From: Blastococcus haudaquaticus
GTDB lineage: Bacteria; Actinomycetota; Actinomycetes; Mycobacteriales; Geodermatophilaceae
Assembly: GCF_900230285.1 (NCBI RefSeq)
Contig: NZ_OCNK01000002.1
Location: forward strand, 310,001 to 374,000
Direction: 5' to 3'
Length of the DNA stretch: 64,000 bases
Both the position numbers and the translations under genes were made by a program. Within the stretch, counting starts at the first letter, position 1; each line of letters begins with the position of its first letter. The notes beneath the pieces were generated by a model that saw nothing but the letters and a program-made list of their open reading frames with translations, ran no database searches and was not told the origin of the DNA. Shown here one piece after another: positions 1-64,000 of this stretch.

Positions 1-1556
1 ACCGCGGCGAGCAGCCACGGGACCTCCGCCCGCCGGAGCGACTCGACGATGCTCACCTGCGACAGCTGCGAGGCCAGGAGCAGCGCGGCGACCGTCGACG
101 CGGCCACGGTCAGGATCGCGCGCACGGAGAAGCGCTCGAGGCGAGGCGCGGCAACCGTCGTCCCGTCCGGCTGGGCGAGTTCCTTGCGCAGATCGGCCAG
201 GACCTCGGCACCCCGCACCGAACGACGCACGGCCGGCGGCAACGCGACCGGCTGCAGCAGCGCCGTCAGCCGGGGCGCTGCCGAGCCCGCGGTGTACTCC
301 GCCCGCAGGGCCGACGCGGCCGGACCGGCGCCCACGACCGTCGCGCCACCGACGAGCAGGGCCACCGCGTCGAGGTCCCGCTGGAGGTCACCGGCCGCCG
401 GCTGCGCGGACCGCAGGTCGCGGAACCCGGCCTCCCCGTCCGACAACACCACGACGCAGTCGGGCGCGAGCGAGCCGTGCGCCAGACCGACGTCGTGCAG
501 CCGGCGCAGCGCGGCGAACGCCGCGGCCAGCCCCTGCTCGGCGCACTCCCCCGCCGCCGGCAACGGCGTGCCGGTCAGCGGCCGCTCGGCCAGCACGAGG
601 GCAGGACCGACCGACAGCAGTGCCAGGACCCGGGGCACGGCCACCCCGGCGGCGGCGGCCAGGGCGGCGCTCGACGCCTGCCGTTCCAGCCCGCCCCGCT
701 GGGTCAGCGACGGACGGCCGACGACGGACGTCCGGAAGCGCAGGGCACGTCCGGCCCGCCGCACGAACGGCACGCCCCGACCGTCCGGGTCCACGACGGT
801 GATGGTGACGTCGCCGGTGGCGTCCGCTGCGGTGAAGCGCAGGAACCCCGCCGTCTGCTCGGCCACCCGCAGAGCGCCCACGTGGACACCGGCCCGGGCC
901 AGTTCGGCGCGGACGACGTCGTCGGCCGGACGCGCGGGCGGCACCCCGGCGGCCACCCGCACGGTCAGCCCGGCGACCGCCCCCAGCAGGACTCCGGCGA
1001 AGGCGCCCGCCACGGTCAGGTTGCCGAGGGCCACGGCGCTGACGAGGGCGCCGAGGACGGCCCACCGCGCGGGCTGCCCCCAGCGGCGGCGCCGCTGCAG
1101 GTCCGCGCCGACGAGGAAAGCGACCGCGGCGACGACCGGGACGAGCGCCGCGTCGTCCCGGGGACCGGTCAGGACGACGGCGAGCGCGCCGCCCACCGCG
1201 TCGCCGAGCCGTTCCGCCGCTGCACCCGTCACCAGTCCGAGGACGAGGGCCACCAGGGCGTGCAGCAGCGCCGTCCGGCGGTGCCGCGCGGCGTCGACCG
1301 CGACCGTGAGGAGCACGCCCAGCAGAGCGAGGGACGCGACCGCCGACGCGACGGAGAACACCGTCCGGAGCGGATCGCCGGCCACGGCGGGGACCACGCC
1401 GACGACGGCTCCGACCGCCTCCGGCGCCTGGACGGCGGCCAGCACGAGGACGGCGAGGGCCGCCGCGGCGGTCGCCAGCCCGGCGACGTCGTTCGGCCGG
1501 CGCACCCGTTGCCGGAGCCCGGGTGCCGAAGGCGCACCCTCCCCCGGCCCGGTCAC
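1..1556 (-). CDS. Flippase-like (TIGR00374/MprF-type) membrane protein with kinase-like domain, 3' end outside window
   Basis: The minus-strand frame stays open to the window edge, giving about 518 residues without a stop. About 200 N-terminal residues contain several hydrophobic segments. A cytoplasmic kinase-like stretch follows, with a degenerate catalytic loop reading LAHGSLAPD. Near residue 470 a new membrane segment begins that resembles the start of the lysylphosphatidylglycerol-synthase/YbhN-type membrane domain. Such proteins are integral membrane proteins linked to lipid or polyprenol handling; the substrate is unknown. The chosen GTG start has GAGGA about 10 nt upstream; an in-frame ATG at 1649 is an alternative without a good ribosome site. 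The gene diverges from the dehydrogenase operon at 1741. The domain call is by pattern recognition and the C-terminus is not visible. Confidence 0.7.
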   Translation of the reverse strand, partial: MTGPGEGAPSAPGLRQRVRRPNDVAGLATAAAALAVLVLAAVQAPEAVGAVVGVVPAVAGDPLRTVFSVASAVASLALLGVLLTVAVDAARHRRTALLHALVALVLGLVTGAAAERLGDAVGGALAVVLTGPRDDAALVPVVAAVAFLVGADLQRRRRWGQPARWAVLGALVSAVALGNLTVAGAFAGVLLGAVAGLTVRVAAGVPPARPADDVVRAELARAGVHVGALRVAEQTAGFLRFTAADATGDVTITVVDPDGRGVPFVRRAGRALRFRTSVVGRPSLTQRGGLERQASSAALAAAAGVAVPRVLALLSVGPALVLAERPLTGTPLPAAGECAEQGLAAAFAALRRLHDVGLAHGSLAPDCVVVLSDGEAGFRDLRSAQPAAGDLQRDLDAVALLVGGATVVGAGPAASALRAEYTAGSAAPRLTALLQPVALPPAVRRSVRGAEVLADLRKELAQPDGTTVAAPRLERFSVRAILTVAASTVAALLLASQLSQVSIVESLRRAEVPWLLAA

Positions 1557-1633
1557 CGCGTCATCATCCTCGACCGGTCGGGCGGTGAGGCCCGGGGCCG
1601 AGGGGCGCGCCGTCGCGGAGCGGTATCGGCGCG

Positions 1634-1694
1634 GCGGATAGCTGCACATGGGAAGGAGTCATTTCCGGTCGGGCCCGCTCGTCCGCAGACTCGG
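1634..1694 (+). promoter_or_regulatory. Predicted promoter and LysR-type operator of the 1741-4851 operon
   Basis: GCGGATAGCTGC at 1634-1645 matches 9 of 12 bases of the element GTGGATCGCAGC seen upstream of the operons at 15721 and 21036. CATTTCCG follows at 1660-1667, then exactly 18 bp after TTTCCG a -10 CAGACT at 1686-1691. The spacing from box to CATTTCCG is 14 bp here and 13 bp in the other two copies. Assignment to a common regulator is inference. Confidence 0.5.
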
Positions 1695-1740
1695 AGTGGC
1701 GCCGGTCACCGGAGCGCCGCCCGACACCCGGAGGACGACC

Positions 1741-2889
1741 GTGCCCGACACCGCGCAACGAGGCGCACCCCCGGACCAGGACGCGCTGAGGGTGATGTCC
1801 GGCCTGCTCTCCGACGCCACACTGCTCGCCGCCAGGGGCACTGCGGCGCCCCAGGACATCGACACCGCCATGCGGCTGGGCGCCGGGCACCCGGTCGGGC
1901 CCTTCGAACTCCTGGCCACTAACGGCCCGGAGGACCTCAGCGGCCTCGCGCTCCCGGCCGGGTCGGCTCGGTCGCCTGGGTCGGCTGGAGACGAGATCCC
2001 TACCGGCTCGGACATCTCGCCGACCGTCGCCTGGACGGGACCTGTCGGGGTCGTGGGGACCGGCCACATGGCCGGCGGCATCGTCGAGGCGGTCGCGCGG
2101 AGCGGCCGGGCGGTGCGCGTGCTCGCCCGGACGGACGAGGCAGGACAGCGGCTCCGTGCCCGGCTGGCGTCGAGCCTCGGCCGGGCCGTCTCCCGCGGGC
2201 GCCTCGACGAGGCCACGAGGGACACCATCGCCGGTCGGCTGTCGCTCACCCTCGACCCGTCCGACCTCGCGGTCACCGACGTCGTCATCGAGGCGGTCGC
2301 GGAGGACCTCGACGTCAAGGCGGCCGTCGTGAGCAGGCTCGACGCCGCCCTGCCGGTGTCCGTGCCGTTGGCCACCAACACGTCGTCGTTCCGGGTGTCC
2401 GACCTGCAGCCGTTCATCGCGGGCCCGCGTCCGGTGCTGGCGCTGCACTTCTTCAACCCGGCGCAGGTCATGAAGCTGGTCGAGGTGGTCGTGCCGGACG
2501 ACGTCGAGGACGCCGAGGGGCTGCAGGCGGCCGCGACCGCCTGGGCGCGCGGCATCGGCAAGACGCCGATCAGGTGCGCCGACTCGCGTGGGTTCGTGGT
2601 GAACCGGCTGCTCATCCCCTTCCTCAACGACGCCGTCCGGCTGCACGAGAGCGGCGTGCCCGTCGAGGAGGTCGACGCGCTCCTGGTGCAGGGCGCCGGG
2701 CACCCGATGGGGCCCCTGGCGCTGATCGACCTGATCGGCCTCGACGTCACCGTCGCGGCGCTGGAATCGATGGCCGCCGTGGAGGACGACCCCCGCCTCT
2801 CCCCGGCCCGGACGCTGCACGAGCTGGTCGCGGCCGGGCGGCTCGGCCGCAAGACCGGCGCCGGGTTCCACAGCTACCAGGAGAAGTGA
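1741..2889 (+). CDS. 3-hydroxyacyl-CoA dehydrogenase with an extra N-terminal partial C-domain
   Basis: The 382-residue product would oxidise a 3-hydroxyacyl-CoA to the 3-oxoacyl-CoA in a beta-oxidation-like lower pathway. The Rossmann motif GVVGTGHMAGG starts near residue 100. The family motif HFFNPAQVMKLVEVV carries the catalytic His at 236, and the C-terminal domain ends with GAGHPMGPLALIDLIGLD. Unusually, residues about 15-60 look like a shortened copy of that C-terminal domain (DIDTAMRLGAGHPVGPFEL), placed before the NAD domain and joined by a loose linker. The second beta strand ends in ...VLAR instead of the usual Asp, which may favour NADP. GTG at 1741 is chosen because GGAGG lies 9 nt upstream. 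The stop overlaps the next ATG. Confidence 0.88.
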   Translation: MPDTAQRGAPPDQDALRVMSGLLSDATLLAARGTAAPQDIDTAMRLGAGHPVGPFELLATNGPEDLSGLALPAGSARSPGSAGDEIPTGSDISPTVAWTGPVGVVGTGHMAGGIVEAVARSGRAVRVLARTDEAGQRLRARLASSLGRAVSRGRLDEATRDTIAGRLSLTLDPSDLAVTDVVIEAVAEDLDVKAAVVSRLDAALPVSVPLATNTSSFRVSDLQPFIAGPRPVLALHFFNPAQVMKLVEVVVPDDVEDAEGLQAAATAWARGIGKTPIRCADSRGFVVNRLLIPFLNDAVRLHESGVPVEEVDALLVQGAGHPMGPLALIDLIGLDVTVAALESMAAVEDDPRLSPARTLHELVAAGRLGRKTGAGFHSYQEK

Positions 2890-3407
2890 TGCAGACGTTG
2901 GACGATCCCAGCACGGCGGCCGACCCCACCGCCGCCTGGACGACGCTGATCAGCCGCTACTACGACGGCTGCAGCGCGGGCGACGTCGATCTGATGCTGC
3001 AGACGCTGCACCCCGACGTCGTCCACTGGTTCCTGGCGCCCAACACCGGGTCCGCGGCCGTGGCGGGCGGTGATCACCTCGCCCGCTACTGGCGCAAGGT
3101 GACCGGCATGCTGCAGGCCCGCTGGGTGGTCGACAGCATCTGCGCCACACCCGCGCAGGCGGTCATCGAGTGGACGATGTGGTGGCTGCCCGAGGGCGCG
3201 ACCGAGCGGGTCGCCACCCGCGGCGCCGAGTGGTTCACCTGCGAGGACGGGCTGATCCGCGAGATCCGCAGCTACTACCAGATGCGCCCGCAGACGACCC
3301 AGCTCGAGGGGTTCCCCTACGCCGAGCGCGGCTACTCCGTGCCGGGCGCCGAGCGCAGCACGATCCATCCCGACGCCCAGCAGTACGGACCAGGAGGAAC
3401 ATCGTGA
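2889..3407 (+). CDS. NTF2-like/SnoaL-fold polyketide-cyclase-type protein
   Basis: This 172-residue protein begins inside the stop codon of the dehydrogenase (ATGA). It has the look of the SnoaL/NTF2-like alpha+beta barrel: a helical start (ISRYYDGCSAGDVDLMLQTLHPDVVHWF), a central GGDHLARYWRKV segment, and strands ending in EWFTCEDGLIREIRSYYQ. Members act as small isomerases, cyclases, dehydratases or binding proteins; no function can be read from sequence alone. Its place between two CoA-type enzymes suggests a role on the same substrate. Its last codons overlap the GTG of the next gene, so translation is probably coupled. Confidence 0.75.
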   Translation: MQTLDDPSTAADPTAAWTTLISRYYDGCSAGDVDLMLQTLHPDVVHWFLAPNTGSAAVAGGDHLARYWRKVTGMLQARWVVDSICATPAQAVIEWTMWWLPEGATERVATRGAEWFTCEDGLIREIRSYYQMRPQTTQLEGFPYAERGYSVPGAERSTIHPDAQQYGPGGTS

Positions 3408-4168
3408 CCGCCGTCGACGTGACCCGGGAAGGCGCCGTCGCCACGGTCACCCTCAACCGGCCGGACAAGCTGAACGCGCTCGACCGGTCCACCCGCTGGG
3501 AGCTCATCGGCGCCCTCCGCGAGGTCGCGGTCGATCACGACGTGCGGGCCGTGGTGCTCACGGGCGCCGGGCGGGCCTTCTGCGTGGGCCAGGACCTCGC
3601 CGCTGTCGAGGAGCTCGAGCACGCCGACGAGACCGTCGCCGGCTCCTACAACCCCATCGCCCAGACGATCGCCGACATGCCCAAGCCCGTGGTGGCAGCG
3701 GTGAACGGCGCGGCGGTCGGGGCCGGCCTCGGCCTGGCGCTCGCCTGCGACCTGCGCCTGGCAGCGGAGTCGGCATCGTTCTCCTGCGCATTCGGCAAGG
3801 TGGGACTCGTCCCCGACACCGGGGTTTCCTGGCACCTGGTCCGCGAACTGGGCTATGCCCGCGCGTTCGCCGTGGCGACCCTCGGCCGGACATTCACCGC
3901 CGACGAAGCGAAGGCCTACGGCCTGATCAACCGCGTCCTGCCCCCCGAGCAGCTGGCCGCGAGCGCCCGCGAGCTGGCCGGGATGCTGGCGGACGGCCCC
4001 TCGCTGGCGTTCGCCCTCACCAAGAGCCAGTTCCGCGCGGCCGGCGAGCTGCCGCTGGAGGCCCTGCTCGCCCTGGAGGCCCGGCACCAGGGCGAGGCGG
4101 CTGCGCACCCGGACCACGTCGAGGGCAGGACGGCGTTCGCGGAGAAGCGCGCGCCCCGCTGGGCATGA
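3404..4168 (+). CDS. Enoyl-CoA hydratase/isomerase family protein, PaaG-like
   Basis: The 254-residue crotonase-fold protein shows the CoA-binding and oxyanion segment GRAFCVGQDLAAVEE and the helix VNGAAVGAGLGLALACDLRLA. The two Glu residues of true enoyl-CoA hydratases are missing: the first is Gly in AGLGLALACD, and the second lies in SFSCAFGKVGLVPDTG, which has no Glu. The LVPD segment instead matches PaaG-type ring-opening isomerases, where this Asp is catalytic. An isomerase acting on an unsaturated or epoxide CoA thioester is therefore more likely than a hydratase. Start GTG at 3404 overlaps the upstream stop; AGGAGGA lies just upstream. The end overlaps the next ATG. Confidence 0.85.
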   Translation: MTAVDVTREGAVATVTLNRPDKLNALDRSTRWELIGALREVAVDHDVRAVVLTGAGRAFCVGQDLAAVEELEHADETVAGSYNPIAQTIADMPKPVVAAVNGAAVGAGLGLALACDLRLAAESASFSCAFGKVGLVPDTGVSWHLVRELGYARAFAVATLGRTFTADEAKAYGLINRVLPPEQLAASARELAGMLADGPSLAFALTKSQFRAAGELPLEALLALEARHQGEAAAHPDHVEGRTAFAEKRAPRWA

Positions 4169-4851
4169 CCACGCCGGGTGCCGTGCTCGTGCATGGCCTG
4201 TGGCACGGCGCCTGGTGCTGGGACGGCGTCCGCGCAGCCCTGGCCGACCGCGGGATCGAGAGCGCCGCCGTGGAGCTGCCGCTCACCGACCTCGCCGCCG
4301 ACACGCAGGCCACACGCGACGCCGTGGACGCCTTCGGCCGGCCTGCCGTGCTGGTCGGGCATTCCTACGGCGGCGCGGTGATCACGGGCGCCGGCACGCA
4401 CCCCCTGGTGCGTGAGCTGGTGTACGTCGCCGCCTACCAGTTGGACGACGGCGAGTCCGTCAGCCGACCGGGGTCGATCGGCGGGCTGCCCGACACCCGG
4501 CTGGGCGAGGCGATGCGGGTGTCCGAGGACCAGGTGGGCCTCGATCCGGGCCTGGCCGCGCGGCTCCTGTACGGCGACGCCCCCGCAAAGGTGGCCGCGG
4601 CCGCCACCGCACGGCTGCGCCCGGTGAGCCGCCAGGTCTTCCGCGGGGTGCCCGAGGTCATCGCCTGGCGCAGCGTCCCGTCGACCTACGTGGTGTGCGC
4701 GGACGACGAGGTGGTGCACCCCGAGCGGCAGCGCGCGATGGCCCGGCGCGCGACGCGAACCGTCGAGTGGCCGTGCGGCCACAGCCCCGCCGCCACCCGC
4801 CCGGAAGCGGTCGCCGACCTGGTGGCCGAGCGGGTCCGGGCGCTCAGCTGA
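4165..4851 (+). CDS. Alpha/beta-fold hydrolase
   Basis: The 228-residue protein has the oxyanion-hole motif HGLWHGAWCW at residues 10-19, the nucleophile elbow GHSYGG, and a late CGHSPA that supplies the catalytic His. It resembles small esterases of the methylesterase/EstC type (hydroxynitrile-lyase-like group). It would hydrolyse an ester or thioester, or cleave a C-C bond, in the cytoplasm. It closes the operon that starts at 1741 and overlaps the upstream stop by four bases. Its last eight bases overlap the 3' end of the opposing SDR gene, so the two operons converge without a spacer. Confidence 0.85.
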   Translation: MTTPGAVLVHGLWHGAWCWDGVRAALADRGIESAAVELPLTDLAADTQATRDAVDAFGRPAVLVGHSYGGAVITGAGTHPLVRELVYVAAYQLDDGESVSRPGSIGGLPDTRLGEAMRVSEDQVGLDPGLAARLLYGDAPAKVAAAATARLRPVSRQVFRGVPEVIAWRSVPSTYVVCADDEVVHPERQRAMARRATRTVEWPCGHSPAATRPEAVADLVAERVRALS

Positions 4852-5629
4852 CGGTCTTCCGCACCAGCTTCCGGACGCCGGCCAGCCAGCGGTCGGGGTC
4901 GGCGGCCTTCTGCGCCCAGTAGGTGCCGACCTCCGGGTGCGGGAGGATCAGGAACCGCTCCTCGGCGATCCCCGCGACGACCGACTCCGCGACCTGCTCG
5001 GGCGTGAGCACCGCCCCGGAGGCGGCGACCACGGAGGCCGCCGACCGGCCTTCCTCGAGCGGATCGAGCAGCAGCGGCGTCGCCACGCCCAGCGGGCAGA
5101 CGGCACTGACCTTGATGCCGCGGTCCCCGTAGGTGACCGCAAGCCACTCGGCGAACGCCACCGCTCCGTGCTTGGTCACCGTGTACGGGGCGTCGCCGGG
5201 GGTGGTCAGCAGCCCCGCGGCGGACGCCACGTTGAGCAGGTAGCCGCTCCCCCGCTCGAGCATCGATGGCAGGACGGCGCGGGCGGCGTGCACGTGGGCG
5301 AGCACGTTGACCGCGAACACCTGCTGCCAGGTGTCCGTCGGCACCTCCACTCCCCCGCCGGAGAAGACGCCGGCGTTGGAGCAGAACAGGTCGACCCGGC
5401 CGTACGCACTCAGGGTCCGCTCCACGAGTGCCGCGACGGCGGCCTCGTCGGTCACGTCGGTCGTGTCCGCCGTCCCGCCGATCTCCTCGGCCACGCGCAG
5501 GGCCGCCTCGCCGTCGCGGTCGCTCACGACGACGGCAGCGGCCCCTTCGGCGGCGAACCGCCGGGCCAGCGCGGCGCCGATCCCGCTGCCGGCACCGGTG
5601 ACGACGACGACGGCGTCCCTCAGCTCCAT
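4844..5629 (-). CDS. Short-chain dehydrogenase/reductase (SDR)
   Basis: Classical SDR of 261 residues. The cofactor motif TGAGSGIGAAL lies at residues 10-20, CSNAG follows near residue 88, then the catalytic Ser in NVASAAG and YTVTK with the catalytic Tyr and Lys. It would oxidise or reduce an alcohol/ketone using NAD(P). ATG at 5629 is preceded by TAGGAG, with the FAA-hydrolase stop immediately upstream, so this is the last gene of the minus-strand operon 8568-4844. Some long-chain relatives extend the C-terminus in the same way (LPHPEVGTYWAQKAADPDRWL). Substrate unknown. Confidence 0.88.
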   Translation of the reverse strand: MELRDAVVVVTGAGSGIGAALARRFAAEGAAAVVVSDRDGEAALRVAEEIGGTADTTDVTDEAAVAALVERTLSAYGRVDLFCSNAGVFSGGGVEVPTDTWQQVFAVNVLAHVHAARAVLPSMLERGSGYLLNVASAAGLLTTPGDAPYTVTKHGAVAFAEWLAVTYGDRGIKVSAVCPLGVATPLLLDPLEEGRSAASVVAASGAVLTPEQVAESVVAGIAEERFLILPHPEVGTYWAQKAADPDRWLAGVRKLVRKTVS

Positions 5630-5631
5630 GC

Positions 5632-6567
5632 TCAGGCTCCTACCCCGATCCGGCGCCGGCCGCGCGGGATCTCGACCGGCTGCGGGCCGGGCACGAGCCG
5701 GTTCTCGATGAACCCGAGCTGCTCGACCTCGATGCGGACGACGTCCCCTGGCGCCAGCCAGTCCGGCGCGGTGTCGGGATCGGTCCGGCGGATCTCGGCC
5801 AGGCAACCGGTGCCGCAGGTGCCGGAGCCCATCACGTCCCCGGGGCGGACAACGGTGCCGCGGGAGGCGTAGGCGACCAGGTCGGCGAACGACCAGGCCA
5901 TGTTCGAGGTGACGTCGCCGCCGGTGCGCACCCCGTTGAGCCGTACCTCGGTGGTCAGGGCGAGCCGGCCGTCGACGACGAAGTCGGCGAGCTCGTCGGC
6001 GGTCACGAGCCACGGGCCGAGGGTGATGGCCGCGTCCTTCGACTTCGACGGGCCCATGGGGAACTTGAACTCGTGGACCTGCAGGTCGCGGGCCGACCAG
6101 TCGTTGAAGATCGTGTAGCCGAGGATGTGGTCAGCGGCCTGTGCCGGGGTCAGGTCCGAGCCCGCGCGGCCCACGACGACCCCCACCTCGAGCTCGTAGT
6201 CGAGCTGGGTGACCAGCGGGGGGATCCGCACGTCGTCGTAGGGACCGGTGATGGACGCGGGGTTGGAGAAGTAGAACAGCGGCTTCTCGTACCACTCGTC
6301 GGGCACGCTGCCGGCCAGCTCGGCCAGATGGGCCTCGTAGGTCAGGAAGTCACGGACGCTGGGCGGGTCCAGCAGCGGGCCGAACGAGGCGTCGGGCACC
6401 GGCACGCCGTCGCCGGAGCGCAGCCGGCGGGCGACGTCGGCGAGCGACTCCTCCCCGCCTGCGATCACGTCCCGCAGCGTCGGTCCGGCGTCCAGCAGCC
6501 TGATCACGTCGCCGTCGAGGACCCCGACCCGATGACCCTCGGCGCTCCGCACGGTGGTCAGCCGCAC
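5632..6567 (-). CDS. Fumarylacetoacetate hydrolase (FAA) family protein
   Basis: The 311-residue protein has the FAA-hydrolase catalytic core. The metal-binding ELEVGVVVGRAG segment is followed by the NDWSARDLQ motif and a C-terminal GDVMGSGTCGTGCL loop. These enzymes use Mg2+ or Ca2+ to hydrolyse C-C bonds in diketo acids, or to hydrate or decarboxylate ring-cleavage products. The segment FPMGPSKSKDAAITLGPWLVT is typical of the larger FAH-like branch. The GTG start lies 1 bp from the cyclase stop, so the genes are co-transcribed. It is not closely related to the other two FAA proteins in this window (19000 and 31370). Confidence 0.9.
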   Translation of the reverse strand: MRLTTVRSAEGHRVGVLDGDVIRLLDAGPTLRDVIAGGEESLADVARRLRSGDGVPVPDASFGPLLDPPSVRDFLTYEAHLAELAGSVPDEWYEKPLFYFSNPASITGPYDDVRIPPLVTQLDYELEVGVVVGRAGSDLTPAQAADHILGYTIFNDWSARDLQVHEFKFPMGPSKSKDAAITLGPWLVTADELADFVVDGRLALTTEVRLNGVRTGGDVTSNMAWSFADLVAYASRGTVVRPGDVMGSGTCGTGCLAEIRRTDPDTAPDWLAPGDVVRIEVEQLGFIENRLVPGPQPVEIPRGRRRIGVGA

Positions 6568-6568
6568 G

Positions 6569-7567
6569 TCACTTCACCGCCACGGGGTTGACCGGCGAGC
6601 CGACGGCGCGGGTGAACGGCAGCGGCTGCGCGGCGATGAGGAACTCGTGGACGCCGTCCTCGGCGCAGTCGGCGGCCAGGCCGTCGAGGTCCCACATCTC
6701 CCCCAGCAGCAGGCCGATGTGCGGCAGCGCCACCTGGTGCAGGGGCTGCATGGCGCCCGGCCACTCGTTGGGCCGCACCTCCGCCCCCCAGGTGTCGGTC
6801 GCCAGCGCGGCGATCTCGGTCGAGTGCAGCCAGCCGGCCGTCTCGAACGACAGGCCCGGCGCCGGGCCGCCGGCGTAGGAACCCCACCCTTCGCCCGCGG
6901 CGAGGCGGCGGCGCACCCGGGTCAGCTGGCCGGTGCGCAGCAGCACGATGTCACCGCGGCCCACCCGGGAGGTCTCCCCCTGGCGGCGGATCGTCTCCTC
7001 CAGGTCGGCGCTCGTGATCGGGCAGCCGTCGGGCAGCTCACCGTCCTCACCCAGCGCCCGGCCGACGTCGAGCAGGACACCGCGGCCGACGACCGGTGCG
7101 GCGAGGTGCTCGATGCCGGTGGCGAAGTCGCCCTCACTGGTCACGACCTCGCGCGCCACGCGGCCGTTCCAGGCCACGCCGTGGTCGAAGACGTGGCCGA
7201 GGCCGTCCCACTGCGTCGAGCACTGCAGCGGCATGAAGACCGAGTCGTCCGCGACCGACAGTCCGTGCGGGAGACCCATCTGCTCGGCGGTGTCCATGCC
7301 GGTGGAGGTCATCACGCGCACGGGATTGACCCGGCGCTTCCAGCCGAACTGCGGGCCGTCCTCGTCGAACGGCAGGGACAGGCTGAAGGAGTCCCCCCGC
7401 CGGACGAGACCCGCGGCCGCGGTGCGCTTGGCCGCGTCGAGGTGGTTCACCGTGCCGAGCGCGTCATCGGCCCCCCAGCGGTTCCAGTTGCTGAACCGCT
7501 TGGCCGAGTCGGCGATGGCCGCCTCGGGGTCGGGTCCGAAGGCCGACGTGATGTCGTAGCCGTTCAC
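6569..7567 (-). CDS. Cyclase family protein (putative metal-dependent hydrolase)
   Basis: This 332-residue protein belongs to the cyclase family (PF04199), which includes kynurenine formamidase and isatin hydrolase. The usual metal-site motif HxGTHxDxxxH appears here as CSTQWDGLGHVFD, a variant of a subgroup of larger cyclases. Other family marks are the ITSADLEETIRRQG segment and GDIVLLRTGQL. It would hydrolyse an amide, lactone or cyclic intermediate. The GTG start overlaps the amidohydrolase stop (GTGA), placing it second in the operon. The pairing with an ACMSD-like amidohydrolase suggests successive steps on one ring-derived intermediate. Confidence 0.85.
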   Translation of the reverse strand: MNGYDITSAFGPDPEAAIADSAKRFSNWNRWGADDALGTVNHLDAAKRTAAAGLVRRGDSFSLSLPFDEDGPQFGWKRRVNPVRVMTSTGMDTAEQMGLPHGLSVADDSVFMPLQCSTQWDGLGHVFDHGVAWNGRVAREVVTSEGDFATGIEHLAAPVVGRGVLLDVGRALGEDGELPDGCPITSADLEETIRRQGETSRVGRGDIVLLRTGQLTRVRRRLAAGEGWGSYAGGPAPGLSFETAGWLHSTEIAALATDTWGAEVRPNEWPGAMQPLHQVALPHIGLLLGEMWDLDGLAADCAEDGVHEFLIAAQPLPFTRAVGSPVNPVAVK

Positions 7568-8568
7568 GAGTCGAGTCCCAGGAGTCGGGCGGCGTTGCCG
7601 CCGCGGATGGCGTCGGTGGTCGAGGGGTCGAACCCGGCCGCTTCCAGGCGGTCGACGGGGTCCTCGACACCCATGTCGAAGGGGTAGTCGCTGCCGAGCG
7701 TCACCTGGCTCGCGCCCATCACCGAGACGAGGTGGCGCAGCTGCTCGGGCGTGTAGACGAGGGAGTCCACCCAGGTGCGGCGGAGCAGGGTCGAGGGCGG
7801 CTGCTCCGTGGTGTGCGCGTCGCCGCGCGCGGCCCAGGCGTGATCTGCGCGCACGACGTAGCTGGCGAGGTAGCCACCGCCGTGCGCCGACCAGACCCGG
7901 AGCCGCGGGTGCCGTTCGAGCAGTCCGGAGAAGACGAGGCGGGACAGCGCCAGCGCCGTCTCGGTCGGGTTCCCGACGGTGTTGAACAGGTAGTAGGCGT
8001 TCAGCCGCTCGCCCAGCGTGCAGCCCCACGGGTGGATGAGGACGGCGGCCCCGAGCTCCTCGGCGGCAGCCCAGAAGTCGGCCAGCGAGGGGTCGTCGAG
8101 CTCCCGTCCCGGACCGGCCGAGGTCGAGATCTGCACGCCGCGCATGCCGAGGTCGCGTACCGCCGTCTCGAGCTGTCCGACGGCCAGGTCAGGGTGCTGG
8201 AGGGAGACGGTCCCGATCGGCAGCAGCCGGTCCGGCTGCTTCGCACACGCGTGGACGACGCCCTCGTTGGTCACGGCGACGAGCCGCGCCGCCAGGTCGC
8301 GGTCGGCCCAGGCGTGGGGCAAGGGGGTCGCGCTGACCGCCTGCACGTCGACCCGTGCCGCGTCCATCGCGGTCAGCCGCAGGTCGAGATCGGTCAGCTT
8401 CGGGGCCAGTTCGGCGATGTGCCGCATGTTGTAGGCGAGCGACTCGGGGCCGAGGGTGGCCGCATCGACCCCGCGCTGCTGCGCCAGGCCCGGCTCTCCC
8501 TCCAGGAGCGCGTCCGCGGTGGGGACGGCGACATGGGCGTGGACGTCGATGGCAGGTACGACAGGCAA
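7564..8568 (-). CDS. Amidohydrolase family 2 protein (ACMSD-like decarboxylase/hydrolase)
   Basis: The 334-residue TIM-barrel protein begins with the metal motif IDVHAHV. It has HPWG and SAHGGGYL in the middle and GSDYPFDMGV near the C-terminus, the pattern of the ACMSD/gamma-resorcylate decarboxylase branch of amidohydrolases. Members decarboxylate, without oxygen, semialdehydes or hydroxybenzoates, or hydrolyse ring-derived acids. TTG at 8568 is preferred because GAGGAG lies 8 nt upstream; the first in-frame ATG would be at 8601. It is the first gene of the minus-strand operon and has its own promoter, which overlaps the 3' end of the adjacent LysR gene. Confidence 0.85.
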   Translation of the reverse strand: MPVVPAIDVHAHVAVPTADALLEGEPGLAQQRGVDAATLGPESLAYNMRHIAELAPKLTDLDLRLTAMDAARVDVQAVSATPLPHAWADRDLAARLVAVTNEGVVHACAKQPDRLLPIGTVSLQHPDLAVGQLETAVRDLGMRGVQISTSAGPGRELDDPSLADFWAAAEELGAAVLIHPWGCTLGERLNAYYLFNTVGNPTETALALSRLVFSGLLERHPRLRVWSAHGGGYLASYVVRADHAWAARGDAHTTEQPPSTLLRRTWVDSLVYTPEQLRHLVSVMGASQVTLGSDYPFDMGVEDPVDRLEAAGFDPSTTDAIRGGNAARLLGLDS

Positions 8569-8609
8569 GCGTCCACTCCTCGTGTGACGGCGGTGACACA
8601 ACGGCGTTC

Positions 8610-8666
8610 AGCATCGGTCGTGCGTCCGGCGAGCGGAACCACTGATTCGGTATGCCGTGGCATTCA
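8610..8666 (-). promoter_or_regulatory. Predicted promoter/operator of the amidohydrolase operon
   Basis: Read on the minus strand: TGAATGC at 8666-8660; a dyad ATGCC-GT-GGCAT at 8652-8663 (plus-strand reading); GGCATACCGAA at 8656-8646; a -35-like GTTCCG ending at 8634; and 18 bp later a -10 GATGCT at 8615-8610. The 23-bp stretch 8634-8656 matches 17 of 23 bases upstream of the FAA hydrolase at 32338 (32371-32393). Confidence 0.5.
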
Positions 8667-9584
8667 CGGCGCAGATGGCAGCGACTCCTCAAGCGTTGCG
8701 CGCGTGCCGAGGACCAGCCGGCGCAACCACTGGTGGGCGGGGTCCCGCTGGGCCGACCGGTGCCAGTACAGGCACTCCACCAGCGGCTCCGTGAGGAAGG
8801 GCGCCGCGCGGGTCCGCACCCGGTACCCGGGCTGCAGCCGTGCGGCGAGGCTGGCCGGCAGGAACGCGATGCGGTCGGTGCCCTCGACGAGGGCCGGCAC
8901 CGCGGAGAACGACTCGGCGTTCACCGATCCGGTGGCCGTGATGCCGCGGACGGTCAGCAGGCGCTCGATGTGCGCACCGGAGCCGAGGTCGTGGAAGAGG
9001 CCGATGAGCGTGCGCGACCGGAGGTCCTCCTCCGAGAGCTGATCGCCGGGGTCGTCGGCATCGACCACCGCGACCCAGGGCTCACTGGAGAGCTCTTCGT
9101 TCGGATAGCCGTTGAGGAACGCACGAGGGGCCAGGACGAGGTCGACGCGACGCATCACCGCCTCGCTGTCCCGCACGAAACCGTGGTCGATCTGCACCAG
9201 GTCGACCACCACGCGCGGCGCGAGCCGGTCGAGTTCGCGCAGTCGTCCGGCGATCAGCGTCATGCCGTAGTCGCTGGCCGCGATCCGGAACACCTGGGCC
9301 GCGGTCGACGGGTCGAAGGACGCCTGGATGCGCAAAGCCCGCTCCACCATCCCCAGGGCAGGCTCCACGGCGTGCTGGAGCTCCCGCGCCACGGGGGTCA
9401 GCGTCAGGCCGCGCCCCTCGCGGACCAGGAGCTCGTCGCCGAACTGCCGGCGCAGGCGGGCCAGCGCGTTGCTCATCGCCGGCTGGCTCAGCCCGACCAC
9501 CTGCGCCGCCCGCGTGACGTTCCGTTCCTGCAGCAGTGCCCGCAGCGAGACGAGCAGGTTCAGGTCCACTCCCGCCAGGTTCAT
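8664..9584 (-). CDS. LysR-type transcriptional regulator (NodD-like)
   Basis: This 306-residue regulator has the N-terminal winged helix typical of LysR proteins: VDLNLLVSLRALLQERNVTRAAQVVGLSQPAMSNALARLRR. A NodD-type effector domain follows, opening FRIAASDYGMTLIAG. ATG at 9584 is preceded by GGGAGGA. It diverges from the ABC importer operon and lies just upstream of the amidohydrolase operon, so both are its likely targets. The gene's 3' end overlaps the predicted amidohydrolase promoter. The effector is probably an aromatic or a pathway intermediate (inference). Confidence 0.92.
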   Translation of the reverse strand: MNLAGVDLNLLVSLRALLQERNVTRAAQVVGLSQPAMSNALARLRRQFGDELLVREGRGLTLTPVARELQHAVEPALGMVERALRIQASFDPSTAAQVFRIAASDYGMTLIAGRLRELDRLAPRVVVDLVQIDHGFVRDSEAVMRRVDLVLAPRAFLNGYPNEELSSEPWVAVVDADDPGDQLSEEDLRSRTLIGLFHDLGSGAHIERLLTVRGITATGSVNAESFSAVPALVEGTDRIAFLPASLAARLQPGYRVRTRAAPFLTEPLVECLYWHRSAQRDPAHQWLRRLVLGTRATLEESLPSAP

Positions 9585-9636
9585 GCGGTCCTCCCTCGTG
9601 GTGGTGTCGCGCACGGTACTGCCGACATTCACCGGC

Positions 9637-9699
9637 TGAATGCTTCACATCCGGATGAACCATTTCCCGTGTGACCTGACCCACTCCACACTCCCCGCT
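9637..9699 (+). promoter_or_regulatory. Predicted promoter of the ABC importer operon (leaderless start)
   Basis: ATTCACCGGCTGAAT (9627-9641) and CATCCGGATG (9648-9657) are perfect dyads between the divergent LysR and ABC genes. CATTTCCC lies at 9661-9668, and 18 bp after TTTCCC comes the -10 CACACT at 9687-9692. Only seven bases separate this from GTG 9700, so the transcript would be nearly leaderless. Confidence 0.45.
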
Positions 9700-10563
9700 G
9701 TGACCCAAGCAATCTCGCCGGATCGCTCCGCGAACGACTCCGGGGGCGGCGCTCCGCCCGCCCTGGTGGCGCGCGGTGTCGGCCTGTCGTTCGCCGGCCT
9801 GCGCGCCCTCGACGATCTGGCCTTCGAGATCCCGGCCGGAGGCACCTCGGCCGTGATCGGCCCCAACGGAGCCGGGAAGACCACGCTGTTCAACTGCATC
9901 AGCGGGCTCTACGGGTACGAGGGCGAACTGACACTGCACGGCCGTCCGCTGGGCAGGCTCCGGCCCCACCAGCGCGCCCGTCGCGGCATCTCGCGCACGT
10001 TCCAGACCCCCGCGCTGCTGGACGTCGAGTCGGCTCTGCAGAACGTCGCACTCGGCGCGGTGGCCCACAGCCGGGTCGGGGTGGTGAACTCGATGCTGTC
10101 CACCCGGCGCCGCCGCCGTGAGGAGCGCGAGACCCTCGAGCGTGCGTATGCCCTGCTGCAGCGGCTGGGCATCGCCGCGCTCGCGAGCCGCCCGGTAGCG
10201 GGGCTGGCGCACGGCGACCGCCGGCGCGTCGAGGTCGCCCGCGCCCTGCTGAGCTCCCCCAGCCTCCTGATGCTCGACGAGCCGGCCGCCGGACTCGGGG
10301 CGGAGGAGGCCCAGGACCTGCTGGCCGAGGTCGAGGCCTACGCCGGGTCGGACACGACCGTGCTGCTGGTCGAGCACGACGTCGCGCTCGTCATGTCCGT
10401 GGCCCGCCGGGTCGTCGTCCTCGACTCGGGTCGGCTCCTGGCGATCGGGACCCCTGACGAGGTGCGGGCCGACCCCCGTGTCGTCGAGGCCTACCTCGGG
10501 GCGGAGGACGCCGACGGGCCGGCGCCCGAGCGGCTGCACGCGTCGACCGGGGACGCCCTGTGA
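9700..10563 (+). CDS. ABC transporter ATP-binding protein, LivG type
   Basis: The 287-residue ATPase has Walker A GPNGAGKT and Walker B LLMLDEPAAGL. The signature is degenerate, LAHGDRRRVEVARAL in place of LSGGQ, as often seen in LivG proteins. It also has the LivG-specific ISRTFQTPALLDVESALQNVALG loop. It would power a branched-chain-type importer. Two longer starts (9640, 9655) exist, but GTG 9700 is chosen because a -10 CACACT ends 7 nt upstream; no ribosome site is seen for any candidate. It is the first of five importer genes, each overlapping the next by a few bases except the last. Confidence 0.88.
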   Translation: MTQAISPDRSANDSGGGAPPALVARGVGLSFAGLRALDDLAFEIPAGGTSAVIGPNGAGKTTLFNCISGLYGYEGELTLHGRPLGRLRPHQRARRGISRTFQTPALLDVESALQNVALGAVAHSRVGVVNSMLSTRRRRREERETLERAYALLQRLGIAALASRPVAGLAHGDRRRVEVARALLSSPSLLMLDEPAAGLGAEEAQDLLAEVEAYAGSDTTVLLVEHDVALVMSVARRVVVLDSGRLLAIGTPDEVRADPRVVEAYLGAEDADGPAPERLHASTGDAL

Positions 10564-11309
10564 GCGGGCTGCTGGAGGTCACCGGCCTCACCGCCGGGTA
10601 CGGCGGGGTCCGGGTCCTGCACGGGATCGACATCGCGGTGGGCGAGAACGAGATCGTCGCGGTCCTCGGTGCGAACGGCGCCGGGAAGACGACGCTGCTC
10701 CGGGCGCTGTCCGGCACGGTCAGGTCCAGCGGCGAGGTCGCCTTCGCCGGGCGTTCGCTGGCCGGCACGAGCGCCGCCCGCATCGCCCGTGGCGGGCTCG
10801 GCCACGTCCCCCAGGGCCGGGGGACGTTCACCGACCTCACGGTCGAGGAGAACGTGCGGCTCGGCGTCATCTCCCGGCCGGCCTCGACGCGGGGCCAGGC
10901 GGACGGCGACGTGGAGCGCATCTACGAGACGTTCCCCGTGCTCCGGGAGATGCGCCGCCGGCCGGCGGGCGCGCTCTCGGGAGGTCAGCAGCAGATGCTG
11001 GCCCTGTCCCGGGCGCTGCTCGCCCGGCCGCGGCTGCTGCTCATCGACGAGCCGTCGCTGGGTCTGGCCCCGCTGACGTCGGCGGACATGTTCTCCGTCC
11101 TCGCCCGGCTGCGCGACGAATGGTCGCTGTCGGTCCTGCTGGCCGAGCAGAACGCGCGCGCCTCGCTCAAGGTCGCCGACCGCGGCGTCGTCCTGGCCAG
11201 GGGGCGCGTCGTCGCCTCCGCCCCGGCCGCCGAGCTCGCCGCCGACGAGGGTCTGCGCGCCGCCTACCTGGGCGAATCCCCCGACGGCCTGACGGAGGTG
11301 TCCTCATGA
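10560..11309 (+). CDS. ABC transporter ATP-binding protein, LivF type
   Basis: The 249-residue second ATPase of the importer. It has Walker A GANGAGKT, signature LSGGQQQMLALSRAL, Walker B LLLIDEPSLGLAP and a switch region SVLLAEQNARASL. LivF proteins pair with LivG as a heterodimer on the cytoplasmic face of the membrane permeases. GTG at 10560 overlaps the upstream TGA, and the gene ends inside the ATG of the permease. Its neighbours suggest an aromatic or organic acid cargo in place of leucine; the sequence alone cannot tell. Confidence 0.92.
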   Translation: MSGLLEVTGLTAGYGGVRVLHGIDIAVGENEIVAVLGANGAGKTTLLRALSGTVRSSGEVAFAGRSLAGTSAARIARGGLGHVPQGRGTFTDLTVEENVRLGVISRPASTRGQADGDVERIYETFPVLREMRRRPAGALSGGQQQMLALSRALLARPRLLLIDEPSLGLAPLTSADMFSVLARLRDEWSLSVLLAEQNARASLKVADRGVVLARGRVVASAPAAELAADEGLRAAYLGESPDGLTEVSS

Positions 11310-12187
11310 GCGAGCTGCTCCAGCAGACCGTGTCGGGGCTGACGACGGGGCTGGTCTACGCCGCCCTGGCACTGGCCATCGCGCTGGTCTTCCAGGGCAC
11401 CGGCACGCTGAACTTCGCCCAGGGCGAGTTCGCCACGCTGGCGGCCTTCGTGTCCTTCGCCCTCAGCACCGCCGGGCTCTCGTGGTGGTTGATCGTCCCG
11501 GTGCTCGTGGTCCTGGCCTTCGTGTTCGGAGCCGGCGTGGAGCGGCTGCTCGTGCGGCCGGTCGAGGGCAACGGTCCGCTGGCGCTGCTGACGGTCACCG
11601 CCGCGCTGCTTCTCGGCACCAATGCGGTCGTGGCGCTGATCTGGGGCACCGACGTCCGTTCGATGCCCAGCCCCTTCGGCGACGCCGTCCACCACGTCGG
11701 TCCGCTGACCTTCACGGCTCAGGCCCTCGGAGGCGGGGCGCTCGTGCTGACGGCCATGGTCCTGTGCGGGGCGATCTTCCGGTTCACGCCGCTGGGGCTG
11801 CGTCTGCGCGCGGTCGCCGACAACCCCGACTCCGCCAGGCTGCTCGGCATCTCGACCGGCCTGATGCTGGCTGTCGGCTGGGGCATCGCCGCCGCCGTCG
11901 GCGCCGTCGCCGGCCTGGTGGCCGCCCCCACGCTCGGCCTGTCGCCGGAACTCATGACCAACGCGTTGCTGCTCGCCCTCGCGGCCGTGACGCTCGGCGG
12001 CTTCTCCAGCCGGCTGGGCGCTGTCGTGGGGGGCCTGCTGATCGGCGTCCTGTCCAACCTGGCCAGCCGGTACGTCCCCGGCATCGGAGGTGACCTGCAG
12101 TTGGTGGTCCCGTTCGCCGTCATCTTCCTGGTCCTGCTCGTCCGGCCGCAGGGCCTGTTCGGGCGCCCGTCGGCGGTGCGCGCCTGA
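11306..12187 (+). CDS. ABC transporter permease, LivH type
   Basis: The 293-residue integral membrane protein has about eight hydrophobic segments. It carries the LivH family marks GLVYAALALAIALVFQGTGTLNFAQGEF at the N-terminus and PLGLRLRAVADNPDSARLLGI, the ATPase-contact loop, in the middle. The C-terminal VLLVRPQGLFG is also standard. ATG at 11306 overlaps the LivF stop (ATGA). It forms one half of the transmembrane channel with the LivM-type protein encoded next. Confidence 0.92.
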   Translation: MSELLQQTVSGLTTGLVYAALALAIALVFQGTGTLNFAQGEFATLAAFVSFALSTAGLSWWLIVPVLVVLAFVFGAGVERLLVRPVEGNGPLALLTVTAALLLGTNAVVALIWGTDVRSMPSPFGDAVHHVGPLTFTAQALGGGALVLTAMVLCGAIFRFTPLGLRLRAVADNPDSARLLGISTGLMLAVGWGIAAAVGAVAGLVAAPTLGLSPELMTNALLLALAAVTLGGFSSRLGAVVGGLLIGVLSNLASRYVPGIGGDLQLVVPFAVIFLVLLVRPQGLFGRPSAVRA

Positions 12188-13269
12188 TGGCCACCTCCAT
12201 CTCCGGCCCCGCCACGCGGACGGTCGCAGCGACCCCCGGGTCGCCACGGGCGGCGGCGCCGGCTCTGGACGAGCTGCGCCCGCTGTGGCGACGACCGGTC
12301 ACCTGGGCGTGGACGGCGCTGTTCGTCGTCGCGCTGGTCGTGCCGTTCCTGATCAGCGACTACGACCTGTTCAAGGCCACCCGCGTGCTGACGGTCGCGA
12401 TCGCGGTCGCCGGGCTGAACCTGCTCATCGGGCGGGCCGGGCAGATCAGCGCCGGCCACGGTGCCCTCTACGGGCTGGGTGCCTACACGGCGATGATCCT
12501 GGTGAAGGAGCTCGGCTGGGGCTGGCCGCTCGCGGTCCTGGCCGCCGTGATCGTCTCCGGGGCGGCCGGCTGGCTGATCGGCCTCCCGGCGCTGCGGGTG
12601 CGCGGGCTCAACCTCGGCCTGCTGACCATCGCGATCGCCGCGATCTTCCCGCTGCTGCTGTCCCGCTTCGAAGGCATCACCGGCGGCACGATCGGGTTGC
12701 AGCTCGCCGGCTCCCCCATCACGCCGCCCGGCGGGCTGGCGCTGACGCCAGAGCAGTTCCAGTTCCTCCTGCTGGTCGTCGTCCTCGCCGTGGTCCTGGT
12801 GCTGCTGCGCAACCTCACGACCGGTCCGCTCGGCCGGGCCGTCGAGGCGCTGCGCGTCAATCCGCTGATGGCGAGGTCGGAGGGTGTCGACGTCAACCGG
12901 CTGACGCTCACGATGTTCGGCATCAGCAGCGCGGTGGCCGGGCTGGGCGGTGCTCTCGGCGGGCTGGTCCTGGCGTCCACGGTGCCCGACAGCTACTCGA
13001 TGTTCTTCTCGCTCACCCTGCTGTCGGCCTGCGTCGTCGGCGGGTCCCGCACGTGGGCGGGGTCCCTGGTGGGGGCCGCGTTCATCGTCTACCTGCCGGA
13101 CGTGATCAGCCAGCACATCGGGTCGACGACCGGCGGCCAGTGGTCACAGCTGGTCTACGCCGTGGCCCTCCTCCTGACCCTCTTCTTCCTCCCAGCCGGA
13201 GTCGCCGGTGGAGCCGGCCGGCTGGTCACCCGGCTCACGGGAGGTCCACGAAGGCGCTCGAAGGCCTGA
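12187..13269 (+). CDS. ABC transporter permease, LivM type
   Basis: This 360-residue permease has a roughly 45-residue soluble N-terminal leader, then about ten hydrophobic segments. Family marks are GLNLLIGRAGQISAGHGALYGLGAYT and the coupling loop LTTGPLGRAVEALRVNPLMARSEGV. It is the second channel subunit. ATG at 12187 overlaps the LivH stop by one base. The C-terminus ends in a basic tail. About 95 bp separate it from the binding-protein gene, the only real gap inside the importer operon. Confidence 0.92.
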   Translation: MATSISGPATRTVAATPGSPRAAAPALDELRPLWRRPVTWAWTALFVVALVVPFLISDYDLFKATRVLTVAIAVAGLNLLIGRAGQISAGHGALYGLGAYTAMILVKELGWGWPLAVLAAVIVSGAAGWLIGLPALRVRGLNLGLLTIAIAAIFPLLLSRFEGITGGTIGLQLAGSPITPPGGLALTPEQFQFLLLVVVLAVVLVLLRNLTTGPLGRAVEALRVNPLMARSEGVDVNRLTLTMFGISSAVAGLGGALGGLVLASTVPDSYSMFFSLTLLSACVVGGSRTWAGSLVGAAFIVYLPDVISQHIGSTTGGQWSQLVYAVALLLTLFFLPAGVAGGAGRLVTRLTGGPRRRSKA

Positions 13270-13363
13270 CCCACGACCGCACCACCCGTTCCGCCGGGGG
13301 CCGGCGCCCGCCGTCCCCTCCCCGTCCCGCACTGCGCCGTCGCAGTGGAGAGCGAGGTCCCCC

Positions 13364-14596
13364 ATGTCCGATATCCCTGGCCTGGTCCGACGCCGCGTGG
13401 TGGTCGCGCTGGCTGCAGGCAGCCTCCTGCTGACCGCTGCCTGCAGCGGCCGCGCCGACGACTCGTCCGAATCCGCGTCCGGCTCGAGTGCCGGCTCGGA
13501 CGAGCCCATCGTCGTCGGCATGAGCTTTCCGCTGAGCGGGCCGCTCTCCGGGGCCGCGGCGGTGGCCGACGGTGCCGCCGCCTACTTCGAGCGCGTCAAC
13601 GCCGAGGGCGGTGTCGACGGACGCGAGATCGACTACCAGGTCCTCGACGACGGCTACGACCCGGCGCGGCAGGCCGAGAACGCCCGGCAGCTCGTCGACC
13701 AGGAGGACGCAGGCGTCGTCCTCACGTTCGGCGGCATCTCCTCGGCGACGGCGCCCTATCTGAACGGGGAGAAGGTGGCGCACGTCGCCTTCGGCACCCA
13801 GGCTGCCCTCTCCGACACCGACACCACGCCGTACACGCGCGGGTGGTTCCCGGACGGCAGCTGGGAGGGCCAGGTCGTCGCCGAGCACATCCAGGAGGAG
13901 TCTCCGGACGCCGTCGTCGGCGTCCTCGGGATCGCCAACGACCTGACCACCAGTCAGGTCGACGGCATGGCAGCGGCGGGGCTCACTCCGGACAAGGTGC
14001 TGACCGTGCCCCCGGGCGTGGTCGACCTGACCAGCCAGCTGAACGAGCTGCGGGGCGCCGGCGTGGACACGCTGTTCCTCGCCGTCGTCGGCCCGGCCCA
14101 GCCGGCCACCCTTCGCACGATGGCCGACATCGGATACCAGCCGACCACCTACCTGTACAGCGCCGCGTCGGACCTCGCGACGTCCGTCGGCCCCGCCGGC
14201 CCGGAGAACGCGACGAACGCCTTCACGGCGCAGTACTTCAAGGACCCGGCCGACCCGCGGTGGGCTGACGACGAGGGCGTGCAGGCCTTCAAGGAGGACA
14301 TCGCCGAGTACGGCGACGAGGCGAACGCCGACTCCTACCTCGCGATCGAGGGATACGGGGCCGCCGCGGCCATCGTCGCTGCGCTCGAGGAGTCCGGCGG
14401 CGAGGGCGGCGACGCCTTCGCCGAGGCATGGGACTCGATCGACGGCGTGGACAACCCGGCCATCCTGCCCGACATGCAGCTCTCGGCCGGTCCCGGCAGC
14501 CGTCTGGTCCACCAGTACCGGATCCTGCAGTTCGACGGCACGAGCTGGCAGGACGCCGGCGATGTCGTGGACGCCGCCGACCTGGCCCAGGGCTGA
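13364..14596 (+). CDS. ABC transporter substrate-binding lipoprotein (LivJ/K-like)
   Basis: The 410-residue protein has a basic N-region (RRR), a hydrophobic stretch and a lipobox LTAAC with the modified Cys at 27, so it should be a lipoprotein outside the membrane. The mature part begins IVVGMSFPLSGPLSG, the type I periplasmic-binding fold of branched-chain amino acid and aromatic-acid receptors. It would capture the substrate for the LivGFHM-type importer. ATG 13364 follows GAGG by about 9 nt. A very strong hairpin terminator lies right after the stop. Cargo is inferred from context to be an aromatic acid. Confidence 0.92.
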   Translation: MSDIPGLVRRRVVVALAAGSLLLTAACSGRADDSSESASGSSAGSDEPIVVGMSFPLSGPLSGAAAVADGAAAYFERVNAEGGVDGREIDYQVLDDGYDPARQAENARQLVDQEDAGVVLTFGGISSATAPYLNGEKVAHVAFGTQAALSDTDTTPYTRGWFPDGSWEGQVVAEHIQEESPDAVVGVLGIANDLTTSQVDGMAAAGLTPDKVLTVPPGVVDLTSQLNELRGAGVDTLFLAVVGPAQPATLRTMADIGYQPTTYLYSAASDLATSVGPAGPENATNAFTAQYFKDPADPRWADDEGVQAFKEDIAEYGDEANADSYLAIEGYGAAAAIVAALEESGGEGGDAFAEAWDSIDGVDNPAILPDMQLSAGPGSRLVHQYRILQFDGTSWQDAGDVVDAADLAQG

Positions 14597-14602
14597 GCCG
14601 CC

Positions 14603-14644
14603 GGCGCCCGCCTCCCCGGTCACCGACCCGGGGAGGCGGGCGCC
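14603..14644. terminator. Strong hairpin terminator between convergent genes
   Basis: Perfect 16-bp arms (GGCGCCCGCCTCCCCG at 14603-14618 and its complement at 14629-14644) enclose a 10-nt loop. It lies 6 bp after the binding-protein stop and 4 bp before the end of the opposing LysR gene, so it can serve both directions. There is no T-run, as is usual in high-GC actinobacteria. Confidence 0.85.
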
Positions 14645-14648
14645 GCTC

Positions 14649-15599
14649 TCACACCCCCGGGGGTGCTGACCCTTCCGACAACGCCGGGTACTCGGACCCG
14701 GCCACGGTGAGCAGCTGCTCCCGAAGCCACACGTGTCCCGGATCGCGGTCCCGGCGAGCGTGCCAGAACGCCGACTGCCGCAGCGGCTGGAGATCCATCT
14801 CCGGCTCCAGGAGCCGGATGTCGGCCGCGGCGGCCACTCGCTTCGCCAGCCGCTCCGGCAACACCGCGACCAGCTCCGTCCCGGCGAGCATGAACGGCAT
14901 CGGCAGGAAGCCACCCGCGGTGGCGGCGACCCGCCGGGTGCAGCCGGCCGCGTCGAGCTCCTCCTCGACGATCGACCGCCGCCCCTCGATCACGTACTCC
15001 AGGTACGGCGAGCTCGCCAGGAGCTCTGCGGTCAGCCGGTCGCCCGCTGTCGAGTGACCGGTCCACACGACACCGACGAAACGGTCGGCGATGACCGGGA
15101 TCCCCGAGCAGTCCCGCAGCGATCGCTCGTCGACGATCCGGTCGGGCAGGATCGCCAGGTCGATCTCGTCGCGCTGCAGGGCCTCGAGGTAGCGCGGGCC
15201 GACGGGAGCGGCGTCCAGCCGCAGGGCCGTGGTCAGCCCGCTGAGCCGGGCGATGAGCGGCCGCACGAGCATCACCCCGACGTAGTCGCTGCCGACGACG
15301 GAGAACCGCCGGGTGTCGGCGGTGGGGTCGAACGTCGGCGGCCGGACGATCGTCTGCTCGATGGTCGCCAGCACCTCCCGCACCGGCTCGATGAGGGATT
15401 CGGCGCGCGGGGTGAGCTCCAGGTAGCGACCGTTCTTGTAGAGCAACTCGTCGCCCAGCACCCGTCGCAGCCGCGCCAGGGCGGTGCTCGTCGCCGGCTG
15501 GGACAGGTACAGGCTCTCGGCCGCGCGCGTCACGTTCTTCTCCCGCAACAGCGCGTCCAGCACCACCAGCAGGTTCAGGTCCACCTGCCCCAGCTTCAC
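14649..15599 (-). CDS. LysR-type transcriptional regulator
   Basis: The 316-residue regulator has a LysR helix-turn-helix (VDLNLLVVLDALLREKNVTRAAESLYLSQPATSTALARLRR) and a NodD-type effector domain opening FSVVGSDYVGVMLVRPL. GTG 15599 is preceded by GGAGG. It diverges from the operon at 15721. A promoter box in the shared intergenic region recurs upstream of the dioxygenase gene at 21036 and, less exactly, upstream of 1741, so this regulator is the best candidate to control all three operons (inference). Confidence 0.92.
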   Translation of the reverse strand: MKLGQVDLNLLVVLDALLREKNVTRAAESLYLSQPATSTALARLRRVLGDELLYKNGRYLELTPRAESLIEPVREVLATIEQTIVRPPTFDPTADTRRFSVVGSDYVGVMLVRPLIARLSGLTTALRLDAAPVGPRYLEALQRDEIDLAILPDRIVDERSLRDCSGIPVIADRFVGVVWTGHSTAGDRLTAELLASSPYLEYVIEGRRSIVEEELDAAGCTRRVAATAGGFLPMPFMLAGTELVAVLPERLAKRVAAAADIRLLEPEMDLQPLRQSAFWHARRDRDPGHVWLREQLLTVAGSEYPALSEGSAPPGV

Positions 15600-15638
15600 G
15601 GTTCCTCCGTCCCAGTCGTCGTGACGGCCATCACGACC

Positions 15639-15698
15639 GTGGATCGCAGCCAACCACGCTGTGCATTTCCGGTCGACGCAGGTCCTCCCTAGCGTCGG
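15639..15698 (+). promoter_or_regulatory. Promoter copy A with shared operator (twin of 20939-20998)
   Basis: GTGGATCGCAGC (15639-15650), CATTTCCG (15664-15671) and CCTAGCGTCGG (15688-15698) recur with identical bases and identical spacing (13 and 16 bp) at 20939-20998, while the spacers differ. TTTCCG and TAGCGT are 18 bp apart and fit -35 and -10 positions. Confidence 0.65.
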
Positions 15699-15720
15699 GT
15701 GCACTCGACGAGGAGGTGCG

Positions 15721-16722
15721 ATGTCCGACGTCCGCATGCGTGTGCTGGTCACCGATGTCGCCTGGCCGACGGTCGACGTGGAACGCGAGGTGCTGGCCGC
15801 CGCGGGCGCCGAGCTCGTCCTCGCGCCGAGCGGGGAGCCGGCCGAGCTGGCTCGACTCGCGGGTGACGCCGACGCGATCCTCACCTGCTTCGCGAAGGTG
15901 ACGGCCGAGGTCCTGGAGGCGGCCCCCCGCTGCCGCACGGTCGCCCGCTACGGCGTCGGCGTCGACAACATCGACGTCGCCCGCGCCACCGAACTCGGCA
16001 TGGTCGTGAGCAACGTGCCGGTCTACTGCGTCGACGAGGTGGCCGACTCGGCCCTGCTCGGGATCCTGGCCCTCGCCCGCCGGCTGCTGCCCCTCAACCG
16101 CGACATCGTGCGTGGTGGCTGGGGCCGGGACGTACCCGGTGCCGGGACGCGGCTGCGCGGCAAGGTCCTGGGCCTGGTCGGCCTGGGAGTCATCGGCTCG
16201 GCGCTGGCCGCCCGCGCCCAGGCGCTCGGTCTCGAGGTCATCGCCTACGACCTGTCGGGACGCCCGGTGCCCGGGGTGCGTGTCGTGAGCTCGCTGGATC
16301 ACGTCCTCGCCGAGGCGGACGCCGTGTCCCTGCACGTACCGCTCACCGCGGCCACCCACCACCTGATCGGCGCCGAGCAGCTGCGGCTCATGAAGCCCAC
16401 CGCGTGGTTGGTCAACACCGCACGCGGTCCGCTCGTCGACAACGAGGCGCTGCTCGCCGCCCTCGACGCCGGCGAGATCGCCGGGGCGGCGCTCGACGTC
16501 ACCGACCCGGAGCCACTGCCGGCCGACCATCCCCTGCGCAGGCGCGACGACGTCGTCCTGACCCCGCACACAGCGTTCTCCTCCGACGGCTCACTGGCCG
16601 AGCTCGCCACGAGGGCGGCCGCGAACGTCGTGGACGTGCTGCAGGGGCGAGTGCCTGCCACCGTGGTCAACCCCCAGGTGCTCACCAGCCCCGCCCTCCG
16701 CCGCGGGCTGGAGCCCCGGTGA
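15721..16722 (+). CDS. D-isomer-specific 2-hydroxyacid dehydrogenase
   Basis: The 333-residue enzyme would reduce a 2-oxo acid to a D-2-hydroxy acid, or run in reverse, with NAD(P)H. It has the Rossmann motif GLGVIG at 154-159 and the catalytic triad Arg235 (NTARGPL), Glu264 (DPEPLP) and His283 (TPHTAF). The N-terminal YGVGVDNIDVARATELG segment is typical of the phosphoglycerate/hydroxypyruvate reductase group. ATG follows GAGGAGG. It leads an operon with a small-molecule kinase and an enolase homologue, which points to a hydroxypyruvate-like or larger 2-oxo acid substrate feeding a phosphorylation/dehydration sequence. The assignment of substrate is speculative. Confidence 0.9.
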   Translation: MSDVRMRVLVTDVAWPTVDVEREVLAAAGAELVLAPSGEPAELARLAGDADAILTCFAKVTAEVLEAAPRCRTVARYGVGVDNIDVARATELGMVVSNVPVYCVDEVADSALLGILALARRLLPLNRDIVRGGWGRDVPGAGTRLRGKVLGLVGLGVIGSALAARAQALGLEVIAYDLSGRPVPGVRVVSSLDHVLAEADAVSLHVPLTAATHHLIGAEQLRLMKPTAWLVNTARGPLVDNEALLAALDAGEIAGAALDVTDPEPLPADHPLRRRDDVVLTPHTAFSSDGSLAELATRAAANVVDVLQGRVPATVVNPQVLTSPALRRGLEPR

Positions 16723-17711
16723 CGGCAGCCGCGGCCTGTGACACCGCCGCGCTGACCGCCCACCTGGTCGCGCGCGGACTGACCGCCTCACCGGCCGGCG
16801 TGGAGATCCACCCGCTGGCCGGTGGGGTCTCCAACGACGTCGTCGCGGTGCGGGCGCCGGGCCTCGACGCGGTCGTCAAGCAGGCGCTCGGCCGGCTGCG
16901 GGTCGCCGAGGAGTGGCTCGCCGACCCGGCGCGCCTGGACACCGAGGGCCGGGCCCTGCGGCTGGCCGGCCGCATCGCGCCCGGCTCCGCGCCCGAGGTG
17001 TTCGACCTCTCCGACGGCTACCTGGTCATCGAGCGGGCGCCCGACAGCTGGGTGCCGTGGAAGCAGCAGCTGCTCGAGGGGACGGCCGACCCGGCCGTCG
17101 CCGGCCGCCTCGGATCCGTCCTCGGTGCCTACCAGCGCGCCACGGCCGACCGGGACGACGTGCTCCGGGAGTTCGGCGACGTCACGGCGTTCGGCCAGCT
17201 GCGGGTCGACCCGTTCCACCGCACGATCGCCGCCCGGCACCCCGACCTCGCCGAGGCCATCGGGCACACGGTCGACGTCATGGCGGCCTCCCGCGTCTGC
17301 CTCGTGCACGGGGACTACACCCCCAAGAACGTCCTGGTCGATCCGGACGGCGAGAGGTTGTGGGTCATCGACTGGGAGGTCGCCCACGTCGGCGACCCCA
17401 CGTTCGACCCGGCCTGGACGATCGGCCACCTGCTGCTCAAGACGGTTCACCGCCCCGCGGCCGGGGCCGGCTTCGCTGCCGCCGGGCGGGCCTTCCTCAC
17501 GGCCTTCACCGAGTCGATCGCCGGCGCGCTGCCGATCGACCCCGCACAGCTCGTGCGCCAGACGGGCTGCCTGCTGCTGGCCCGCGTCGACGGCAAGAGC
17601 CCGGCCGACTACCTCACGGCCGACGAACGTCCACGGGTGCGCGACCTCGCCCGACGGCTGCTGATCGACCCCCCGGAAACCATCACCGACGCCTGGGAGC
17701 TGCTCGCATGA
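16719..17711 (+). CDS. Aminoglycoside phosphotransferase (APH)-family small-molecule kinase
   Basis: The 330-residue protein has the APH/choline-kinase fold: a lysine-bearing VVKQALGRL segment, catalytic loop HGDYTPKN with Asp199 and Asn204, and Mg2+ motif IDWE with Asp218. Such kinases phosphorylate hydroxyls of small molecules. In a catabolic operon between a 2-hydroxyacid dehydrogenase and an enolase homologue, a likely substrate is the hydroxy acid made by the first enzyme; antibiotic resistance seems unlikely. GTG 16719 overlaps the upstream stop, and its own stop overlaps the enolase ATG, so the three should be made together. Confidence 0.85.
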   Translation: MTAAAACDTAALTAHLVARGLTASPAGVEIHPLAGGVSNDVVAVRAPGLDAVVKQALGRLRVAEEWLADPARLDTEGRALRLAGRIAPGSAPEVFDLSDGYLVIERAPDSWVPWKQQLLEGTADPAVAGRLGSVLGAYQRATADRDDVLREFGDVTAFGQLRVDPFHRTIAARHPDLAEAIGHTVDVMAASRVCLVHGDYTPKNVLVDPDGERLWVIDWEVAHVGDPTFDPAWTIGHLLLKTVHRPAAGAGFAAAGRAFLTAFTESIAGALPIDPAQLVRQTGCLLLARVDGKSPADYLTADERPRVRDLARRLLIDPPETITDAWELLA

Positions 17712-19003
17712 GCGACACCACCATCACCGGCCTGCTCGCCTGGGAAGCCCTGGACTCCCGCGGCAAGCCCACCGTCGGCTGCGAGGTGCGGCTCGACGGC
17801 GGCGCGACCGGGCGGGCGACCGTGCCGTCGGGCGCCTCCACCGGCAGGCACGAGGCCCGGGAGCTGCGCGACGGAGGTGCCCGCTACGGCGGCAACGGGG
17901 TCCGCCAGGCGGTGGCCAACGTGACCGACGAGATCGCAGAGGCCGTGAGTGGACTGGACGGCACTGACCAGGCCTCGCTCGACCGCACGCTGCGCGAGCT
18001 CGACGGCACACCGGACCTGGGTCGGCTGGGCGCGAACGCCGTTCTCGCGGTGTCCGTCGCCACCGCCGTCGCCGGGGCCGCCGCGCGAGGACTGCCGATG
18101 CACGAGGCGGTCGCCGACGACGGGGCCGCTCCGCTGCTGCCCCTGCCGATGGTCAACATCATCTCCGGCGGCGCCCACTCCGGCCGGTCGATCGACGTGC
18201 AGGACTTTCTCGCCGTCCCGGTCGGCGCCGACTCGTTCGCCGACGCGATCGAGTGGGCGTCCCGGGTGCGGGCCGGCACGGCCGAGGAGCTGGTCTCGCG
18301 CGGCCTGCCGGTCGCCCTGGTCGCCGACGAGGGTGGCCTCGGTCCCCTGCTGCCCACCAACCGGTCGGCGCTCGACGTGCTCGTCGCCGGTATCGAACGG
18401 GCCGGGCTGCGGCCCGGCGACGATGTGGGCATCGCGATCGACGTCGCCGCCACGCAGTTCGTGCGGGACGACGGTCGCTACGTGCTGGCGACCGAGGACC
18501 GTGAGCTCACCGCCGACGACCTGGTCGAGGAGCTGGCCGCCTGGTGCGCGGCCTATCCGATCGTGTCGCTCGAGGACGCGCTCGCCGAGGACGACTGGGC
18601 GGGCTGGCGGACCGGCACCGAGCGGCTCGCGGGCCGGCAACTCCTGGGCGACGACCTGTTCGTGACGAACCCCGAGCGCCTCCAGCGCGGCATCGACGAG
18701 AAGGTCGGCAACGCGGTGCTGGTGAAGCCCAACCAGATCGGCACGCTGGACACCGCCCGCTCCGTCGTCCGCACCGCGCACGCCGCCGGGTACGCCACGG
18801 TGCTGTCGGCCCGGTCCGGTGAGACCGAGGACGACTGGCTGGCCGACCTCGCCGTCGGCTGGCGTACCGGGCAGATCAAGGTCGGGTCGACCACCCGCTC
18901 CGAGCGCACCGCCAAGTGGAACCGCCTGCTCCGCCTGGAGAGCGAGCTCGGCGACCGCGCCGAGTACGCGGGCCGGGCCGCCCTCCCCCACGCACAGAGA
19001 TGA
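17708..19003 (+). CDS. Divergent enolase-family protein
   Basis: The 431-residue protein aligns along its whole length with enolase. It keeps His157 (GGAHSG), Glu208 (DEGG), the metal ligands Asp245, Glu289 and Asp315/316, Lys340 (VKPNQIGTL), Arg369-Ser370 (RSGETED) and Lys391. Two active-site residues differ. The Glu of the QE pair is Asp166, and the invariant His of the SHRSGETED motif is Ala368. A housekeeping enolase would not be expected to lose that His, so it may act on a different phosphorylated acid. It is translationally coupled to the kinase upstream and the FAA hydrolase downstream. A sluggish standard enolase remains possible. Confidence 0.88.
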
Positions 19004-19986
19004 GCGACAGCATGACGCGGTCCGTCGACGGATACGCCTTGGGCCGGTTCGACGACGGGGCGGGCCCGTTCACCGGCCTCGTCGCCGGGAACCGGGTGCT
19101 CCGGCTGCAGGACGACGGCCTCGTCAAGGGGCGGGCCACCTACCAGGCCCTGCTCGACGAGTGGCCGGCCGTGGCCCCGCGCCTGGCCGACCTCGCCAGC
19201 GAGGTCGGCCAGGCGGACGGGGTGCCGATCGCCGACCTGGCCGTGCTCGCGCCCGTCGAGCCACGGCAGGTCTTCCAGGCCGGCGCCAATTACCGCTCGC
19301 ACGTCGCCGAGATCATCGTGTCCTCGAAAGAGGTCGACGACCCACGGACGGAGGAGGAACTGCGCCGGCACGCGGAGTCGGTCATGGACGAGACCGCGCG
19401 GACCGGCAGCCCGTTCGTCTTCGTCACCCTGCCCAGCGCGATCTGCGGCCCGGACGACGACGTCCTTCTGCCCCCCGAGGCCGAGCGCGTCGACTGGGAG
19501 GCCGAACTGGCGGTGGTGATCGGCCGCCGGACCCATCGGGTGCCGCGCGAGCAGGCGATGGAGCACGTCGCCGGCTTCACCGTGTGCAACGACGTCAGCG
19601 CCCGGGACCTGCAGTTCCCACCCCAGCACAAGGCGCTCGGTGGCGACTGGCTGCGGGCGAAGAGCCGGCCCACCTTCCTGCCGACCGGGCCCTTCCTCGT
19701 CCCGGCCGACCAGGTGGCCGACCACCGGCAGCTGCGGATCACCTTCGACCTCAACGGGGAGCGCATGCAGGACGACGTCCCGGCCAACATGCTCTTCGAC
19801 GTCCCGGGACTGATCGCGTCGGTGTCCGCGGCCGCCGTGCTGCTGCCCGGCGACCTGCTGCTCACCGGCAGCCCGGCCGGCAACGGCGGCCACTGGAAGC
19901 GCTGGCTCCAGCCGGGCGACGTGATGGAGACGGCCATCGAGGGGCTGGGGGCGCAACGCAACCGTTGCGTGGCCGAGGAGGGGTGA
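19000..19986 (+). CDS. FAA hydrolase family protein, paralogue of 31370-32338
   Basis: The 328-residue protein has the FAA-hydrolase fold: VEPRQVFQAGANYRSH near residue 90, EAELAVVIGR with acidic metal ligands, NDVSARDLQ, and the C-terminal GDLLLTGSPAGNG. It likely hydrolyses or hydrates a ring-cleavage product. The segment VLAPVEPRQVFQAGANYR is identical in the protein encoded at 31370-32338, so the two are paralogues in the duplicated ring-cleavage modules. ATG at 19000 overlaps the enolase stop, and the gene ends inside the GTG of the reductase. Confidence 0.9.
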   Translation: MSDSMTRSVDGYALGRFDDGAGPFTGLVAGNRVLRLQDDGLVKGRATYQALLDEWPAVAPRLADLASEVGQADGVPIADLAVLAPVEPRQVFQAGANYRSHVAEIIVSSKEVDDPRTEEELRRHAESVMDETARTGSPFVFVTLPSAICGPDDDVLLPPEAERVDWEAELAVVIGRRTHRVPREQAMEHVAGFTVCNDVSARDLQFPPQHKALGGDWLRAKSRPTFLPTGPFLVPADQVADHRQLRITFDLNGERMQDDVPANMLFDVPGLIASVSAAAVLLPGDLLLTGSPAGNGGHWKRWLQPGDVMETAIEGLGAQRNRCVAEEG

Positions 19987-20921
19987 CCTCTCCGCCGGTC
20001 GACCGCGGCCGGGACGTCACGGTCCTCGCCGTCGGTCCGGTCGCCGACCGCATCGTCGAGGTCGTCCTCGGGCCGGCGGACGACGCGCCCTTCCCCCGCT
20101 GGGCACCGGGCGCGCACGTGGACGTCGTCCTGCCGATTGGCGTCGCTCGGCCCTACTCGCTCGCCGGGGATCCGGCGGACGCCCGGTCGTGGCGGCTGCT
20201 GGTCGCCCGCTCGGCGCCTGGGGACGCGTCCGCCCACATCCACGACGAGCTACGCCCCGGGGACCGGCTGCGGGTACGGGGACCGCGCCACCTCTTCGCC
20301 CTCGGCGGGGGCGCCCGCTACCTCTTCCTCGGCTCCGGCTCCGGCATCGCGCCGCTGCTGCCGATGGCCCGGTGGGTCGCGGCCGCCCGGATCCATCCGT
20401 GGGCCCTGGTGCACGTCGACCGCTCCGCACGCCACCGCACATTGCGGGAGGAGGTCGCCGCCCTGGGAACGGGCAGTCGCACCGTGGCCACTGCCGACGA
20501 CGCCCTCGCGGCCCTGGCGGACGCAGCACCGGGGACGGCCGTCTACGCGGCGGGCAGCAGCTCCTTCGTTGACGCCGTGGCCGACGCCGCTCCCGAGCAC
20601 GTCGCGCTGAACCGGCAGCGGTTCGACGCTCCCGTCGGGGTGTCGGGTGCAGCCCGTCCTTTCGAGCTCGTGCTCGGCCGGCGCAGAGAGCGGGTCCGCG
20701 TCGAGGCAGGGACGCCGCTCCTGACGGCTCTGCACCAGGCCGGGGTCGACGTGCCGGTCTCCTGCGGCGCCGGCATCTGCGGCGCCTGCGTCGTCGGTGT
20801 CCTCGAGGGCACGGTCGAGCACCGGGACTCGATCCTGACCGCCGCCGAGCGGGCCGCCGGTTCCCGCATCGTCAGCTGCGTGTCCACGGCAGCCGGGGAC
20901 CGACTCGTCCTGGACGTGTGA
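19983..20921 (+). CDS. Phthalate-dioxygenase-reductase/VanB-like flavin and 2Fe-2S oxidoreductase
   Basis: The 312-residue protein has an N-terminal flavin-binding barrel with RPYSLAG, an NAD-binding region with GSGSGIAPLLPMA, and a C-terminal plant-type ferredoxin domain with SCGAGICGACVVGV plus a later Cys in IVSCVS. That order matches the reductases of class IA Rieske oxygenases (phthalate dioxygenase reductase, VanB). Its normal partner, a Rieske oxygenase, is absent from the window, so it either serves one encoded elsewhere or another oxidase. GTG at 19983 overlaps the upstream stop; it closes the operon. Confidence 0.9.
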   Translation: MTSPPVDRGRDVTVLAVGPVADRIVEVVLGPADDAPFPRWAPGAHVDVVLPIGVARPYSLAGDPADARSWRLLVARSAPGDASAHIHDELRPGDRLRVRGPRHLFALGGGARYLFLGSGSGIAPLLPMARWVAAARIHPWALVHVDRSARHRTLREEVAALGTGSRTVATADDALAALADAAPGTAVYAAGSSSFVDAVADAAPEHVALNRQRFDAPVGVSGAARPFELVLGRRRERVRVEAGTPLLTALHQAGVDVPVSCGAGICGACVVGVLEGTVEHRDSILTAAERAAGSRIVSCVSTAAGDRLVLDV

Positions 20922-20938
20922 CCTGGCTCATGCGCGCC

Positions 20939-20998
20939 GTGGATCGCAGCGATAGCCGGGAATCATTTCCGCCCGGCTCCGCACGTTCCTAGCGTCGG
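20939..20998 (+). promoter_or_regulatory. Promoter copy B with shared operator (twin of 15639-15698)
   Basis: GTGGATCGCAGC at 20939-20950, CATTTCCG at 20964-20971 and CCTAGCGTCGG at 20988-20998 repeat copy A with the same spacing. It sits just after the reductase stop and drives the dioxygenase operon. No LysR gene is adjacent, so control from the regulator at 14649-15599 is inferred. Confidence 0.65.
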
Positions 20999-21035
20999 TC
21001 GGGACAGCAGTCGCACGTCACACCGGAGGGGCGCC

Positions 21036-21965
21036 ATGGGCAGCCACATCGCGAAGCTCGGATACGTCGGGGTGCAGACCCCTCGTTACGAGGAGTTCCG
21101 TACCTGGGGCCCGGAGGTCCTCGGCTGCATGCTCGGTCCTGACGGCGCGGACGGCGCCGTCCGCCTCAAGATCGACGACGCGGACTACCGGCTCTCCTTC
21201 CACCCCGGCGATGACTACCGGTTCCTCTACGCCGGCTGGGAGGTGCTCAACCACCGCGACCTGGACGCCGCGGTCAAGCGCCTCGAGGACGCCGGCGCCA
21301 AGCCCCGCTTCGCCGACCAGCAGCTCGCCGACCAGCGCGGTGTCGACAAGCTGGTGCAGTTCGAGGACCCTTTCGGGCAGCCCCTCGAGCTGTTCTGCTA
21401 CCAGGAGTCGAACTACTCGTTCTGGCACCCGCCGCGGCCGCACGCCGGCTTCGTCACCAAGGAGCAGGGCCTCGGCCACGTCGTGTTCGCGGTGCCCGAC
21501 GCCCGCAAGGCGGTCGACTTCTACATCGACGCGATGGGCTTCATCCCCAGCGAGATCCTCAAGATGAACGAGCCGCTCGGTGAGATGTGGTTCCTGCGGG
21601 TGAACCCCCGCCACCACAGCGTCGCCTTCCTCGAGGTGCCCAACTCGGTCGGCCTGCACCACGTCTACCTCGAGTCGGTCGACCTCGACGACGTCGGCTA
21701 CTCGTACTACGACGTGCTGGGCGGCGACGCCAACCCCGACCTCCAGATGGCGTTCGGCCGGCACATCGGCGACCAGGTCATCTCGTACTACATCCACACC
21801 GCCGGTGGCTTCATGATCGAGTACGGCTGGGGCGGCCTCGCCATCGACGACATGAGCAAGCGCTCGCCCAACAACCTCAACTTCCGCAACGGCAAGCGGC
21901 AGGAGATGTGGGGCCACAAGTTCCGCTTCCAGCCCAACGAGGCCGTCCACCCGTACCAGCCCTGA
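21036..21965 (+). CDS. Type I extradiol ring-cleavage dioxygenase (BphC-like)
   Basis: The 309-residue two-domain vicinal-oxygen-chelate protein would cleave a catecholic ring next to the hydroxyl groups using Fe(II) and O2. The metal ligands are visible at His148 (GLGHVV), His209 (LHHVYLE) and Glu262 (MIEYGWGG). The second-shell residues of BphC enzymes are also present as His194 (RHHS), His243 (GRHIGDQ) and Tyr252, so the enzyme should be active. The start follows GGAGG. It is followed by two flavin monooxygenase genes. A paralogue lies at 30415-31353. The true substrate is not readable from sequence. Confidence 0.93.
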   Translation: MGSHIAKLGYVGVQTPRYEEFRTWGPEVLGCMLGPDGADGAVRLKIDDADYRLSFHPGDDYRFLYAGWEVLNHRDLDAAVKRLEDAGAKPRFADQQLADQRGVDKLVQFEDPFGQPLELFCYQESNYSFWHPPRPHAGFVTKEQGLGHVVFAVPDARKAVDFYIDAMGFIPSEILKMNEPLGEMWFLRVNPRHHSVAFLEVPNSVGLHHVYLESVDLDDVGYSYYDVLGGDANPDLQMAFGRHIGDQVISYYIHTAGGFMIEYGWGGLAIDDMSKRSPNNLNFRNGKRQEMWGHKFRFQPNEAVHPYQP

Positions 21966-21996
21966 CCCGGTACCGCTGAGGACGAAGGAGTCCGCC

Positions 21997-23127
21997 GTGC
22001 CTGCCGTGAACAACGTCCTGGTCGTGGGTGCCGGAGCCGCCGGTACCGCCACCGCCATCCTGCTCGCCGAGGCCGGGGTCGCGGTCGACCTCGTGGAGAT
22101 CAAGCCCGAGGTCTCCGCACTGGGGTCCGGGATCACCCTGCAGGGAAACGCGCTGCGGGTGCTACGGCAGCTGGGGGCCCTCGACGAGTGCCTCGAGTAC
22201 GGCTTCCCGTTCTCGCAGCTGGTGATTCGGGTGCCCGACCCGGCGGCGACGATCGTCGCCCGCGTCGACGACATCCCGTTCGGGGGCGCAGACCTGCCGT
22301 CGACCATGGGCATGTACCGGCCCGAGCTGGCGCGGATCCTCATGGATCGCGCCGATCGGGCCGGGGTGAAGACCCGCTTCTCCACCACCATCGAGTCCCT
22401 CGACCAGGACGACGACGGCGTCGACGTCACGCTCTCCGACGGCTCCGCGGGTCGCTACGACGTCGTCGTCGGCGCCGACGGGCTGCGGTCGTGGACCCGC
22501 CGGATGCTCGAGATCCCGCTGGAGACCCGATCGGTGGGCATGGGCGCGTTCCGGATGTTCGGGCCGAAGCCGGCGGACATCACCGAGTTCCACGCCATCT
22601 TCGGCGGGCCGTCGTACATGGCTCTCGTGTGTCCCACCTCGGAGACGACGGCCTACTGGTCGCTGGTGGAGCCGGCCCGGGACCGGACGACCCAGACGCC
22701 CCAGGAGCGGCTCGCGGACTTCCTGGAGCTCAGCCGCCCGTACCACGGGCCCTGGGACGAGGTGCGGGACTCGTTCACCGACCCGGCGAACCTGAACTAC
22801 ACGTGGTTCGAGCACCACCTGCTCGACGCCCCGTGGAACCGCGGCCGGGTGGTGCTCATCGGCGACGCGGTGCACACCTGCCCGCCGACCATCGCCCAGG
22901 GCGCGGCGATGGGCTTCGAGGACGCCGTCGTCCTCGCCGAGCTGCTGACCACCCGCGACCGGGTCGACGACGAGCTGTGGGACGCGTTCACCGCCCGCCG
23001 CTTCGACCGGGTGAGCACCGTCGTCGAGGCCTCGATGCAGATGGCGCAGTGGAACCTCGACCACGTCCAGGGCGACGTCCCGGGCGTGACCCGCCGCGTG
23101 GCGGCCGCCGTGAGCACCCCCGCATGA
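21997..23127 (+). CDS. FAD-dependent aromatic monooxygenase (FMO-A, copy 1)
   Basis: The 376-residue class A flavoprotein hydroxylase has the FAD motif VVGAGAAGTATA at residues 9-20, the DG motif VVGADGLRSWTRR, and the GD motif VVLIGDAVHTCPPTIAQGAAMG. These enzymes hydroxylate aromatic rings with NAD(P)H and O2. GTG 21997 follows GAAGGAG. It sits 31 bp after the dioxygenase. A close paralogue at 29252-30382 shares long stretches such as GSGITLQGNALRVLR, showing that the module was duplicated. It likely makes the catechol cleaved by the neighbouring dioxygenase. Confidence 0.92.
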   Translation: MPAVNNVLVVGAGAAGTATAILLAEAGVAVDLVEIKPEVSALGSGITLQGNALRVLRQLGALDECLEYGFPFSQLVIRVPDPAATIVARVDDIPFGGADLPSTMGMYRPELARILMDRADRAGVKTRFSTTIESLDQDDDGVDVTLSDGSAGRYDVVVGADGLRSWTRRMLEIPLETRSVGMGAFRMFGPKPADITEFHAIFGGPSYMALVCPTSETTAYWSLVEPARDRTTQTPQERLADFLELSRPYHGPWDEVRDSFTDPANLNYTWFEHHLLDAPWNRGRVVLIGDAVHTCPPTIAQGAAMGFEDAVVLAELLTTRDRVDDELWDAFTARRFDRVSTVVEASMQMAQWNLDHVQGDVPGVTRRVAAAVSTPA

Positions 23128-23147
23128 CCTCCGACGAAGGGACAACG

Positions 23148-24359
23148 ATGTCTTCCAGCACGCCTGGCCCCCGGGGCCGGGTCGCCGTCCTCGGCGGCGG
23201 CCCGGCCGGCATGGCCACCGCGCTGTCGGTGCACGGGGCGGGCCATGAGGTGGCGATCTTCGAGCGCTACCCCGAGGCCCGCCCCGCCGGGAACGTGCTC
23301 AACCTCTGGCCACCGCCGCTCAAGGCGTTGCGCCTGATGGGCGTGGACACCGAGGACCTGGGGGCACCGTGCCAGACGGAGTTCCGCAGCAGCAAGGGCA
23401 GGGTGCGCGCCGTGGTCAGGTCCGCACCCGAGGTCGTGGAGCAGTACGGCAGAGGTGGCGGCTTCATCGGCCTGCTCCGGCCCGAGCTCTACGAGCGCAT
23501 GCTGGCGGCGCTGCCGCCGGGGGTGCTCCGCACGAACCAGCTGGTCGAACGGATCGAGCAGGACGACCGCGGGGTGACGCTGTACTTCGCCGATGGCACG
23601 ATCCACGAGGCGGACGTGCTCGTCGGCGCCGACGGGATCAACTCGCTCGTCCGCAGGACGCTGTGGGGTGAGACGCCGATCCGCGAGCACCGGCTGCACA
23701 CCATCGCCGGGTTCACCTTCGCCGACGACATCGGCGGCGAGACGGGCATGTGCGTGATCAGCCACGGCCGCCGCGTCCAGGGCAGCTGGACCTCGATCCG
23801 CCACAAGGGCCGGAGCGGCTACCAGTGGTGGGTGCTCGAGGCCACCGACCCCGAAGCGCCGGCGCCCACAGACCTGCACGCCCGGGCCACGGAGCTCGGC
23901 CGGGAGTTCCTGCACCCCCTCCCCGACCTCATCGAGCGCACCGAGCCGGAGAACGTGCAGCGCTGGGTGCTCCGCGACCGCGGCTACCTCGACCAGTGGT
24001 CGAAGGGGCGGATCACGCTCGCGGGCGATGCAGCGCATGCCACGTCGCCGTATGCCGCCTACGGCGCGGGCATGTCGATCGAGGACGGCTGGTTCATCGG
24101 CCGCGCGCTCGAGGGTGTCGACCTCACCGACCTGGCCGCCGTACGCCAGGCACTGCAGTCCTACGAGGAGCCCCGCAAGCCGCACACGAAGTTCCAGGTG
24201 GACATGGCCTACCGCAACGGTCAGATGTTCCACCACGCCCCGCGTCCGCTGCAGCCCATCCGGGACCTCGTCTTCGACCGCACGCCGTTCCTGCAGAAGG
24301 TGGTCGGCGACACCAACCCGAAGGAGATCAACAAGCAGTTGGCGCTCATCACCGACTGA
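23148..24359 (+). CDS. FAD-dependent aromatic monooxygenase (FMO-B, copy 1)
   Basis: The 403-residue flavoprotein monooxygenase belongs to a different subgroup from FMO-A. It has VAVLGGGPAGMATA at the N-terminus, LVGADGINSLVRR as DG motif and ITLAGDAAHATSPYAAYGAGMSIED as GD motif. The segment LNLWPPPLKALR is shared with the protein encoded at 34097-35302. Start ATG 23148 is preferred because GAAGGGA lies about 7 nt upstream; ATG 23124, overlapping the upstream stop, is a second choice. It is the last gene of the dioxygenase operon; 130 bp separate it from the next LysR gene. Confidence 0.92.
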   Translation: MSSSTPGPRGRVAVLGGGPAGMATALSVHGAGHEVAIFERYPEARPAGNVLNLWPPPLKALRLMGVDTEDLGAPCQTEFRSSKGRVRAVVRSAPEVVEQYGRGGGFIGLLRPELYERMLAALPPGVLRTNQLVERIEQDDRGVTLYFADGTIHEADVLVGADGINSLVRRTLWGETPIREHRLHTIAGFTFADDIGGETGMCVISHGRRVQGSWTSIRHKGRSGYQWWVLEATDPEAPAPTDLHARATELGREFLHPLPDLIERTEPENVQRWVLRDRGYLDQWSKGRITLAGDAAHATSPYAAYGAGMSIEDGWFIGRALEGVDLTDLAAVRQALQSYEEPRKPHTKFQVDMAYRNGQMFHHAPRPLQPIRDLVFDRTPFLQKVVGDTNPKEINKQLALITD

Positions 24360-24446
24360 TGGCGCTTCCCGGGCCTGCCAGTGGCCCCTTACCGCCGCTG
24401 CTGACGCGCACTCACGGCCGCTCGACGGAAAGCAGCCAACGCCGGG

Positions 24447-24480
24447 GGACAGCCTGTCCAGGCACATCGATTGGATCGAT
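24447..24480. promoter_or_regulatory. Two dyads before the LysR gene at 24490, probable autoregulatory operator
   Basis: GGACAGCCTGTCC (24447-24459) is a perfect dyad. ATCGAT-TGG-ATCGAT (24466-24480) is a second one, ending 9 bases before the ATG. The second recurs as TATCGAT-TCT-ATCGATA at 25420-25436 upstream of the next operon, which suggests one regulator binding both. Confidence 0.6.
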
Positions 24481-24489
24481 ACTGCAGCG

Positions 24490-25407
24490 ATGGACCTGGC
24501 TCGCCTCGATCTGAACCTGCTCGTCGCGCTGGACGCGCTGCTGCAGCAGCGCAGCGTCAGCAAGGCTGCGGTGCAGACCGGTGTCGGGCAGCCGGCGATG
24601 TCCTCCTCGCTCGCCCGCCTGCGTCGACACTTCGGTGACGACCTGCTGGCCCGCGTGGGGAACGAGTACCACCTGACGCCTCTCGCGCTGGAGCTCCGGG
24701 AGCGGGCGCGGATGGCTCGGGTAGGGCTCGAGCGGGTGTTCGGCGCCCACGACGAGTTCGACCCGGCATCCTCGGATCGTGAGTTCACCCTGCAGGTCAG
24801 CGACTACGGGGAAGCGGTGCTCGGCTCCCCCGTCGCCGATCTGCTTGCCGATGCCGCCCCCAGGGCACGGCTGCGCCACGTGGCCAACACGGCGCGCCCC
24901 CTGGACTCGTCCGACCCGACACTGCTGGGCACCGACCTGGTGGTCATGCCGCACGGCTTCGTGACCGACCTGAGGCACGACGACCTGTACCGCGACGAGT
25001 GGGTCTGCCTCGTCTCCACGGCGAACACCGCGGTCGGTGATGCGCTCACCCTCGACCAGTTGCGCGCGCTGCCGTGGGTGGTCACCTTCCACAGCTCGGC
25101 GGGGACGACGCAGGGCATGGCCGCCCTGCGGCTGATCGGGGTGGAGCCGGACGTGCGGGTCGTCACCGAGCACTTCCTGGGCCTGCCCGGGCACGTCGCC
25201 GGCAGTGAGCGGATCGCTCTGATGCAGCGCCGACTGGTCGACACCCTGCCGCCGCGCGACGACGTCCGGGTACTGCCCTGTCCGTTCCCCGCCGGCGTCC
25301 TGACGGTGGCGATGTGGTGGCACCCGGTCCACGACGACGACCCGGCCCACGCGTGGTTTCGGGCCCTCGTGAGGCGCGCCTCCCGCACGCTCAAGCCGCT
25401 CCCCTGA
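24490..25407 (+). CDS. LysR-type transcriptional regulator
   Basis: The 305-residue regulator has the LysR helix-turn-helix (LDLNLLVALDALLQQRSVSKAAVQTGVGQPAMSSSLARLRR) and a NodD-like effector domain starting FTLQVSDYGEAVLG. It is transcribed in the same direction as, and just upstream of, the monooxygenase/demethylase operon. Its own promoter region and that operon's both carry an ATCGAT-N3-ATCGAT dyad, so it probably controls itself and the operon at 25588-29074. No strong ribosome site precedes ATG 24490. Confidence 0.92.
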   Translation: MDLARLDLNLLVALDALLQQRSVSKAAVQTGVGQPAMSSSLARLRRHFGDDLLARVGNEYHLTPLALELRERARMARVGLERVFGAHDEFDPASSDREFTLQVSDYGEAVLGSPVADLLADAAPRARLRHVANTARPLDSSDPTLLGTDLVVMPHGFVTDLRHDDLYRDEWVCLVSTANTAVGDALTLDQLRALPWVVTFHSSAGTTQGMAALRLIGVEPDVRVVTEHFLGLPGHVAGSERIALMQRRLVDTLPPRDDVRVLPCPFPAGVLTVAMWWHPVHDDDPAHAWFRALVRRASRTLKPLP

Positions 25408-25419
25408 GCCGCCCCGGCA

Positions 25420-25486
25420 TATCGATTCTATCGATAGGCGCCATCGCCAATCGTGTGTTCCCGGCCGCAGTCGCCGTCCATACCGT
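25420..25486 (+). promoter_or_regulatory. Predicted operator and promoter of the 25588-29074 operon
   Basis: TATCGATTCTATCGATA (25420-25436) is a perfect 7+3+7 dyad. A -35-like GTTCCC lies at 25457-25462 and, after 18 bp, a -10 TACCGT at 25481-25486. The layout (box, TTCC-type -35, 18-bp spacer) matches the other catabolic promoters here. Confidence 0.55.
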
Positions 25487-25537
25487 GACCGGCATCACCA
25501 CGGCGGGCCCTCGCCCGCACCGCTCAAGGAGGACTCC

Positions 25538-25588
25538 ATGGCTGATGTGCTGACCAGTGCCACCCCCGGCGCCGGGCTGTGCCCCTGA
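25538..25588 (+). CDS. 16-residue leader ORF coupled to the flavin monooxygenase
   Basis: A strong ribosome site (AAGGAGG) precedes ATG 25538, which opens a short frame encoding MADVLTSATPGAGLCP. Its TGA overlaps the ATG of the monooxygenase gene (TGATG). The best ribosome site in the region therefore serves this tiny frame, and the downstream gene would rely on coupled re-initiation. It may be a leader peptide or the remnant of a frameshifted N-terminus. It has no recognisable domain. Confidence 0.45.
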   Translation: MADVLTSATPGAGLCP

Positions 25589-26766
25589 TGGCCGCCGTTC
25601 ACAGGGTCCTGATCCAGGGCGGGGGGATCGGTGGCCTGACGCTCGCCGCTGCGCTCGGCCAGCGTGGCATCGAGGTCGATGTCGTGGAGGCCTCCGGGCC
25701 GGACGCGGTCCTCGGCGTCGGGCTCAGCCAACCGAACAACGCCTTGACCGCTCTGGACGAGATCGGTGTCCGCGACGCCTGCCTCGAGGTCGGCTTCCCC
25801 TTCGAACCGCTCGCCATCTGGAACCCGGCGGGAGTGCAGGTCGCGGCGATCCCGCCGGCGGACGGGCGCTACGGCAAGCCGTCCAACAACGCGATCGGCC
25901 GCCCCGTCTACAACCGCATCCTTCGCGACGCCGCGGAGAAGGCCGGTGCCCGCATCCGCACCGGGGCCACCGTGTGGGACATGACGGAGGACGCCGACGG
26001 CGTCGAGGTCGAACTGGCCACCTGGACCGGCAAGCGCACCCCGCCCGTCCGCGACCTGGGCGCCGACAGCAACCGCTACGACCTGGTGGTCGGTTTCGAC
26101 GGTCTCCACTCGAGAATCCGGGAACACCTGTTCGGTGACCGGTACACCCCGGAGTACACCGGGTCCGCGTGCTGGCGGATCACCATGCCGCGCCCGGCCG
26201 ACCTCACCCACATCGCCTTCGCCATCAGCGGTCCTGCCAAAGCGGTGCTCACGCCGATCAGCGATGCGCAGATGTACTTCGGGCTCGTCACCCCCGAGCC
26301 GGGGAACCCGAGGTTCGACCCCGCCGACTTCGTCCGGCTCGCGAAGGAGCGCATGCAGGGCTTCTCCGGCCGGATCGGCGAGATGCGCGACAGCATCACC
26401 GAGGACAGCTACGTCAGCTACTCGCCGCTGTACCACGTGACCGTCCGGGAAGCCTGGTTCCGCGGGCGGATCGCGATCGCCGGTGACGCCGCCCACACGG
26501 CTCCCCCGCACATGGCTCAGGGCGCGGCCATGGCCGTGGAGGACGCTGTCACCCTCGCCGCGGCCCTCGACGAGCAGCAGACGCTGGACCGAGCGCTGGA
26601 CGCCTGGTTCCAGCGCCGGCGCGACCGTGCCCTGTTCGTCGCCGACATGTCGCTGGCGCTGCTCAAGCAGGAGTCCGGCGGGGACACCCTGACCCCCGAC
26701 GAGACCGAGCTGCTGAAGCTCGGCATCCCGGGCGCCCAGGCCCGCATCGCGCAGGAGGCCTATTGA
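25588..26766 (+). CDS. FAD-dependent aromatic monooxygenase (third type)
   Basis: The 392-residue class A flavoprotein hydroxylase has VLIQGGGIGGLTLAAAL at the N-terminus, the DG-type motif LVVGFDGLHSRIRE (Phe in place of the usual Ala), and IAIAGDAAHTAPPHMAQGAAMAVED. It is not a close copy of FMO-A or FMO-B. It lies upstream of a quinone-oxidoreductase-like gene and a LigM-like demethylase, so it may hydroxylate or decarboxylate the demethylated aromatic acid. The start is ATG 25588 (GTG 25579 is possible), coupled to the leader ORF. It overlaps the next gene by one base. Confidence 0.9.
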   Translation: MAAVHRVLIQGGGIGGLTLAAALGQRGIEVDVVEASGPDAVLGVGLSQPNNALTALDEIGVRDACLEVGFPFEPLAIWNPAGVQVAAIPPADGRYGKPSNNAIGRPVYNRILRDAAEKAGARIRTGATVWDMTEDADGVEVELATWTGKRTPPVRDLGADSNRYDLVVGFDGLHSRIREHLFGDRYTPEYTGSACWRITMPRPADLTHIAFAISGPAKAVLTPISDAQMYFGLVTPEPGNPRFDPADFVRLAKERMQGFSGRIGEMRDSITEDSYVSYSPLYHVTVREAWFRGRIAIAGDAAHTAPPHMAQGAAMAVEDAVTLAAALDEQQTLDRALDAWFQRRRDRALFVADMSLALLKQESGGDTLTPDETELLKLGIPGAQARIAQEAY

Positions 26767-27746
26767 TGCGCGCCTACGTGCTGCCGACCGAGGGCGTTGC
26801 GCCGGTATTCAGCGACGTCCCGCCGCCCGAGCCGGCCGACGGCGAGGTCCTGGTCCGGGTGACCGCGTCGTCGGTCAACCCGCACGACGCCATGGTCGCC
26901 AGCGGCGGCGCCGCTCGCTACATGACTTACCACTACCCCGTCGTGCTCGGCAGCGACTTCGCCGGCACGGTCGAGGCCCTCGGTGCCGGTGTCGACGACC
27001 TTGCGGTGGGCCGGCGGGTGTTCGGGCTGGTGCGCGAACTGGTCGCCGCGCGCGGCTCGTTCGGCGAGCTGGTCGCCGTCCCGCGGGACTGGGTCGTGCC
27101 CGTCCCCGACGGCGTGGAGGACGCAGCCGCCGGGGCGCTGGGACTGGCTGCGCTCACGGCGCTCCGCTGCGTCGAGGCGGTCGCCCCCGCCCCGGGCGAG
27201 GTGGTGCTCGTCAACGGCGCCACCGGAGGCGTCGGCAGCTACGCCGTGCAGATGCTCGTGGCCCGCGGCGCGACAGTGGTGGCCACCGCACGACCGGGCG
27301 AGGAGGAAAGGCACGTCCGGGACATGGGTGCGACCGACGTCGTCGACTGGTCCGCCGGCGACCTCGCCGAGCGCGTCCGCTCCCTGCACCCCGACGGCGT
27401 CGCCGCGATCGTCGACCTGGTCAACCGCAACACGGACACGTTCACCGCACTCGCCACCCGGGTGCTCGCCCGCGGGGGCCGGGTCGCGTGCACCGGTCAC
27501 GCGGCCGACCCCGACCGCCTGCCCGGCGTCCGCGCCACGAACGTGCGCGCCGAGGTCGACCAGGACGCACTTCGCACCATCGCCGACCTCGTCGGTGCCG
27601 GCCGGCTGCACGCACCGATCACCGCCACCTTCCCCTTCGACGAGGTCGCTACAGCCTTCGAAACGCTCCGGACGGGGGCCGTCGGCAAGCTCGCGATCGA
27701 GCAAACCACCTCCTCAGCCCCCCTCCCAGAACAGAGGACGACGTGA
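26766..27746 (+). CDS. Zinc-free medium-chain dehydrogenase, NADPH:quinone oxidoreductase-like
   Basis: The 326-residue protein is a medium-chain dehydrogenase/reductase. GroES-like N-terminal domain signs include VNPHDAM and VLGSDFAGTVEALG. The NADP-binding motif NGATGGVGSYAVQML follows at about residue 150. The catalytic zinc ligands of alcohol dehydrogenases are absent, as in quinone oxidoreductases and enoyl reductases. It may reduce a quinone or unsaturated carbonyl intermediate from the neighbouring monooxygenase. ATG 26766 overlaps the upstream TGA; the stop overlaps the GTG of the demethylase. Confidence 0.87.
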   Translation: MRAYVLPTEGVAPVFSDVPPPEPADGEVLVRVTASSVNPHDAMVASGGAARYMTYHYPVVLGSDFAGTVEALGAGVDDLAVGRRVFGLVRELVAARGSFGELVAVPRDWVVPVPDGVEDAAAGALGLAALTALRCVEAVAPAPGEVVLVNGATGGVGSYAVQMLVARGATVVATARPGEEERHVRDMGATDVVDWSAGDLAERVRSLHPDGVAAIVDLVNRNTDTFTALATRVLARGGRVACTGHAADPDRLPGVRATNVRAEVDQDALRTIADLVGAGRLHAPITATFPFDEVATAFETLRTGAVGKLAIEQTTSSAPLPEQRTT

Positions 27747-29074
27747 ACCTTCCCTCCCTGCAGAGCGGCATCGACCAGGCCGGTAGCCCGGTGAAGCTCC
27801 TCTGGAAGCCGGGCACGCCGCCGGTCACCGTGCCGGTCGTGCCTCCGGAGATCGCCGGCTGGCGCGCGGAGCAGCGCGCCTGGTACGACGGCGTCGCCTA
27901 CCTCGAGCTCTCCCACCACATGGCCGACCTGTTCGTGGAGGGCCCGGACGCCCTGCGCCTCCTCTCCCGGGTGGGGGCCAACAACTTCGAGAACTACGCC
28001 ATCGGTCAGGCCAAGCAGTTCATCGTCGTGAACGAGGAGGGCCTGCTCGTCCAGGACGGCATCCTGACCCGCCTGGCCGAGGACCGGTTCAACCTCGCCG
28101 GCATCGGCACCGCGGGCACCTGGGTGCAGCACGAGGCGGAACGAGGCGACTACGACGTCACGCTGACCGTCGACCCCGACTCCGCGTTCCGGGGCGGCGC
28201 CGACCCTGTTCTCTTCCGGTTCCAGATCCAGGGCGCCAGGGCGATGGCCTTCCTGGAGTCCGTCTTCGGCGGGCCGATGCCGTCGGTCAAGTTCTTCCAC
28301 TCGGGCGAGGTCTCGCTGGCGGGCAGGACGTTCCGGGCCCTCCGGCACGGCATGACCGGCCAGCCCGGTTTCGAGTTCTTCGGGGCGTGGGAGGACTACG
28401 CGCCGGTCCGCGAGGCGCTGCTGGCAGCAGGTGAGCAGTTCGGCCTCGTCCAGGTGGGAGGGCTGGCCTACTACACCGCCGGCGTCGTCGGCGGTTGGCT
28501 GGCGACTCCGGTGCCGGCCATCTACACGTCGGAGAGCACGGCTGCTTTCCGCAGCTTCACCAGTCTGTTCTCGTACGAGGGTCAGGGCGCTCTTCGGGGC
28601 AGCTTCTACTCGGACGACATCTCGGACTACTACCACTCCCCCTACGAGCTCGGCTACGGCCGCTCGGTCTCGTTCGATCACGACTTCATCGGGAAGGACG
28701 CCCTCGCCGCGGCGAAGGACAAGGTGCACCGGCAGAAGGTCACCTTGGTCTGGGACGCGGACGACGTGGCGGCGGTGTTCGGGCCGGAGCGGGACTTCTT
28801 CCTGAGCTACACCAAGGACCGTGTGGAGAAGGACTCCCGGCTCATCGGCCTGTCCGAGTACGCCACGTACATCGACCCCGCGGGGGCCATCCACTCCATC
28901 GCCACCATCGACCGAGAGCACGCGGAACCTGGCACGGAGGTCGAGCTGGTCTGGGGCGAGCACCCAGGACCCGGAACCGCGCCCGACGCCGACCTCGGCT
29001 TCTCGCGGATCAGGGCGACGGTGCAGCCCGCCCCCTACGACGACTACGCCCGCACGTCCTACCGAAAGTCCTGA
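27743..29074 (+). CDS. Aminomethyltransferase-family protein, LigM/DesA-like aromatic O-demethylase
   Basis: The 443-residue protein has the GcvT-like fold: LSHHMADLFVEGPDALRLLSRV, then NNFENYAIGQAKQFIVVNEEGLLVQDG and LGYGRSVSFDHDFIGKDAL. The first two segments resemble the tetrahydrofolate-dependent O-demethylases LigM and DesA, which move the methyl of vanillate, syringate or 3-O-methylgallate to folate. This suggests the island handles a methoxylated aromatic. The folate-recycling genes that accompany ligM elsewhere (metF, ligH) are not in this window. GTG 27743 overlaps the upstream stop. A sarcosine-type or other methyl donor cannot be excluded. Confidence 0.78.
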   Translation: MNLPSLQSGIDQAGSPVKLLWKPGTPPVTVPVVPPEIAGWRAEQRAWYDGVAYLELSHHMADLFVEGPDALRLLSRVGANNFENYAIGQAKQFIVVNEEGLLVQDGILTRLAEDRFNLAGIGTAGTWVQHEAERGDYDVTLTVDPDSAFRGGADPVLFRFQIQGARAMAFLESVFGGPMPSVKFFHSGEVSLAGRTFRALRHGMTGQPGFEFFGAWEDYAPVREALLAAGEQFGLVQVGGLAYYTAGVVGGWLATPVPAIYTSESTAAFRSFTSLFSYEGQGALRGSFYSDDISDYYHSPYELGYGRSVSFDHDFIGKDALAAAKDKVHRQKVTLVWDADDVAAVFGPERDFFLSYTKDRVEKDSRLIGLSEYATYIDPAGAIHSIATIDREHAEPGTEVELVWGEHPGPGTAPDADLGFSRIRATVQPAPYDDYARTSYRKS

Positions 29075-29107
29075 TGAGGACCAGGTCGGCCATCCTTCGA
29101 GCGACCG

Positions 29108-29124
29108 ACGGGTCTCCGACCCGT
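29108..29124. terminator. Small hairpin between convergent operons
   Basis: ACGGGTC-TCC-GACCCGT forms a perfect 7-bp stem with a 3-nt loop, 34 bp after the demethylase stop in the 177-bp gap before the convergent FMO-A gene. It lacks a T-run. Termination is a guess from position. I see no gene in the rest of the gap. Confidence 0.4.
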
Positions 29125-29251
29125 AGCGGGCTTCGAGAGGCGACGACGGTGGATCAGATCGCGGCCGCGGCCGGCCTGTGGCGGCGGGGAGGGCCGGTCG
29201 CACCGCCCGTCCGGCTGCCGGCGGATCGGCGTCTGCGTCGTCGGTGCTGCG

Positions 29252-30382
29252 TCAGGCAGGCCTGCTGGTCAGAACGGCGATCCGGCCCATGAGTGCGGGG
29301 ACGTCGCCCCGCTCGTGCGCCAGCTGCCAACGCGCGATCTGCACCGAAGCCTCCACCACCGCCTTCACCCGCTCGTAGCGCCGTTCCGAGAAGCTCGTCA
29401 GCAGCGCGTCGTCGACGGCGTCGGCACCGATGAGCAGCTCGGCGAGCACCGACGCGTCCTCGAGCGCCAACGCGGCGCCCTGGGCCAGGGTGGGCGGGCA
29501 GGTGTGCACGGCATCGCCGACGAGGACGACGCGGCCGCGATGCCACGGGGTGTCGAGCAGGTGCTCCTCGAACCACGTGTAGTTGATCTGCTCGGGGTCG
29601 GTGATCGACTCCCGGATCTCGTCCCAGGGCCCGTGGTAGGCCTCGGTCAGCCCGCGGACGATCGAGACCTTCTCCTCGTCGGTCACGGTCGTGCGGTCCT
29701 GGGCGTCCTCGACGATAAAGGCGTACAGCGACGACTGCGAGGTCGGGGTGACGCCGGCGATGTACAGCGGGCCGCCATAGGTGGCCTCCGAGCTGACGAC
29801 CTCCGCCGGCCGCGGCGCGAAGACCCGCCAGATGCCCATGCCGACCGAACGCGTCTCCAGCGGCACGTCCAGCAGCCGCCGGGTCCACGAGCGCAGTCCG
29901 TCGGCCCCGACCACCAGGTCGTAGCGGCCGGCGGAGCCGTCGGTGAACCGGACGTCGACCCCCGAGTCGTCCTGCGTCAGCTCCTGCAGCGTGGTGGAGA
30001 AGCGGAGCTTGACGCCGGCCCGCTCGGCCCGGCCCATGAGCACGCGGGCCAGGTCGGGGCGGTACATGCCCATGCTGGCGGGCAGGTCGGGACCGCCGGA
30101 CCGGTGCTCGGCGACCCGGGCCACGACTGTCGCCGCCGGGTCCGGCGCCCGGATCACCAGCTCCTCGGCGGGGTATCCCTGCGCGAGGCACTCGTCGAGC
30201 ACGCCCAGCTCCCGGAGCACGCGCAGCGCGTTGCCCTGCAGGGTGATGCCGGATCCGAGCGCAGTCACGTCGGGCTTGATCTCGACCAGGTCGACGCTCA
30301 CACCGGCGTCGGCCAGCAGGATGGCGGTGGCGGCGCCGACGACGCCGCCACCGACGACCAGGACGTTCTCCACGGCTGCCAT
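29252..30382 (-). CDS. FAD-dependent aromatic monooxygenase (FMO-A, copy 2)
   Basis: The 376-residue protein has exactly the length of FMO-A copy 1 and shares its motifs: VVGGGVVGAATA, ALGSGITLQGNALRVLR, VVGADGLRSWTRR and VGDAVHTCPPTLAQGAALALEDA. It would hydroxylate an aromatic ring with NAD(P)H and O2. ATG 30382 follows GAAGGAG. It is the last gene of the minus-strand operon that begins with the FAA hydrolase at 32338. Differences in the middle of the protein (the VFAPRPAEVVSSEATYGGPLYIAGV region) suggest the two copies serve different substrates. Confidence 0.92.
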   Translation of the reverse strand: MAAVENVLVVGGGVVGAATAILLADAGVSVDLVEIKPDVTALGSGITLQGNALRVLRELGVLDECLAQGYPAEELVIRAPDPAATVVARVAEHRSGGPDLPASMGMYRPDLARVLMGRAERAGVKLRFSTTLQELTQDDSGVDVRFTDGSAGRYDLVVGADGLRSWTRRLLDVPLETRSVGMGIWRVFAPRPAEVVSSEATYGGPLYIAGVTPTSQSSLYAFIVEDAQDRTTVTDEEKVSIVRGLTEAYHGPWDEIRESITDPEQINYTWFEEHLLDTPWHRGRVVLVGDAVHTCPPTLAQGAALALEDASVLAELLIGADAVDDALLTSFSERRYERVKAVVEASVQIARWQLAHERGDVPALMGRIAVLTSRPA

Positions 30383-30414
30383 GCGAGGACTCCTTCGTCC
30401 GGGATGGTGGAGGC

Positions 30415-31353
30415 TCAGACCGGCGGTGCGACGAACAGCCCGCGGTCGACGTCGTTGAAGCTCTCCTTGGCGACCAGCTCCTCGAACGGGTTCGCCGTCC
30501 CCCACTGGTCCTGGTTCTCCTCCTTCGAGACGTCGTAGACGCTCGGGTGCCAGGCGTCCTCGTCGAGCTTCTCCAGCTCGGTCGTGTACTCGATGGTGTT
30601 GCCGTGCGGGTCGAGGAAGTAGGAGAAGGTGTTGTCGCCGGCCATGTGGCGGCCCGGGCCCCACACCATGCGGGTACCGGCGCGCAGGAGCCGGCCGGTG
30701 CCGCGCATGTACTCGTCCAGGCCGCGCATCTCGAACGAGACGTGGTGCAGCGAGACGTGCGGTCCCTTGGCGATCGCCATGCTGTGGTGCTGCGGGTTGC
30801 ACCGCATGAACTTCATCAGCTCGCCGGCGTACGGGTGGATCAACGAGTCCGAGAGCGCGAAGTCCAGGTGCTGCTCGTAGAAGGCCTGGGTCCGGTTGGG
30901 GTCCGGCGAGTTGATGACCACGTGGGACAGGCGGACCGGGATCGCCTCGCGCTCCTCGATCCGGCGGTGCTGCCGGGTGGCGACGTCGGCCGAGACCTCG
31001 ATGGTGCGGCCGTCGACGTCGAAGAAGCGGAAGCCGTACCCGCCACCGGCCGTCTGGAGCACGCCGGGCTCGCTGATCAGCTGGACGCCGGCGGTGCCGA
31101 GGCGCTGGGCGAGCGCGTCGACGTCGGCTGCTGAACCGGCGCCGTAGGAGATGAGGTCGAGGCGCTTCTCGGCGTCCTTGCGCAGCCGGACGATGTACTG
31201 CTCCGGCGACCCCTGGGCGGCGAGGTAGACGAGGCCGTTCTCCTCACCGACCGGGGTCAGGCCCCAGAGGGTCGTGTAGAACTCGCGCTGCTTGTCGAAG
31301 TCGGGCACGGCCAGGTCGACGTGCCGCAGGTGGGTGATCAGGCGGTCGCTCAT
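30415..31353 (-). CDS. Type I extradiol ring-cleavage dioxygenase (copy 2)
   Basis: The 312-residue protein is a two-domain vicinal-oxygen-chelate enzyme. All six key residues of BphC-type enzymes can be placed: metal His (LSHVV), metal His (LHHVSFE), metal Glu (TIEYTTELE), plus the His of QHHS, the His of GRHMAG and the Tyr of SYF. The N-terminal half (HLRHVDLAVPDFDKQREFYTTLWGL) differs strongly from the dioxygenase at 21036, so the pair is not a recent gene copy although both sit beside an FMO-A. ATG 31353 lies 16 bp downstream of the FAA-hydrolase stop. Likely substrate: a catechol made by the pathway monooxygenases. Confidence 0.92.
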   Translation of the reverse strand: MSDRLITHLRHVDLAVPDFDKQREFYTTLWGLTPVGEENGLVYLAAQGSPEQYIVRLRKDAEKRLDLISYGAGSAADVDALAQRLGTAGVQLISEPGVLQTAGGGYGFRFFDVDGRTIEVSADVATRQHRRIEEREAIPVRLSHVVINSPDPNRTQAFYEQHLDFALSDSLIHPYAGELMKFMRCNPQHHSMAIAKGPHVSLHHVSFEMRGLDEYMRGTGRLLRAGTRMVWGPGRHMAGDNTFSYFLDPHGNTIEYTTELEKLDEDAWHPSVYDVSKEENQDQWGTANPFEELVAKESFNDVDRGLFVAPPV

Positions 31354-31369
31354 CGGTGTCTCCAGTGGT

Positions 31370-32338
31370 CTATTCGTCGACGCAGCGGTTGGCCTGCGCG
31401 CCGAGGCCGGTGATGGTCGAGTCCATGCGGTCGCCGGCGCGGAGCAGGCGTCCCCGGGGCAGGCCGTTGCCGGCGGGGCTGCCGGTGAGCACCAGGTCAC
31501 CGGGCAGCAGGGTCGCGACGCTCGAGCAGTGGGCGATGACGTGCGCGACGTCGAAGAGCATGTCCTTGGTCGACTCGTCCTGCATGACCTCGCCGTTCAG
31601 CCGAAGGGTCAGGCGGAGGTCTCCGGGATCGGGCACCGCCGCGCGCGGGACCACGACCGGCCCGGTGGGCAGGAAGGTCGGCGAGTTCTTCGCCGCCAGC
31701 CAGTCCGCGCCCAGGGCGGGGGCGTCCTTGCGGAAGATCCGCTCGCGCAGCGTGAGGTCGTTGACGATGGTCCAGCCGGCGACGACGTCGAGGGCGTCCT
31801 CCGGGGACACCCGGCGGGCGCGGCGGCCGATCACCGCGGCGAGCTCGAGCTCCCAGTCCGGCTGCTTGCCGTCCGACGGCAGGACGACGTCGTCGTACGC
31901 GCCGCAGATGGCACTCGGGAGGCCCTGAAAGACGTACGGCGGGTGCTCCAGGCGGGTGTCCATCTCCGCCGCGGCGTCTGCCCGGACCTGCTCGACCGTC
32001 CGGCCGTCCGAACCATCGGCGTGCGCGACGGCGATGTCGATGACGTGCGTGCGGTAGTTGGCGCCCGCCTGGAACACCTGCCGCGGCTCGACCGGCGCGA
32101 GCACGGTCAGTCCTGCCAGCGGCTGCCAGCCGTCGCTGCTCCCGGCCAGCTCGTCGAGCACCGGCAGCGCGTCGTCCCAGCGGTCGAGCAGCTGCCGCGT
32201 CGAGGAGGGCTGCCCCAGCGCCGAGGAGGCGGACAGGTCGAGGGCGCGGTCCCCGGAGACGAGCGCGGGGAACGGCCGCCCGTCGGCAGAGAGCCGGGCG
32301 AGGGCCCAGGATCCGGCGTGGTCGATGGTGGTTGGCAC
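31370..32338 (-). CDS. FAA hydrolase family protein, paralogue of 19000-19986
   Basis: The 322-residue protein has VLAPVEPRQVFQAGANYRTH and DWELELAAVIGRRA with the acidic ligands, plus GDLVLTGSPAGNG. The usual NDxSARD motif reads NDLTLRER here, so the metal-binding Asp is kept but the following active-site residues differ from the copy at 19000. It probably acts on the ring-cleavage product of the dioxygenase encoded downstream. GTG 32338 is preferred over ATG 32350 because a -10 GATGCT (32351-32346) overlaps that ATG and lies 7 bp from the GTG, so the mRNA should be leaderless. Confidence 0.87.
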   Translation of the reverse strand: MPTTIDHAGSWALARLSADGRPFPALVSGDRALDLSASSALGQPSSTRQLLDRWDDALPVLDELAGSSDGWQPLAGLTVLAPVEPRQVFQAGANYRTHVIDIAVAHADGSDGRTVEQVRADAAAEMDTRLEHPPYVFQGLPSAICGAYDDVVLPSDGKQPDWELELAAVIGRRARRVSPEDALDVVAGWTIVNDLTLRERIFRKDAPALGADWLAAKNSPTFLPTGPVVVPRAAVPDPGDLRLTLRLNGEVMQDESTKDMLFDVAHVIAHCSSVATLLPGDLVLTGSPAGNGLPRGRLLRAGDRMDSTITGLGAQANRCVDE

Positions 32339-32345
32339 GGTGGCT

Positions 32346-32393
32346 AGCATCAGCCGCCCGGTGGGCCCGGTGGAAACGCCGCTTCCGTATGCC
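32346..32393 (-). promoter_or_regulatory. Predicted promoter/operator of the second ring-cleavage operon
   Basis: On the minus strand, GGCATACGGAA starts at 32393 and the TTTCCA -35 ends at 32371. A -10 GATGCT lies at 32351-32346 after 19 bp. The 23 bp 32371-32393 match the amidohydrolase promoter (8634-8656) at 17 positions, and the -10 hexamer is identical. Confidence 0.5.
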
Positions 32394-32440
32394 TGCCCAT
32401 CCGGCGGGCTTATGGCCCAGCTCACAGAGGAGTGCCGACG

Positions 32441-33376
32441 GTGGAGCTGCCCAGCCTGGACCTCAACCTCGTCGTCGTCCTCCACGCCCTGCTGGAGGAG
32501 CGCAACGTCACGCGCGCCGGCGAGCGGGTCGGGCTGAGCCAGCCGGGCACGAGTGCGGCACTGGCCCGGCTGCGCCGCCACTTCGACGACCCGCTGCTGG
32601 AGCGGGTCGGCACGGTGTACGAACTCACCCCGCTCGCCCAGGCCCTCCAGGGGCAGCTGGGCTCGACGATGGAGCAGCTGCAGCGGGTGCTGGCCGCCCA
32701 GCCGCGCTTCGACCCGCTCACCACCGACCGGCGGTTCACGGTGGCGTGCTCGGACTCCGTGCTCACCATGCTGGGACCCGCACTGGTCGCCGCGGTCACC
32801 CGCGCGGCGCCACGCGCGAGTCTCGACTTCCGCTCGCTGGACAAGCGGGTCGCCACCGACCCCCTGGCGCTGCTCCGCGACGTCGACGTGCTGATCGTGC
32901 CGAGGGGACTCTTCTCGCTGCCCGACGTGCCGAGCGTGGAGCTCTACCGCGACCGCTGGGTGTGCGCGACGTGGCGTGGCAACACCGCGGTCGGCGACCG
33001 GCTCACCCTCGAGGACGTCGCCCGCGCCCGGTGGGTCATGCCCTTCCAGGAACTCCTCATGGCCTCTCCCGCCGACGCCGCACTCGCGACGCTGGGCGTC
33101 GACCGCCACTGCGCGGTGCGTGTGGAGAGCTTCAGCGCGCTCGACCGCCTGGTGGTCGGAACGGAACTGCTGGTGCTCTTCCACGAGCGGCTCGCCGGCG
33201 ATCTCACGGCTGGAGACCTACGGGTGGTCCACCTCCCGGTCCAGCTGCCGCCGATCACCGAGACGGCCTGGTCGCACCCCAGCCGTCAGCTCGACCCCGG
33301 GCACCGCTGGTTCCTCGATGCCGTCACCGAGGCGGGCGCAGGGCTGGTCCAGCCGGGGACGTCGGCCAGCAGGTAG
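32441..33376 (+). CDS. LysR-type transcriptional regulator
   Basis: The 311-residue regulator has the LysR DNA-binding region LDLNLVVVLHALLEERNVTRAGERVGLSQPGTSAALARLRR and an effector domain starting FTVACSDSVLTMLG. GTG 32441 follows AGGAG by about 9 nt (GTG 32432 is less well placed). It diverges from the FAA hydrolase/dioxygenase/FMO-A operon, its likely target. Its last 91 bases overlap the 3' end of the TetR gene on the other strand. Confidence 0.92.
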   Translation: MELPSLDLNLVVVLHALLEERNVTRAGERVGLSQPGTSAALARLRRHFDDPLLERVGTVYELTPLAQALQGQLGSTMEQLQRVLAAQPRFDPLTTDRRFTVACSDSVLTMLGPALVAAVTRAAPRASLDFRSLDKRVATDPLALLRDVDVLIVPRGLFSLPDVPSVELYRDRWVCATWRGNTAVGDRLTLEDVARARWVMPFQELLMASPADAALATLGVDRHCAVRVESFSALDRLVVGTELLVLFHERLAGDLTAGDLRVVHLPVQLPPITETAWSHPSRQLDPGHRWFLDAVTEAGAGLVQPGTSASR

Positions 33377-33993
33377 CGGGCTGCGGTGTTCCCGAGGTCG
33401 GCGACGAAGCGCTCGTCGTCGACCGGCGTCGGCGTCGCGAACCCCGGCCCGTACGCCACCCGGATGATCGACGTGGCGAAGACCGTCCCGAAGCACGAAC
33501 GGACGGCGGCCTCCGGGTCGTCGTGGCGGATGGCCCGGCGGGCGGCCAGCACCACCTGGACGAAGCCCTCGCCCAGCTCCTGGCTGTAGCGCGAACCCCG
33601 TCGGCGCACCTCGTCGTGCACGGCCGAGATCAGGACGACGGCGCGCAGGAACCGCTGGTGGCGGAAGGAGATCCCCACCATCTCGGCGACGGCGGCGCGC
33701 ACCAGCTCGGCGGGCGGCAGGCCGGCCCACCGCTCCTCGTCGGCGAAGAGGTGCTGCTCCTCGCGCAGCCGGCCGACGCCGTGCTCGTAGACGGCCAGGA
33801 AGAGCGCGTCCTTGCTCGTCGTCCGGGCGTAGATGGCGGTGGGTGCCACGTGCGCCCGCTCGCACACCGCCGCGATGGTGAACGCCTCGTAGCCGCCGTC
33901 CTCGAGGAGGGCCACGCCCGCGTCGAGGACGCGGTTCCACGCCTCCCGGCTCCGCTGCTGCTTGGGCGGTCGCACCTCGAGCTCGGCATCCAC
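33286..33993 (-). CDS. TetR-family transcriptional regulator
   Basis: The 235-residue regulator has the TetR DNA-binding domain at residues 12-60 (RSREAWNRVLDAGVALLEDGGYEAFTIAAVCERAHVAPTAIYARTTSKDALF) and a helical ligand domain. It diverges from FMO-B copy 2, and the shared region carries a large two-part palindrome overlapping a promoter. It probably represses itself and that gene until a pathway compound binds. Its 3' end overlaps the convergent LysR gene by 91 bp, and the tail after about residue 215 is low in structure. Confidence 0.92.
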   Translation of the reverse strand: MDAELEVRPPKQQRSREAWNRVLDAGVALLEDGGYEAFTIAAVCERAHVAPTAIYARTTSKDALFLAVYEHGVGRLREEQHLFADEERWAGLPPAELVRAAVAEMVGISFRHQRFLRAVVLISAVHDEVRRRGSRYSQELGEGFVQVVLAARRAIRHDDPEAAVRSCFGTVFATSIIRVAYGPGFATPTPVDDERFVADLGNTAARYLLADVPGWTSPAPASVTASRNQRCPGSS

Positions 33994-34013
33994 GTGCCCA
34001 TCCTCTCCGATGC

Positions 34014-34074
34014 TTGACAGAACAGTGACGCGCGCTACAGTTCGGCGCTAACTGTAGCGCTCGCTACTGTTCTG
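34014..34074. promoter_or_regulatory. TetR operator: nested palindrome over a -35/-10 promoter
   Basis: Inner arms GCGCTACAGTT (34032-34042) and AACTGTAGCGC (34050-34060), and outer arms CAGAACAGT (34018-34026) and ACTGTTCTG (34066-34074), all share the same centre at 34046. The plus-strand promoter TTGACA (34014-34019) with TACAGT (34036-34041, 16-bp spacer) lies within it. Binding would block transcription of FMO-B and probably of tetR. Confidence 0.8.
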
Positions 34075-34096
34075 CTCGAACACACCGAGGTGCTCG

Positions 34097-35302
34097 ATGA
34101 CCCCTTCCTCACCCTCCTCCCGTGGCCGGGTCGCCGTCCTGGGTGCCGGACCGGCCGGCATGGCCGCCGCCCTCGGGGCGATCAAGGCCGGGCACGACGT
34201 CGTCGTGTACGAGCGCTACCGGGAGGCCCGTCCTGCGGGCAACATCCTGAACCTGTGGCCGCCGCCGCTGAAGGCCCTGCGCGCCCTCGGGGTGGACACC
34301 CACGACCTGGGCGCACCCACGCACTCGGAGTTCCGCAACGTCCGCGGCAAGGTGCGTGTGGACGTGAAGCTCGACGAGGTCGTGAAGGCGGCATTCGGCG
34401 GCGGGTTCATCGGCCTGCTCCGGCCCGAGCTGTACGAGCGCATGCTCGCCGCGATCCCGCCGGGCGTGATCCGGTTCGACTCGCAGGTGGAGCGAATCGA
34501 GCAGGACGAGCGGGCGGTCGCGCTCCACTTCGCCGACGGCAGCACCGCCGAGCACGACGTGCTGGTCGGCGCCGACGGCATCGACTCCCTCGTCCGCCGC
34601 ACGCTGTGGGGCGACGCGCCCAAGCGCGAGCACCGGCTGCACATCTTCGGCGGCTTCACCTTCGCCGACGTGGAGGGCACGATCCCGAACAAGTGCGTGC
34701 TCAGCCACAGCCGGACGACCCAGGGCAGCTGGACGTCGATCCGCCACAACGGCCGCGACGGGCACCAGTGGTGGGTCCTCACCTCGACCGACCCGGACGC
34801 CCCCGCACCGGCGGACCTCAAGGCGACGGCGACCGAGCTGGCCGAGGAGTTCCCGGCGCCGCTGCCCGGGCTGATCGCCGCGACGGAGGCCCAGAACGTC
34901 CAGCGCTGGGTGCTCCGCGACCGCCCGGCGCTGAAGCAGTGGTCGAAGGGCCGCGCCACGCTGGTCGGGGACGCCGCCCACCCGACCTCGCCGTACGCGG
35001 CCTACGGGGCCGGCATGTCCATCGAGGACGGCTACTTCCTCGGCGTCGCCCTGCGGGGGGTCGACCTGACCGACCTGGCCGCCGTCGCGGCAGCGCTGCA
35101 GTCCTACGAGGAACCGCGCAAGCCGCACACCGCCAAGCAGGTCCAGATGGCGTACGTGCTCGGCAAGGTCTTCCACCACGCGCCTGCGCCGCTGCGGCCG
35201 CTGCGCGACTTCTTCTTCGACCACACGCCGTTCCTGCAGAAGATGGCCGGCGACTCCAACCCCCGCGAGATCAACAAGCAGCTCGCCCTGATCGAGGACT
35301 GA
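34097..35302 (+). CDS. FAD-dependent aromatic monooxygenase (FMO-B, copy 2)
   Basis: The 401-residue flavoprotein hydroxylase is a clear paralogue of the protein encoded at 23148-24359. It shares LNLWPPPLKALR, GFIGLLRPELYERMLAA, LVGADGIDSLVRRTLWG, GDAAHPTSPYAAYGAGMSIEDG and EINKQLALI at the C-terminus. It would hydroxylate a phenolic or aromatic acid with NAD(P)H and O2. ATG 34097 follows GAGG. Expression is probably held off by the divergent TetR protein through the palindrome 27-80 bp upstream. A small ABM-fold gene follows in the same operon. Confidence 0.92.
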   Translation: MTPSSPSSRGRVAVLGAGPAGMAAALGAIKAGHDVVVYERYREARPAGNILNLWPPPLKALRALGVDTHDLGAPTHSEFRNVRGKVRVDVKLDEVVKAAFGGGFIGLLRPELYERMLAAIPPGVIRFDSQVERIEQDERAVALHFADGSTAEHDVLVGADGIDSLVRRTLWGDAPKREHRLHIFGGFTFADVEGTIPNKCVLSHSRTTQGSWTSIRHNGRDGHQWWVLTSTDPDAPAPADLKATATELAEEFPAPLPGLIAATEAQNVQRWVLRDRPALKQWSKGRATLVGDAAHPTSPYAAYGAGMSIEDGYFLGVALRGVDLTDLAAVAAALQSYEEPRKPHTAKQVQMAYVLGKVFHHAPAPLRPLRDFFFDHTPFLQKMAGDSNPREINKQLALIED

Positions 35303-35305
35303 GCC

Positions 35306-35593
35306 GTGCTCATCGTCATCGGCAGCGCCGTCGCCGCCCCTGGCCGCCGCGCCGAACTGGTGGCGGCGGCACGCGCCGTCACGGCGGCCACCCAGGGCGA
35401 CCGCGGCTGCCTCGCTTACTCCTTCTCCGCCGATCTCGAGGATCCCGACCGCATCCACAGCATCGAGATCTGGGCCGACCGCGCGTCGCTCGACGAGCAC
35501 ATGACCCACCCGCACACCGAGGAGTTCCTGCGGGTCGCGCCGGGGCTGGTGGCCGGCGAGCCGGTCATGTCGTTCTACGACGTGCCCTCGTAG
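35306..35593 (+). CDS. Antibiotic-biosynthesis-monooxygenase (ABM) domain protein
   Basis: The 95-residue protein has the ABM/YgiN-like dimeric ferredoxin-fold pattern: VIGSAVAAPGRRAELVAAARAVTAATQGDRGCLAYSFSADLEDP and HSIEIWADRASLDEHMTHPHTEEF. Family members oxidise quinols without cofactors or act as small accessory proteins. GTG 35306 lies three bases after the FMO-B stop, so the two are co-translated; it could process a hydroquinone released by the monooxygenase (inference). It is the last gene of the catabolic island. Confidence 0.85.
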   Translation: MLIVIGSAVAAPGRRAELVAAARAVTAATQGDRGCLAYSFSADLEDPDRIHSIEIWADRASLDEHMTHPHTEEFLRVAPGLVAGEPVMSFYDVPS

Positions 35594-35900
35594 CCGGTCC
35601 GGGTCGGAAGGGTACGGCTGACCCTGAAGTAAGGCCGAGGACACCAGGAGTCGACCGCCCTCCTCGACCGACCGTCATACGGCGCCGCGAACGCGACTGC
35701 GACTGAGGACGTGGGCGGCGGCTGCGACAGAACGGGACGCGTGGCAGGCGCGCCGCCACGAGGACGGCATAGCCCGGGCCGGGAGGCCGTCCGGACGCGG
35801 CTGGATGCAGCAGGCGGTCAGGCCGTCGTGCACGGGCTGTCACACGCGCGCCGGGCGCGGTGTCTCCATGGCAGACGGCATCACGACCAAGGAGCTGACG
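35594..35900 (+). other. 307-bp intergenic region, no convincing gene
   Basis: Between the ABM gene and the DoxX gene I find no gene, clear terminator or repeat. The last 96 bp are an open frame in phase with DoxX (from 35805), but the only good ribosome site, AAGGAG, serves ATG 35901. This gap marks the end of the catabolic island. Confidence 0.5.
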
Positions 35901-36284
35901 ATGAATCTCGGACTGTGGATCGCCACCGGGCTGCTGGCGGCGGTCGCGCTGGCCGGCGGCATGAGCAAGACCCTCGTTCCGAAGGAGAAGCTCGCCGGCC
36001 TCCACGGCGGAGGGTGGACCGGGGACGTCTCCGTCGCCTTCGTCAAGACGCTCGGCGCCCTGGAGCTCCTTGCGGCTGTCGGGCTGGTCCTGCCGGCACT
36101 GCTCGACATCGCACCGGTCCTCGTGCCGGTGACCGCAGTCTGCTGGGTTCTGCTGATGGTGGGTGCGATGTTCACCCACGGTCGGCGTGGCGAATGGCCC
36201 TTCGTACTGCTGAACCTGACGTACCTCTCGCTCGCCGCGTTCATCGCCTGGGGACGGTTCGGCCCGGAGTCCTTCATGTCCTGA
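35901..36284 (+). CDS. DoxX-like small membrane protein
   Basis: The 127-residue product has four hydrophobic segments (LGLWIATGLLAAVALAGG; TLGALELLAAVGLVLPALL; VLVPVTAVCWVLLMVGAMFTHG; FVLLNLTYLSLAAFIAWG) with the DoxX-family pattern of a Lys after the first and a Glu-Leu in the second. DoxX proteins are integral membrane proteins of varied role, some linked to quinone or redox stress. ATG 35901 has AAGGAG 7 nt upstream. A longer start at 35805 or 35868 is less supported. It stands alone and converges with the mug gene. Confidence 0.8.
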   Translation: MNLGLWIATGLLAAVALAGGMSKTLVPKEKLAGLHGGGWTGDVSVAFVKTLGALELLAAVGLVLPALLDIAPVLVPVTAVCWVLLMVGAMFTHGRRGEWPFVLLNLTYLSLAAFIAWGRFGPESFMS

Positions 36285-36317
36285 CCCGCCCACCCCGGGC
36301 GCCGCGAAAGGTCTCGA

Positions 36318-36336
36318 GGCCTGCGGCGTGCAGGCC
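36318..36336. terminator. Hairpin between convergent DoxX and mug genes
   Basis: GGCCTGC-GGCGT-GCAGGCC forms a perfect 7-bp stem with a 5-nt loop in the 60-bp gap between two convergent stop codons. It can act in both directions. Confidence 0.55.
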
Positions 36337-36344
36337 GACGTGCG

Positions 36345-36845
36345 TCAGCGGCGGAGCTCACGGTAGAGGCGCGCCAGGTCGGTCACCTGGACGTGCGCGT
36401 TCAGGCCGCTCGGGTTCGGCACCACCCAGGTGGCGGCACCGCCGATCCGCTCCGGCTGCAGCCCCACGACCGCCTTGGGCCGCTCGAACCCGGTCCGCCA
36501 CGCGGTCACACCGAGGACGGCCAGCACACGGGGCCGGTACTCGGCGACGAGGTCGGCCAGCGCGGCCGCTCCCTCGCGCAGCTCCTCCCGCGTCAGCTCG
36601 GCAGCCGTGCGCGTGGGCCGGGCGACGACGTTGGTGATCCCCAGCCCGTGCTGCAGGAGCTGCCGGTCCTCGTCCGGCATCAACAGCCGCGGTGTGAAGC
36701 CGGCGAGATGGATGGCCGGCCAGAAGCGGTTCCCCGGGCGGGCGAAGTGGTGCCCGCGCTCGGCCGACAGCAGCGACGGGTTGATCCCGCAGAAGAGCAC
36801 GTCGAGACCGGGCGCGATGACGTCGGGCAGCGGCTTGTCCGGCAC
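36345..36845 (-). CDS. mug: G/U mismatch-specific DNA glycosylase
   Basis: The 166-residue protein has the Mug/TDG active site: LFCGINPSLLSAERGHHFARPGNRFWPAIHLAGF near the N-terminus, ITNVVARPTRTAAELT, and the C-terminal loop VVPNPSGLNAH. It removes uracil or related bases from G:U mismatches. GTG 36845 lies between the window's amylase stop (36848) and the coding region, so it overlaps no other gene by more than a few bases and is probably co-transcribed with the GH13 gene. The length fits the bacterial Mug family. Confidence 0.92.
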   Translation of the reverse strand: MPDKPLPDVIAPGLDVLFCGINPSLLSAERGHHFARPGNRFWPAIHLAGFTPRLLMPDEDRQLLQHGLGITNVVARPTRTAAELTREELREGAAALADLVAEYRPRVLAVLGVTAWRTGFERPKAVVGLQPERIGGAATWVVPNPSGLNAHVQVTDLARLYRELRR

Positions 36846-36847
36846 GG

Positions 36848-38182
36848 TCAGCCCGCCAGGACCGCCCAGCCGTGCGCGGGCAGCCGCACCCGGCCGCCGG
36901 CCACCTCCGCGTCGCCGGCCAGCACGGCACCGGCCCCGGGAACGGGCACGTCGGCCCGATCCCCCACGTTCAGCGCCACCACCAGCCGCTGCCCCTCGCC
37001 GACGGCCTCGTAGACCAGCTGCTCGTTGGCCAGGTGCAGCGTCGTCGTCCGGGCGGTGTGCAGCCACCGGTGCCGGCGGCGCAGGCCGATGAGCTCCTGG
37101 TGGAGGCGGTACGTGGGCAGCCCGAGCGGCGAGAGCTCAGCCGGCGTGGCGGGGAACGGCGGACGCACGGCGTCGTCGCCCCCGGCCCGGTCCTCCTTGA
37201 CCCCGCGGAAGGCGTGCTCGTCACCGGCGTAGACGGCGGGGGTCCCGCCCGTGGTGAGCAGCACGACGAGGGCGTGCGCGAGGTGCCGCTCGTCGGTCAG
37301 CCGGCTGGCGATGCGGGTGACGTCGTGGTTGCCCAGGAACGTGTACGGGACGAAGTCGTCGAGGAAGCCGCCGTGCCGGTTCAGCGCCGCGTCGAGCTCG
37401 AAGAAGTTGCCGTCGTTCAGCGAGCTCCAGACCGCCTTCCAGAGCTCGTACTGGGTCACGGCGTCCAGCCGCGCGTCGGCGACGAACCGCCCGTAGTCGC
37501 CGTGGATGACCTCGCCCATCAGGTAGGCGTCGGGGTGGCGCTCCCGCACCCGGTCGGCGACCTGCGCCCAGAACGACGCCGGGACGGCGTAGGCGGCGTC
37601 CAGCCGCCAGCCGTCGACCCCGCGGTCCAGCCAGTGGTTCATCACCTCGACGACGTGGTCGACCACGGCCGGCTCGTCGTGGTTCAGGGCGACGAGGGCG
37701 CCGTGCCCCTCGAAGTCGTCGTACGCCGGCTCCGTCCCGGGCGTCCACTCGCCGTCGGGCCAGCGCAGCCGGAACCAGGAGGCGGTGGGCGCGGAAGGTC
37801 CCTGCTCCAGCACCGCCCGGAACGCCGGATGGCCCCGCCCGACGTGGTTGAAGACGCCGTCCAGGAGCACCCGCAGACCGCGCTCCCGGCAGGCGGCGAG
37901 CAGCGCGTCGAGGTCGGCGTCGTCCCCGAGCCGCGGGTCGACGCGCAGGTGGTCGATGGTGTCGTAGCCGTGCGTCTCCGAGGCGAACACCGGCCCCAGC
38001 GCCAGTCCGGACAGGCCCAGCTCGACGACGTGGTCCAGCCAAGCGGACAGGTGCCCGAGCCGGTGCGCGACGGGTCGGTCGGGCGCCCCCTCGCGCTCGG
38101 CGCCGACGAAGCCCAGCGGGTAGACGTGCCACCAGAGGACGTCCTGCACCCAGCCGGGCTCTGCCGCACGCGCCGCCGTCAT
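36848..38182 (-). CDS. GH13 alpha-amylase family glycoside hydrolase
   Basis: The 444-residue cytoplasmic (no signal peptide) enzyme has the GH13 barrel with nucleophile Asp195 (VDGWRLD), acid/base Glu224 (LMGEVIHG) and transition-state stabiliser Asp287 (FLGNHD). The barrel is followed by a C-terminal beta domain. The early motif DGVFNHVGRGH matches conserved region I. It resembles small intracellular alpha-glucosidase or maltodextrin-type enzymes. ATG 38182 is the only good start; the ribosome site is weak. The next gene on the same strand ends 10 bp upstream. Confidence 0.9.
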   Translation of the reverse strand: MTAARAAEPGWVQDVLWWHVYPLGFVGAEREGAPDRPVAHRLGHLSAWLDHVVELGLSGLALGPVFASETHGYDTIDHLRVDPRLGDDADLDALLAACRERGLRVLLDGVFNHVGRGHPAFRAVLEQGPSAPTASWFRLRWPDGEWTPGTEPAYDDFEGHGALVALNHDEPAVVDHVVEVMNHWLDRGVDGWRLDAAYAVPASFWAQVADRVRERHPDAYLMGEVIHGDYGRFVADARLDAVTQYELWKAVWSSLNDGNFFELDAALNRHGGFLDDFVPYTFLGNHDVTRIASRLTDERHLAHALVVLLTTGGTPAVYAGDEHAFRGVKEDRAGGDDAVRPPFPATPAELSPLGLPTYRLHQELIGLRRRHRWLHTARTTTLHLANEQLVYEAVGEGQRLVVALNVGDRADVPVPGAGAVLAGDAEVAGGRVRLPAHGWAVLAG

Positions 38183-38192
38183 GCCGACGATC

Positions 38193-39935
38193 TCACCAGC
38201 TGCCGCCTCCGCCGCCTCCCGCGGCACCACCGACGGACGCCGACCCGGCACTCCCGGCCGCCACGGGCGGCGCCAGCGCGGGGTTGCTCGACGAGGAGAA
38301 GGCCAGCAGGGCGGGCCAGACCGGCATCCCCGCGGACGACGAGACGTACCAGTCGGGCCGTGGCGCCTGCGCCAGCCGCTCCGCCCAGTCCGCGGCCACC
38401 CCGAGCGCGACGGCGTACGGGAGGTACCGGACCCGCGCGTCGCCCCGCGCCGCCTCGGCGACGTCGTCGATGCGCCCGTGCCCGGCCGGCCACCGAGGGT
38501 CGTCCGAGGCGAGGTGGTCGCGGAACGCCCGCACCCGCTCGAGGACGGCGGTCCCCTCCTGCGTGCGTCGGGGCATCCTGCCGGCCAGGGCCAGCACGAC
38601 CAGACCACCGACGACGACGCCGAGGCCGGCCAGCGCCCAGGTCGACGTCAGGGCCAGGACGACGGTCAGGGCGATGCCGGCCAGGAGCGCGACGGCCCCG
38701 ATCGCGTACCAGCGGCGGCGCATCGCGGCGGGATCCTCTCGGAACCAGCCGAGCTGCACCACGTCGCGGTACAACTCGGCGCAGACGTCGGACTCGATGC
38801 CGGCGAACCGCTCCTGGAGTCCGGACAGCACGACCGCGTCGCCGTCGGCGAAGAACGCGTCCAGCAGCCGCTGCTCGTACGGGCGGAGCCCGTGCGGCGG
38901 AGCACCGCGCACCAGCCGCCAGTCCTCGGCGGCCCCCTCGTCGTCGGCGTCCGGCGGCAGCTCCTCGATCCGGAGGAAACCGCGGACGGCGAGGTCGAGC
39001 ATGGTCGCGGTCACCTCGTGCCGCTGCGCGTGGCCGTCGAGGACGGTGCCGAGCTGCGCGGGGCGTGCGTCGTGCGGCGGGGTCAGCTGCGGAGCGACGG
39101 GACCGGAGGCGCGGGCCCGGGCGCGCCGGGCCCGGAGCACCGGGGGGCCGGCCACGGCGAGGAGGCCCGCGAGACCGAGCGCGATGGCCGCCGGTGCGGG
39201 GCTGAACGCGAGGGCGGGGCTGAACGTGTCCTCGTAGACCGGCCGGGCGTCGGGGAAGGTGCCCGACGGGTAGCGGGCGCTGACGGTCACGCCCTCGCCC
39301 GCCGCGAGGCCGTCGGCGCTCGCGGTCACTTCCCCGCGGGCGTCGACCTCCGCCGCGCACGGGGTCCGCTCGCCCTCCTCGCCGGTGACGCAGTCGCCGC
39401 TGATCGCGTCGGCCGGACCGGTCAGGCGGACGGTCACCTCGTCGATCGGCACCTCCCAGCCGGTGCCGACGGCGTTCCACGCGAGCCGGTCGACCTCCTC
39501 CCCCGGGTCGGCGACGCCGGCCAGCCGGTACGTGAGCACGTAGGTGTGCCGGCCCTCGATCTCCTCGTCCGGATCGCCGACGCGGATGGTCAGGGCGCCG
39601 TCCTCGGACGTCACCTCGATCTCCTCGGGCGCGGCGGTGGGGCTGTCGACGGCGATGTCGCCGACCGGGTACCGCCGGTCCCGCGTCTGCTCGAACGGCG
39701 CCCGGTCCGGCAGGACCCGGACGATGCCGTGGCGCTCCTCGCCGGCGAAGTCGTAGTCGATCGTCTCCTCGACGAGCAGCGACCCGTCGGCCGCCGCCTC
39801 GATGGCGATGTCGTAGGAGCGGATGCCCTCGGACGGCCCGTCACCGGTGCACCCGGCCAGGGCGAGGAGCGGCAGGCCGGCCGCCAGCAGCCGGCCGGCC
39901 GTCGTCGAGGTCCGCGGGGTCGTCTCGGCGCTCAC
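38193..39935 (-). CDS. DUF2207 family membrane lipoprotein
   Basis: The 580-residue protein has an N-terminal signal with lipobox LALAGC (Cys29). A beta-rich extracellular domain follows (RSYDIAIEAAADGSLLVEETIDYDF; HGIVRVLPD). A membrane segment lies near residue 250, a soluble region after it, then two more hydrophobic segments around 405-450 and a glycine-rich tail ending GGGGGGSW. That layout and the starting motif match DUF2207 proteins, of unknown role. GTG 39935 has a -10 TAGCGT seven bases upstream and no ribosome site, so the mRNA is probably leaderless. Confidence 0.88.
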   Translation of the reverse strand: MSAETTPRTSTTAGRLLAAGLPLLALAGCTGDGPSEGIRSYDIAIEAAADGSLLVEETIDYDFAGEERHGIVRVLPDRAPFEQTRDRRYPVGDIAVDSPTAAPEEIEVTSEDGALTIRVGDPDEEIEGRHTYVLTYRLAGVADPGEEVDRLAWNAVGTGWEVPIDEVTVRLTGPADAISGDCVTGEEGERTPCAAEVDARGEVTASADGLAAGEGVTVSARYPSGTFPDARPVYEDTFSPALAFSPAPAAIALGLAGLLAVAGPPVLRARRARARASGPVAPQLTPPHDARPAQLGTVLDGHAQRHEVTATMLDLAVRGFLRIEELPPDADDEGAAEDWRLVRGAPPHGLRPYEQRLLDAFFADGDAVVLSGLQERFAGIESDVCAELYRDVVQLGWFREDPAAMRRRWYAIGAVALLAGIALTVVLALTSTWALAGLGVVVGGLVVLALAGRMPRRTQEGTAVLERVRAFRDHLASDDPRWPAGHGRIDDVAEAARGDARVRYLPYAVALGVAADWAERLAQAPRPDWYVSSSAGMPVWPALLAFSSSSNPALAPPVAAGSAGSASVGGAAGGGGGGSW

Positions 39936-39942
39936 CTGCCGG

Positions 39943-39948
39943 ACGCTA
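39943..39948 (-). promoter_or_regulatory. -10 TAGCGT of leaderless DUF2207 gene
   Basis: TAGCGT (minus strand) ends 7 bp from GTG 39935, which has no Shine-Dalgarno sequence. Confidence 0.55.
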
Positions 39949-39973
39949 GCGCCGGACGGCCGGGGCCATCGAG

Positions 39974-39979
39974 CAGACT
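39974..39979 (+). promoter_or_regulatory. -10 CAGACT of leaderless YchJ-family gene
   Basis: CAGACT ends 6 bp before ATG 39986. The same hexamer and spacing occur before 60105. Confidence 0.5.
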
Positions 39980-39985
39980 GGCCGC

Positions 39986-40372
39986 ATGCTCCCCCGTTCC
40001 TGCCCGTGCGGATCGGGATCGCCGTACGCCGGGTGCTGCGGCCGACTGCACGACGGCACCGTCTCCGCGGCGACGGCCGAGCAGCTCATGCGCTCGCGGT
40101 ACAGCGCGTTCGCCGTCGGGGATCCCGCCTACCTGCTCGCCACGTGGCACTCCACGACCCGGCCGGCTGCCCTCGAGCTCGACCGGGACGTGCGCTGGAC
40201 CGGCCTCGACGTGCTGGACACGACCGGGGGGAGCCTGCTGAGCGGCACGGGCACGGTCGAGTTCCGGGCGCACTACCTGGTCGGCCGGCGGCCCGGCACG
40301 CAGCACGAGCACAGCCGATTCGTCCGCGAGGACGGGCAGTGGCGGTACCTGGACGGCCTCTCGCCGGCGTGA
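39986..40372 (+). CDS. YchJ/UPF0225 family protein with SEC-C zinc motif
   Basis: The 128-residue protein starts with the SEC-C metal motif CPCGSGSPYAGCCG and continues with LMRSRYSAFAVGDPAYLLATWH, the YchJ family signature. The NTF2-like second part ends in EHSRFVREDGQWRYLDG. The family is widespread but of unknown role; the Cys cluster binds zinc. It diverges from the DUF2207 gene, with only 50 bp between starts, and appears leaderless. Confidence 0.92.
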   Translation: MLPRSCPCGSGSPYAGCCGRLHDGTVSAATAEQLMRSRYSAFAVGDPAYLLATWHSTTRPAALELDRDVRWTGLDVLDTTGGSLLSGTGTVEFRAHYLVGRRPGTQHEHSRFVREDGQWRYLDGLSPA

Positions 40373-40587
40373 CCGCGCGCCGGATTCCCCCCGAGGGGTG
40401 ACCGGATGCACGACGGCGGATCGGGCCCGCGACCAGGCCATATCGACCCCCGGACGGCCGGAAACATGGCGCAGATCACCGGGTGGAGATTCCTCACACC
40501 CCGCGGACTGCATGCAACCACCGGTTTCGTCCGACGATCAGGAGGACGGCGCACAGCGCCACTCCCTGATCGGCCCGAGAGGCAGAC

Positions 40588-42099
40588 GTGACTTCCGACA
40601 GCGGCGTAGTAGCCAACGTGCCCGACAGCGCGAACCCGGACGTGGTTCTCGTGGGCGGCGGCATCATGAGCGCCACGTTGGCGGCCCTCATCAAGGTCGT
40701 CGCGCCGCAGTGGAGCGTCACCGTCTTCGAGTCCGCCGCCGAGGTCGCAGGTGAGTCGTCCGGCCCGTGGAACAACGCCGGCACCGGCCACTCGGCCCTG
40801 TGCGAGCTGAACTACACGCCGGCCGGCCCGGACGGACGCGTCGACCCGGCGAAGGCCGTCACGATCAACGAGCAGTTCCAGGTCTCCCGCCAGTTCTGGT
40901 CCTACCTGGTGCGCGGCGGCATGACCGGCTCGCCGAAGGACTTCATCACCCCCGTCCCGCACCTCGGCTTCGTCACCGGCGAGGCCGGCCGCAGCTACAT
41001 GCGGGCCCGCCACGAGGCGCTGGCCGCGCAGCCGCTGTTCGAGGGTCTCGAGTACACCGAGGACGCCGCCGAGCTCGCCCGGTGGATCCCGCTGATGATG
41101 GCCGGCCGCGATCCGGAGCAGGTGGTCGCCGCCACCCGCTCGGTCGCCGGCACCGACGTCAACTTCGGTTCGCTCACCCGCCTGCTGCTCGAGGACGCCG
41201 CGGGCCAGGGCGTCGCGGTGCACTGCAACCAGCGGGTCCAGGACCTCGACAAGGAGTCCGACGGCCGCTGGAAGGTGACCGTCGAGGACACCCGCACCGG
41301 TGAGCGCCGGACGCTGCGCACCCGCTTCGTCTTCGTCGGTGCCGGGGGCGGCGCCCTGCCGCTGCTGCAGAAGGCAGGCATCCCGGAGATCCGCGGCTTC
41401 GGCGGGTTCCCGGTCAGCGGCCAGTTCCTCCGCACCACGTCGCCCGAGCTCGTGGGCACCCACCAGGCCAAGGTCTACGGCCAGGCCGCCGTCGGTGCGC
41501 CGCCGATGTCGGTGCCGCACCTGGACCTGCGCCTCATCGACGGCGACCACTCGCTGCTCTTCGGCCCCTACGCCGGCTTCTCCCCCAAGTTCCTCAAGGC
41601 AGGGAAGCTCTGGGACCTGCCCGCCAGCGTCCGCCCGCACAACCTCGGCTCCATGCTCGGCGTCGCCCGCACCAACGTCCCCCTCACGACCTACCTCGTG
41701 AAGGAGCTCCTGCAGTCCCGGTCGGCACGGCACGGCACGCTCACCGACTTCGTGCCCCTCGCCGAGCAGGCGGACTGGGACATGATCACCGCCGGCCAGC
41801 GGGTGCAGGTCATCAAGCGCGACCCGGCCACCGGCCGCGGCGTCCTCCAGTTCGGCACCGAGCTCGTGGTCGGGGGCGACGGCTCCATCGCCGGCCTCCT
41901 GGGCGCCTCCCCGGGAGCGTCGACGGCGGTCTCGGCCATGCTCACGCTGCTGGAGCAGTGCTTCCCCGACCGCATCCCGGCCTGGCGGCCGGCCCTGCAG
42001 GAGGCCATCCCGTCCTACGGGCACCGGCTGTCCGAGGAGCCCGCGCTCCTGGCCCAGGTGCGCTCGGAGACGATGCAGGTGCTCGAGCTCAACGGCTGA
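40588..42099 (+). CDS. mqo: Malate:quinone oxidoreductase
   Basis: The 503-residue FAD-dependent peripheral membrane enzyme oxidises malate to oxaloacetate and passes electrons to quinone in the TCA cycle. The FAD motif VVLVGGGIMSATLAALI starts near residue 19, followed by SSGPWNNAGTGHSALCELNYTP, a hallmark of MQO, and late HNLGSMLGVARTNVPLT and GASPGASTAVSAML. Length fits the family. GTG 40588 lies downstream of a 215-bp gap that should hold its promoter; I could not place a confident -10. It stands alone. Confidence 0.96.
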   Translation: MTSDSGVVANVPDSANPDVVLVGGGIMSATLAALIKVVAPQWSVTVFESAAEVAGESSGPWNNAGTGHSALCELNYTPAGPDGRVDPAKAVTINEQFQVSRQFWSYLVRGGMTGSPKDFITPVPHLGFVTGEAGRSYMRARHEALAAQPLFEGLEYTEDAAELARWIPLMMAGRDPEQVVAATRSVAGTDVNFGSLTRLLLEDAAGQGVAVHCNQRVQDLDKESDGRWKVTVEDTRTGERRTLRTRFVFVGAGGGALPLLQKAGIPEIRGFGGFPVSGQFLRTTSPELVGTHQAKVYGQAAVGAPPMSVPHLDLRLIDGDHSLLFGPYAGFSPKFLKAGKLWDLPASVRPHNLGSMLGVARTNVPLTTYLVKELLQSRSARHGTLTDFVPLAEQADWDMITAGQRVQVIKRDPATGRGVLQFGTELVVGGDGSIAGLLGASPGASTAVSAMLTLLEQCFPDRIPAWRPALQEAIPSYGHRLSEEPALLAQVRSETMQVLELNG

Positions 42100-42135
42100 G
42101 CGCCGCTCGACGGACGAGCGCCGGCGCCCGCCGGG

Positions 42136-43113
42136 TCAGTCCTCCCGGCCGGCCGCCGCGCGCAGCAGCTCGGCGACCTCCGAGGTCCCGGCATGGGCCC
42201 CGGCCGTCAGGAACGACTGCTGGATGACCTCGTCCAGCCCCTCGCGCGACATCATGTCGGTACCCATCGCCTCCTGCTCCGCAGGACCCGGCGTGAAGAC
42301 GACGGTGCGCACCCCTTCGGCCTCCAGCGCCCGCACCTCGCGCCGCAGCAAGCGGTCGGAGTAGCGGCGGACGGAGGGGAAGACCCCGGGCCGCCACCCG
42401 GCCGGGCCGCTCATCGGCGCGATGACGATGGCGACGTCCAGCTGCTGACCGCGCAGGACGGCGGCGTTGGTCGACGAGTGCACGCCGCCGTCGAGGTAAC
42501 TCTGCCCGCCGATCTCCACCGGCGCGAAGTAGCCCGGCACCGCGCAGGAGGCCCCGATCGCCAGGTGGATGGGCGCCTCCGGGGCACCGGGCCGGCCGAA
42601 CACCACCCGCCGTCCGTCCCGGCGGCGCACGGCGCAGATCCAGAGGTCCGGTTCCGGCCACCCGGGGCGCTCGAGCTCCCGCAACGCGGCCAGCTGCTCC
42701 AGGATGTCGTGCCGCCCCGCCGGCATGAGCGCCATCCCCGCCGCCATGGGCCGGAACTGCAGGGGACGGGTCAGCGCCCGCCGCACCATGTCAGGGCCGG
42801 GCAGGCGCAGCGGGCGGCGCAGCAGCTCCATCGGGCGGAACGGGGCCAGTTCCGGCAGGGGCGCCGCTGCCATCTGCCGGAGCACCACGTCGTCCCCGGA
42901 CAGCGGCGCCTTGACCGTCCAGGCGGCGAGGTCCTCCGCGGACACACCCAGACGTAGGAGCGTGCCGGTGATGGAGCCGGCCGACGTCCCCACGACGACG
43001 TCCGCACGGCGGGCGTCGAAGCCGAAATCGTTCTGCAGCACCGCCAGGACGCCGGAGTGGTACGCCTGCCCGACGACGCCGCCCCCGCCCAGCACCAGAC
43101 CCACGCGTGTCAC
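42136..43113 (-). CDS. Patatin-like phospholipase family protein
   Basis: The 325-residue protein has the glycine-rich oxyanion loop GLVLGGGGVVGQAYHSGVL at the N-terminus, the nucleophile motif VGTSAGSITG and the dyad Asp in YLDGGVHSS. These form the patatin Ser-Asp catalytic dyad for lipid acyl hydrolysis. GTG 43113 is chosen because the motif begins four residues later; a longer frame to 43248 is low-complexity and unlikely. It converges with mqo (36 bp apart). Confidence 0.9.
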   Translation of the reverse strand: MTRVGLVLGGGGVVGQAYHSGVLAVLQNDFGFDARRADVVVGTSAGSITGTLLRLGVSAEDLAAWTVKAPLSGDDVVLRQMAAAPLPELAPFRPMELLRRPLRLPGPDMVRRALTRPLQFRPMAAGMALMPAGRHDILEQLAALRELERPGWPEPDLWICAVRRRDGRRVVFGRPGAPEAPIHLAIGASCAVPGYFAPVEIGGQSYLDGGVHSSTNAAVLRGQQLDVAIVIAPMSGPAGWRPGVFPSVRRYSDRLLRREVRALEAEGVRTVVFTPGPAEQEAMGTDMMSREGLDEVIQQSFLTAGAHAGTSEVAELLRAAAGRED

Positions 43114-43138
43114 GCGTCGAGCCTGCCACGGGGCCTCC

Positions 43139-43174
43139 ACCTGGGCAGACCGGATGGGACCTGGGCAGACCGGA
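43139..43174. repeat. Short 20-bp-period direct repeat
   Basis: ACCTGGGCAGACCGGA occurs at 43139-43154 and again at 43159-43174, in the 77-bp gap between the patatin start and the end of the next gene. It is exact over 16 bases. It could be an operator for the patatin gene or chance. Confidence 0.6.
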
Positions 43175-43190
43175 CGGCGACGTCGCCGGA

Positions 43191-43700
43191 TCAGCCCTTC
43201 CGCGGCCGTGCCCGGGCCGGCCGCGGGACCGGCCAGTCGAGGGTCCACTCCTCACCCGGCCGGAGGTCGGCCCAGCGACGTCCCGCCGCCCGGAGCTCCG
43301 CCGCGGCGGCCTCCAGGCGCGCCGGCGCGAACCCCGATGCCGCCGCCTCGCCCCGGACCACCGGCGCCCCGCGCGCGAGGCGGGACACCAGGTCGGCCAG
43401 GCCCTCCGCCTGCATGACCACCTCGGACCGCTCCCTCTTCAGCCGGGCGGACCGCTCGGCGGCGTGCGGGGGCTGACGCCCGGAGACGTGGCGCATGCTC
43501 TTCCACACCACGCCGTCGGCGACGGATCCCCAGATCCCGTCGACGACGGCGAGCTCGGTCTCGACGAGCGCGTGGACCAGGTCGTGCGGCAGGTCCCGGC
43601 CGCCGCCGGCGCCGCGCATGGCGAAGACGACGCCGTCGTCCCGCTCCACGCGCGTCTCCACGGGACGACGGTCGGCCATCCGGGTGAAGGTCAGTCGCAC
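43191..43700 (-). CDS. Conserved-looking hypothetical protein
   Basis: I do not recognise this 169-residue protein. It starts MRLTFTRMADRRPVETRVERDDGVVFAMRG and has an acidic, helix-rich middle (DLPHDLVHALVETELAVVDGIWGSVADGVVWKSM) and an arginine/alanine-rich C-terminal half. No membrane segment or signal is visible. The steady codon pattern and the absence of a better frame on the other strand support it as real. It lies between the patatin and LtrA genes on the same strand. Confidence 0.6.
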   Translation of the reverse strand: MRLTFTRMADRRPVETRVERDDGVVFAMRGAGGGRDLPHDLVHALVETELAVVDGIWGSVADGVVWKSMRHVSGRQPPHAAERSARLKRERSEVVMQAEGLADLVSRLARGAPVVRGEAAASGFAPARLEAAAAELRAAGRRWADLRPGEEWTLDWPVPRPARARPRKG

Positions 43701-43735
43701 CGCTCCAGCGTCGGGCCCGGGTCAACCGATTTCGC

Positions 43736-44941
43736 TCAGACGGGCTCGACGTCCAGCCGTCCGGTCGACCGCTCCGCCGTGCCGACGACTAGGACCGCGA
43801 CGAGCAGCGCGGCCAGCGCACCGACGACCACGACGGCGGGCAGCTCGAGGGCGACGTCGAGCGCGGCGACCGCCCCGGCGGCCAGGGGCCACCACCAGCC
43901 CCGGCGCGCGCCGCGGGACATCCCGCCGTCCGTGAGCGCCATGGAGAACAGGTAGACGGCCACCCCGCCGGCCAGCAGGAGCCGGGTCCCGACGGGCACC
44001 TCGCCCTCGCCGCTCTGGACGACGGCCAGCTCGACCCCCGCGCCGACGGTGGCCAGCGCCAGCGTGAGCGGGAGCTGGCCGAACACGTAGACGTCGTGCG
44101 TGCGGTCGCTGTGCTCGCCGCCGACCTCGTTCAGCAACTGCTTGGCGCGGGCGCCGGCGAGGTCGAAGTAGCTCCACCACAGCGCGGCAGCCAGGACGAA
44201 GGACAGCAGCGCGACCGGGACCGCCGACGACGACCACTTCGCGTCGTACAGGCCGTGGGCGATGCCCGCGACGGACTCACCCAGCACCAGGATCACGAAC
44301 AGGGCGAAGCGCTCGGGCAGGTGCTCGACGTGCAGCGGGACGTCGGTGGAGTGCCGGGTGGCGATCAGCGGCACCAGCGCCTCCACCAGCACGGCAGCCG
44401 CCCAGAGCCCGAAGCCCACGGGCCGGGGCACGAACAGGGAGACGGTCCAGAGCGCCGCGCCCACGCCGGTGCCGAGCAGGTACAGCCGGGCGATCGGTCG
44501 CGCGTGCTCGATGTGCCGGTAGGCCCGCCGGTACTGCAGGAGGAGCGACGCGCGGAGCAGGAGCTGGCAGCCGACGAACACGCCGAACCGCTCGCCGGTC
44601 GCCTCCGTCGCCGAGGCGGCCAGGCCGATGACCGCCGCCATGCTGGTGAGCTTGAGGAGGCGGTAGACGACGTCGTCGTGGTCGAACCGGTTGGCATAGA
44701 GGGTGGAGCTCACCCACGACCACCAGACCAGGGTGAACATCCCGGCGAACAGCAGCTCGCCCCGGATCGTCACCTCCTCGCGGAGGGCGACCGCCAGCTC
44801 GGCGACGACCAGCACGAACGCCAGGTCGAAGAACAGCTCCAGCCGCGAGGCGGAGCGCGCCTCGTCGGTGTTGAGCTCCGGTGGCCGGACGAGACCCCGC
44901 AGCGTTTCCCGCACGCGACCTGCCGACGATCGGTCCGCCAT
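43736..44941 (-). CDS. Low temperature requirement protein A (LtrA) family membrane protein
   Basis: The 401-residue protein has about ten hydrophobic segments and begins with the LtrA signature SRLELFFDLAFVLVVAELAVAL. It also has WWSWVSSTLYANRFDHDD and FALFVILVLGESVAGIA. The LtrA family was named from Listeria cold growth; its biochemical role is unknown. ATG 44941 lies 14 bp downstream of the stop of the next gene on the same strand, so the pair may be one transcript. Confidence 0.9.
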   Translation of the reverse strand: MADRSSAGRVRETLRGLVRPPELNTDEARSASRLELFFDLAFVLVVAELAVALREEVTIRGELLFAGMFTLVWWSWVSSTLYANRFDHDDVVYRLLKLTSMAAVIGLAASATEATGERFGVFVGCQLLLRASLLLQYRRAYRHIEHARPIARLYLLGTGVGAALWTVSLFVPRPVGFGLWAAAVLVEALVPLIATRHSTDVPLHVEHLPERFALFVILVLGESVAGIAHGLYDAKWSSSAVPVALLSFVLAAALWWSYFDLAGARAKQLLNEVGGEHSDRTHDVYVFGQLPLTLALATVGAGVELAVVQSGEGEVPVGTRLLLAGGVAVYLFSMALTDGGMSRGARRGWWWPLAAGAVAALDVALELPAVVVVGALAALLVAVLVVGTAERSTGRLDVEPV

Positions 44942-44954
44942 GTCGCCTCCGCGC

Positions 44955-45491
44955 TCAGTGGCTGGTGGTGCCGCGCCTGCTGACCAGACGGGGGGCGACG
45001 ATCCGCTCGGCGACGATGCCGGTCACGACCGAGTAGATCGCCTTGTGCAGGACGTCGACGACGAGCTCCTGCCGTGGCCACGTCGCCGGCGGCGCTCCGA
45101 CTCCGGTGACGTTCTCGAGCGTCTGGTCGGTGGCCAGCCGGACGACGGTGTGCGCGAACTGGGCCTGGGGTCCCCGGAGCCCGACCGCCGCCCAGATCCC
45201 GCGCAGTGCCCCGAGCGCTGCGCCGGTGCCCCAGTGCATGGCGTGGTTCCACACGACGGGCCGGTCGCCGTCGGACGGGTGCCGGCCGAGCAGGGTCAGC
45301 AGGGTCCGGGCAGGGACGTAGGAGTCGGGGCGGTGGGTGATGGTCTGCTCGACCTTCTCGACCGCCGTCATGACCGCCACTCCGGCGACGCCCGCCAGGA
45401 CGCCACGCCCCGCCGCCGGCAGCAGCGCTCGGGCCCGGGTTCTTCGCTCGTCGACGTCCACGCCATCCCTCTCGTCGGCTGGGCTGCTCAT
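44955..45491 (-). CDS. Hypothetical membrane protein
   Basis: The 178-residue product has a hydrophobic segment (AAGRGVLAGVAGVAVMTAVEKVEQTITH) and a second half with HAMHWGTGAALGALRGIWAAVGL and a C-terminal hydrophobic helix (AIYSVVTGIVAERIV). The layout is like DUF1440-type or similar small actinobacterial membrane proteins, but I do not recognise it for certain. ATG 45491 is chosen over 45545 as the latter would overlap the divergent gene's start. Confidence 0.65.
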   Translation of the reverse strand: MSSPADERDGVDVDERRTRARALLPAAGRGVLAGVAGVAVMTAVEKVEQTITHRPDSYVPARTLLTLLGRHPSDGDRPVVWNHAMHWGTGAALGALRGIWAAVGLRGPQAQFAHTVVRLATDQTLENVTGVGAPPATWPRQELVVDVLHKAIYSVVTGIVAERIVAPRLVSRRGTTSH

Positions 45492-45531
45492 GCCCCGTCG
45501 TCGGGCGGGTACACCCGGCGGCTCCTCCCGG

Positions 45532-45537
45532 TAGCTT
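45532..45537 (+). promoter_or_regulatory. -10 TAGCTT of leaderless DUF1330 gene (copy 1)
   Basis: TAGCTT ends 6 bp before ATG 45544. The same hexamer and spacing precede the second copy at 55976, so the promoter core was conserved along with the gene. Confidence 0.55.
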
Positions 45538-45543
45538 CGCGAC

Positions 45544-45906
45544 ATGGCTGTCGATCCCCGCGGTGCCGACCTCAAGCGCTACCTGCACGAGGACCCCGGC
45601 GGCCCGGTCGTGATGCTGAACCTGCTGCGCTATGCCGAAGGCGGCCGTGAGCTGTACGCGCGGTACGCCGAGGCCCTGAGCACGACATTCCTGCCGCGCT
45701 ACGGCGCCGAGGTGCTCTACGCCGGCGACGGCTCCACCGCCCTCGTCGCCGACGACGGCCAGGCGTGGGACGCCGTGCTCCTCGTGCGCTATCCGTCGCG
45801 CGAGTCGTTCAGCCGCATGGTGGCCGACCCCGAGTACCAGCAGGTCACCGAGCTTCGGACGCGCGCACTGACCGCAGCGGTCCTGCAGGCCACCAGGGCC
45901 TGGTGA
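45544..45906 (+). CDS. DUF1330 domain protein (copy 1)
   Basis: The 120-residue protein has the DUF1330 ferredoxin-like pattern: GPVVMLNLLRYAEGGRELYARYAEALSTTFLPRYGAEVLYAG and WDAVLLVRYPSRESFSRMVADPEYQ. The fold is a small dimeric alpha+beta barrel; function unknown. It matches the protein encoded at 55976-56338 at 106 of 120 residues, so the genes arose by duplication. No ribosome site precedes the ATG; a TAGCTT -10 six bases upstream suggests a leaderless mRNA. Confidence 0.9.
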   Translation: MAVDPRGADLKRYLHEDPGGPVVMLNLLRYAEGGRELYARYAEALSTTFLPRYGAEVLYAGDGSTALVADDGQAWDAVLLVRYPSRESFSRMVADPEYQQVTELRTRALTAAVLQATRAW

Positions 45907-45909
45907 GAG

Positions 45910-46359
45910 CTACAGGCTGACCGCGACGGTCGCCGCCAGCTCCCGGCACGCCTCCAGATCCGCGGGTGTCGGCGGGCCGGTGAGGCTGAGCGGAGCGGCG
46001 ACCTGCTTCCAGCGCAGCGCGCCGGTGATCCGCTGGATCGCCGTCAGTGCGCCGGCGGTGTCGTCCCCGCCGTGCACGTACACGCCGTACGGCAGGCCGA
46101 CCGTCGCGTCGAGGCACGGGTAGTAGACGGTGTCGAAGAAGTGCTTGAGCGCGCCCGACATGTAGCCGATGTTGGCCGGCGTCCCGAGCAGCACACCGTC
46201 GGCGTCGAGCAGGTCGGCCGCTCCGGCCGAGAGCGCCGGCCGCACCACCAGGTCGATCCCGTCCACCATGGCCGCGCCCTCCCGGACCGCCTCCAGGACC
46301 GCCTGCAGGTTGGGCGACGGGGTGTGGTGGACGACGAGGAGGCGAGGCACGGGAGGCAT
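45910..46359 (-). CDS. NAD(P)H-dependent oxidoreductase/flavodoxin-like protein
   Basis: The 149-residue protein starts RLLVVHHTPSPNLQAVLEAVREGA, like flavodoxin-fold FMN-binding proteins. DGVLLGTPANIGYMSGALKHFFDTVYYP follows, matching the WrbA/FMN-reductase loop that holds the flavin. It would carry FMN and transfer electrons in the cytoplasm. ATG 46359 is preferred over 46407 because GGGAGGC lies just upstream and the earlier start would intrude into the DeoR promoter region. It converges with the DUF1330 gene with a 3-bp gap. Confidence 0.83.
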   Translation of the reverse strand: MPPVPRLLVVHHTPSPNLQAVLEAVREGAAMVDGIDLVVRPALSAGAADLLDADGVLLGTPANIGYMSGALKHFFDTVYYPCLDATVGLPYGVYVHGGDDTAGALTAIQRITGALRWKQVAAPLSLTGPPTPADLEACRELAATVAVSL

Positions 46360-46372
46360 TCTGTCCCGGCGA

Positions 46373-46385
46373 TGTTCTTCGAACA
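46373..46385. promoter_or_regulatory. Operator-like dyad between flavodoxin-like and DeoR genes
   Basis: TGTTCTTCGAACA is a perfect 5+3+5 dyad in the 68-bp divergent region. GCGATGTTC occurs twice around it (near 46370 and 46389). It may be the site for the adjacent DeoR-type regulator. Confidence 0.5.
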
Positions 46386-46427
46386 CCCGCGATGTTCGGA
46401 CGCACACGGTAGATGTACGTTGGCGGC

Positions 46428-47186
46428 ATGGACAGCGCGACGCGGCAGGCGGAGATCGTCGGCCGTCTCCGGAGGGACGGGCGCGTCGACGTGGCCGTCC
46501 TGGCCGGCTCGCTCGGGACGTCGGAGATGACCATCCGCCGCGACCTCGACGTGCTCGCCGACGGTGGCGTGCTGCGGCGGGTGCGGGGTGGCGCGGTCAG
46601 CTTGATGAAGCGCGGCGAGGAACTGCCCTTCGCGCTGCGGGAGGGAGAGGGCTCTGCCACGAAGCGGCGCATGGCGGCCGTCGTCGCCGGCCTCCTCGAG
46701 GACGGGGAGGCGGTCGTCGTGGACAGCGGCACGACGGGTCTCGCCGTCGCCCACGCGATCGCCGGTCGCCGGCTGACCGTCATGCCGCTGTCGCTGCACG
46801 AGCTGCCGCCCCTGGCCGCCGACCCCGCGACGACCCTGCTGGTGCCGGGCGGGACCGCCCGGTTCGGGGAGGGCTCCCTCGTCGGCCCGATGACCGAGGC
46901 CGCCCTGCGTGCGATGCGGTTCGACACCGTGGTCCTCACGTGCTGCGGCTTCTCCGCCCTCGACGGGGTCATGGCGCACGACGTGCAGGAGGCCGCGGTG
47001 AAGCGCGCGGCGGTGGAGTCGTCCACCCGCGTGGTCCTCGTCGCCGAGGCCGCCAAGTTCGCTCGCTCCGCCCTGGTCGTGGCCTGCCCCACCACCTCGA
47101 TCGACGTCGTCGTGACCGACGCCGGAGCACCCGACGCCGCCGTCGAGCAGCTCACCGCCGCGGGGATCGACGTCATCCGCGCCTGA
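46428..47186 (+). CDS. DeoR-family transcriptional regulator
   Basis: The 252-residue regulator has the DeoR helix-turn-helix (ATRQAEIVGRLRRDGRVDVAVLAGSLGTSEMTIRRDLDVLADGGVLRRVRGGAV) and a DeoR C-terminal sugar-sensor domain opening RRMAAVVAGLLEDGEAVVVDSGTT. Such proteins normally repress sugar or nucleoside genes and are released by phosphorylated sugars. The following MFS transporter gene, 47 bp downstream, is probably in the same operon and may be the target. Confidence 0.92.
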   Translation: MDSATRQAEIVGRLRRDGRVDVAVLAGSLGTSEMTIRRDLDVLADGGVLRRVRGGAVSLMKRGEELPFALREGEGSATKRRMAAVVAGLLEDGEAVVVDSGTTGLAVAHAIAGRRLTVMPLSLHELPPLAADPATTLLVPGGTARFGEGSLVGPMTEAALRAMRFDTVVLTCCGFSALDGVMAHDVQEAAVKRAAVESSTRVVLVAEAAKFARSALVVACPTTSIDVVVTDAGAPDAAVEQLTAAGIDVIRA

Positions 47187-47233
47187 CCCCACCCCGTACC
47201 TCGTCCGACCACCACCACCGACAGGACCTCGGC

Positions 47234-48445
47234 ATGTCGTCCGACCTCGCCCCCGCCCCCGGCCGGCTGCGCTCCGCCCGGATCGCGGTGGCCGCCTGCT
47301 TCTTCCTCAACGCGGTCTTCTACGCGAACCTGGTCCCCCGCCTGCCGGAGATCAAGGCGGACCTGGGCCTGAGCAACGCCTCGCTCGGTGCCGCGCTGGC
47401 CGCGCTGCCGCTCGGCGCGCTCCTGGCCGCGCTCTCCTCCGCTCCCCTGATCCGACGCTTCACCTCCGCCCGCGTGGCGTCGTTCGGCCTCGTCGCACTG
47501 GGCCTGGCGCTCTGGGCGGTGGCCGTGGCGCCGAACTGGCCGGCGCTGGCCGCGGCCCTCTTCGTCGCCGGCGCCCTCGACGCGGTCATCGACGTCGCGC
47601 AGAACGCGCACGGCCTGCGGGTCCAGCGGCTCTACGGCCGGTCGATCCTCAACGGTCTGCACGGCCTCTGGAGCATCGGTGCGGTGAGCGGCGGGCTGCT
47701 CGGCTCGGCGGCGGCCGGGCTGGAGGTCCCGCTGGTGGTGCACCTGGGAGCGTCGGCGGTCCTGTTCGGCGTCCTCGCGCTGGTGGCCTACCGCGCACTG
47801 CTCCCCGGGGACGACGACGCCGAGCGCGCACCCGAGGAGACCGGTACGGGTACCGGGTCCGTGGTCCGCCGGCCCGGCCGGCGGACCGTCGTCCTCGGCC
47901 TGACCGCGCTCGGCATCCTGGCGGCCTGCGGCGCGTTCGTCGAGGACGCCGGGGCCTCCTGGAGCGCCCTGTACCTGCGCACCGAACTGGACACGGGCGC
48001 CGCGGTGGCCGGCCTCGGCTTCGTCGCGCTCCAGGGCGCCATGACGCTCGGCCGGCTCACCGGCGACCGGGTGGTCGACCGGTTCGGCCAGCGGCTGGTC
48101 GTACAGGTCGGCGGGGCGCTGACCGCGCTCGGGATGGGTCTCGCGCTGGCGTTCCCCTCGGTGCCCACGACCCTCGCCGGCTTCGCACTGGCCGGCCTCG
48201 GCGTCGCGACGCTGGTCCCGGCGGTCTACCACGCCGCCGACGAGCTGCCCGGCCTCCGCCGCGGAACGGGTCTCGCAGTGATCAACTGGCTGCTGCGCAT
48301 CGGCTTCCTGCTGTCGCCGCCGCTGATCGGTGTGCTGGCCGACGCCACCAGCCTGCGGGTGGCGCTGCTGGCCGTCGTGGTCGCGGGCCTGGGCGCCCTG
48401 CTGCTGGGCCCCGCCCTGCGCACCCGCGTGACGGCGCCCGTGTGA
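47234..48445 (+). CDS. MFS transporter
   Basis: The 403-residue membrane protein has 12 predicted helices and the MFS pattern, with a cytoplasmic loop around residues 190-215 rich in acidic residues. The N-terminal region (AVAACFFLNAVFYANLVPRLPEIKADLGLSNASLGAALAALPLGALLA) is like the YbjJ/sugar-phosphate-type MFS group. GGLLGSAAAGL and GLAVINWLLRIGFLLSPPLIGVL are in helices 5 and 11. It follows the DeoR regulator and may export or import its effector. Substrate unknown. Confidence 0.9.
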   Translation: MSSDLAPAPGRLRSARIAVAACFFLNAVFYANLVPRLPEIKADLGLSNASLGAALAALPLGALLAALSSAPLIRRFTSARVASFGLVALGLALWAVAVAPNWPALAAALFVAGALDAVIDVAQNAHGLRVQRLYGRSILNGLHGLWSIGAVSGGLLGSAAAGLEVPLVVHLGASAVLFGVLALVAYRALLPGDDDAERAPEETGTGTGSVVRRPGRRTVVLGLTALGILAACGAFVEDAGASWSALYLRTELDTGAAVAGLGFVALQGAMTLGRLTGDRVVDRFGQRLVVQVGGALTALGMGLALAFPSVPTTLAGFALAGLGVATLVPAVYHAADELPGLRRGTGLAVINWLLRIGFLLSPPLIGVLADATSLRVALLAVVVAGLGALLLGPALRTRVTAPV

Positions 48446-48449
48446 GAGT
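48444..48449 (+). promoter_or_regulatory. -10 GAGAGT of leaderless YciI gene
   Basis: GAGAGT ends 6 bp before ATG 48456 and overlaps the stop of the MFS gene. It fits the NANNNT pattern of the other leaderless starts here but is weak. Confidence 0.35.
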
Positions 48450-48455
48450 GGGCCC

Positions 48456-48725
48456 ATGCACCTCGTGCTCGAGTACGCCCTGGCGGACGACTACCTGGAG
48501 CGCCGGGCCGCCCTGCGCGAGGATCACCTCGCCCTGATCCGGGCCGCCCACGCCCGCGGCGACCTGCTCCTCGCCGGCGCCCTGCCCGATCCCTACGACC
48601 GCGCCCTGCTGATCTGGACGGCGCCCCGGGAGACCGTCGAGGACTTCGTGGCGCGCGATCCGTACGTCGTCCAGGGGCTGGTCACCGGCTGGACGATCCG
48701 GCCCTGGAACGTCGTCACCGGCTGA
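48456..48725 (+). CDS. YciI-family protein
   Basis: The 89-residue protein has the YciI ferredoxin-like fold pattern: LVLEYALADDYLERRAALREDHLALIRAAHARGDLLLAGALPDPYDRALLIW and FVARDPYVVQGLVTGWTIRPWNVV. The conserved His (REDHL) and Asp (DPYV) of the YciI active-site pair are present. Function is unknown; members act as small enzymes or binding proteins. Its last 11 bases overlap the convergent diacylglycerol kinase gene. Confidence 0.9.
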   Translation: MHLVLEYALADDYLERRAALREDHLALIRAAHARGDLLLAGALPDPYDRALLIWTAPRETVEDFVARDPYVVQGLVTGWTIRPWNVVTG

Positions 48726-49650
48726 GACCTCCTGACGCGCCGTCGGGGACGAGGACGGACCAGGCGGACGGCTGCACGTGCCACGTCCGCGCCGTCACGT
48801 CCGACTCGAGCTCCCCGTCGGCGTTGAGCGGGACCGGCGGCCCGGTGACGGTGACCTCGCGTCCGCGGGTCACCGAGACGTCGTCGCGCTCGACGTGGCG
48901 GCCGGTCAGCAGCGCGGTCGCGAACGCGGCGCGGGCGACCGGGCCGGTGGCCGTGCTCACGACGACCTCGGCCAGCCCGTCGTCGGGCAGCGCGTCCGGC
49001 GCCAGCGGCGCGCCGCCCCCGATGGTGCGTCCGGTGCACACGGCGACCATGAGGACGTCGGTCGTCCCGTCCGCCGTCCACGCCCCGGGACCGCCGCCGG
49101 CGACCCGCCCGTCGACCTCCACGCGCATCGGCCAGCCGCTGCTGGTCAGCCCGGCCACCGCGGCTCCGAGCGGGAAGGCCACCGTGCCCAGCCGCTCCTT
49201 GAACCGGACCGCCTCCGCGCCTGCCTCGGCGCCGACGCCCAGATGGACGGCATTGACCACCACGCCGCCCGCGTCGTCGCGCACCAGGTCCAGCGGACGC
49301 GCACGGCCGGTCAGGATCACGGCCGCCGCCTCGGCGGGATCCTCGGGCAGACCGAGGGTGCGGGCCAGGTCGTTCCCGGTGCCGCGCGGGATGATGCCGA
49401 CGGGCTCGCCGGGATCGAGCGCGCCGGTCCGGACGAGGGCCTGCACGACCGCGTGCACCGATCCGTCGCCGCCGACGACCACGACCCGGCGTCCGTCGCG
49501 GGCCGCCAGGGCCTCGAGGAGTTCCGCCTCGTCCCCGGTGGCGGCCACCTCGACGTCGGCGCCGGCACGCAGCGCCGTCAGGGCGGTGTCCACCGCGTCG
49601 TCGTCCGTCGTGCCCGCCGCCCGGTTCACCACCACCAGTAACCCCTGCAT
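48715..49650 (-). CDS. Diacylglycerol kinase family lipid kinase
   Basis: The 311-residue protein has the DAGK catalytic domain: LLVVVNRAAGTTDDDAVDTAL at the N-terminus, the nucleotide loop VVVGGDGSVHAVVQAL and the GIIPRGTGNDLARTLGLP segment. It phosphorylates diacylglycerol or a related lipid or long-chain base at the inner membrane. ATG 49650 is chosen because the family motif begins four residues later; the earlier start at 49719 lacks support. It is convergent with the YciI gene and ends inside it. Confidence 0.92.
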   Translation of the reverse strand: MQGLLVVVNRAAGTTDDDAVDTALTALRAGADVEVAATGDEAELLEALAARDGRRVVVVGGDGSVHAVVQALVRTGALDPGEPVGIIPRGTGNDLARTLGLPEDPAEAAAVILTGRARPLDLVRDDAGGVVVNAVHLGVGAEAGAEAVRFKERLGTVAFPLGAAVAGLTSSGWPMRVEVDGRVAGGGPGAWTADGTTDVLMVAVCTGRTIGGGAPLAPDALPDDGLAEVVVSTATGPVARAAFATALLTGRHVERDDVSVTRGREVTVTGPPVPLNADGELESDVTARTWHVQPSAWSVLVPDGASGGLSR

Positions 49651-49752
49651 GCCGCGAACCGTCTCATCCGGCGCCGGATGGGACCGGCATCGGGGGTGGG
49701 CGGCGAGCACGGGGACCATCCCTCGCCGCGCGTCGGGGCAGGCCTCGCCCGG

Positions 49753-51888
49753 CTAGAGCAGGTCGGCGAGCAGCGCCGCCGCGCGCCGGGCGCCGTCGGT
49801 CTCCACCGGGCGGTACGCGACCTCCCGGGTGACCTCCTTCGCGATCGCCTCGGCGAGTGCGTCGGCGTCCACGACGTCGTCGTAGGCCAGGCACCGGCCG
49901 GCCCCGTACCGGTCCAGGCGGTGCCGCACGTGGTGGTTCTGCTCGAAGTGGTTGCGCAGCGGCACGTAGACGAACGGCTTGCGCAGCGCTGTCAGCTCCA
50001 TGCACGTCGTCAGCCCGCCCTGCACCACCGCGATGTCGCAGGCGGCCAGGTGCCGGTACAGCTCGGGCAGGTAGCCCACCACCCGTACGCCGGGCGTCCC
50101 CGGCAGGGACGCGGGGTCGATGCGCGGTCCCGTGACGACGAGGAACCGCAGCTCCGGGACCAGGTCGCGCACCCGCGGCACGGCGTCCAGCACGCGGCGC
50201 AGCAGCGGGCCACCCACGCCGGAGCCGCCCACCGTGACCAGGCAGAGCTTCTCGTCCCCGCCGACGCCGAGGTCCCACCGCAGCTCGTCGATGCCGGTGA
50301 GTTCCGACGGATCGAAGCCGGTGACGTAGCCGGCGAAGTCGAAGTTCTGCTCCGTCCATTCCCGGATCGGCGGCAGTCCGGGCCCGAGGTCGGCGTCCAC
50401 GATGTCGCCCGGGCTGCCGACGAAGACGGAGCGGTCGCGGACCCGGCGGAAGCGGGCGCGCTGCGCGATCATCTCGGCGTTGTAGTCGGCGGTCAGGGCG
50501 GCCTCCGCCGCGCCGCCCTCCGGCATGGGCAGCCAGCCGACGAAGTCGGTCATCCAGGCGAACGCGAACCGCTTGAGCTCCGGGTTCTCGTGCAGGAAGT
50601 GGTCGACGTCCCACGCCTCGTCGCCGATCACGAGGTCGTAGTCGCCTCCGGCCACGACGTCGTCGAAGACCATGAAGTTGTTCACCAGGATCTCGTCCAT
50701 CCGCCGGATCGCCTGGAACGCGTGCAGGTCGTGCTCGCCCGACTCGTGCTCGACGTGACCCGACTCGTTCGCCAGCTCGGCCGACGCCGGGTGGACGGCC
50801 TCCCCCCGGCCCTCGAGCACCCGCGTGACCGGGTGCTGGGCCAGCCAGTCGATCCGCAGGTCCGGGTGCCGCAGCCGCAACTCCTCGGCGACGGCGACGT
50901 CGCGCAGGGCGTGCCCCAGACCGATCGGCGAGGAGAGGTACAGCGCCCGCTTGGGGCGGGCCGGGGCCCGCGTCCACGTCGTCCGCCCCGGGCGCGGGAC
51001 CACCCGGTCGACGAAGTCGGCGATCAGGTGGTTGACCTTCACCGGGTCGCGGGCGTGCGGTCCGTGGCCACTCCCCTCGAGCAGCACCAGCGACCCGCCG
51101 GTGAGGTCGGCCAGCTGCTTCCCGATCGCGTGCGGGCGGATCCGGTCGCGCGTGCCGTGCACGACCACGACCGGGCACCGGACCCGCCGGCAGAGCGGCT
51201 CCACCGGCACGCAGACGGCGCCGTCGCAGCCGATCCGCCCGGCGGTTGTGTCGACCAGCGTCTCCGCGGACACCTCGCGTCCCCAGCCGAGGCCGTCCTC
51301 GATCTGCTTCGTCGAGTGCGGCTCGCCGTACATCTGGTCGAAGAAGAACCGCAGGAAGGCGTCGTAGTCCTCCTCCAGCCAGAAGTGCCGGTTGTAGCGC
51401 TCCCACCCCTTGTACTCGTCCAGCCGCGCGTTCCACTCGTGCTTGGTCGTCTTCGACGGGGGCAGCGGGAAGCCGCAGGACGGCGCGAGGGCGAACAGCC
51501 CGAGCACCCGGTCCGGGTGCCCGGCGGCGACGTGCACCGACCAGGTTGCCCCGCAGGACAGCCCGACGAGGACCGCCCGCTCGGTGCCGGTCGCGTCCAG
51601 GACGGCGACGGCGTCCGCCGCGTACTGGTCGTCGGTGTACGCGGCCGCCCCGACCGGGCGGCCGGAGGCCCCGCTCCCCCGGCCGTCGAACGTGACCACC
51701 CGGTAGCGCCGGGCCAGGTAGCCGACCTGCGCCTTCCAGTGGCCGGAGTGCACGATCGACCAGGACGGCATGAGCAGCACGGTGGGGCTGTGGTCCTGGC
51801 CGAACACCTCGTAGGCCAGCCGGACGCCGTCCCGCTCGACCATGCCCTGGACGTCGGGGTCCCGTGCGCGGCTGGGTGCGTGCCCCAC
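49753..51888 (-). CDS. Alpha/beta hydrolase fused to a UGT/MurG-like glycosyltransferase
   Basis: The 711-residue product joins two enzyme domains. Residues about 15-285 are an alpha/beta hydrolase with GRGSGASG, nucleophile elbow VGLSCGATW and a C-terminal HGTRDRIRPH plus SGHGPH. Residues about 305-711 begin LYLSSPIGLGHALRDVAVAEELR and end with VVQGGLTTCMELTALRKPFVYVPLRNHFEQN, the donor-site signature of GT1/GT28 glycosyltransferases. Such a fusion could hydrolyse and glycosylate the same molecule or partner with the nearby methyltransferase. GTG 51888 has GAGGGG about 11 nt upstream; ATG 51843 is the alternative. Confidence 0.85.
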   Translation of the reverse strand: MGHAPSRARDPDVQGMVERDGVRLAYEVFGQDHSPTVLLMPSWSIVHSGHWKAQVGYLARRYRVVTFDGRGSGASGRPVGAAAYTDDQYAADAVAVLDATGTERAVLVGLSCGATWSVHVAAGHPDRVLGLFALAPSCGFPLPPSKTTKHEWNARLDEYKGWERYNRHFWLEEDYDAFLRFFFDQMYGEPHSTKQIEDGLGWGREVSAETLVDTTAGRIGCDGAVCVPVEPLCRRVRCPVVVVHGTRDRIRPHAIGKQLADLTGGSLVLLEGSGHGPHARDPVKVNHLIADFVDRVVPRPGRTTWTRAPARPKRALYLSSPIGLGHALRDVAVAEELRLRHPDLRIDWLAQHPVTRVLEGRGEAVHPASAELANESGHVEHESGEHDLHAFQAIRRMDEILVNNFMVFDDVVAGGDYDLVIGDEAWDVDHFLHENPELKRFAFAWMTDFVGWLPMPEGGAAEAALTADYNAEMIAQRARFRRVRDRSVFVGSPGDIVDADLGPGLPPIREWTEQNFDFAGYVTGFDPSELTGIDELRWDLGVGGDEKLCLVTVGGSGVGGPLLRRVLDAVPRVRDLVPELRFLVVTGPRIDPASLPGTPGVRVVGYLPELYRHLAACDIAVVQGGLTTCMELTALRKPFVYVPLRNHFEQNHHVRHRLDRYGAGRCLAYDDVVDADALAEAIAKEVTREVAYRPVETDGARRAAALLADLL

Positions 51889-51926
51889 GCGCGCAGTCTG
51901 CCCCTCCCGCTGCCCGCCGGGAACGG

Positions 51927-53039
51927 TCACGGACGCACCTCGAGCACGTTGTTGAACGGGGTGTTCGCCGCCGGCCGGAACCGGCCGAACCCCGCGGCGG
52001 TGGCGACGTCGCGGATCCGGGCCGGGCCGGCCTGCGTGCCCAGCGCCAGCCCGACGTCCTGGGACAGCGACGCCGGCGTGCAGAGCAGTGTCGAGAAGCC
52101 GTAGTACGCCCGGCCGACCGGGTTGAGGTTGTCCTCCACGTGGTCGCCGGCCATCGGCTCGACGATCATCCAGGTGCCGTCGGCGGCGAGCGTCTCCTTG
52201 ACGTGCCGGGCGGCGCCGACCGGGTCGCCCATGTCGTGCAGGCAGTCGAACATCGTCACCAGGTCGAAGCCGGCCCCCGAGTAGGCCGTGGCGGGCGCGA
52301 CCTCGAACCGGACCCGGTCGCCGACCCCGGCCTGCTCGGCCCGCTGGCGGGCGATGGCGATCGACCCCTCGTGGTAGTCCGACCCGACGAACGTCGACCG
52401 CGGGAAGTGCCGGGCCATGAGGACGGTCGAGGCGCCGTGGCCGCACCCGACGTCGGCGACCGTCGCGCCGCGCTCCAGCTTGTCGACGACGCCGTCCAGC
52501 GCCGGCAGCCACTCACCGATCAGGTGGGCGTTGTACATCGTGCGGAAGAAGCGTTCGCAGCCCACGTGGACGTCGCCGTTGTGCGCGTGCCAGCCGATGC
52601 CGTCGCCGCTGCGGGCCGCGCCGATGACCGCGGCCGCGTCGCGGACGGTGCCGTGCGCGATCTGGAAGAAGCCGGGCAGGTAGGCGGGGCTGGTCTCGTC
52701 GGTGAGCGCCGCGGCCTGCTCCGCGGGCAGTGTGTAGCTGCGGGTCGCCGGGTCGTACTCGACGTAGGAGCCGGCGGCCTGGGCGGCCAGCCACTCCCGG
52801 GCGTAGTGCTCGTCGGTGCCCGTGCGCTCCGCCAGCTCCGGCGGGGTGACGGGGGCGCCGTCGGCCATCGTGCGGTAGTAGCCGAGCGCGTCGCCCATCA
52901 CCACGAGGGCGGTGTTCAGCGAGGCCCCGACCTCGTCGACCGCGCGGACGACGAAGCCCATCAGCTTCTCGGGGTCGATCGGGCGGGTCGTCGGCGGTGC
53001 GGTGGGCAGTGCGGCGGCGGGCAGTTCGGTGGTGGTCAT
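51927..53039 (-). CDS. Class I SAM-dependent methyltransferase (Rv2258c-like)
   Basis: The 370-residue protein has an N-terminal helical dimerisation/winged-helix-like region (residues 30-110) and a Rossmann methyltransferase domain with VADVGCGHGASTVLMARHFPRSTFVGSDYH and FDLVTMFDCLHDMGDPVG. The architecture matches the Rv2258c-type actinobacterial methyltransferases. Substrate unknown. ATG 53039 follows GGAGGAGACGTC. It diverges from the large LuxR regulator, and the gene on its own strand downstream is the hydrolase-glycosyltransferase fusion, so a small-molecule tailoring pair is possible. Confidence 0.9.
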   Translation of the reverse strand: MTTTELPAAALPTAPPTTRPIDPEKLMGFVVRAVDEVGASLNTALVVMGDALGYYRTMADGAPVTPPELAERTGTDEHYAREWLAAQAAGSYVEYDPATRSYTLPAEQAAALTDETSPAYLPGFFQIAHGTVRDAAAVIGAARSGDGIGWHAHNGDVHVGCERFFRTMYNAHLIGEWLPALDGVVDKLERGATVADVGCGHGASTVLMARHFPRSTFVGSDYHEGSIAIARQRAEQAGVGDRVRFEVAPATAYSGAGFDLVTMFDCLHDMGDPVGAARHVKETLAADGTWMIVEPMAGDHVEDNLNPVGRAYYGFSTLLCTPASLSQDVGLALGTQAGPARIRDVATAAGFGRFRPAANTPFNNVLEVRP

Positions 53040-53127
53040 GACGTCTCCTCGGAGGGTCGGGCGGATGCCTCCGACCCTCGCGGGAACCGGCGCGCGATCG
53101 CATCAGGGCACCCCCCTGGGCGCTCCC

Positions 53128-53133
53128 TAGACT
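53128..53133 (+). promoter_or_regulatory. -10 TAGACT of leaderless LAL regulator gene
   Basis: TAGACT ends 6 bp before ATG 53140, which has no ribosome site. It is the clearest example of the leaderless pattern here. Confidence 0.55.
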
Positions 53134-53139
53134 CGGCGG

Positions 53140-55875
53140 ATGCTGGTCGGCCGCGACCGCGAGCGGCACCTCGTGGACGGGCTGCTGTCGGCGGCCCGCG
53201 TCGGGCAGAGCGGCGTGCTGGTGCTCGTGGGCGAGGTGGGCATCGGCAAGAGCACGCTGCTGGACGACGCCGCCGCCTCGGCGACCGGCATGCGCGTGCT
53301 CCGGGCGACCGGGACCGAGTCGGAGGCCGGGGTGCCGTTCGGGGGTCTCCTCCAGCTGCTGCGGCCGGCGCTGGTCCACCTCGACCGCATCCCGGCGCCG
53401 CAGGCCGACGCGCTGGCATCCGCGCTCGCGCTGCGCCCGGGCACCGGCGGCGACCGGTTCGCCGTCGGCGCGGCGACGCTGAGCCTGCTGAGCCGGTTCG
53501 CCGAGGACCAGCCGCTCGCCCTGGTGGTCGACGACGCCCACCTGCTCGACCTGCCGTCGGCGCAGGCGCTGGTGTTCGCCGCCCGCCGGCTCACCGCCGA
53601 CCCGGTCGTCCTGCTCGCCGCCGTGCGCGCGGGCGAGCCGTCCCCGCTGCTGGAGGCCGGGCTGCCCGTCCTCCCGGTGAGCGGCCTCTCCCCCGCGGCC
53701 TCGGGTCAGCTGGTCTCCGCCCACGGCCGCCGGCGCGGGCGCCCGGATCCCGACCGGCTGCACGAGGCCACCGGCGGGAATCCGCTGGCGCTGCTCGAGC
53801 TGGCCGACGACGCCGTCACGGTCGGCGGCCTGCCGCCGGGCGCACCGGTGCCCGTCCCGGCCCGGCTCGCCCGGGCCTTCGCCGGGCGCGCCGACCGGCT
53901 GACGGCGCCGGCACGGACCGCGCTGCTCGTCGCGGCGGCCGCCGGGGACGACCTGGCGCTGATCGCCGAGGGCTGCCGCAGGCTGGACGTCGACGCCGCC
54001 GCGCTCGACGAGGCCGAGGATGCCGGGCTGCTCGCCGTCCGGGCCGGGCGCGTCGTCTTCCGCCACAACCTCGTCCGCTCCGCGATCTGGTCAGAGGCCG
54101 CACCCGGCGCCCGCCGGGCCGTCCACGTCGCGCTGGCCGCCGCCCTGCCCGCCGACGACGTGGACCGCCGCGCCTGGCACCTCGGCGAGGCGGCGCTCCG
54201 TCCGGACGAGGGCGTTGCGCGGATCCTCGCCGCCGCGGGGGCCCGGGCCCGCGACCGCAGCGCCTACGCGGTGGCGGCCACCGCCTTCGAGCGGGCGGCC
54301 GGCCTCAGCCCCGCCCCCACCGACGCCGTCGAGCGGCTTGTCGCGGCGGCCGAGTCCGCCTGGCGGGCGGGGCTGACCGACCGGGCGACCGGTCTGCTGG
54401 AGCGCGCGTCGCAGTTCCCGCAGCCGCCGGCACTGCGGGTAGGGGCCATGGGTCTCGGTGGCCGCATCGCGTCGCGCACCGGCTCGGTGGAGCGGGCGCG
54501 TGACGACCTGGTCACCGCGGCGGCGGAGAGCGCGGGAAGCGATCCGGACACCGCGGTCCTGCTGCTGGCCGATGCGATCCTCGCCTGCTTCGCCCTCGCC
54601 GACACCGCCACCACCACCCGCGCCGCCGCCCGGCTCGACGAGCTGGTCCCGCGCGCGCGGGGCGCGCCCGCGCGGTGGATCGGGTCGGTCGCCGGCGGGG
54701 TGGCCGGCGTCCTGACCGGGCACGGCGGCCCGGAGCGGATCCGTTCCGCTCTCGGGCTGCTGGGGACCGGCGGGCCGCTGGTCCGTGACCCACGGCTCGC
54801 CCCCTGGCTGGTGCTGGGGGTGCTGTTCCTGCGCGAGCGCGGCACCGGCCGCGACACCGTCGCCGCCGTCGTGGACGACGTCCGGCGGCGCAGCGATCTG
54901 GGCGGACTGCCCTTCCTGCTCTTCCTCGTCGCGCGAGACAACGCCACCGGTGACCGGTGGGACGTCGCCGAGGCCGACTACACCGAAGGCGTCCAGCTGG
55001 CTCGGGAGACGGGCTCCACCACCGACCTGACGGCCTGCCTGGCCGGCCTCGCCTGGCTGCAGGCGCGGCAGGGGCGCGAGGCCGCCTGCCGGACGACCGC
55101 CGCCGAGGTCCTGGAGGTGAGCGGTCCCCGGCGTCTCGCGCTGTTCCAGGTGTGGGCGCTGTCGGCGCTCGGCACCCTCGAGCTGGGTCTCGGCCGGCCG
55201 GAGGCGGCGCTCGGGCACCTCGAGCGGCTGGACGCCCTGCTCACCTCCCTCGCGCTCGTCGACGTCGACCTCTCCCCCGTGCCGGAGCTCGCCGAGGCGC
55301 TGGCGCACCTGGGCCGCGGCGACGAGGCACGCGACCTGGCCGGGCGGTACTCCGATGCGGCCGCGGAGAAGGGGCAGCCGTGGGCGCTGGCCCGGGCCGC
55401 CCGCACGCTCGGGCTCACCTGCGCGGACACCGACCTCGACCGCGAGTTCGGCCGCGCCCTCGGCCACCACGGCGACGCGCTGGACCCGTTCGAGGTGGCG
55501 CGCACCCGGCTGGCCTACGGCGCCCGCCTGCGCCGGGCCCGCCGCCGGGTGGAGGCGCGGACGCAGCTGCGGGCGGCCCTGGCGTCGTTCGACGAGCTCG
55601 GTGCCGCGCCCTGGGCGGAGCAGGCGGCCACCGAGCTGCGCGCGACCGGCGAGACCGCGCACCGTCGGCGCGACAGCAGCACGACCGACCTCACACCGCA
55701 GGAGCTGCGGATCGCCACGATGCTGGCGGAGGGCCGGACGACGCGGGAGACCGCTGCAGCTCTGTTCCTCAGCCCGAAGACCGTGGAGTACCACCTGCGC
55801 CACGTCTACCTCAAGCTCGGCGTGGCCTCCCGGGCGGAGCTGGCGACCCGGCTCGGGGCAGTGCCGGACTCATGA
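53140..55875 (+). CDS. LuxR-family ATP-binding regulator (LAL type)
   Basis: The 911-residue regulator has Walker A VGEVGIGKST near residue 37 and Walker B LALVVDDAHLLD near residue 130. A long helical, TPR-like middle follows, and a C-terminal LuxR helix-turn-helix (LTPQELRIATMLAEGRTTRETAAALFLSPKTVEYHLRHVYLKLGVASRAEL). These proteins use ATP binding to switch activator activity. It diverges from the methyltransferase gene 100 bp away, a likely target. ATG 53140 has a -10 TAGACT six bases upstream. Confidence 0.94.
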   Translation: MLVGRDRERHLVDGLLSAARVGQSGVLVLVGEVGIGKSTLLDDAAASATGMRVLRATGTESEAGVPFGGLLQLLRPALVHLDRIPAPQADALASALALRPGTGGDRFAVGAATLSLLSRFAEDQPLALVVDDAHLLDLPSAQALVFAARRLTADPVVLLAAVRAGEPSPLLEAGLPVLPVSGLSPAASGQLVSAHGRRRGRPDPDRLHEATGGNPLALLELADDAVTVGGLPPGAPVPVPARLARAFAGRADRLTAPARTALLVAAAAGDDLALIAEGCRRLDVDAAALDEAEDAGLLAVRAGRVVFRHNLVRSAIWSEAAPGARRAVHVALAAALPADDVDRRAWHLGEAALRPDEGVARILAAAGARARDRSAYAVAATAFERAAGLSPAPTDAVERLVAAAESAWRAGLTDRATGLLERASQFPQPPALRVGAMGLGGRIASRTGSVERARDDLVTAAAESAGSDPDTAVLLLADAILACFALADTATTTRAAARLDELVPRARGAPARWIGSVAGGVAGVLTGHGGPERIRSALGLLGTGGPLVRDPRLAPWLVLGVLFLRERGTGRDTVAAVVDDVRRRSDLGGLPFLLFLVARDNATGDRWDVAEADYTEGVQLARETGSTTDLTACLAGLAWLQARQGREAACRTTAAEVLEVSGPRRLALFQVWALSALGTLELGLGRPEAALGHLERLDALLTSLALVDVDLSPVPELAEALAHLGRGDEARDLAGRYSDAAAEKGQPWALARAARTLGLTCADTDLDREFGRALGHHGDALDPFEVARTRLAYGARLRRARRRVEARTQLRAALASFDELGAAPWAEQAATELRATGETAHRRRDSSTTDLTPQELRIATMLAEGRTTRETAAALFLSPKTVEYHLRHVYLKLGVASRAELATRLGAVPDS

Positions 55876-55963
55876 GCACCCCGGTGATCGGCACGCCGCG
55901 ACGCCCCGTCCCCCGGATCCCGGAGGAGCCGGTCCAGGTGACCCGCCGAGCGGGCAGGTGAAC

Positions 55964-55969
55964 TAGCTT
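55964..55969 (+). promoter_or_regulatory. -10 TAGCTT of leaderless DUF1330 gene (copy 2)
   Basis: Identical hexamer and spacing to the copy at 45532-45537; ends 6 bp before ATG 55976. Confidence 0.55.
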
Positions 55970-55975
55970 CCGGTC

Positions 55976-56338
55976 ATGGCCATCGATCCCCGCGGCGCGG
56001 ACCTGAAGCGGTACCTCCAGGAAGACGACGGCGATCCCGTGGTGATGCTGAACCTGCTGCGCTACGCCGAGGGCGGTCGCGAGCTCTACGCCCGCTACGC
56101 CGAGGCCCTCTCCACGACCTTCCTCCCCCGCTACGGCGGCGAGGTCCTGTACGCCGGCGACGGTTCGACCTCCCTGGTCGCAGAGGCGGGCCAGGCCTGG
56201 GACGCGGTGCTCCTGGTTCGCTATCCCTCGCGCGAGGCGTTCAGCCGCATGGTGGCCGACCCGGAGTACCAGCAGGTCACCGCGCTGCGCACGGAGGCGC
56301 TCGAGGAAGCCGTGCTGCAGGCGACCACCGCCTGGTGA
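55976..56338 (+). CDS. DUF1330 domain protein (copy 2)
   Basis: The 120-residue protein matches the copy at 45544-45906 at 106 of 120 residues, with changes clustered at the two ends (YLQEDDGDP; LRTEALEEAVLQATTAW). Both sit alone behind the same kind of promoter. Its stop overlaps the GTG of the DUF2254 gene by four bases, so the two are coupled, which the first copy lacks. Confidence 0.9.
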   Translation: MAIDPRGADLKRYLQEDDGDPVVMLNLLRYAEGGRELYARYAEALSTTFLPRYGGEVLYAGDGSTSLVAEAGQAWDAVLLVRYPSREAFSRMVADPEYQQVTALRTEALEEAVLQATTAW

Positions 56339-57678
56339 CCGGACGTCGCGGGCTCGCCGCAGCAGTGTGGGCCCGGCTGGGGAGTTCGTTGTGGCCGCTG
56401 CCGGTCCTCGGCATCGTCGTGGCCATCGCCCTCGGCGTGGCACTTCCGGCGCTGGACGCGCTCCTCGAGGAGCCGGGTGGCGACCATCCGCTCACGTTCG
56501 CGTTCGGCGGCGGTCCGTCGGCGGCCCGCGACCTGCTGGCCGCGATCGCCGGCTCGTTGATCTCGGTCACCGGGCTCACGTTCTCGTTCACCGTCGTCGC
56601 GCTGCAGCTGAGCAGCAGCCAGCACTCCCCCCGCCTGCTGCAGACGTTCGTGACCGACCGGGTGGTCCAGGCCACCCTCGCCCAGTTGGTGGGGACGTTC
56701 GTCTACGCGCTGACCGTGCTGCGCACGGTGCGGACCGAGGACGCGACCAGCCGGGGCGCCGCGTTCGTCCCCCGGCTGTCCGTCACCGTCGGGTTCGCGC
56801 TCACGCTGGTGAGCGTCGTGGCCCTCGTGCTCTTCCTCGGTCACCTGGCCCGCTCGCTGCGGGTAGAGACGATGCTCCGGGACGTCCACGACGAGGCAAC
56901 CGCGACCTACGGCAGGGAGGTCCCGTCGGCGGACCGGGAGGACGCAGGGGCGGGGGCGCCGCCCGTGCTGCCCGCCGGTCCGGGGCGGCTCGTCGGCGCA
57001 CGGTCCAGCGGCTTCGTGGTGGACGTCGACCCCGGTCGGCTCGTCGCCGCGGCGCAGGAGTGCGACGCCGTGGTGCGGCTCACCGTCCGGATCGGTGACT
57101 CGGTGGTCGCCGGCACCCCGGTCGCCCAGGTGTGGGCGGGGGCGGGCGCCGGGGCGGACCTCGAGGACGCGCTCCTCCACGCGGTCCGGCTCGGGTTCGA
57201 GCGCTCACCCGCGCGCGACATCGCCTACAGCCTGCGCAAGGTCGTCGACATCGCCGTCCGCGCCCTCTCCCCGGGGACGAACGACCCGACCACCGCCGTC
57301 CACGCGATGTCCCACGTGTCCGCGCTGCTCGGTGACCTGGCCGGCCGGCCCCTCGGTCCGCTGACGTTCCGCGACGACGACGACCGCCTGCGCCTGGTCG
57401 TGCCCCCGTGGGAGCTGACCGACCTCGTCCAGGTGGGCCTCGAGGAGCCGCTGCAGTTCGCGTCCGGCCAGCCGGCCGTCCTGCGGAGGATCGCCCGCCT
57501 GCTCCGCGAACTGGCCTGGCGCACTCCGAGGGGCACCCTCGACAGCGGGCTCCGCGCCCATCTCGACCGGGTGGTCGACCTCGCCCGGGAGACGACGTCC
57601 GTGGACCCCGACGAGACCGAGCGGTGGCGGCGCGAGTTCGACGACGCGCTGGCCGGTCGGTGGACGCCGCACGCCTGA
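56335..57678 (+). CDS. DUF2254 membrane protein
   Basis: The 447-residue protein has four hydrophobic segments in its first 180 residues (LWPLPVLGIVVAIALGVALP; GSLISVTGLTFSFTVVALQL; LVGTFVYALTVLRTV; VGFALTLVSVVALVLFLGHL). A soluble C-terminal half follows with RDIAYSLRKVVDIAVRALSPGTNDPTTAVHAMSHVSALL. This is the DUF2254 signature. Function unknown; the membrane part is channel-like. GTG 56335 overlaps the DUF1330 stop. Confidence 0.9.
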   Translation: MTGRRGLAAAVWARLGSSLWPLPVLGIVVAIALGVALPALDALLEEPGGDHPLTFAFGGGPSAARDLLAAIAGSLISVTGLTFSFTVVALQLSSSQHSPRLLQTFVTDRVVQATLAQLVGTFVYALTVLRTVRTEDATSRGAAFVPRLSVTVGFALTLVSVVALVLFLGHLARSLRVETMLRDVHDEATATYGREVPSADREDAGAGAPPVLPAGPGRLVGARSSGFVVDVDPGRLVAAAQECDAVVRLTVRIGDSVVAGTPVAQVWAGAGAGADLEDALLHAVRLGFERSPARDIAYSLRKVVDIAVRALSPGTNDPTTAVHAMSHVSALLGDLAGRPLGPLTFRDDDDRLRLVVPPWELTDLVQVGLEEPLQFASGQPAVLRRIARLLRELAWRTPRGTLDSGLRAHLDRVVDLARETTSVDPDETERWRREFDDALAGRWTPHA

Positions 57679-57681
57679 GGG

Positions 57682-58198
57682 TCAGTCGTCGAAGCCCCGC
57701 ACACCGCCCAGGCTCGAGCCGTTCCCGAGCTTGCCGGCCGGGATGACGCTCAGCGAGCCGTCGCTCTCCAGCACCACCGCCCCGATGGACGACACGTCAC
57801 CGGCCCCCGACGAGCGCACCGCCTGGCGGACCTCGTCCATCGTGACGCGCTGCTCGCGGAGCGCCGCCTCGATGGGGGCGCCGTCGCGCAACAGCAGCGT
57901 CGGCCGTGCGGTGACCAGGTTCCGCAGGCGGGAGATCCGCACCGCCAGCCAGGCGACGACGAACTGCAGCAGGGCCAGCAGAGCGAGAGCGACGGGCCCC
58001 TTCGGCCCAGGAGACGTCGCTGCTCAGCACGATCGTCGCGAGGGTGGAGCCCAGCGCGACCGTCACCACGAGGTCGAAGGCGTTGAGCTTCGCCAGCGTC
58101 CGCTTGCCCGACAGCCGGAGGGTCAGGACCACGGTCAGGTAGGCGGCGGCGCCGACGACGACGACGCGCACCAGATCCGACCACGAGTCGAACCACAT
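57682..58198 (-). pseudogene. DUF421/YetF-like membrane protein, frameshifted
   Basis: Reading minus from ATG 58198 gives a good DUF421 N-terminus (FDSWSDLVRVVVVGAAAYLTVVLTLRLSGKRTLAKLNAFDLVVTVALGSTLATIVLSSDVSWAEG), then becomes arginine-rich nonsense. The shifted frame gives LALLALLQFVVAWLAVRISRLRNLVTARPTLLLRDGAPIEAALREQRVTMDEVRQ, the normal continuation to 57682. The switch is at a run of four G on the minus strand (57997-58000); one G less joins the two into a 171-residue protein of the usual short YetF type. It may be a true pseudogene or a sequencing error in the run. Confidence 0.8.
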
Positions 58199-58221
58199 GG
58201 ATCGTTCCTCTCAGTTCCTGG

Positions 58222-59457
58222 TCACGACCGGTCAGCGGGATCGCTCCGGGCCACGTCGGCCGACGCGACCCGGCGGTACAGCACCCGCCCGGGCGAGGAG
58301 GTGACGCCGTGCACCACGGTGCTGGCGGCCACGACGAGAGTCCCTGCTGCCAGGACGACCGGGTCGAGCCGGAGGCGCTCGGCCTCCAGCACGAGGTAGA
58401 AAATGGCCGACACCCCGATGGGGCCGAACCAGCCGAGGAAGAGCGCGTCCGGCCGGCCCAGGCGGAGTGGCCGGCGAAGCAGCCACACGACCGGCACCCG
58501 CCGGAGGACCAGCACCGCGACCACCAGCGCCGCGCCGCGCCAGCCCAGCTCGCCCCATGCCTCCCACGGGAGCACCGCGCCGAACGCCACGAACAGCGGC
58601 AGGACCAGGAAACGGTTCACCGCTTCGTCGATGGGCGCGTCGTCGGTGCGCTCCAGGCCGGTGCCGACGAGGTTGAACGCGAGGCCGCAGACGAAGACCG
58701 CGAGGATGCCGTCGACGTGGACCAGCCCCGACAACCCGAGCACGGCCAGGGCGAGCACGGCGGTGAACAGCAGTCGGGGTCCCGGGTCGGTGGAGCCGTG
58801 CTCCTCACCCGCGCGGAGCGCCCGGCCGCCCAGCCATCCGGTCGCCGCGCCGACCGCGACCGCGCCCGCCACCTGCCAGAGCGACTCCAGCGCGGCAGCC
58901 CCGAGGGGGTCGGCGCCGGCGATCGCGAGCGCCACCAGGACGAGCGGGAGCGCGAGGCCGTCGTTGGCCCCCGACTCCAGGGAGAGGATCTGCCGGTCGC
59001 GCTCGGGGAGGTCCTCCTCCGCAGGTCCCCCGGTGACCACGCTGGACGCCAGTACCGGGTCGGTCGGGCACAGCGCGGCCCCGAGCAGGACCGCCGTCCC
59101 GAGCCCGACTCCCAGGACCAGCGCCGCCAGTCCCGCCGTCACCACGGCCATGACCGGCATGGCGACCGCCAGCAGGATCAGCACCGGCCGCAGCCGGGAG
59201 CGCGCCGCGCCGAACGGGTAGCGCAGGGCGACCGACATCACCGAGACGGCGAGGAGGATGCGCGTCGCCGGGTGCAGCCACGTGTGGTCGTCGGTGAGGG
59301 GGCGCAGGTCCAGCACCCCGGCGACGGCCGGCCCCAGCAGCACACCTGCGGTCATGGCCAGGACCGGTTCGGAGACGGGCAACCGGCGCATCCGCTCCGA
59401 CAGCGCCGCCACGACCAGCCCCAGCGCTCCGGCGGCCAGCAGGATGATGTCGATCAC
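58222..59457 (-). CDS. Cation/proton antiporter (CPA1/NhaP-like)
   Basis: The 411-residue membrane protein has about 12 helices and the CPA1 antiporter marks: ALCPTDPVLASSVV (the TD...P motif of the ion path), LSLESGANDGLALPLVLVALA with the essential ND pair, and GWFGPIGVSAIFYLV near the C-terminus. It would exchange Na+ or K+ for H+. GTG 59457 follows a purine-rich ribosome site (GAGGAGGGGGAG). It lies 23 bp downstream of the frameshifted DUF421 gene's start on the same strand, so the two may share regulation. Confidence 0.92.
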   Translation of the reverse strand: MIDIILLAAGALGLVVAALSERMRRLPVSEPVLAMTAGVLLGPAVAGVLDLRPLTDDHTWLHPATRILLAVSVMSVALRYPFGAARSRLRPVLILLAVAMPVMAVVTAGLAALVLGVGLGTAVLLGAALCPTDPVLASSVVTGGPAEEDLPERDRQILSLESGANDGLALPLVLVALAIAGADPLGAAALESLWQVAGAVAVGAATGWLGGRALRAGEEHGSTDPGPRLLFTAVLALAVLGLSGLVHVDGILAVFVCGLAFNLVGTGLERTDDAPIDEAVNRFLVLPLFVAFGAVLPWEAWGELGWRGAALVVAVLVLRRVPVVWLLRRPLRLGRPDALFLGWFGPIGVSAIFYLVLEAERLRLDPVVLAAGTLVVAASTVVHGVTSSPGRVLYRRVASADVARSDPADRS

Positions 59458-59624
59458 GGCTCCCCCTCCTCTCGCCCGTCGTCCCGGATCGCGGTCGATC
59501 CGCGTGCCTGCCTGCCCCGGCCGGCCCCCGCCGACACCGCACCGGCGCACCCGGGGACATGACGGTTCGATGACACCCGTCTCGGCGCCGGACCACCGGG
59601 TAGGGCCGGGACACCGGCGCCAGG

Positions 59625-59645
59625 GGGGCGGCACCAGGCCGCCCC
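59625..59645. promoter_or_regulatory. Hairpin in the 5' leader of the Cys-rich gene
   Basis: GGGGCGGC-ACCAG-GCCGCCCC forms a perfect 8-bp stem with a 5-nt loop, ending 22 bp before ATG 59668. The AGGAGG ribosome site follows it. It could attenuate or regulate translation of the gene; a role in copper response is only a guess. The rest of the 210-bp divergent gap shows no gene. Confidence 0.4.
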
Positions 59646-59667
59646 GCCGGAGATTCGAGGAGGTCCC

Positions 59668-60075
59668 ATGACCGTCGCAGCGCAGATGCTCGACACGTAC
59701 CCGCACGATCTCGGCGGGGTGGACCGGCAGAAGCTCCTGGCCTGCATCGAGGCGTGCGTCGAGTGCGCCCAGGCGTGCACGGCCTGCGCGGACGCCTGCC
59801 TCGGCGAAGAGATGGTCGCCGATCTGCGGACGTGCATCCGCACGAATCTCGACTGCGCCGACGTGTGCGATGCGACCGCGCGCGTCCTGTCCCGGCGCAC
59901 CGGGTACGACGCCGGCCTCACCCGGGCCGTGCTGGAGGCCTGCGCCGCCGCCTGCAGGGCGTGCGGGGACGAGTGCGGCAGTCACGCCTCCATGCACGAG
60001 CACTGCCGGGTGTGCGCGGAGTCGTGCCGCAGCTGCGAGCAGGCCTGCCGGGAGCTGCTGACCTCTCTCGGCTGA
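59668..60075 (+). CDS. Four-helix-bundle copper-binding protein (Csp/DUF326-like)
   Basis: The 135-residue protein has 15 or more Cys residues in helix-spaced patterns: CIEACVECAQACTACADACLG, CIRTNLDCADVCDATA, CAAACRACGDECGSHA, and CRVCAESCRSCEQACREL. That layout matches the Csp copper storage proteins, where the Cys line the core of a four-helix bundle. It has no signal peptide, so a cytosolic Csp3-like form is more likely. ATG 59668 follows AGGAGG. The next gene, 29 bp after the stop, has its own -10. Confidence 0.88.
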   Translation: MTVAAQMLDTYPHDLGGVDRQKLLACIEACVECAQACTACADACLGEEMVADLRTCIRTNLDCADVCDATARVLSRRTGYDAGLTRAVLEACAAACRACGDECGSHASMHEHCRVCAESCRSCEQACRELLTSLG

Positions 60076-60092
60076 ACCAGCGCCCCGGGGGG

Positions 60093-60098
60093 CAGACT
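60093..60098 (+). promoter_or_regulatory. -10 CAGACT of leaderless nitroreductase gene
   Basis: CAGACT ends 6 bp before ATG 60105, as in the YchJ gene promoter at 39974. Confidence 0.5.
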
Positions 60099-60104
60099 CG
60101 GGGC

Positions 60105-60536
60105 ATGGGACCGTCGGGCGTGTACGAGCCGAGCCCGGTGCCGTGGGTCCGCGCGGAGGTCGAGCACCTCGAGCGGACCGGAACCGGGCTGCGGGGTCGC
60201 TCCGTCGTCCTGTTGACCACTCTCGGGGCCCGGACCGGCCTCCTCCGCAAGACGCCGCTGATGCGGATCACGCACGGGGGCGTCTACGTCGCGGTCGCCT
60301 CGACCGCGGGCGGCGACCGCCACCCCCACTGGTACGCGAACGCGCTGGCCCACCCGGAGGTCGAGCTGCGCGACGGCGACGACGTGTTCAGGCTGGTCGC
60401 GCGGGAGGTCTCGGGCGCGGAACGGACCCGGTGGTGGTCGTTCGCCTGCACCGCGTTCCCGTCCTACGTCGAGTACCAGCGCCGGACCAGCCGCCGGATC
60501 CCGGTGCTCCTCCTCGAGCCCGCCGCTACCCCCTGA
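60105..60536 (+). CDS. Deazaflavin (F420)-dependent nitroreductase family protein
   Basis: The 143-residue protein has the DDN-family pattern: VVLLTTLGARTGLLRKTPLMRI, HGGVYVAVASTAGGDRHPHWYANALAHPEVELRDG and the C-terminal SYVEYQRRTSRRIPVLLLEP. These split-barrel proteins use F420H2, common in actinobacteria, to reduce quinones or nitro compounds. Its last 11 bases overlap the end of the opposing rhaB gene. The ATG seems leaderless. Confidence 0.9.
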   Translation: MGPSGVYEPSPVPWVRAEVEHLERTGTGLRGRSVVLLTTLGARTGLLRKTPLMRITHGGVYVAVASTAGGDRHPHWYANALAHPEVELRDGDDVFRLVAREVSGAERTRWWSFACTAFPSYVEYQRRTSRRIPVLLLEPAATP

Positions 60537-62004
60537 CGCGGGCGTCGGCCGCCGCCCACGACCCCTCGGCTCCCGGGGACGGCGCGTAGGTCCGCACCTC
60601 GCTGGTGGCGCGCAGCAGGGCCCGCAGCTCCGTCAGCCCGCCGCCGACCACCCCCCCGGCCCGGGCCTGGACGAGGGCGTTGCCCAGGGCGGCGGCCTCC
60701 ACCGGGCCGGCCACCACCGGCAGCCCGCAGGCGTCCGCGGTCAGCTGGCAGAGCAGGGCGTTGCGGGCTCCCCCACCGACCAGGTGCACCACCTCGACGT
60801 CCCGGCCGCAGAGCTCGGCCGCCTGCCGGACCGTTCGCCGGTAGGCCAGCGCCAGGCTGTCGAGGATGCAGCGGACCGTCTCCGCCTGATTCTGCGGCGG
60901 CACCTGGCCGGTCTCCGCGCAGGCCTCCGCGATCCGGCCCGGCATGTCGCCGGGCGGCAGGAAGCGGGCGTCGTCCGGGTCGACGACGGCCGTGAACGCA
61001 GGCACCCGCGCGGCGGCGGCGAGCAGCTCGGACAGGTCCGCCGGCAGGCCGGCTGCGGCCCAGGTGCGCTGCGACTCCTGCAGCAGCCAGAGCCCCATGA
61101 CGTTGCGCAGGTACCGGACGGTCCCGTCGACCCCGAGCTCGTTGGTGAAGCCCGCGAGCCGGCTCTCCTCGGTGACCACCGGCTTCTGCAGCTCCACGCC
61201 GACCAGCGACCAGGTGCCGCACGAGACGTAGGCGAACCGGTCGGAGGACGCGGGGACGCCGACGACCGCGGAGGCGGTGTCGTGCGAGCCCACCGCGGTC
61301 ACGGGCACGGGCCCGGCCAGCCCCGTCTCGGCCAGCACGTCGGGCAGCAGCTCGCCCAACCTCTCGCCGGGCTGCCGGATCGGCGGGAAGAAGCCGCGCG
61401 GTAGGTCGAGCCGGTCGATCAGGTCCCACGCCCAGTCGTGGGTGGTGACGTCGAGCAGTCCCGTCGTCGACGCGTTGGTCAGCTCGGCGCTCACCGCTCC
61501 GGTGAGCCAGTGCGCGAACAGGTCCGGGACCAGGAGCAGCCGGCGAGCGGCGCCGAACGAGGCCGTGCCGCGCGCCGCGGCCAGCTGGAAGACGGTGGTG
61601 AAGGGCAGGTGCTGCAGGCCGGTGACCCGGTACAGCTCCTCCGGAGGGACGACGGCGTGCACGGCAGGCACCGCGGTGGCGTGCCGGGCGTCGCGGTAGT
61701 GCACCGGGTTGCCGAGCAGGGTGCCATCGCCGTCCAGCAAGCCGTGGTCGACCGCCCAGCTGTCGATGCCCACGCCGTCGAGCCGGCCGGCGTCCCGCCC
61801 GGCTGCCCGCACGCCGTCGAGGACGCCGGTGTAGAGGCCGAGGACGTCCCAGTGCAGGGTTCCCGCGGTGCGCACCGGCCGGTTGGCGAACCGGTGCACC
61901 TCCCGCAGGTCCAGCCGGTCGGGGGCGACCTCCGCGACCATCACCCGGCCGCTGGAGGCCCCCAGGTCGACGGCCGCGAACACCCCAGGGGCCTTTGTGG
62001 CCAC
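60526..62004 (-). CDS. rhaB: Rhamnulokinase
   Basis: The 492-residue FGGY-family kinase phosphorylates L-rhamnulose to rhamnulose 1-phosphate. It begins FAAVDLGASSGRVMVAEV (adenosine/phosphate loop), has GIDSWAVDHGLLDGDG and YRDARH, and ends with VVHLVGGGARNALLCQLTADACGLPVVAGPVEAAALGNAL, typical of RhaB. Length fits. ATG 62004 lies 13 bp after the stop of the aldolase/dehydrogenase gene upstream, so they form one rhamnose operon that continues beyond the window. Confidence 0.94.
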   Translation of the reverse strand: MATKAPGVFAAVDLGASSGRVMVAEVAPDRLDLREVHRFANRPVRTAGTLHWDVLGLYTGVLDGVRAAGRDAGRLDGVGIDSWAVDHGLLDGDGTLLGNPVHYRDARHATAVPAVHAVVPPEELYRVTGLQHLPFTTVFQLAAARGTASFGAARRLLLVPDLFAHWLTGAVSAELTNASTTGLLDVTTHDWAWDLIDRLDLPRGFFPPIRQPGERLGELLPDVLAETGLAGPVPVTAVGSHDTASAVVGVPASSDRFAYVSCGTWSLVGVELQKPVVTEESRLAGFTNELGVDGTVRYLRNVMGLWLLQESQRTWAAAGLPADLSELLAAAARVPAFTAVVDPDDARFLPPGDMPGRIAEACAETGQVPPQNQAETVRCILDSLALAYRRTVRQAAELCGRDVEVVHLVGGGARNALLCQLTADACGLPVVAGPVEAAALGNALVQARAGGVVGGGLTELRALLRATSEVRTYAPSPGAEGSWAAADARVRG

Positions 62005-62017
62005 CTTGGCCCCTCTC

Positions 62018-64000
62018 TCAGCGGAGGAACGCGGCAGCGACGCCGGAGTCCACGGGCACGTGCAGCCCCGTCGTCCGGGTGAGCTCGCCGCCGGTCAGTG
62101 CGAACACGGCGTCGGCCACGTGGTCGGGGAGGACCTCGCGCTTGAGCAGGGTCCGCTGGGCGTAGAACTCGCCGAGCTTGTCCTCCTCGACCCCGTACAC
62201 GGCCGCCCGGCTGGCCCCCCAGCCGCCGGCGAAGATGCCCGACCCGCGGACGACGCCGTCGGGGTTGATGCCGTTGACCCGGATCTGGTGCGGGCCGAGC
62301 TCGGCGGCCAGCAGCCGTACCTGGTGGGCCTGGTCGGCCTTGGTGGCGCCGTAGGCGATGTTGTTCGGCCCGGCGAACAGGGAGTTCTTCGAGGAGATGT
62401 AGACGATGTCCCCGCCGAGCTCCTGCTCGATCATGATCCGGGCCGCCTCGCGTGAGACCAGGAAGCTCCCCTTCGCCATCACGTCGTGCTGCAGGTCCCA
62501 GTCCTGCTCGGTGGTCTCCAGCAGCGGCTTGGAGATCGACAGGCCGGCGTTGTTCACCACCAGGTCGACACCCCCGAACGCGAGCAGCGCCTCCCGGAAC
62601 GCGGCGGCCACGGCTTCGGCGTCGCTGACGTCGGCGGCCACGCCGATCGCCACGTCAGCGGACCCGATCTCGGCCGCGGCGTCCTGGGCCTTCGCCAGGT
62701 CCAGGTCGGCGACGACGACGCAGGCGCCCTCGGCGGCCAGGCGGTGCGCGACCGCCTTGCCGATGCCGCTGGCCGCACCGGTGACCAGCGCGACGCGGGT
62801 CGCCAGCGACTTGGGCTTCGGCATCCGCTGGAGCTTGGCCTCCTCCAGCGCCCAGTACTCGATGCGGAACTTCTCGCTCTCGTCGATGGGCGCGTAGGTG
62901 GAGACCGCCTCGGCGCCGCGCATCACGTTGATCGCGTTGACGTAGAACTCGCCGGCCACTCGGGCGGTCTGCTTGTTGGCGCCGAAGCTGAACATGCCGA
63001 CGCCGGGCACCAGCACGATCGCCGGGTCGGCGCCGCGCATCGCCGGGCTGTCCGGGGTGGCGTGCCGCGCGTAGTAGGCGGCGTACTCGGCGCGGTACTC
63101 CTGGTGCAGCTCCTTCAGCCGCGCGACGACGTCCTCGACCGGCGCGGTCGCCGGCAGGTCGACGACCAGCGGGCGCACCTTGGTGCGCAGGAAGTGGTCG
63201 GGGCAGCTCGTGCCCAGCGCGGCGAGACGGGGGTGCTCGCTCGACGCCAGGAAGTCGAGGACGACGTCGGAATCGGTGACGTGCCCGACCTGCGGCTTGT
63301 CGGTCGAGGCCAGGCCGCGGATCACCGGCGCGAGGGCGGCCGCCCTGATCCGCCGCTCCCCCTCCGGCAGCGCCTCGTACCCGGGCAGCGCCGGGCCGAA
63401 GGGATCCGGGCGGCCGCGCTCGGCGAGGAACTGCTCCGCCGTCCGGATGATCTCGAGGCTGTTGGCCTCGCACTGCTCGCTGGTCTCCCCCCACGCGGTC
63501 ACGCCGTGCCCGCCGAGGATGCAGCCGATCGCCTGCGGGTTCTTCTCCGCGATCTCGGCGATGTCGAGCCCGAGCTGGAAGCCGGGCCGCCGCCAGGGCA
63601 CCCAGACCACCCGGTCGCCGAAGCACTCGCGGGTCAGCTGCTCGCCGTCGGCGGCGGTGGCCAGGGCGATCCCGGAGTCGGGGTGCAGGTGGTCGACGTG
63701 CGCGGCCCGGACGAGGCCGTGCATCGCGGTGTCGATGCTCGGCGCGGCGCCGCCACGGCCGTGCAGGCAGTAGTCGAACGCGGCGACCATCTCGTCCTCC
63801 CGGTCGACGCCCGGGTAGACGTCGACCAGCGAGCGGAGCCGGTCGAGCCGGAGGACGGCGAGGCCGGCCTCCTCCAGCGTGCCGAGGTCGCCGCCGGAGC
63901 CCTTCACCCAGAGCAGCTCGACCGGCTGACCGGTGACCGGGTCGGTGTCGGTGCCCTGGGCGGAGGTGTTGCCGCCGGCGTAGTTGGTGTTGCGCGGGTC
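62018..64000 (-). CDS. rhaD: Bifunctional rhamnulose-1-phosphate aldolase/short-chain dehydrogenase, 5' end outside window
   Basis: The frame stays open to the window end, giving at least 660 residues. The upstream part (NTNYAGGNTSAQGTDTD, VKGSGGDLGTLEEAG, VDHLHPDSGIALATA and LGGHGVTAWG) is the class II aldolase domain, with metal His pairs. The C-terminal 250 residues are an SDR with VTGAASGIGKAVAHRLAAEG, ISSKNSLFAGPNNIAYGATK and its Tyr-Lys pair. It cleaves rhamnulose 1-phosphate to dihydroxyacetone phosphate and L-lactaldehyde, and oxidises the aldehyde. It precedes rhaB in the same operon. Confidence 0.93.
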   Translation of the reverse strand, partial: DPRNTNYAGGNTSAQGTDTDPVTGQPVELLWVKGSGGDLGTLEEAGLAVLRLDRLRSLVDVYPGVDREDEMVAAFDYCLHGRGGAAPSIDTAMHGLVRAAHVDHLHPDSGIALATAADGEQLTRECFGDRVVWVPWRRPGFQLGLDIAEIAEKNPQAIGCILGGHGVTAWGETSEQCEANSLEIIRTAEQFLAERGRPDPFGPALPGYEALPEGERRIRAAALAPVIRGLASTDKPQVGHVTDSDVVLDFLASSEHPRLAALGTSCPDHFLRTKVRPLVVDLPATAPVEDVVARLKELHQEYRAEYAAYYARHATPDSPAMRGADPAIVLVPGVGMFSFGANKQTARVAGEFYVNAINVMRGAEAVSTYAPIDESEKFRIEYWALEEAKLQRMPKPKSLATRVALVTGAASGIGKAVAHRLAAEGACVVVADLDLAKAQDAAAEIGSADVAIGVAADVSDAEAVAAAFREALLAFGGVDLVVNNAGLSISKPLLETTEQDWDLQHDVMAKGSFLVSREAARIMIEQELGGDIVYISSKNSLFAGPNNIAYGATKADQAHQVRLLAAELGPHQIRVNGINPDGVVRGSGIFAGGWGASRAAVYGVEEDKLGEFYAQRTLLKREVLPDHVADAVFALTGGELTRTTGLHVPVDSGVAAAFLR

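Follow-up and report, generated by a model that had tools for sequence, protein, structure and literature searches.

The divergent control region of tetR and FMO-B2, located in the 64,000-nt stretch of Blastococcus haudaquaticus DNA analysed here (the window), very probably comprises two tandem 22-bp operators, O1 and O2, each most likely bound by one dimer of the TetR-type protein. The two genes are encoded divergently with 103 bp between their starts (tetR at 33993, FMO-B2 at 34097), and the earlier note on this DNA had rightly recognized a TetR-family gene beside this second copy of FMO-B. The features of the region are as follows:

33286-33993, minus strand: TetR-family regulator of 235 aa with a GTG start codon; it presumably binds O1 and O2 and controls its own gene.
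34014-34019, plus strand: -35 hexamer TTGACA of the predicted FMO-B2 promoter; a hexamer matching in at least 5/6 positions is found upstream of O2 in 47/49 loci compared.
34018-34074, no strand: overall palindrome of 57 bp (centre 34046, 23/28 pairs matching), interpreted as a side effect of the tandem arrangement of two operators.
34021-34042, no strand: predicted operator O1, AACAGTGACGCGCGCTACAGTT, centre 34031.5, covering the -35/-10 spacer and the -10 hexamer.
34036-34041, plus strand: predicted -10 hexamer TACAGT, part of the right O1 half-site and 16 bp away from TTGACA.
34050-34071, no strand: predicted operator O2, AACTGTAGCGCTCGCTACTGTT, centre 34060.5, directly downstream of the -10 hexamer, in the expected transcription start region.
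34097-35302, plus strand: FMO-B2, FAD monooxygenase (FAD_binding_3, 401 aa), the presumed main target.

The earlier note described a 57-bp palindrome with two pairs of perfect arms sharing the centre 34046, and both pairs are located where such a structure places them (11 bp: 34032-34042 and 34050-34060; 9 bp: 34018-34026 and 34066-34074). The 23 matching pairs of 28 are the top palindrome score of the window and exceed what shuffling produces: when the 103-bp intergenic region was dinucleotide-shuffled 2000 times, 23 pairs were never reached (the largest value was 20), and 40 shuffled whole windows gave at most 21. The same bases contain four half-sites, which read outward are GCGTCACTGTTC, GCGCTACAGTTC, GCGCTACAGTTA and TCGCTACTGTTC, with alternating orientation (minus, plus, minus, plus); if neighbouring half-sites are paired, they form two tandem 22-bp palindromes, O1 and O2, 29 bp apart from centre to centre and separated by a 7-bp gap. 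The segments 34021-34042 and 34050-34071 are thus likely to be two neighbouring copies of one predicted repressor-binding site, with the 22-bp consensus AACNGTAGYGNNCRCTACNGTT, to which O1 matches in 16/18 positions, the departures lying mainly in its left half. Allowing up to 3 mismatches, the pattern AACWGTAGCGNNCGCTACWGTT (2 mismatches in O1) identified only O1 and O2 in the whole 4.51-Mb genome, and at this threshold the search revealed no further place belonging to a same-genome regulon. Since tandem copies of a palindrome automatically yield a larger palindrome about their midpoint, the nested appearance needs no extra cause. The hexamers TTGACA and TACAGT, 16 bp apart and with 10/12 consensus bases, are the sole promoter-like match in 33940-34140, and the palindrome does cover the predicted FMO-B2 promoter, as had been claimed; of the two hexamers said to lie inside it, however, only TACAGT does so, while TTGACA overlaps it by 2 bases only.

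The regulator matches the N-terminal helix-turn-helix domain TetR_N (PF00440, E-value 2.2e-11, 43.8 bits against a cut-off of 24), and its AlphaFold model is helical, with a mean pLDDT of 90.9. Comparison of the model with the PDB reported 77 chains at E-value <=0.001, and the best 50 are, to judge from their titles, TetR-type regulators; KstR, EilR and EthR are among the close structures, with 16-21% identity. EthR chains head the comparison (5mym_B: Z 15.7, rmsd 2.8, 194 aligned), but other TetR-family proteins reach Z 14.5-15.5 and values within 1 are tied, and because the top scores are shared by many TetR-type proteins the match names the fold, not the function. The sequence search against the PDB gave 31 matches at E-value <=0.01, none of them named EthR, and the best NCBIfam match was the ScbR family, at 32.9 bits far below its cut-off of 150. 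Residues of the DNA-binding domain such as P51, Y55, R57 and K61 are invariant among 40 aligned TetR sequences. At 235 aa the window TetR is the longest of those compared, the other 48 proteins stopping at 229 aa or earlier, and its residues from about 211 onward have low confidence in the model; this C-terminal extension looks like the result of a lost stop codon. For FMO-B2, the PDB sequence matches are led by 6-hydroxynicotinate 3-monooxygenase.

A search with the TetR protein identified 52 loci in Blastococcus, Modestobacter, Geodermatophilus, Klenkia, Streptomyces, Lentzea, Amycolatopsis and others, and in 41 of them an FMO homologue (tblastn, E-value 1e-10) is encoded divergently, within about 0.7 kb upstream of tetR. 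The comparison comprised 49 rows, namely 48 of these loci and the window (L001 and L002 are the window's own genome); L022, L040, L052 and L054 were left out because the DNA upstream of tetR lacks a site or the TetR hit is poor. An O2-type site with a score of at least 15/18 is present upstream of tetR in 49/49 loci, a count that holds partly by construction, since it rests on picking the best-scoring place within 320 bp upstream of tetR, and the scoring consensus was itself built from these loci (of the two sites in L017, the one nearer FMO was used as O2). For this reason whole genomes were also searched. Of the 112 genomes searched from the window's family (Geodermatophilaceae), 14 contain the motif at <=1 mismatch and 16 a TetR homologue: the motif is found in 14/16 genomes with TetR versus 0/96 without it, and TetR and FMO adjoin it in 13/13 new motif loci. 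Genomes G041 and G054 encode TetR and have weaker sites only (16/18 and 15/18, respectively); counted by locus, all 18 TetR loci in the 16 genomes have a site of at least 15/18. The family set and the 52-locus set overlap largely and are not independent (14/18 family TetR loci carry a site identical to one among the 52 loci, most of them from the same species), so that the new information consists of the 96 genomes without TetR. As a background figure for chance rarity, the exact motif was found among 396 genomes across the phylum (Actinomycetota) only in the window's own.

The site is also retained with TetR in six loci with no FMO hit (L026, L027, L029, L030, L041 and L044; the TetR proteins of the first two are identical). 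In L040, an 18/18 site (1223-1244) precedes an ORF unlike FMO (1285-2325), which in turn precedes tetR on the same strand, and TTGACA lies upstream of the site at 1180-1185; perhaps the same repressor and operator serve another target gene there. Since the motif tracks TetR in the family and persists in L040 and in the six loci without an FMO hit, the site most likely belongs to TetR. The proposal that another regulator, one of the two LysR proteins of the window, uses it instead could appeal to the LysR gene that adjoins tetR, but the motif follows TetR in the family and LysR sites (T-N11-A) differ in kind from the TetR-type operator seen here, which makes this highly improbable. Counting against the link to TetR, L022, with a good TetR homologue (70% identical), has neither a site of at least 14/18 nor an FMO-B homologue in the locus; a second TetR-like ORF and another FAD-monooxygenase-like ORF, judged by eye, adjoin. 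Neither L052 nor L054 has a site of at least 14/18 in the locus, but in both the TetR match is incomplete or weak. Of 11 loci looked at, 10 have a small ORF of about 92-105 aa separating FMO from the operator (L014, L024, L035, L037, L038, L042, L045, L049, L051 and L053). In L049 it encodes an ABM domain (PF03992, E-value 9.6e-17), the other nine having been judged by eye, and it may be a first operon gene that is missing in loci of the window's type.

The second operator is optional. A second site of at least 13/18, located 22-48 bp upstream of O2, is present in 18/49 loci, while O2 stands alone in 31/49; only 0.26% of shuffled segments (n=9800) reach the same threshold. The -35 hexamer was defined, regardless of O1, as whichever sequence 23-50 bp upstream of O2 best matches TTGACA; counted from its first T, O1 begins 7 bp further on in 18/18 two-site loci. 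The spacing from O1 to O2 is 29 bp in 15/18 and 28, 30 and 33 bp in L013, L031 and L032, respectively, where the length changes are located in the gap between the operators. Because the 7-bp register is constant in 18/18 while the spacing to O2 varies, it seems to be the promoter, rather than a fixed contact between dimers, that places O1, although the 29 bp shared by 15/18 loci could reflect dimer-dimer contact instead of ancestry or promoter geometry. A TANNNT hexamer provided by the O1 half-site 16 bp from the -35 hexamer is found in 16/18 two-site loci versus 3/29 one-site loci with a -35 hexamer of at least 5/6, a comparison that is partly circular, since the operator itself contains that hexamer.

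These observations bear on the reading proposed in the earlier note, according to which two TetR dimers occupy the nested arm pairs about 34046 cooperatively and keep FMO-B2 unusually tightly silent, and which we consider quite improbable. The symmetry about 34046 is exact in the window, and the 29-bp spacing common to 15/18 two-site loci would suit such an arrangement, but the symmetry is gone elsewhere: the 34046 axis has on average 17.5/28 pairs in the 15 two-site loci with 29-bp spacing, 7.23/28 in the 31 one-site loci and 5.0/28 in the three two-site loci of other spacing, whereas the O2 dyad retains a mean of 8.42 to 9.33 of 11 pairs in all three locus groups (49 loci). At the far ends of the 9-bp arms, 3 bp (CAG/CTG) fall outside the operators and, by eye, are asymmetric in the other two-site loci printed; moreover, the outer arms seem too distant to be contacted by one dimer, and O1 is fixed relative to the -35 hexamer and not to O2. 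Since 29 bp correspond by simple arithmetic to ~2.8 helical turns, two dimers would face different sides of the DNA. Nesting as the organising symmetry has accordingly been abandoned, for the same bases form two tandem dyads, and it is these dyads, not the 34046 axis, that recur in relatives. What survives of the two dimers is their number, which the two operator-like sites make plausible in the window; their likely centres are 34031.5 and 34060.5 rather than the nested arms, and the second site is present only in 18/49 loci.

How O1 originated may be considered against the same set of loci. The possibility that one-site loci generally retain O1 as a decayed remnant was rejected, as the 22-mer at -35+7 averages 6.52/18 in them (n=29), compared with 6.62 for the best other offset. 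Two loci counted as one-site, L006 (11/18) and L048 (12/18), have their best match in the same -35 register and may carry traces of a site. A quick TetR tree (49 rows) calls for at least 6 changes between one-site and two-site states, a number as low as this being obtained in 0/500 label shuffles; the starred branches force only 1 change. As a tentative and rather doubtful idea, we entertain that operators were born inside the promoter: because the half-site CTACNGTT includes a usable -10 hexamer (TANNNT), the -35/-10 region could turn into a second full operator with the promoter kept. This may have happened more than once, in the same 7-bp register to TTGACA, with the larger palindrome as a by-product.

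The sequence comparisons show two operator-like sites, a conserved O2, an optional O1 in a constant position relative to the -35 hexamer, and a motif that co-occurs with this TetR; binding, dimer stoichiometry, repression, autoregulation, a ligand and the ancestral number of sites are matters of inference. The TetR-type protein (33286-33993) would bind O1 and O2 with one dimer each. O2 would be the core site, covering and blocking the region where FMO-B2 transcription presumably starts, while O1 would be an extra site built into the promoter; since its right half-site CTACAGTT provides the -10 hexamer TACAGT, 16 bp from TTGACA, the repressor would compete with polymerase for these bases. In the absence of inducer both tetR and FMO-B2 would be repressed, until TetR is released by a small molecule, a plausible candidate being an aromatic compound that the pathway consumes or produces. 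Occupation of O1 and O2 would probably be independent or weakly coupled, with the second site raising occupancy and putting repression on the -10 hexamer. In Streptomyces, according to an excerpt of PMC3511530, 5/5 tested TetR-type regulators located <200 bp from a divergent gene repressed that gene; the distance between tetR and FMO-B2 (103 bp) is under 200 bp, and we count this in favour of repression. The "tight silence" of FMO-B2 put forward in the earlier note is a guess. On the minus strand, no conserved -35 hexamer of a tetR promoter was found in the 49 loci, and if an O2 half-site is taken as the -10 hexamer for tetR, the best -35 match is <=3/6 in 43/49 loci.

In the FMO-B2 transcript, O2 would come close to the 5' end, and its halves can pair, which raises the alternative that the palindrome acts as an RNA hairpin in the leader of FMO-B2 or tetR. 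Against this, the ten outer O2 pairs of the 49 loci display little preference for G-U (76 non-Watson-Crick cells: 27 G-T, 21 A-C and 28 neither; a weak test), and no terminator-like site was found in 33940-34140, so that we regard a role in RNA as extremely improbable.

Analysis of the genomic neighbourhood concerns two further features:

32432-33376, plus strand: LysR-family regulator, converging on tetR, with a 91-bp overlap with the tetR 3' end.
23148-24359, plus strand: FMO-B1 (copy 1), 71% identical to FMO-B2 (BLASTP, compared from 23151), with no operator-like site adjoining.

FMO-B1 belongs to a run of genes on the same strand with a LysR gene just downstream, and nothing around it reaches 12/18 between 21202 and 25054; the nearest matches are at 21201 (12/18) and at 25055 (14/18, inside the LysR gene). 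The earlier note had contrasted a TetR-controlled copy 2 with a copy 1 in a LysR-type operon. The lack of an operator-like site near FMO-B1 and the LysR gene downstream of it agree with this, but since a LysR gene (32432-33376) also adjoins tetR, the contrast is only partly valid. The tail-to-tail overlap of that gene (plus strand) with tetR (minus strand) spans 33286-33376. The window seems to contain two similar sets of aromatic-catabolism genes (18916-25407 and 29252-35302), both with an FAA hydrolase, a glyoxalase/dioxygenase-type protein, an FMO of type A, an FMO of type B and a LysR regulator; the second set, FMO-B1 and both LysR proteins were assigned by Pfam, the FMO-B and LysR pairs by BLASTP and the remainder of the first set by eye. 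The aromatic cluster also includes a folate-binding GCV_T-domain protein (27737-29074), which is perhaps a tetrahydrofolate-dependent O-demethylase, and a DoxX-like protein (PF13564; 35805-36284) is encoded downstream of FMO-B2 on the same strand.

Altogether, this is an ordinary TetR-type control region, for which the comparison supplies a motif as well as a conserved partner gene; mildly surprising is that the second operator is optional and apparently positioned by the promoter. The analysis provides a concrete 22-bp motif and a likely repressor for a TetR/flavin-monooxygenase pair present in many Actinomycetota. Once its ligand is identified, the operator/TetR pair could be developed into a sensor, the one-site and two-site promoters form a natural series for measuring the value of a second operator, and the case is a caution that "nested palindromes" may be tandem operators.

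Among the best matches listed in a search of the open-access literature, nothing fitted on the operator, the TetR/FMO pair or aromatic regulation in Blastococcus. In the tetR/tetA region of Tn10, tetO1 and tetO2 are about 30 bp apart. As in the window, a TetR-type repressor gene is divergent from its target, with two palindromic operators in short intergenic DNA (excerpts of PMC3037858 and PMC3511530); there the operators control both tetR and tetA, and here two like palindromes lie over the predicted FMO-B2 promoter. The Tn10 operator has 15 bp (excerpt of PMC3511530) versus 22 bp here, and the sequences differ. The target in Tn10 is a pump and here a flavin monooxygenase, and, unlike in Tn10 tet, the second operator is optional across relatives. 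For tetO1 and tetO2, the part of PMC3037858 that deals with them reports no indication of cooperativity, and an excerpt of PMC11686294 describes TetR as binding the two independently. The variable spacing in the 18 two-site loci likewise leans toward independent binding of O1 and O2, and with a spacing not strictly kept and this precedent of independently bound operators, the cooperativity proposed in the earlier note finds no support.

EthR of Mycobacterium tuberculosis is a precedent in the other direction, so that some cooperativity may yet occur here: it is a TetR-family repressor divergent from a monooxygenase gene (EthA) that, in the excerpted text of PMC5403819, octamerises cooperatively on its operator. 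EthR chains also lead the structural comparison described above, but this lead is a tie with other TetR-family proteins, and the identity to the window TetR in structural alignments is 16-18%. EthA is a Baeyer-Villiger enzyme, of another type than FMO-B2, which is an FAD_binding_3 protein.

The ScbR family, the best though far sub-threshold NCBIfam match of the window TetR, is the kin of CprB. Two dimers per 22-bp operator, as in CprB and QacR, and hence four dimers over the region, would be another arrangement, which we judge unlikely. CprB and QacR are members of the TetR family, and the CprB site, which is bound in this way, has 22 bp (excerpt of PMC4150764), in agreement with the operator length found here. 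The same excerpt, however, has two dimers on one non-palindromic site and ties cooperativity in this class to such sites, whereas in the window there are two separate palindromes and O2 is strongly palindromic. RolR from Corynebacterium glutamicum (resorcinol) is likewise a TetR-type regulator, and one of aromatic catabolism (excerpt of PMC3086911).
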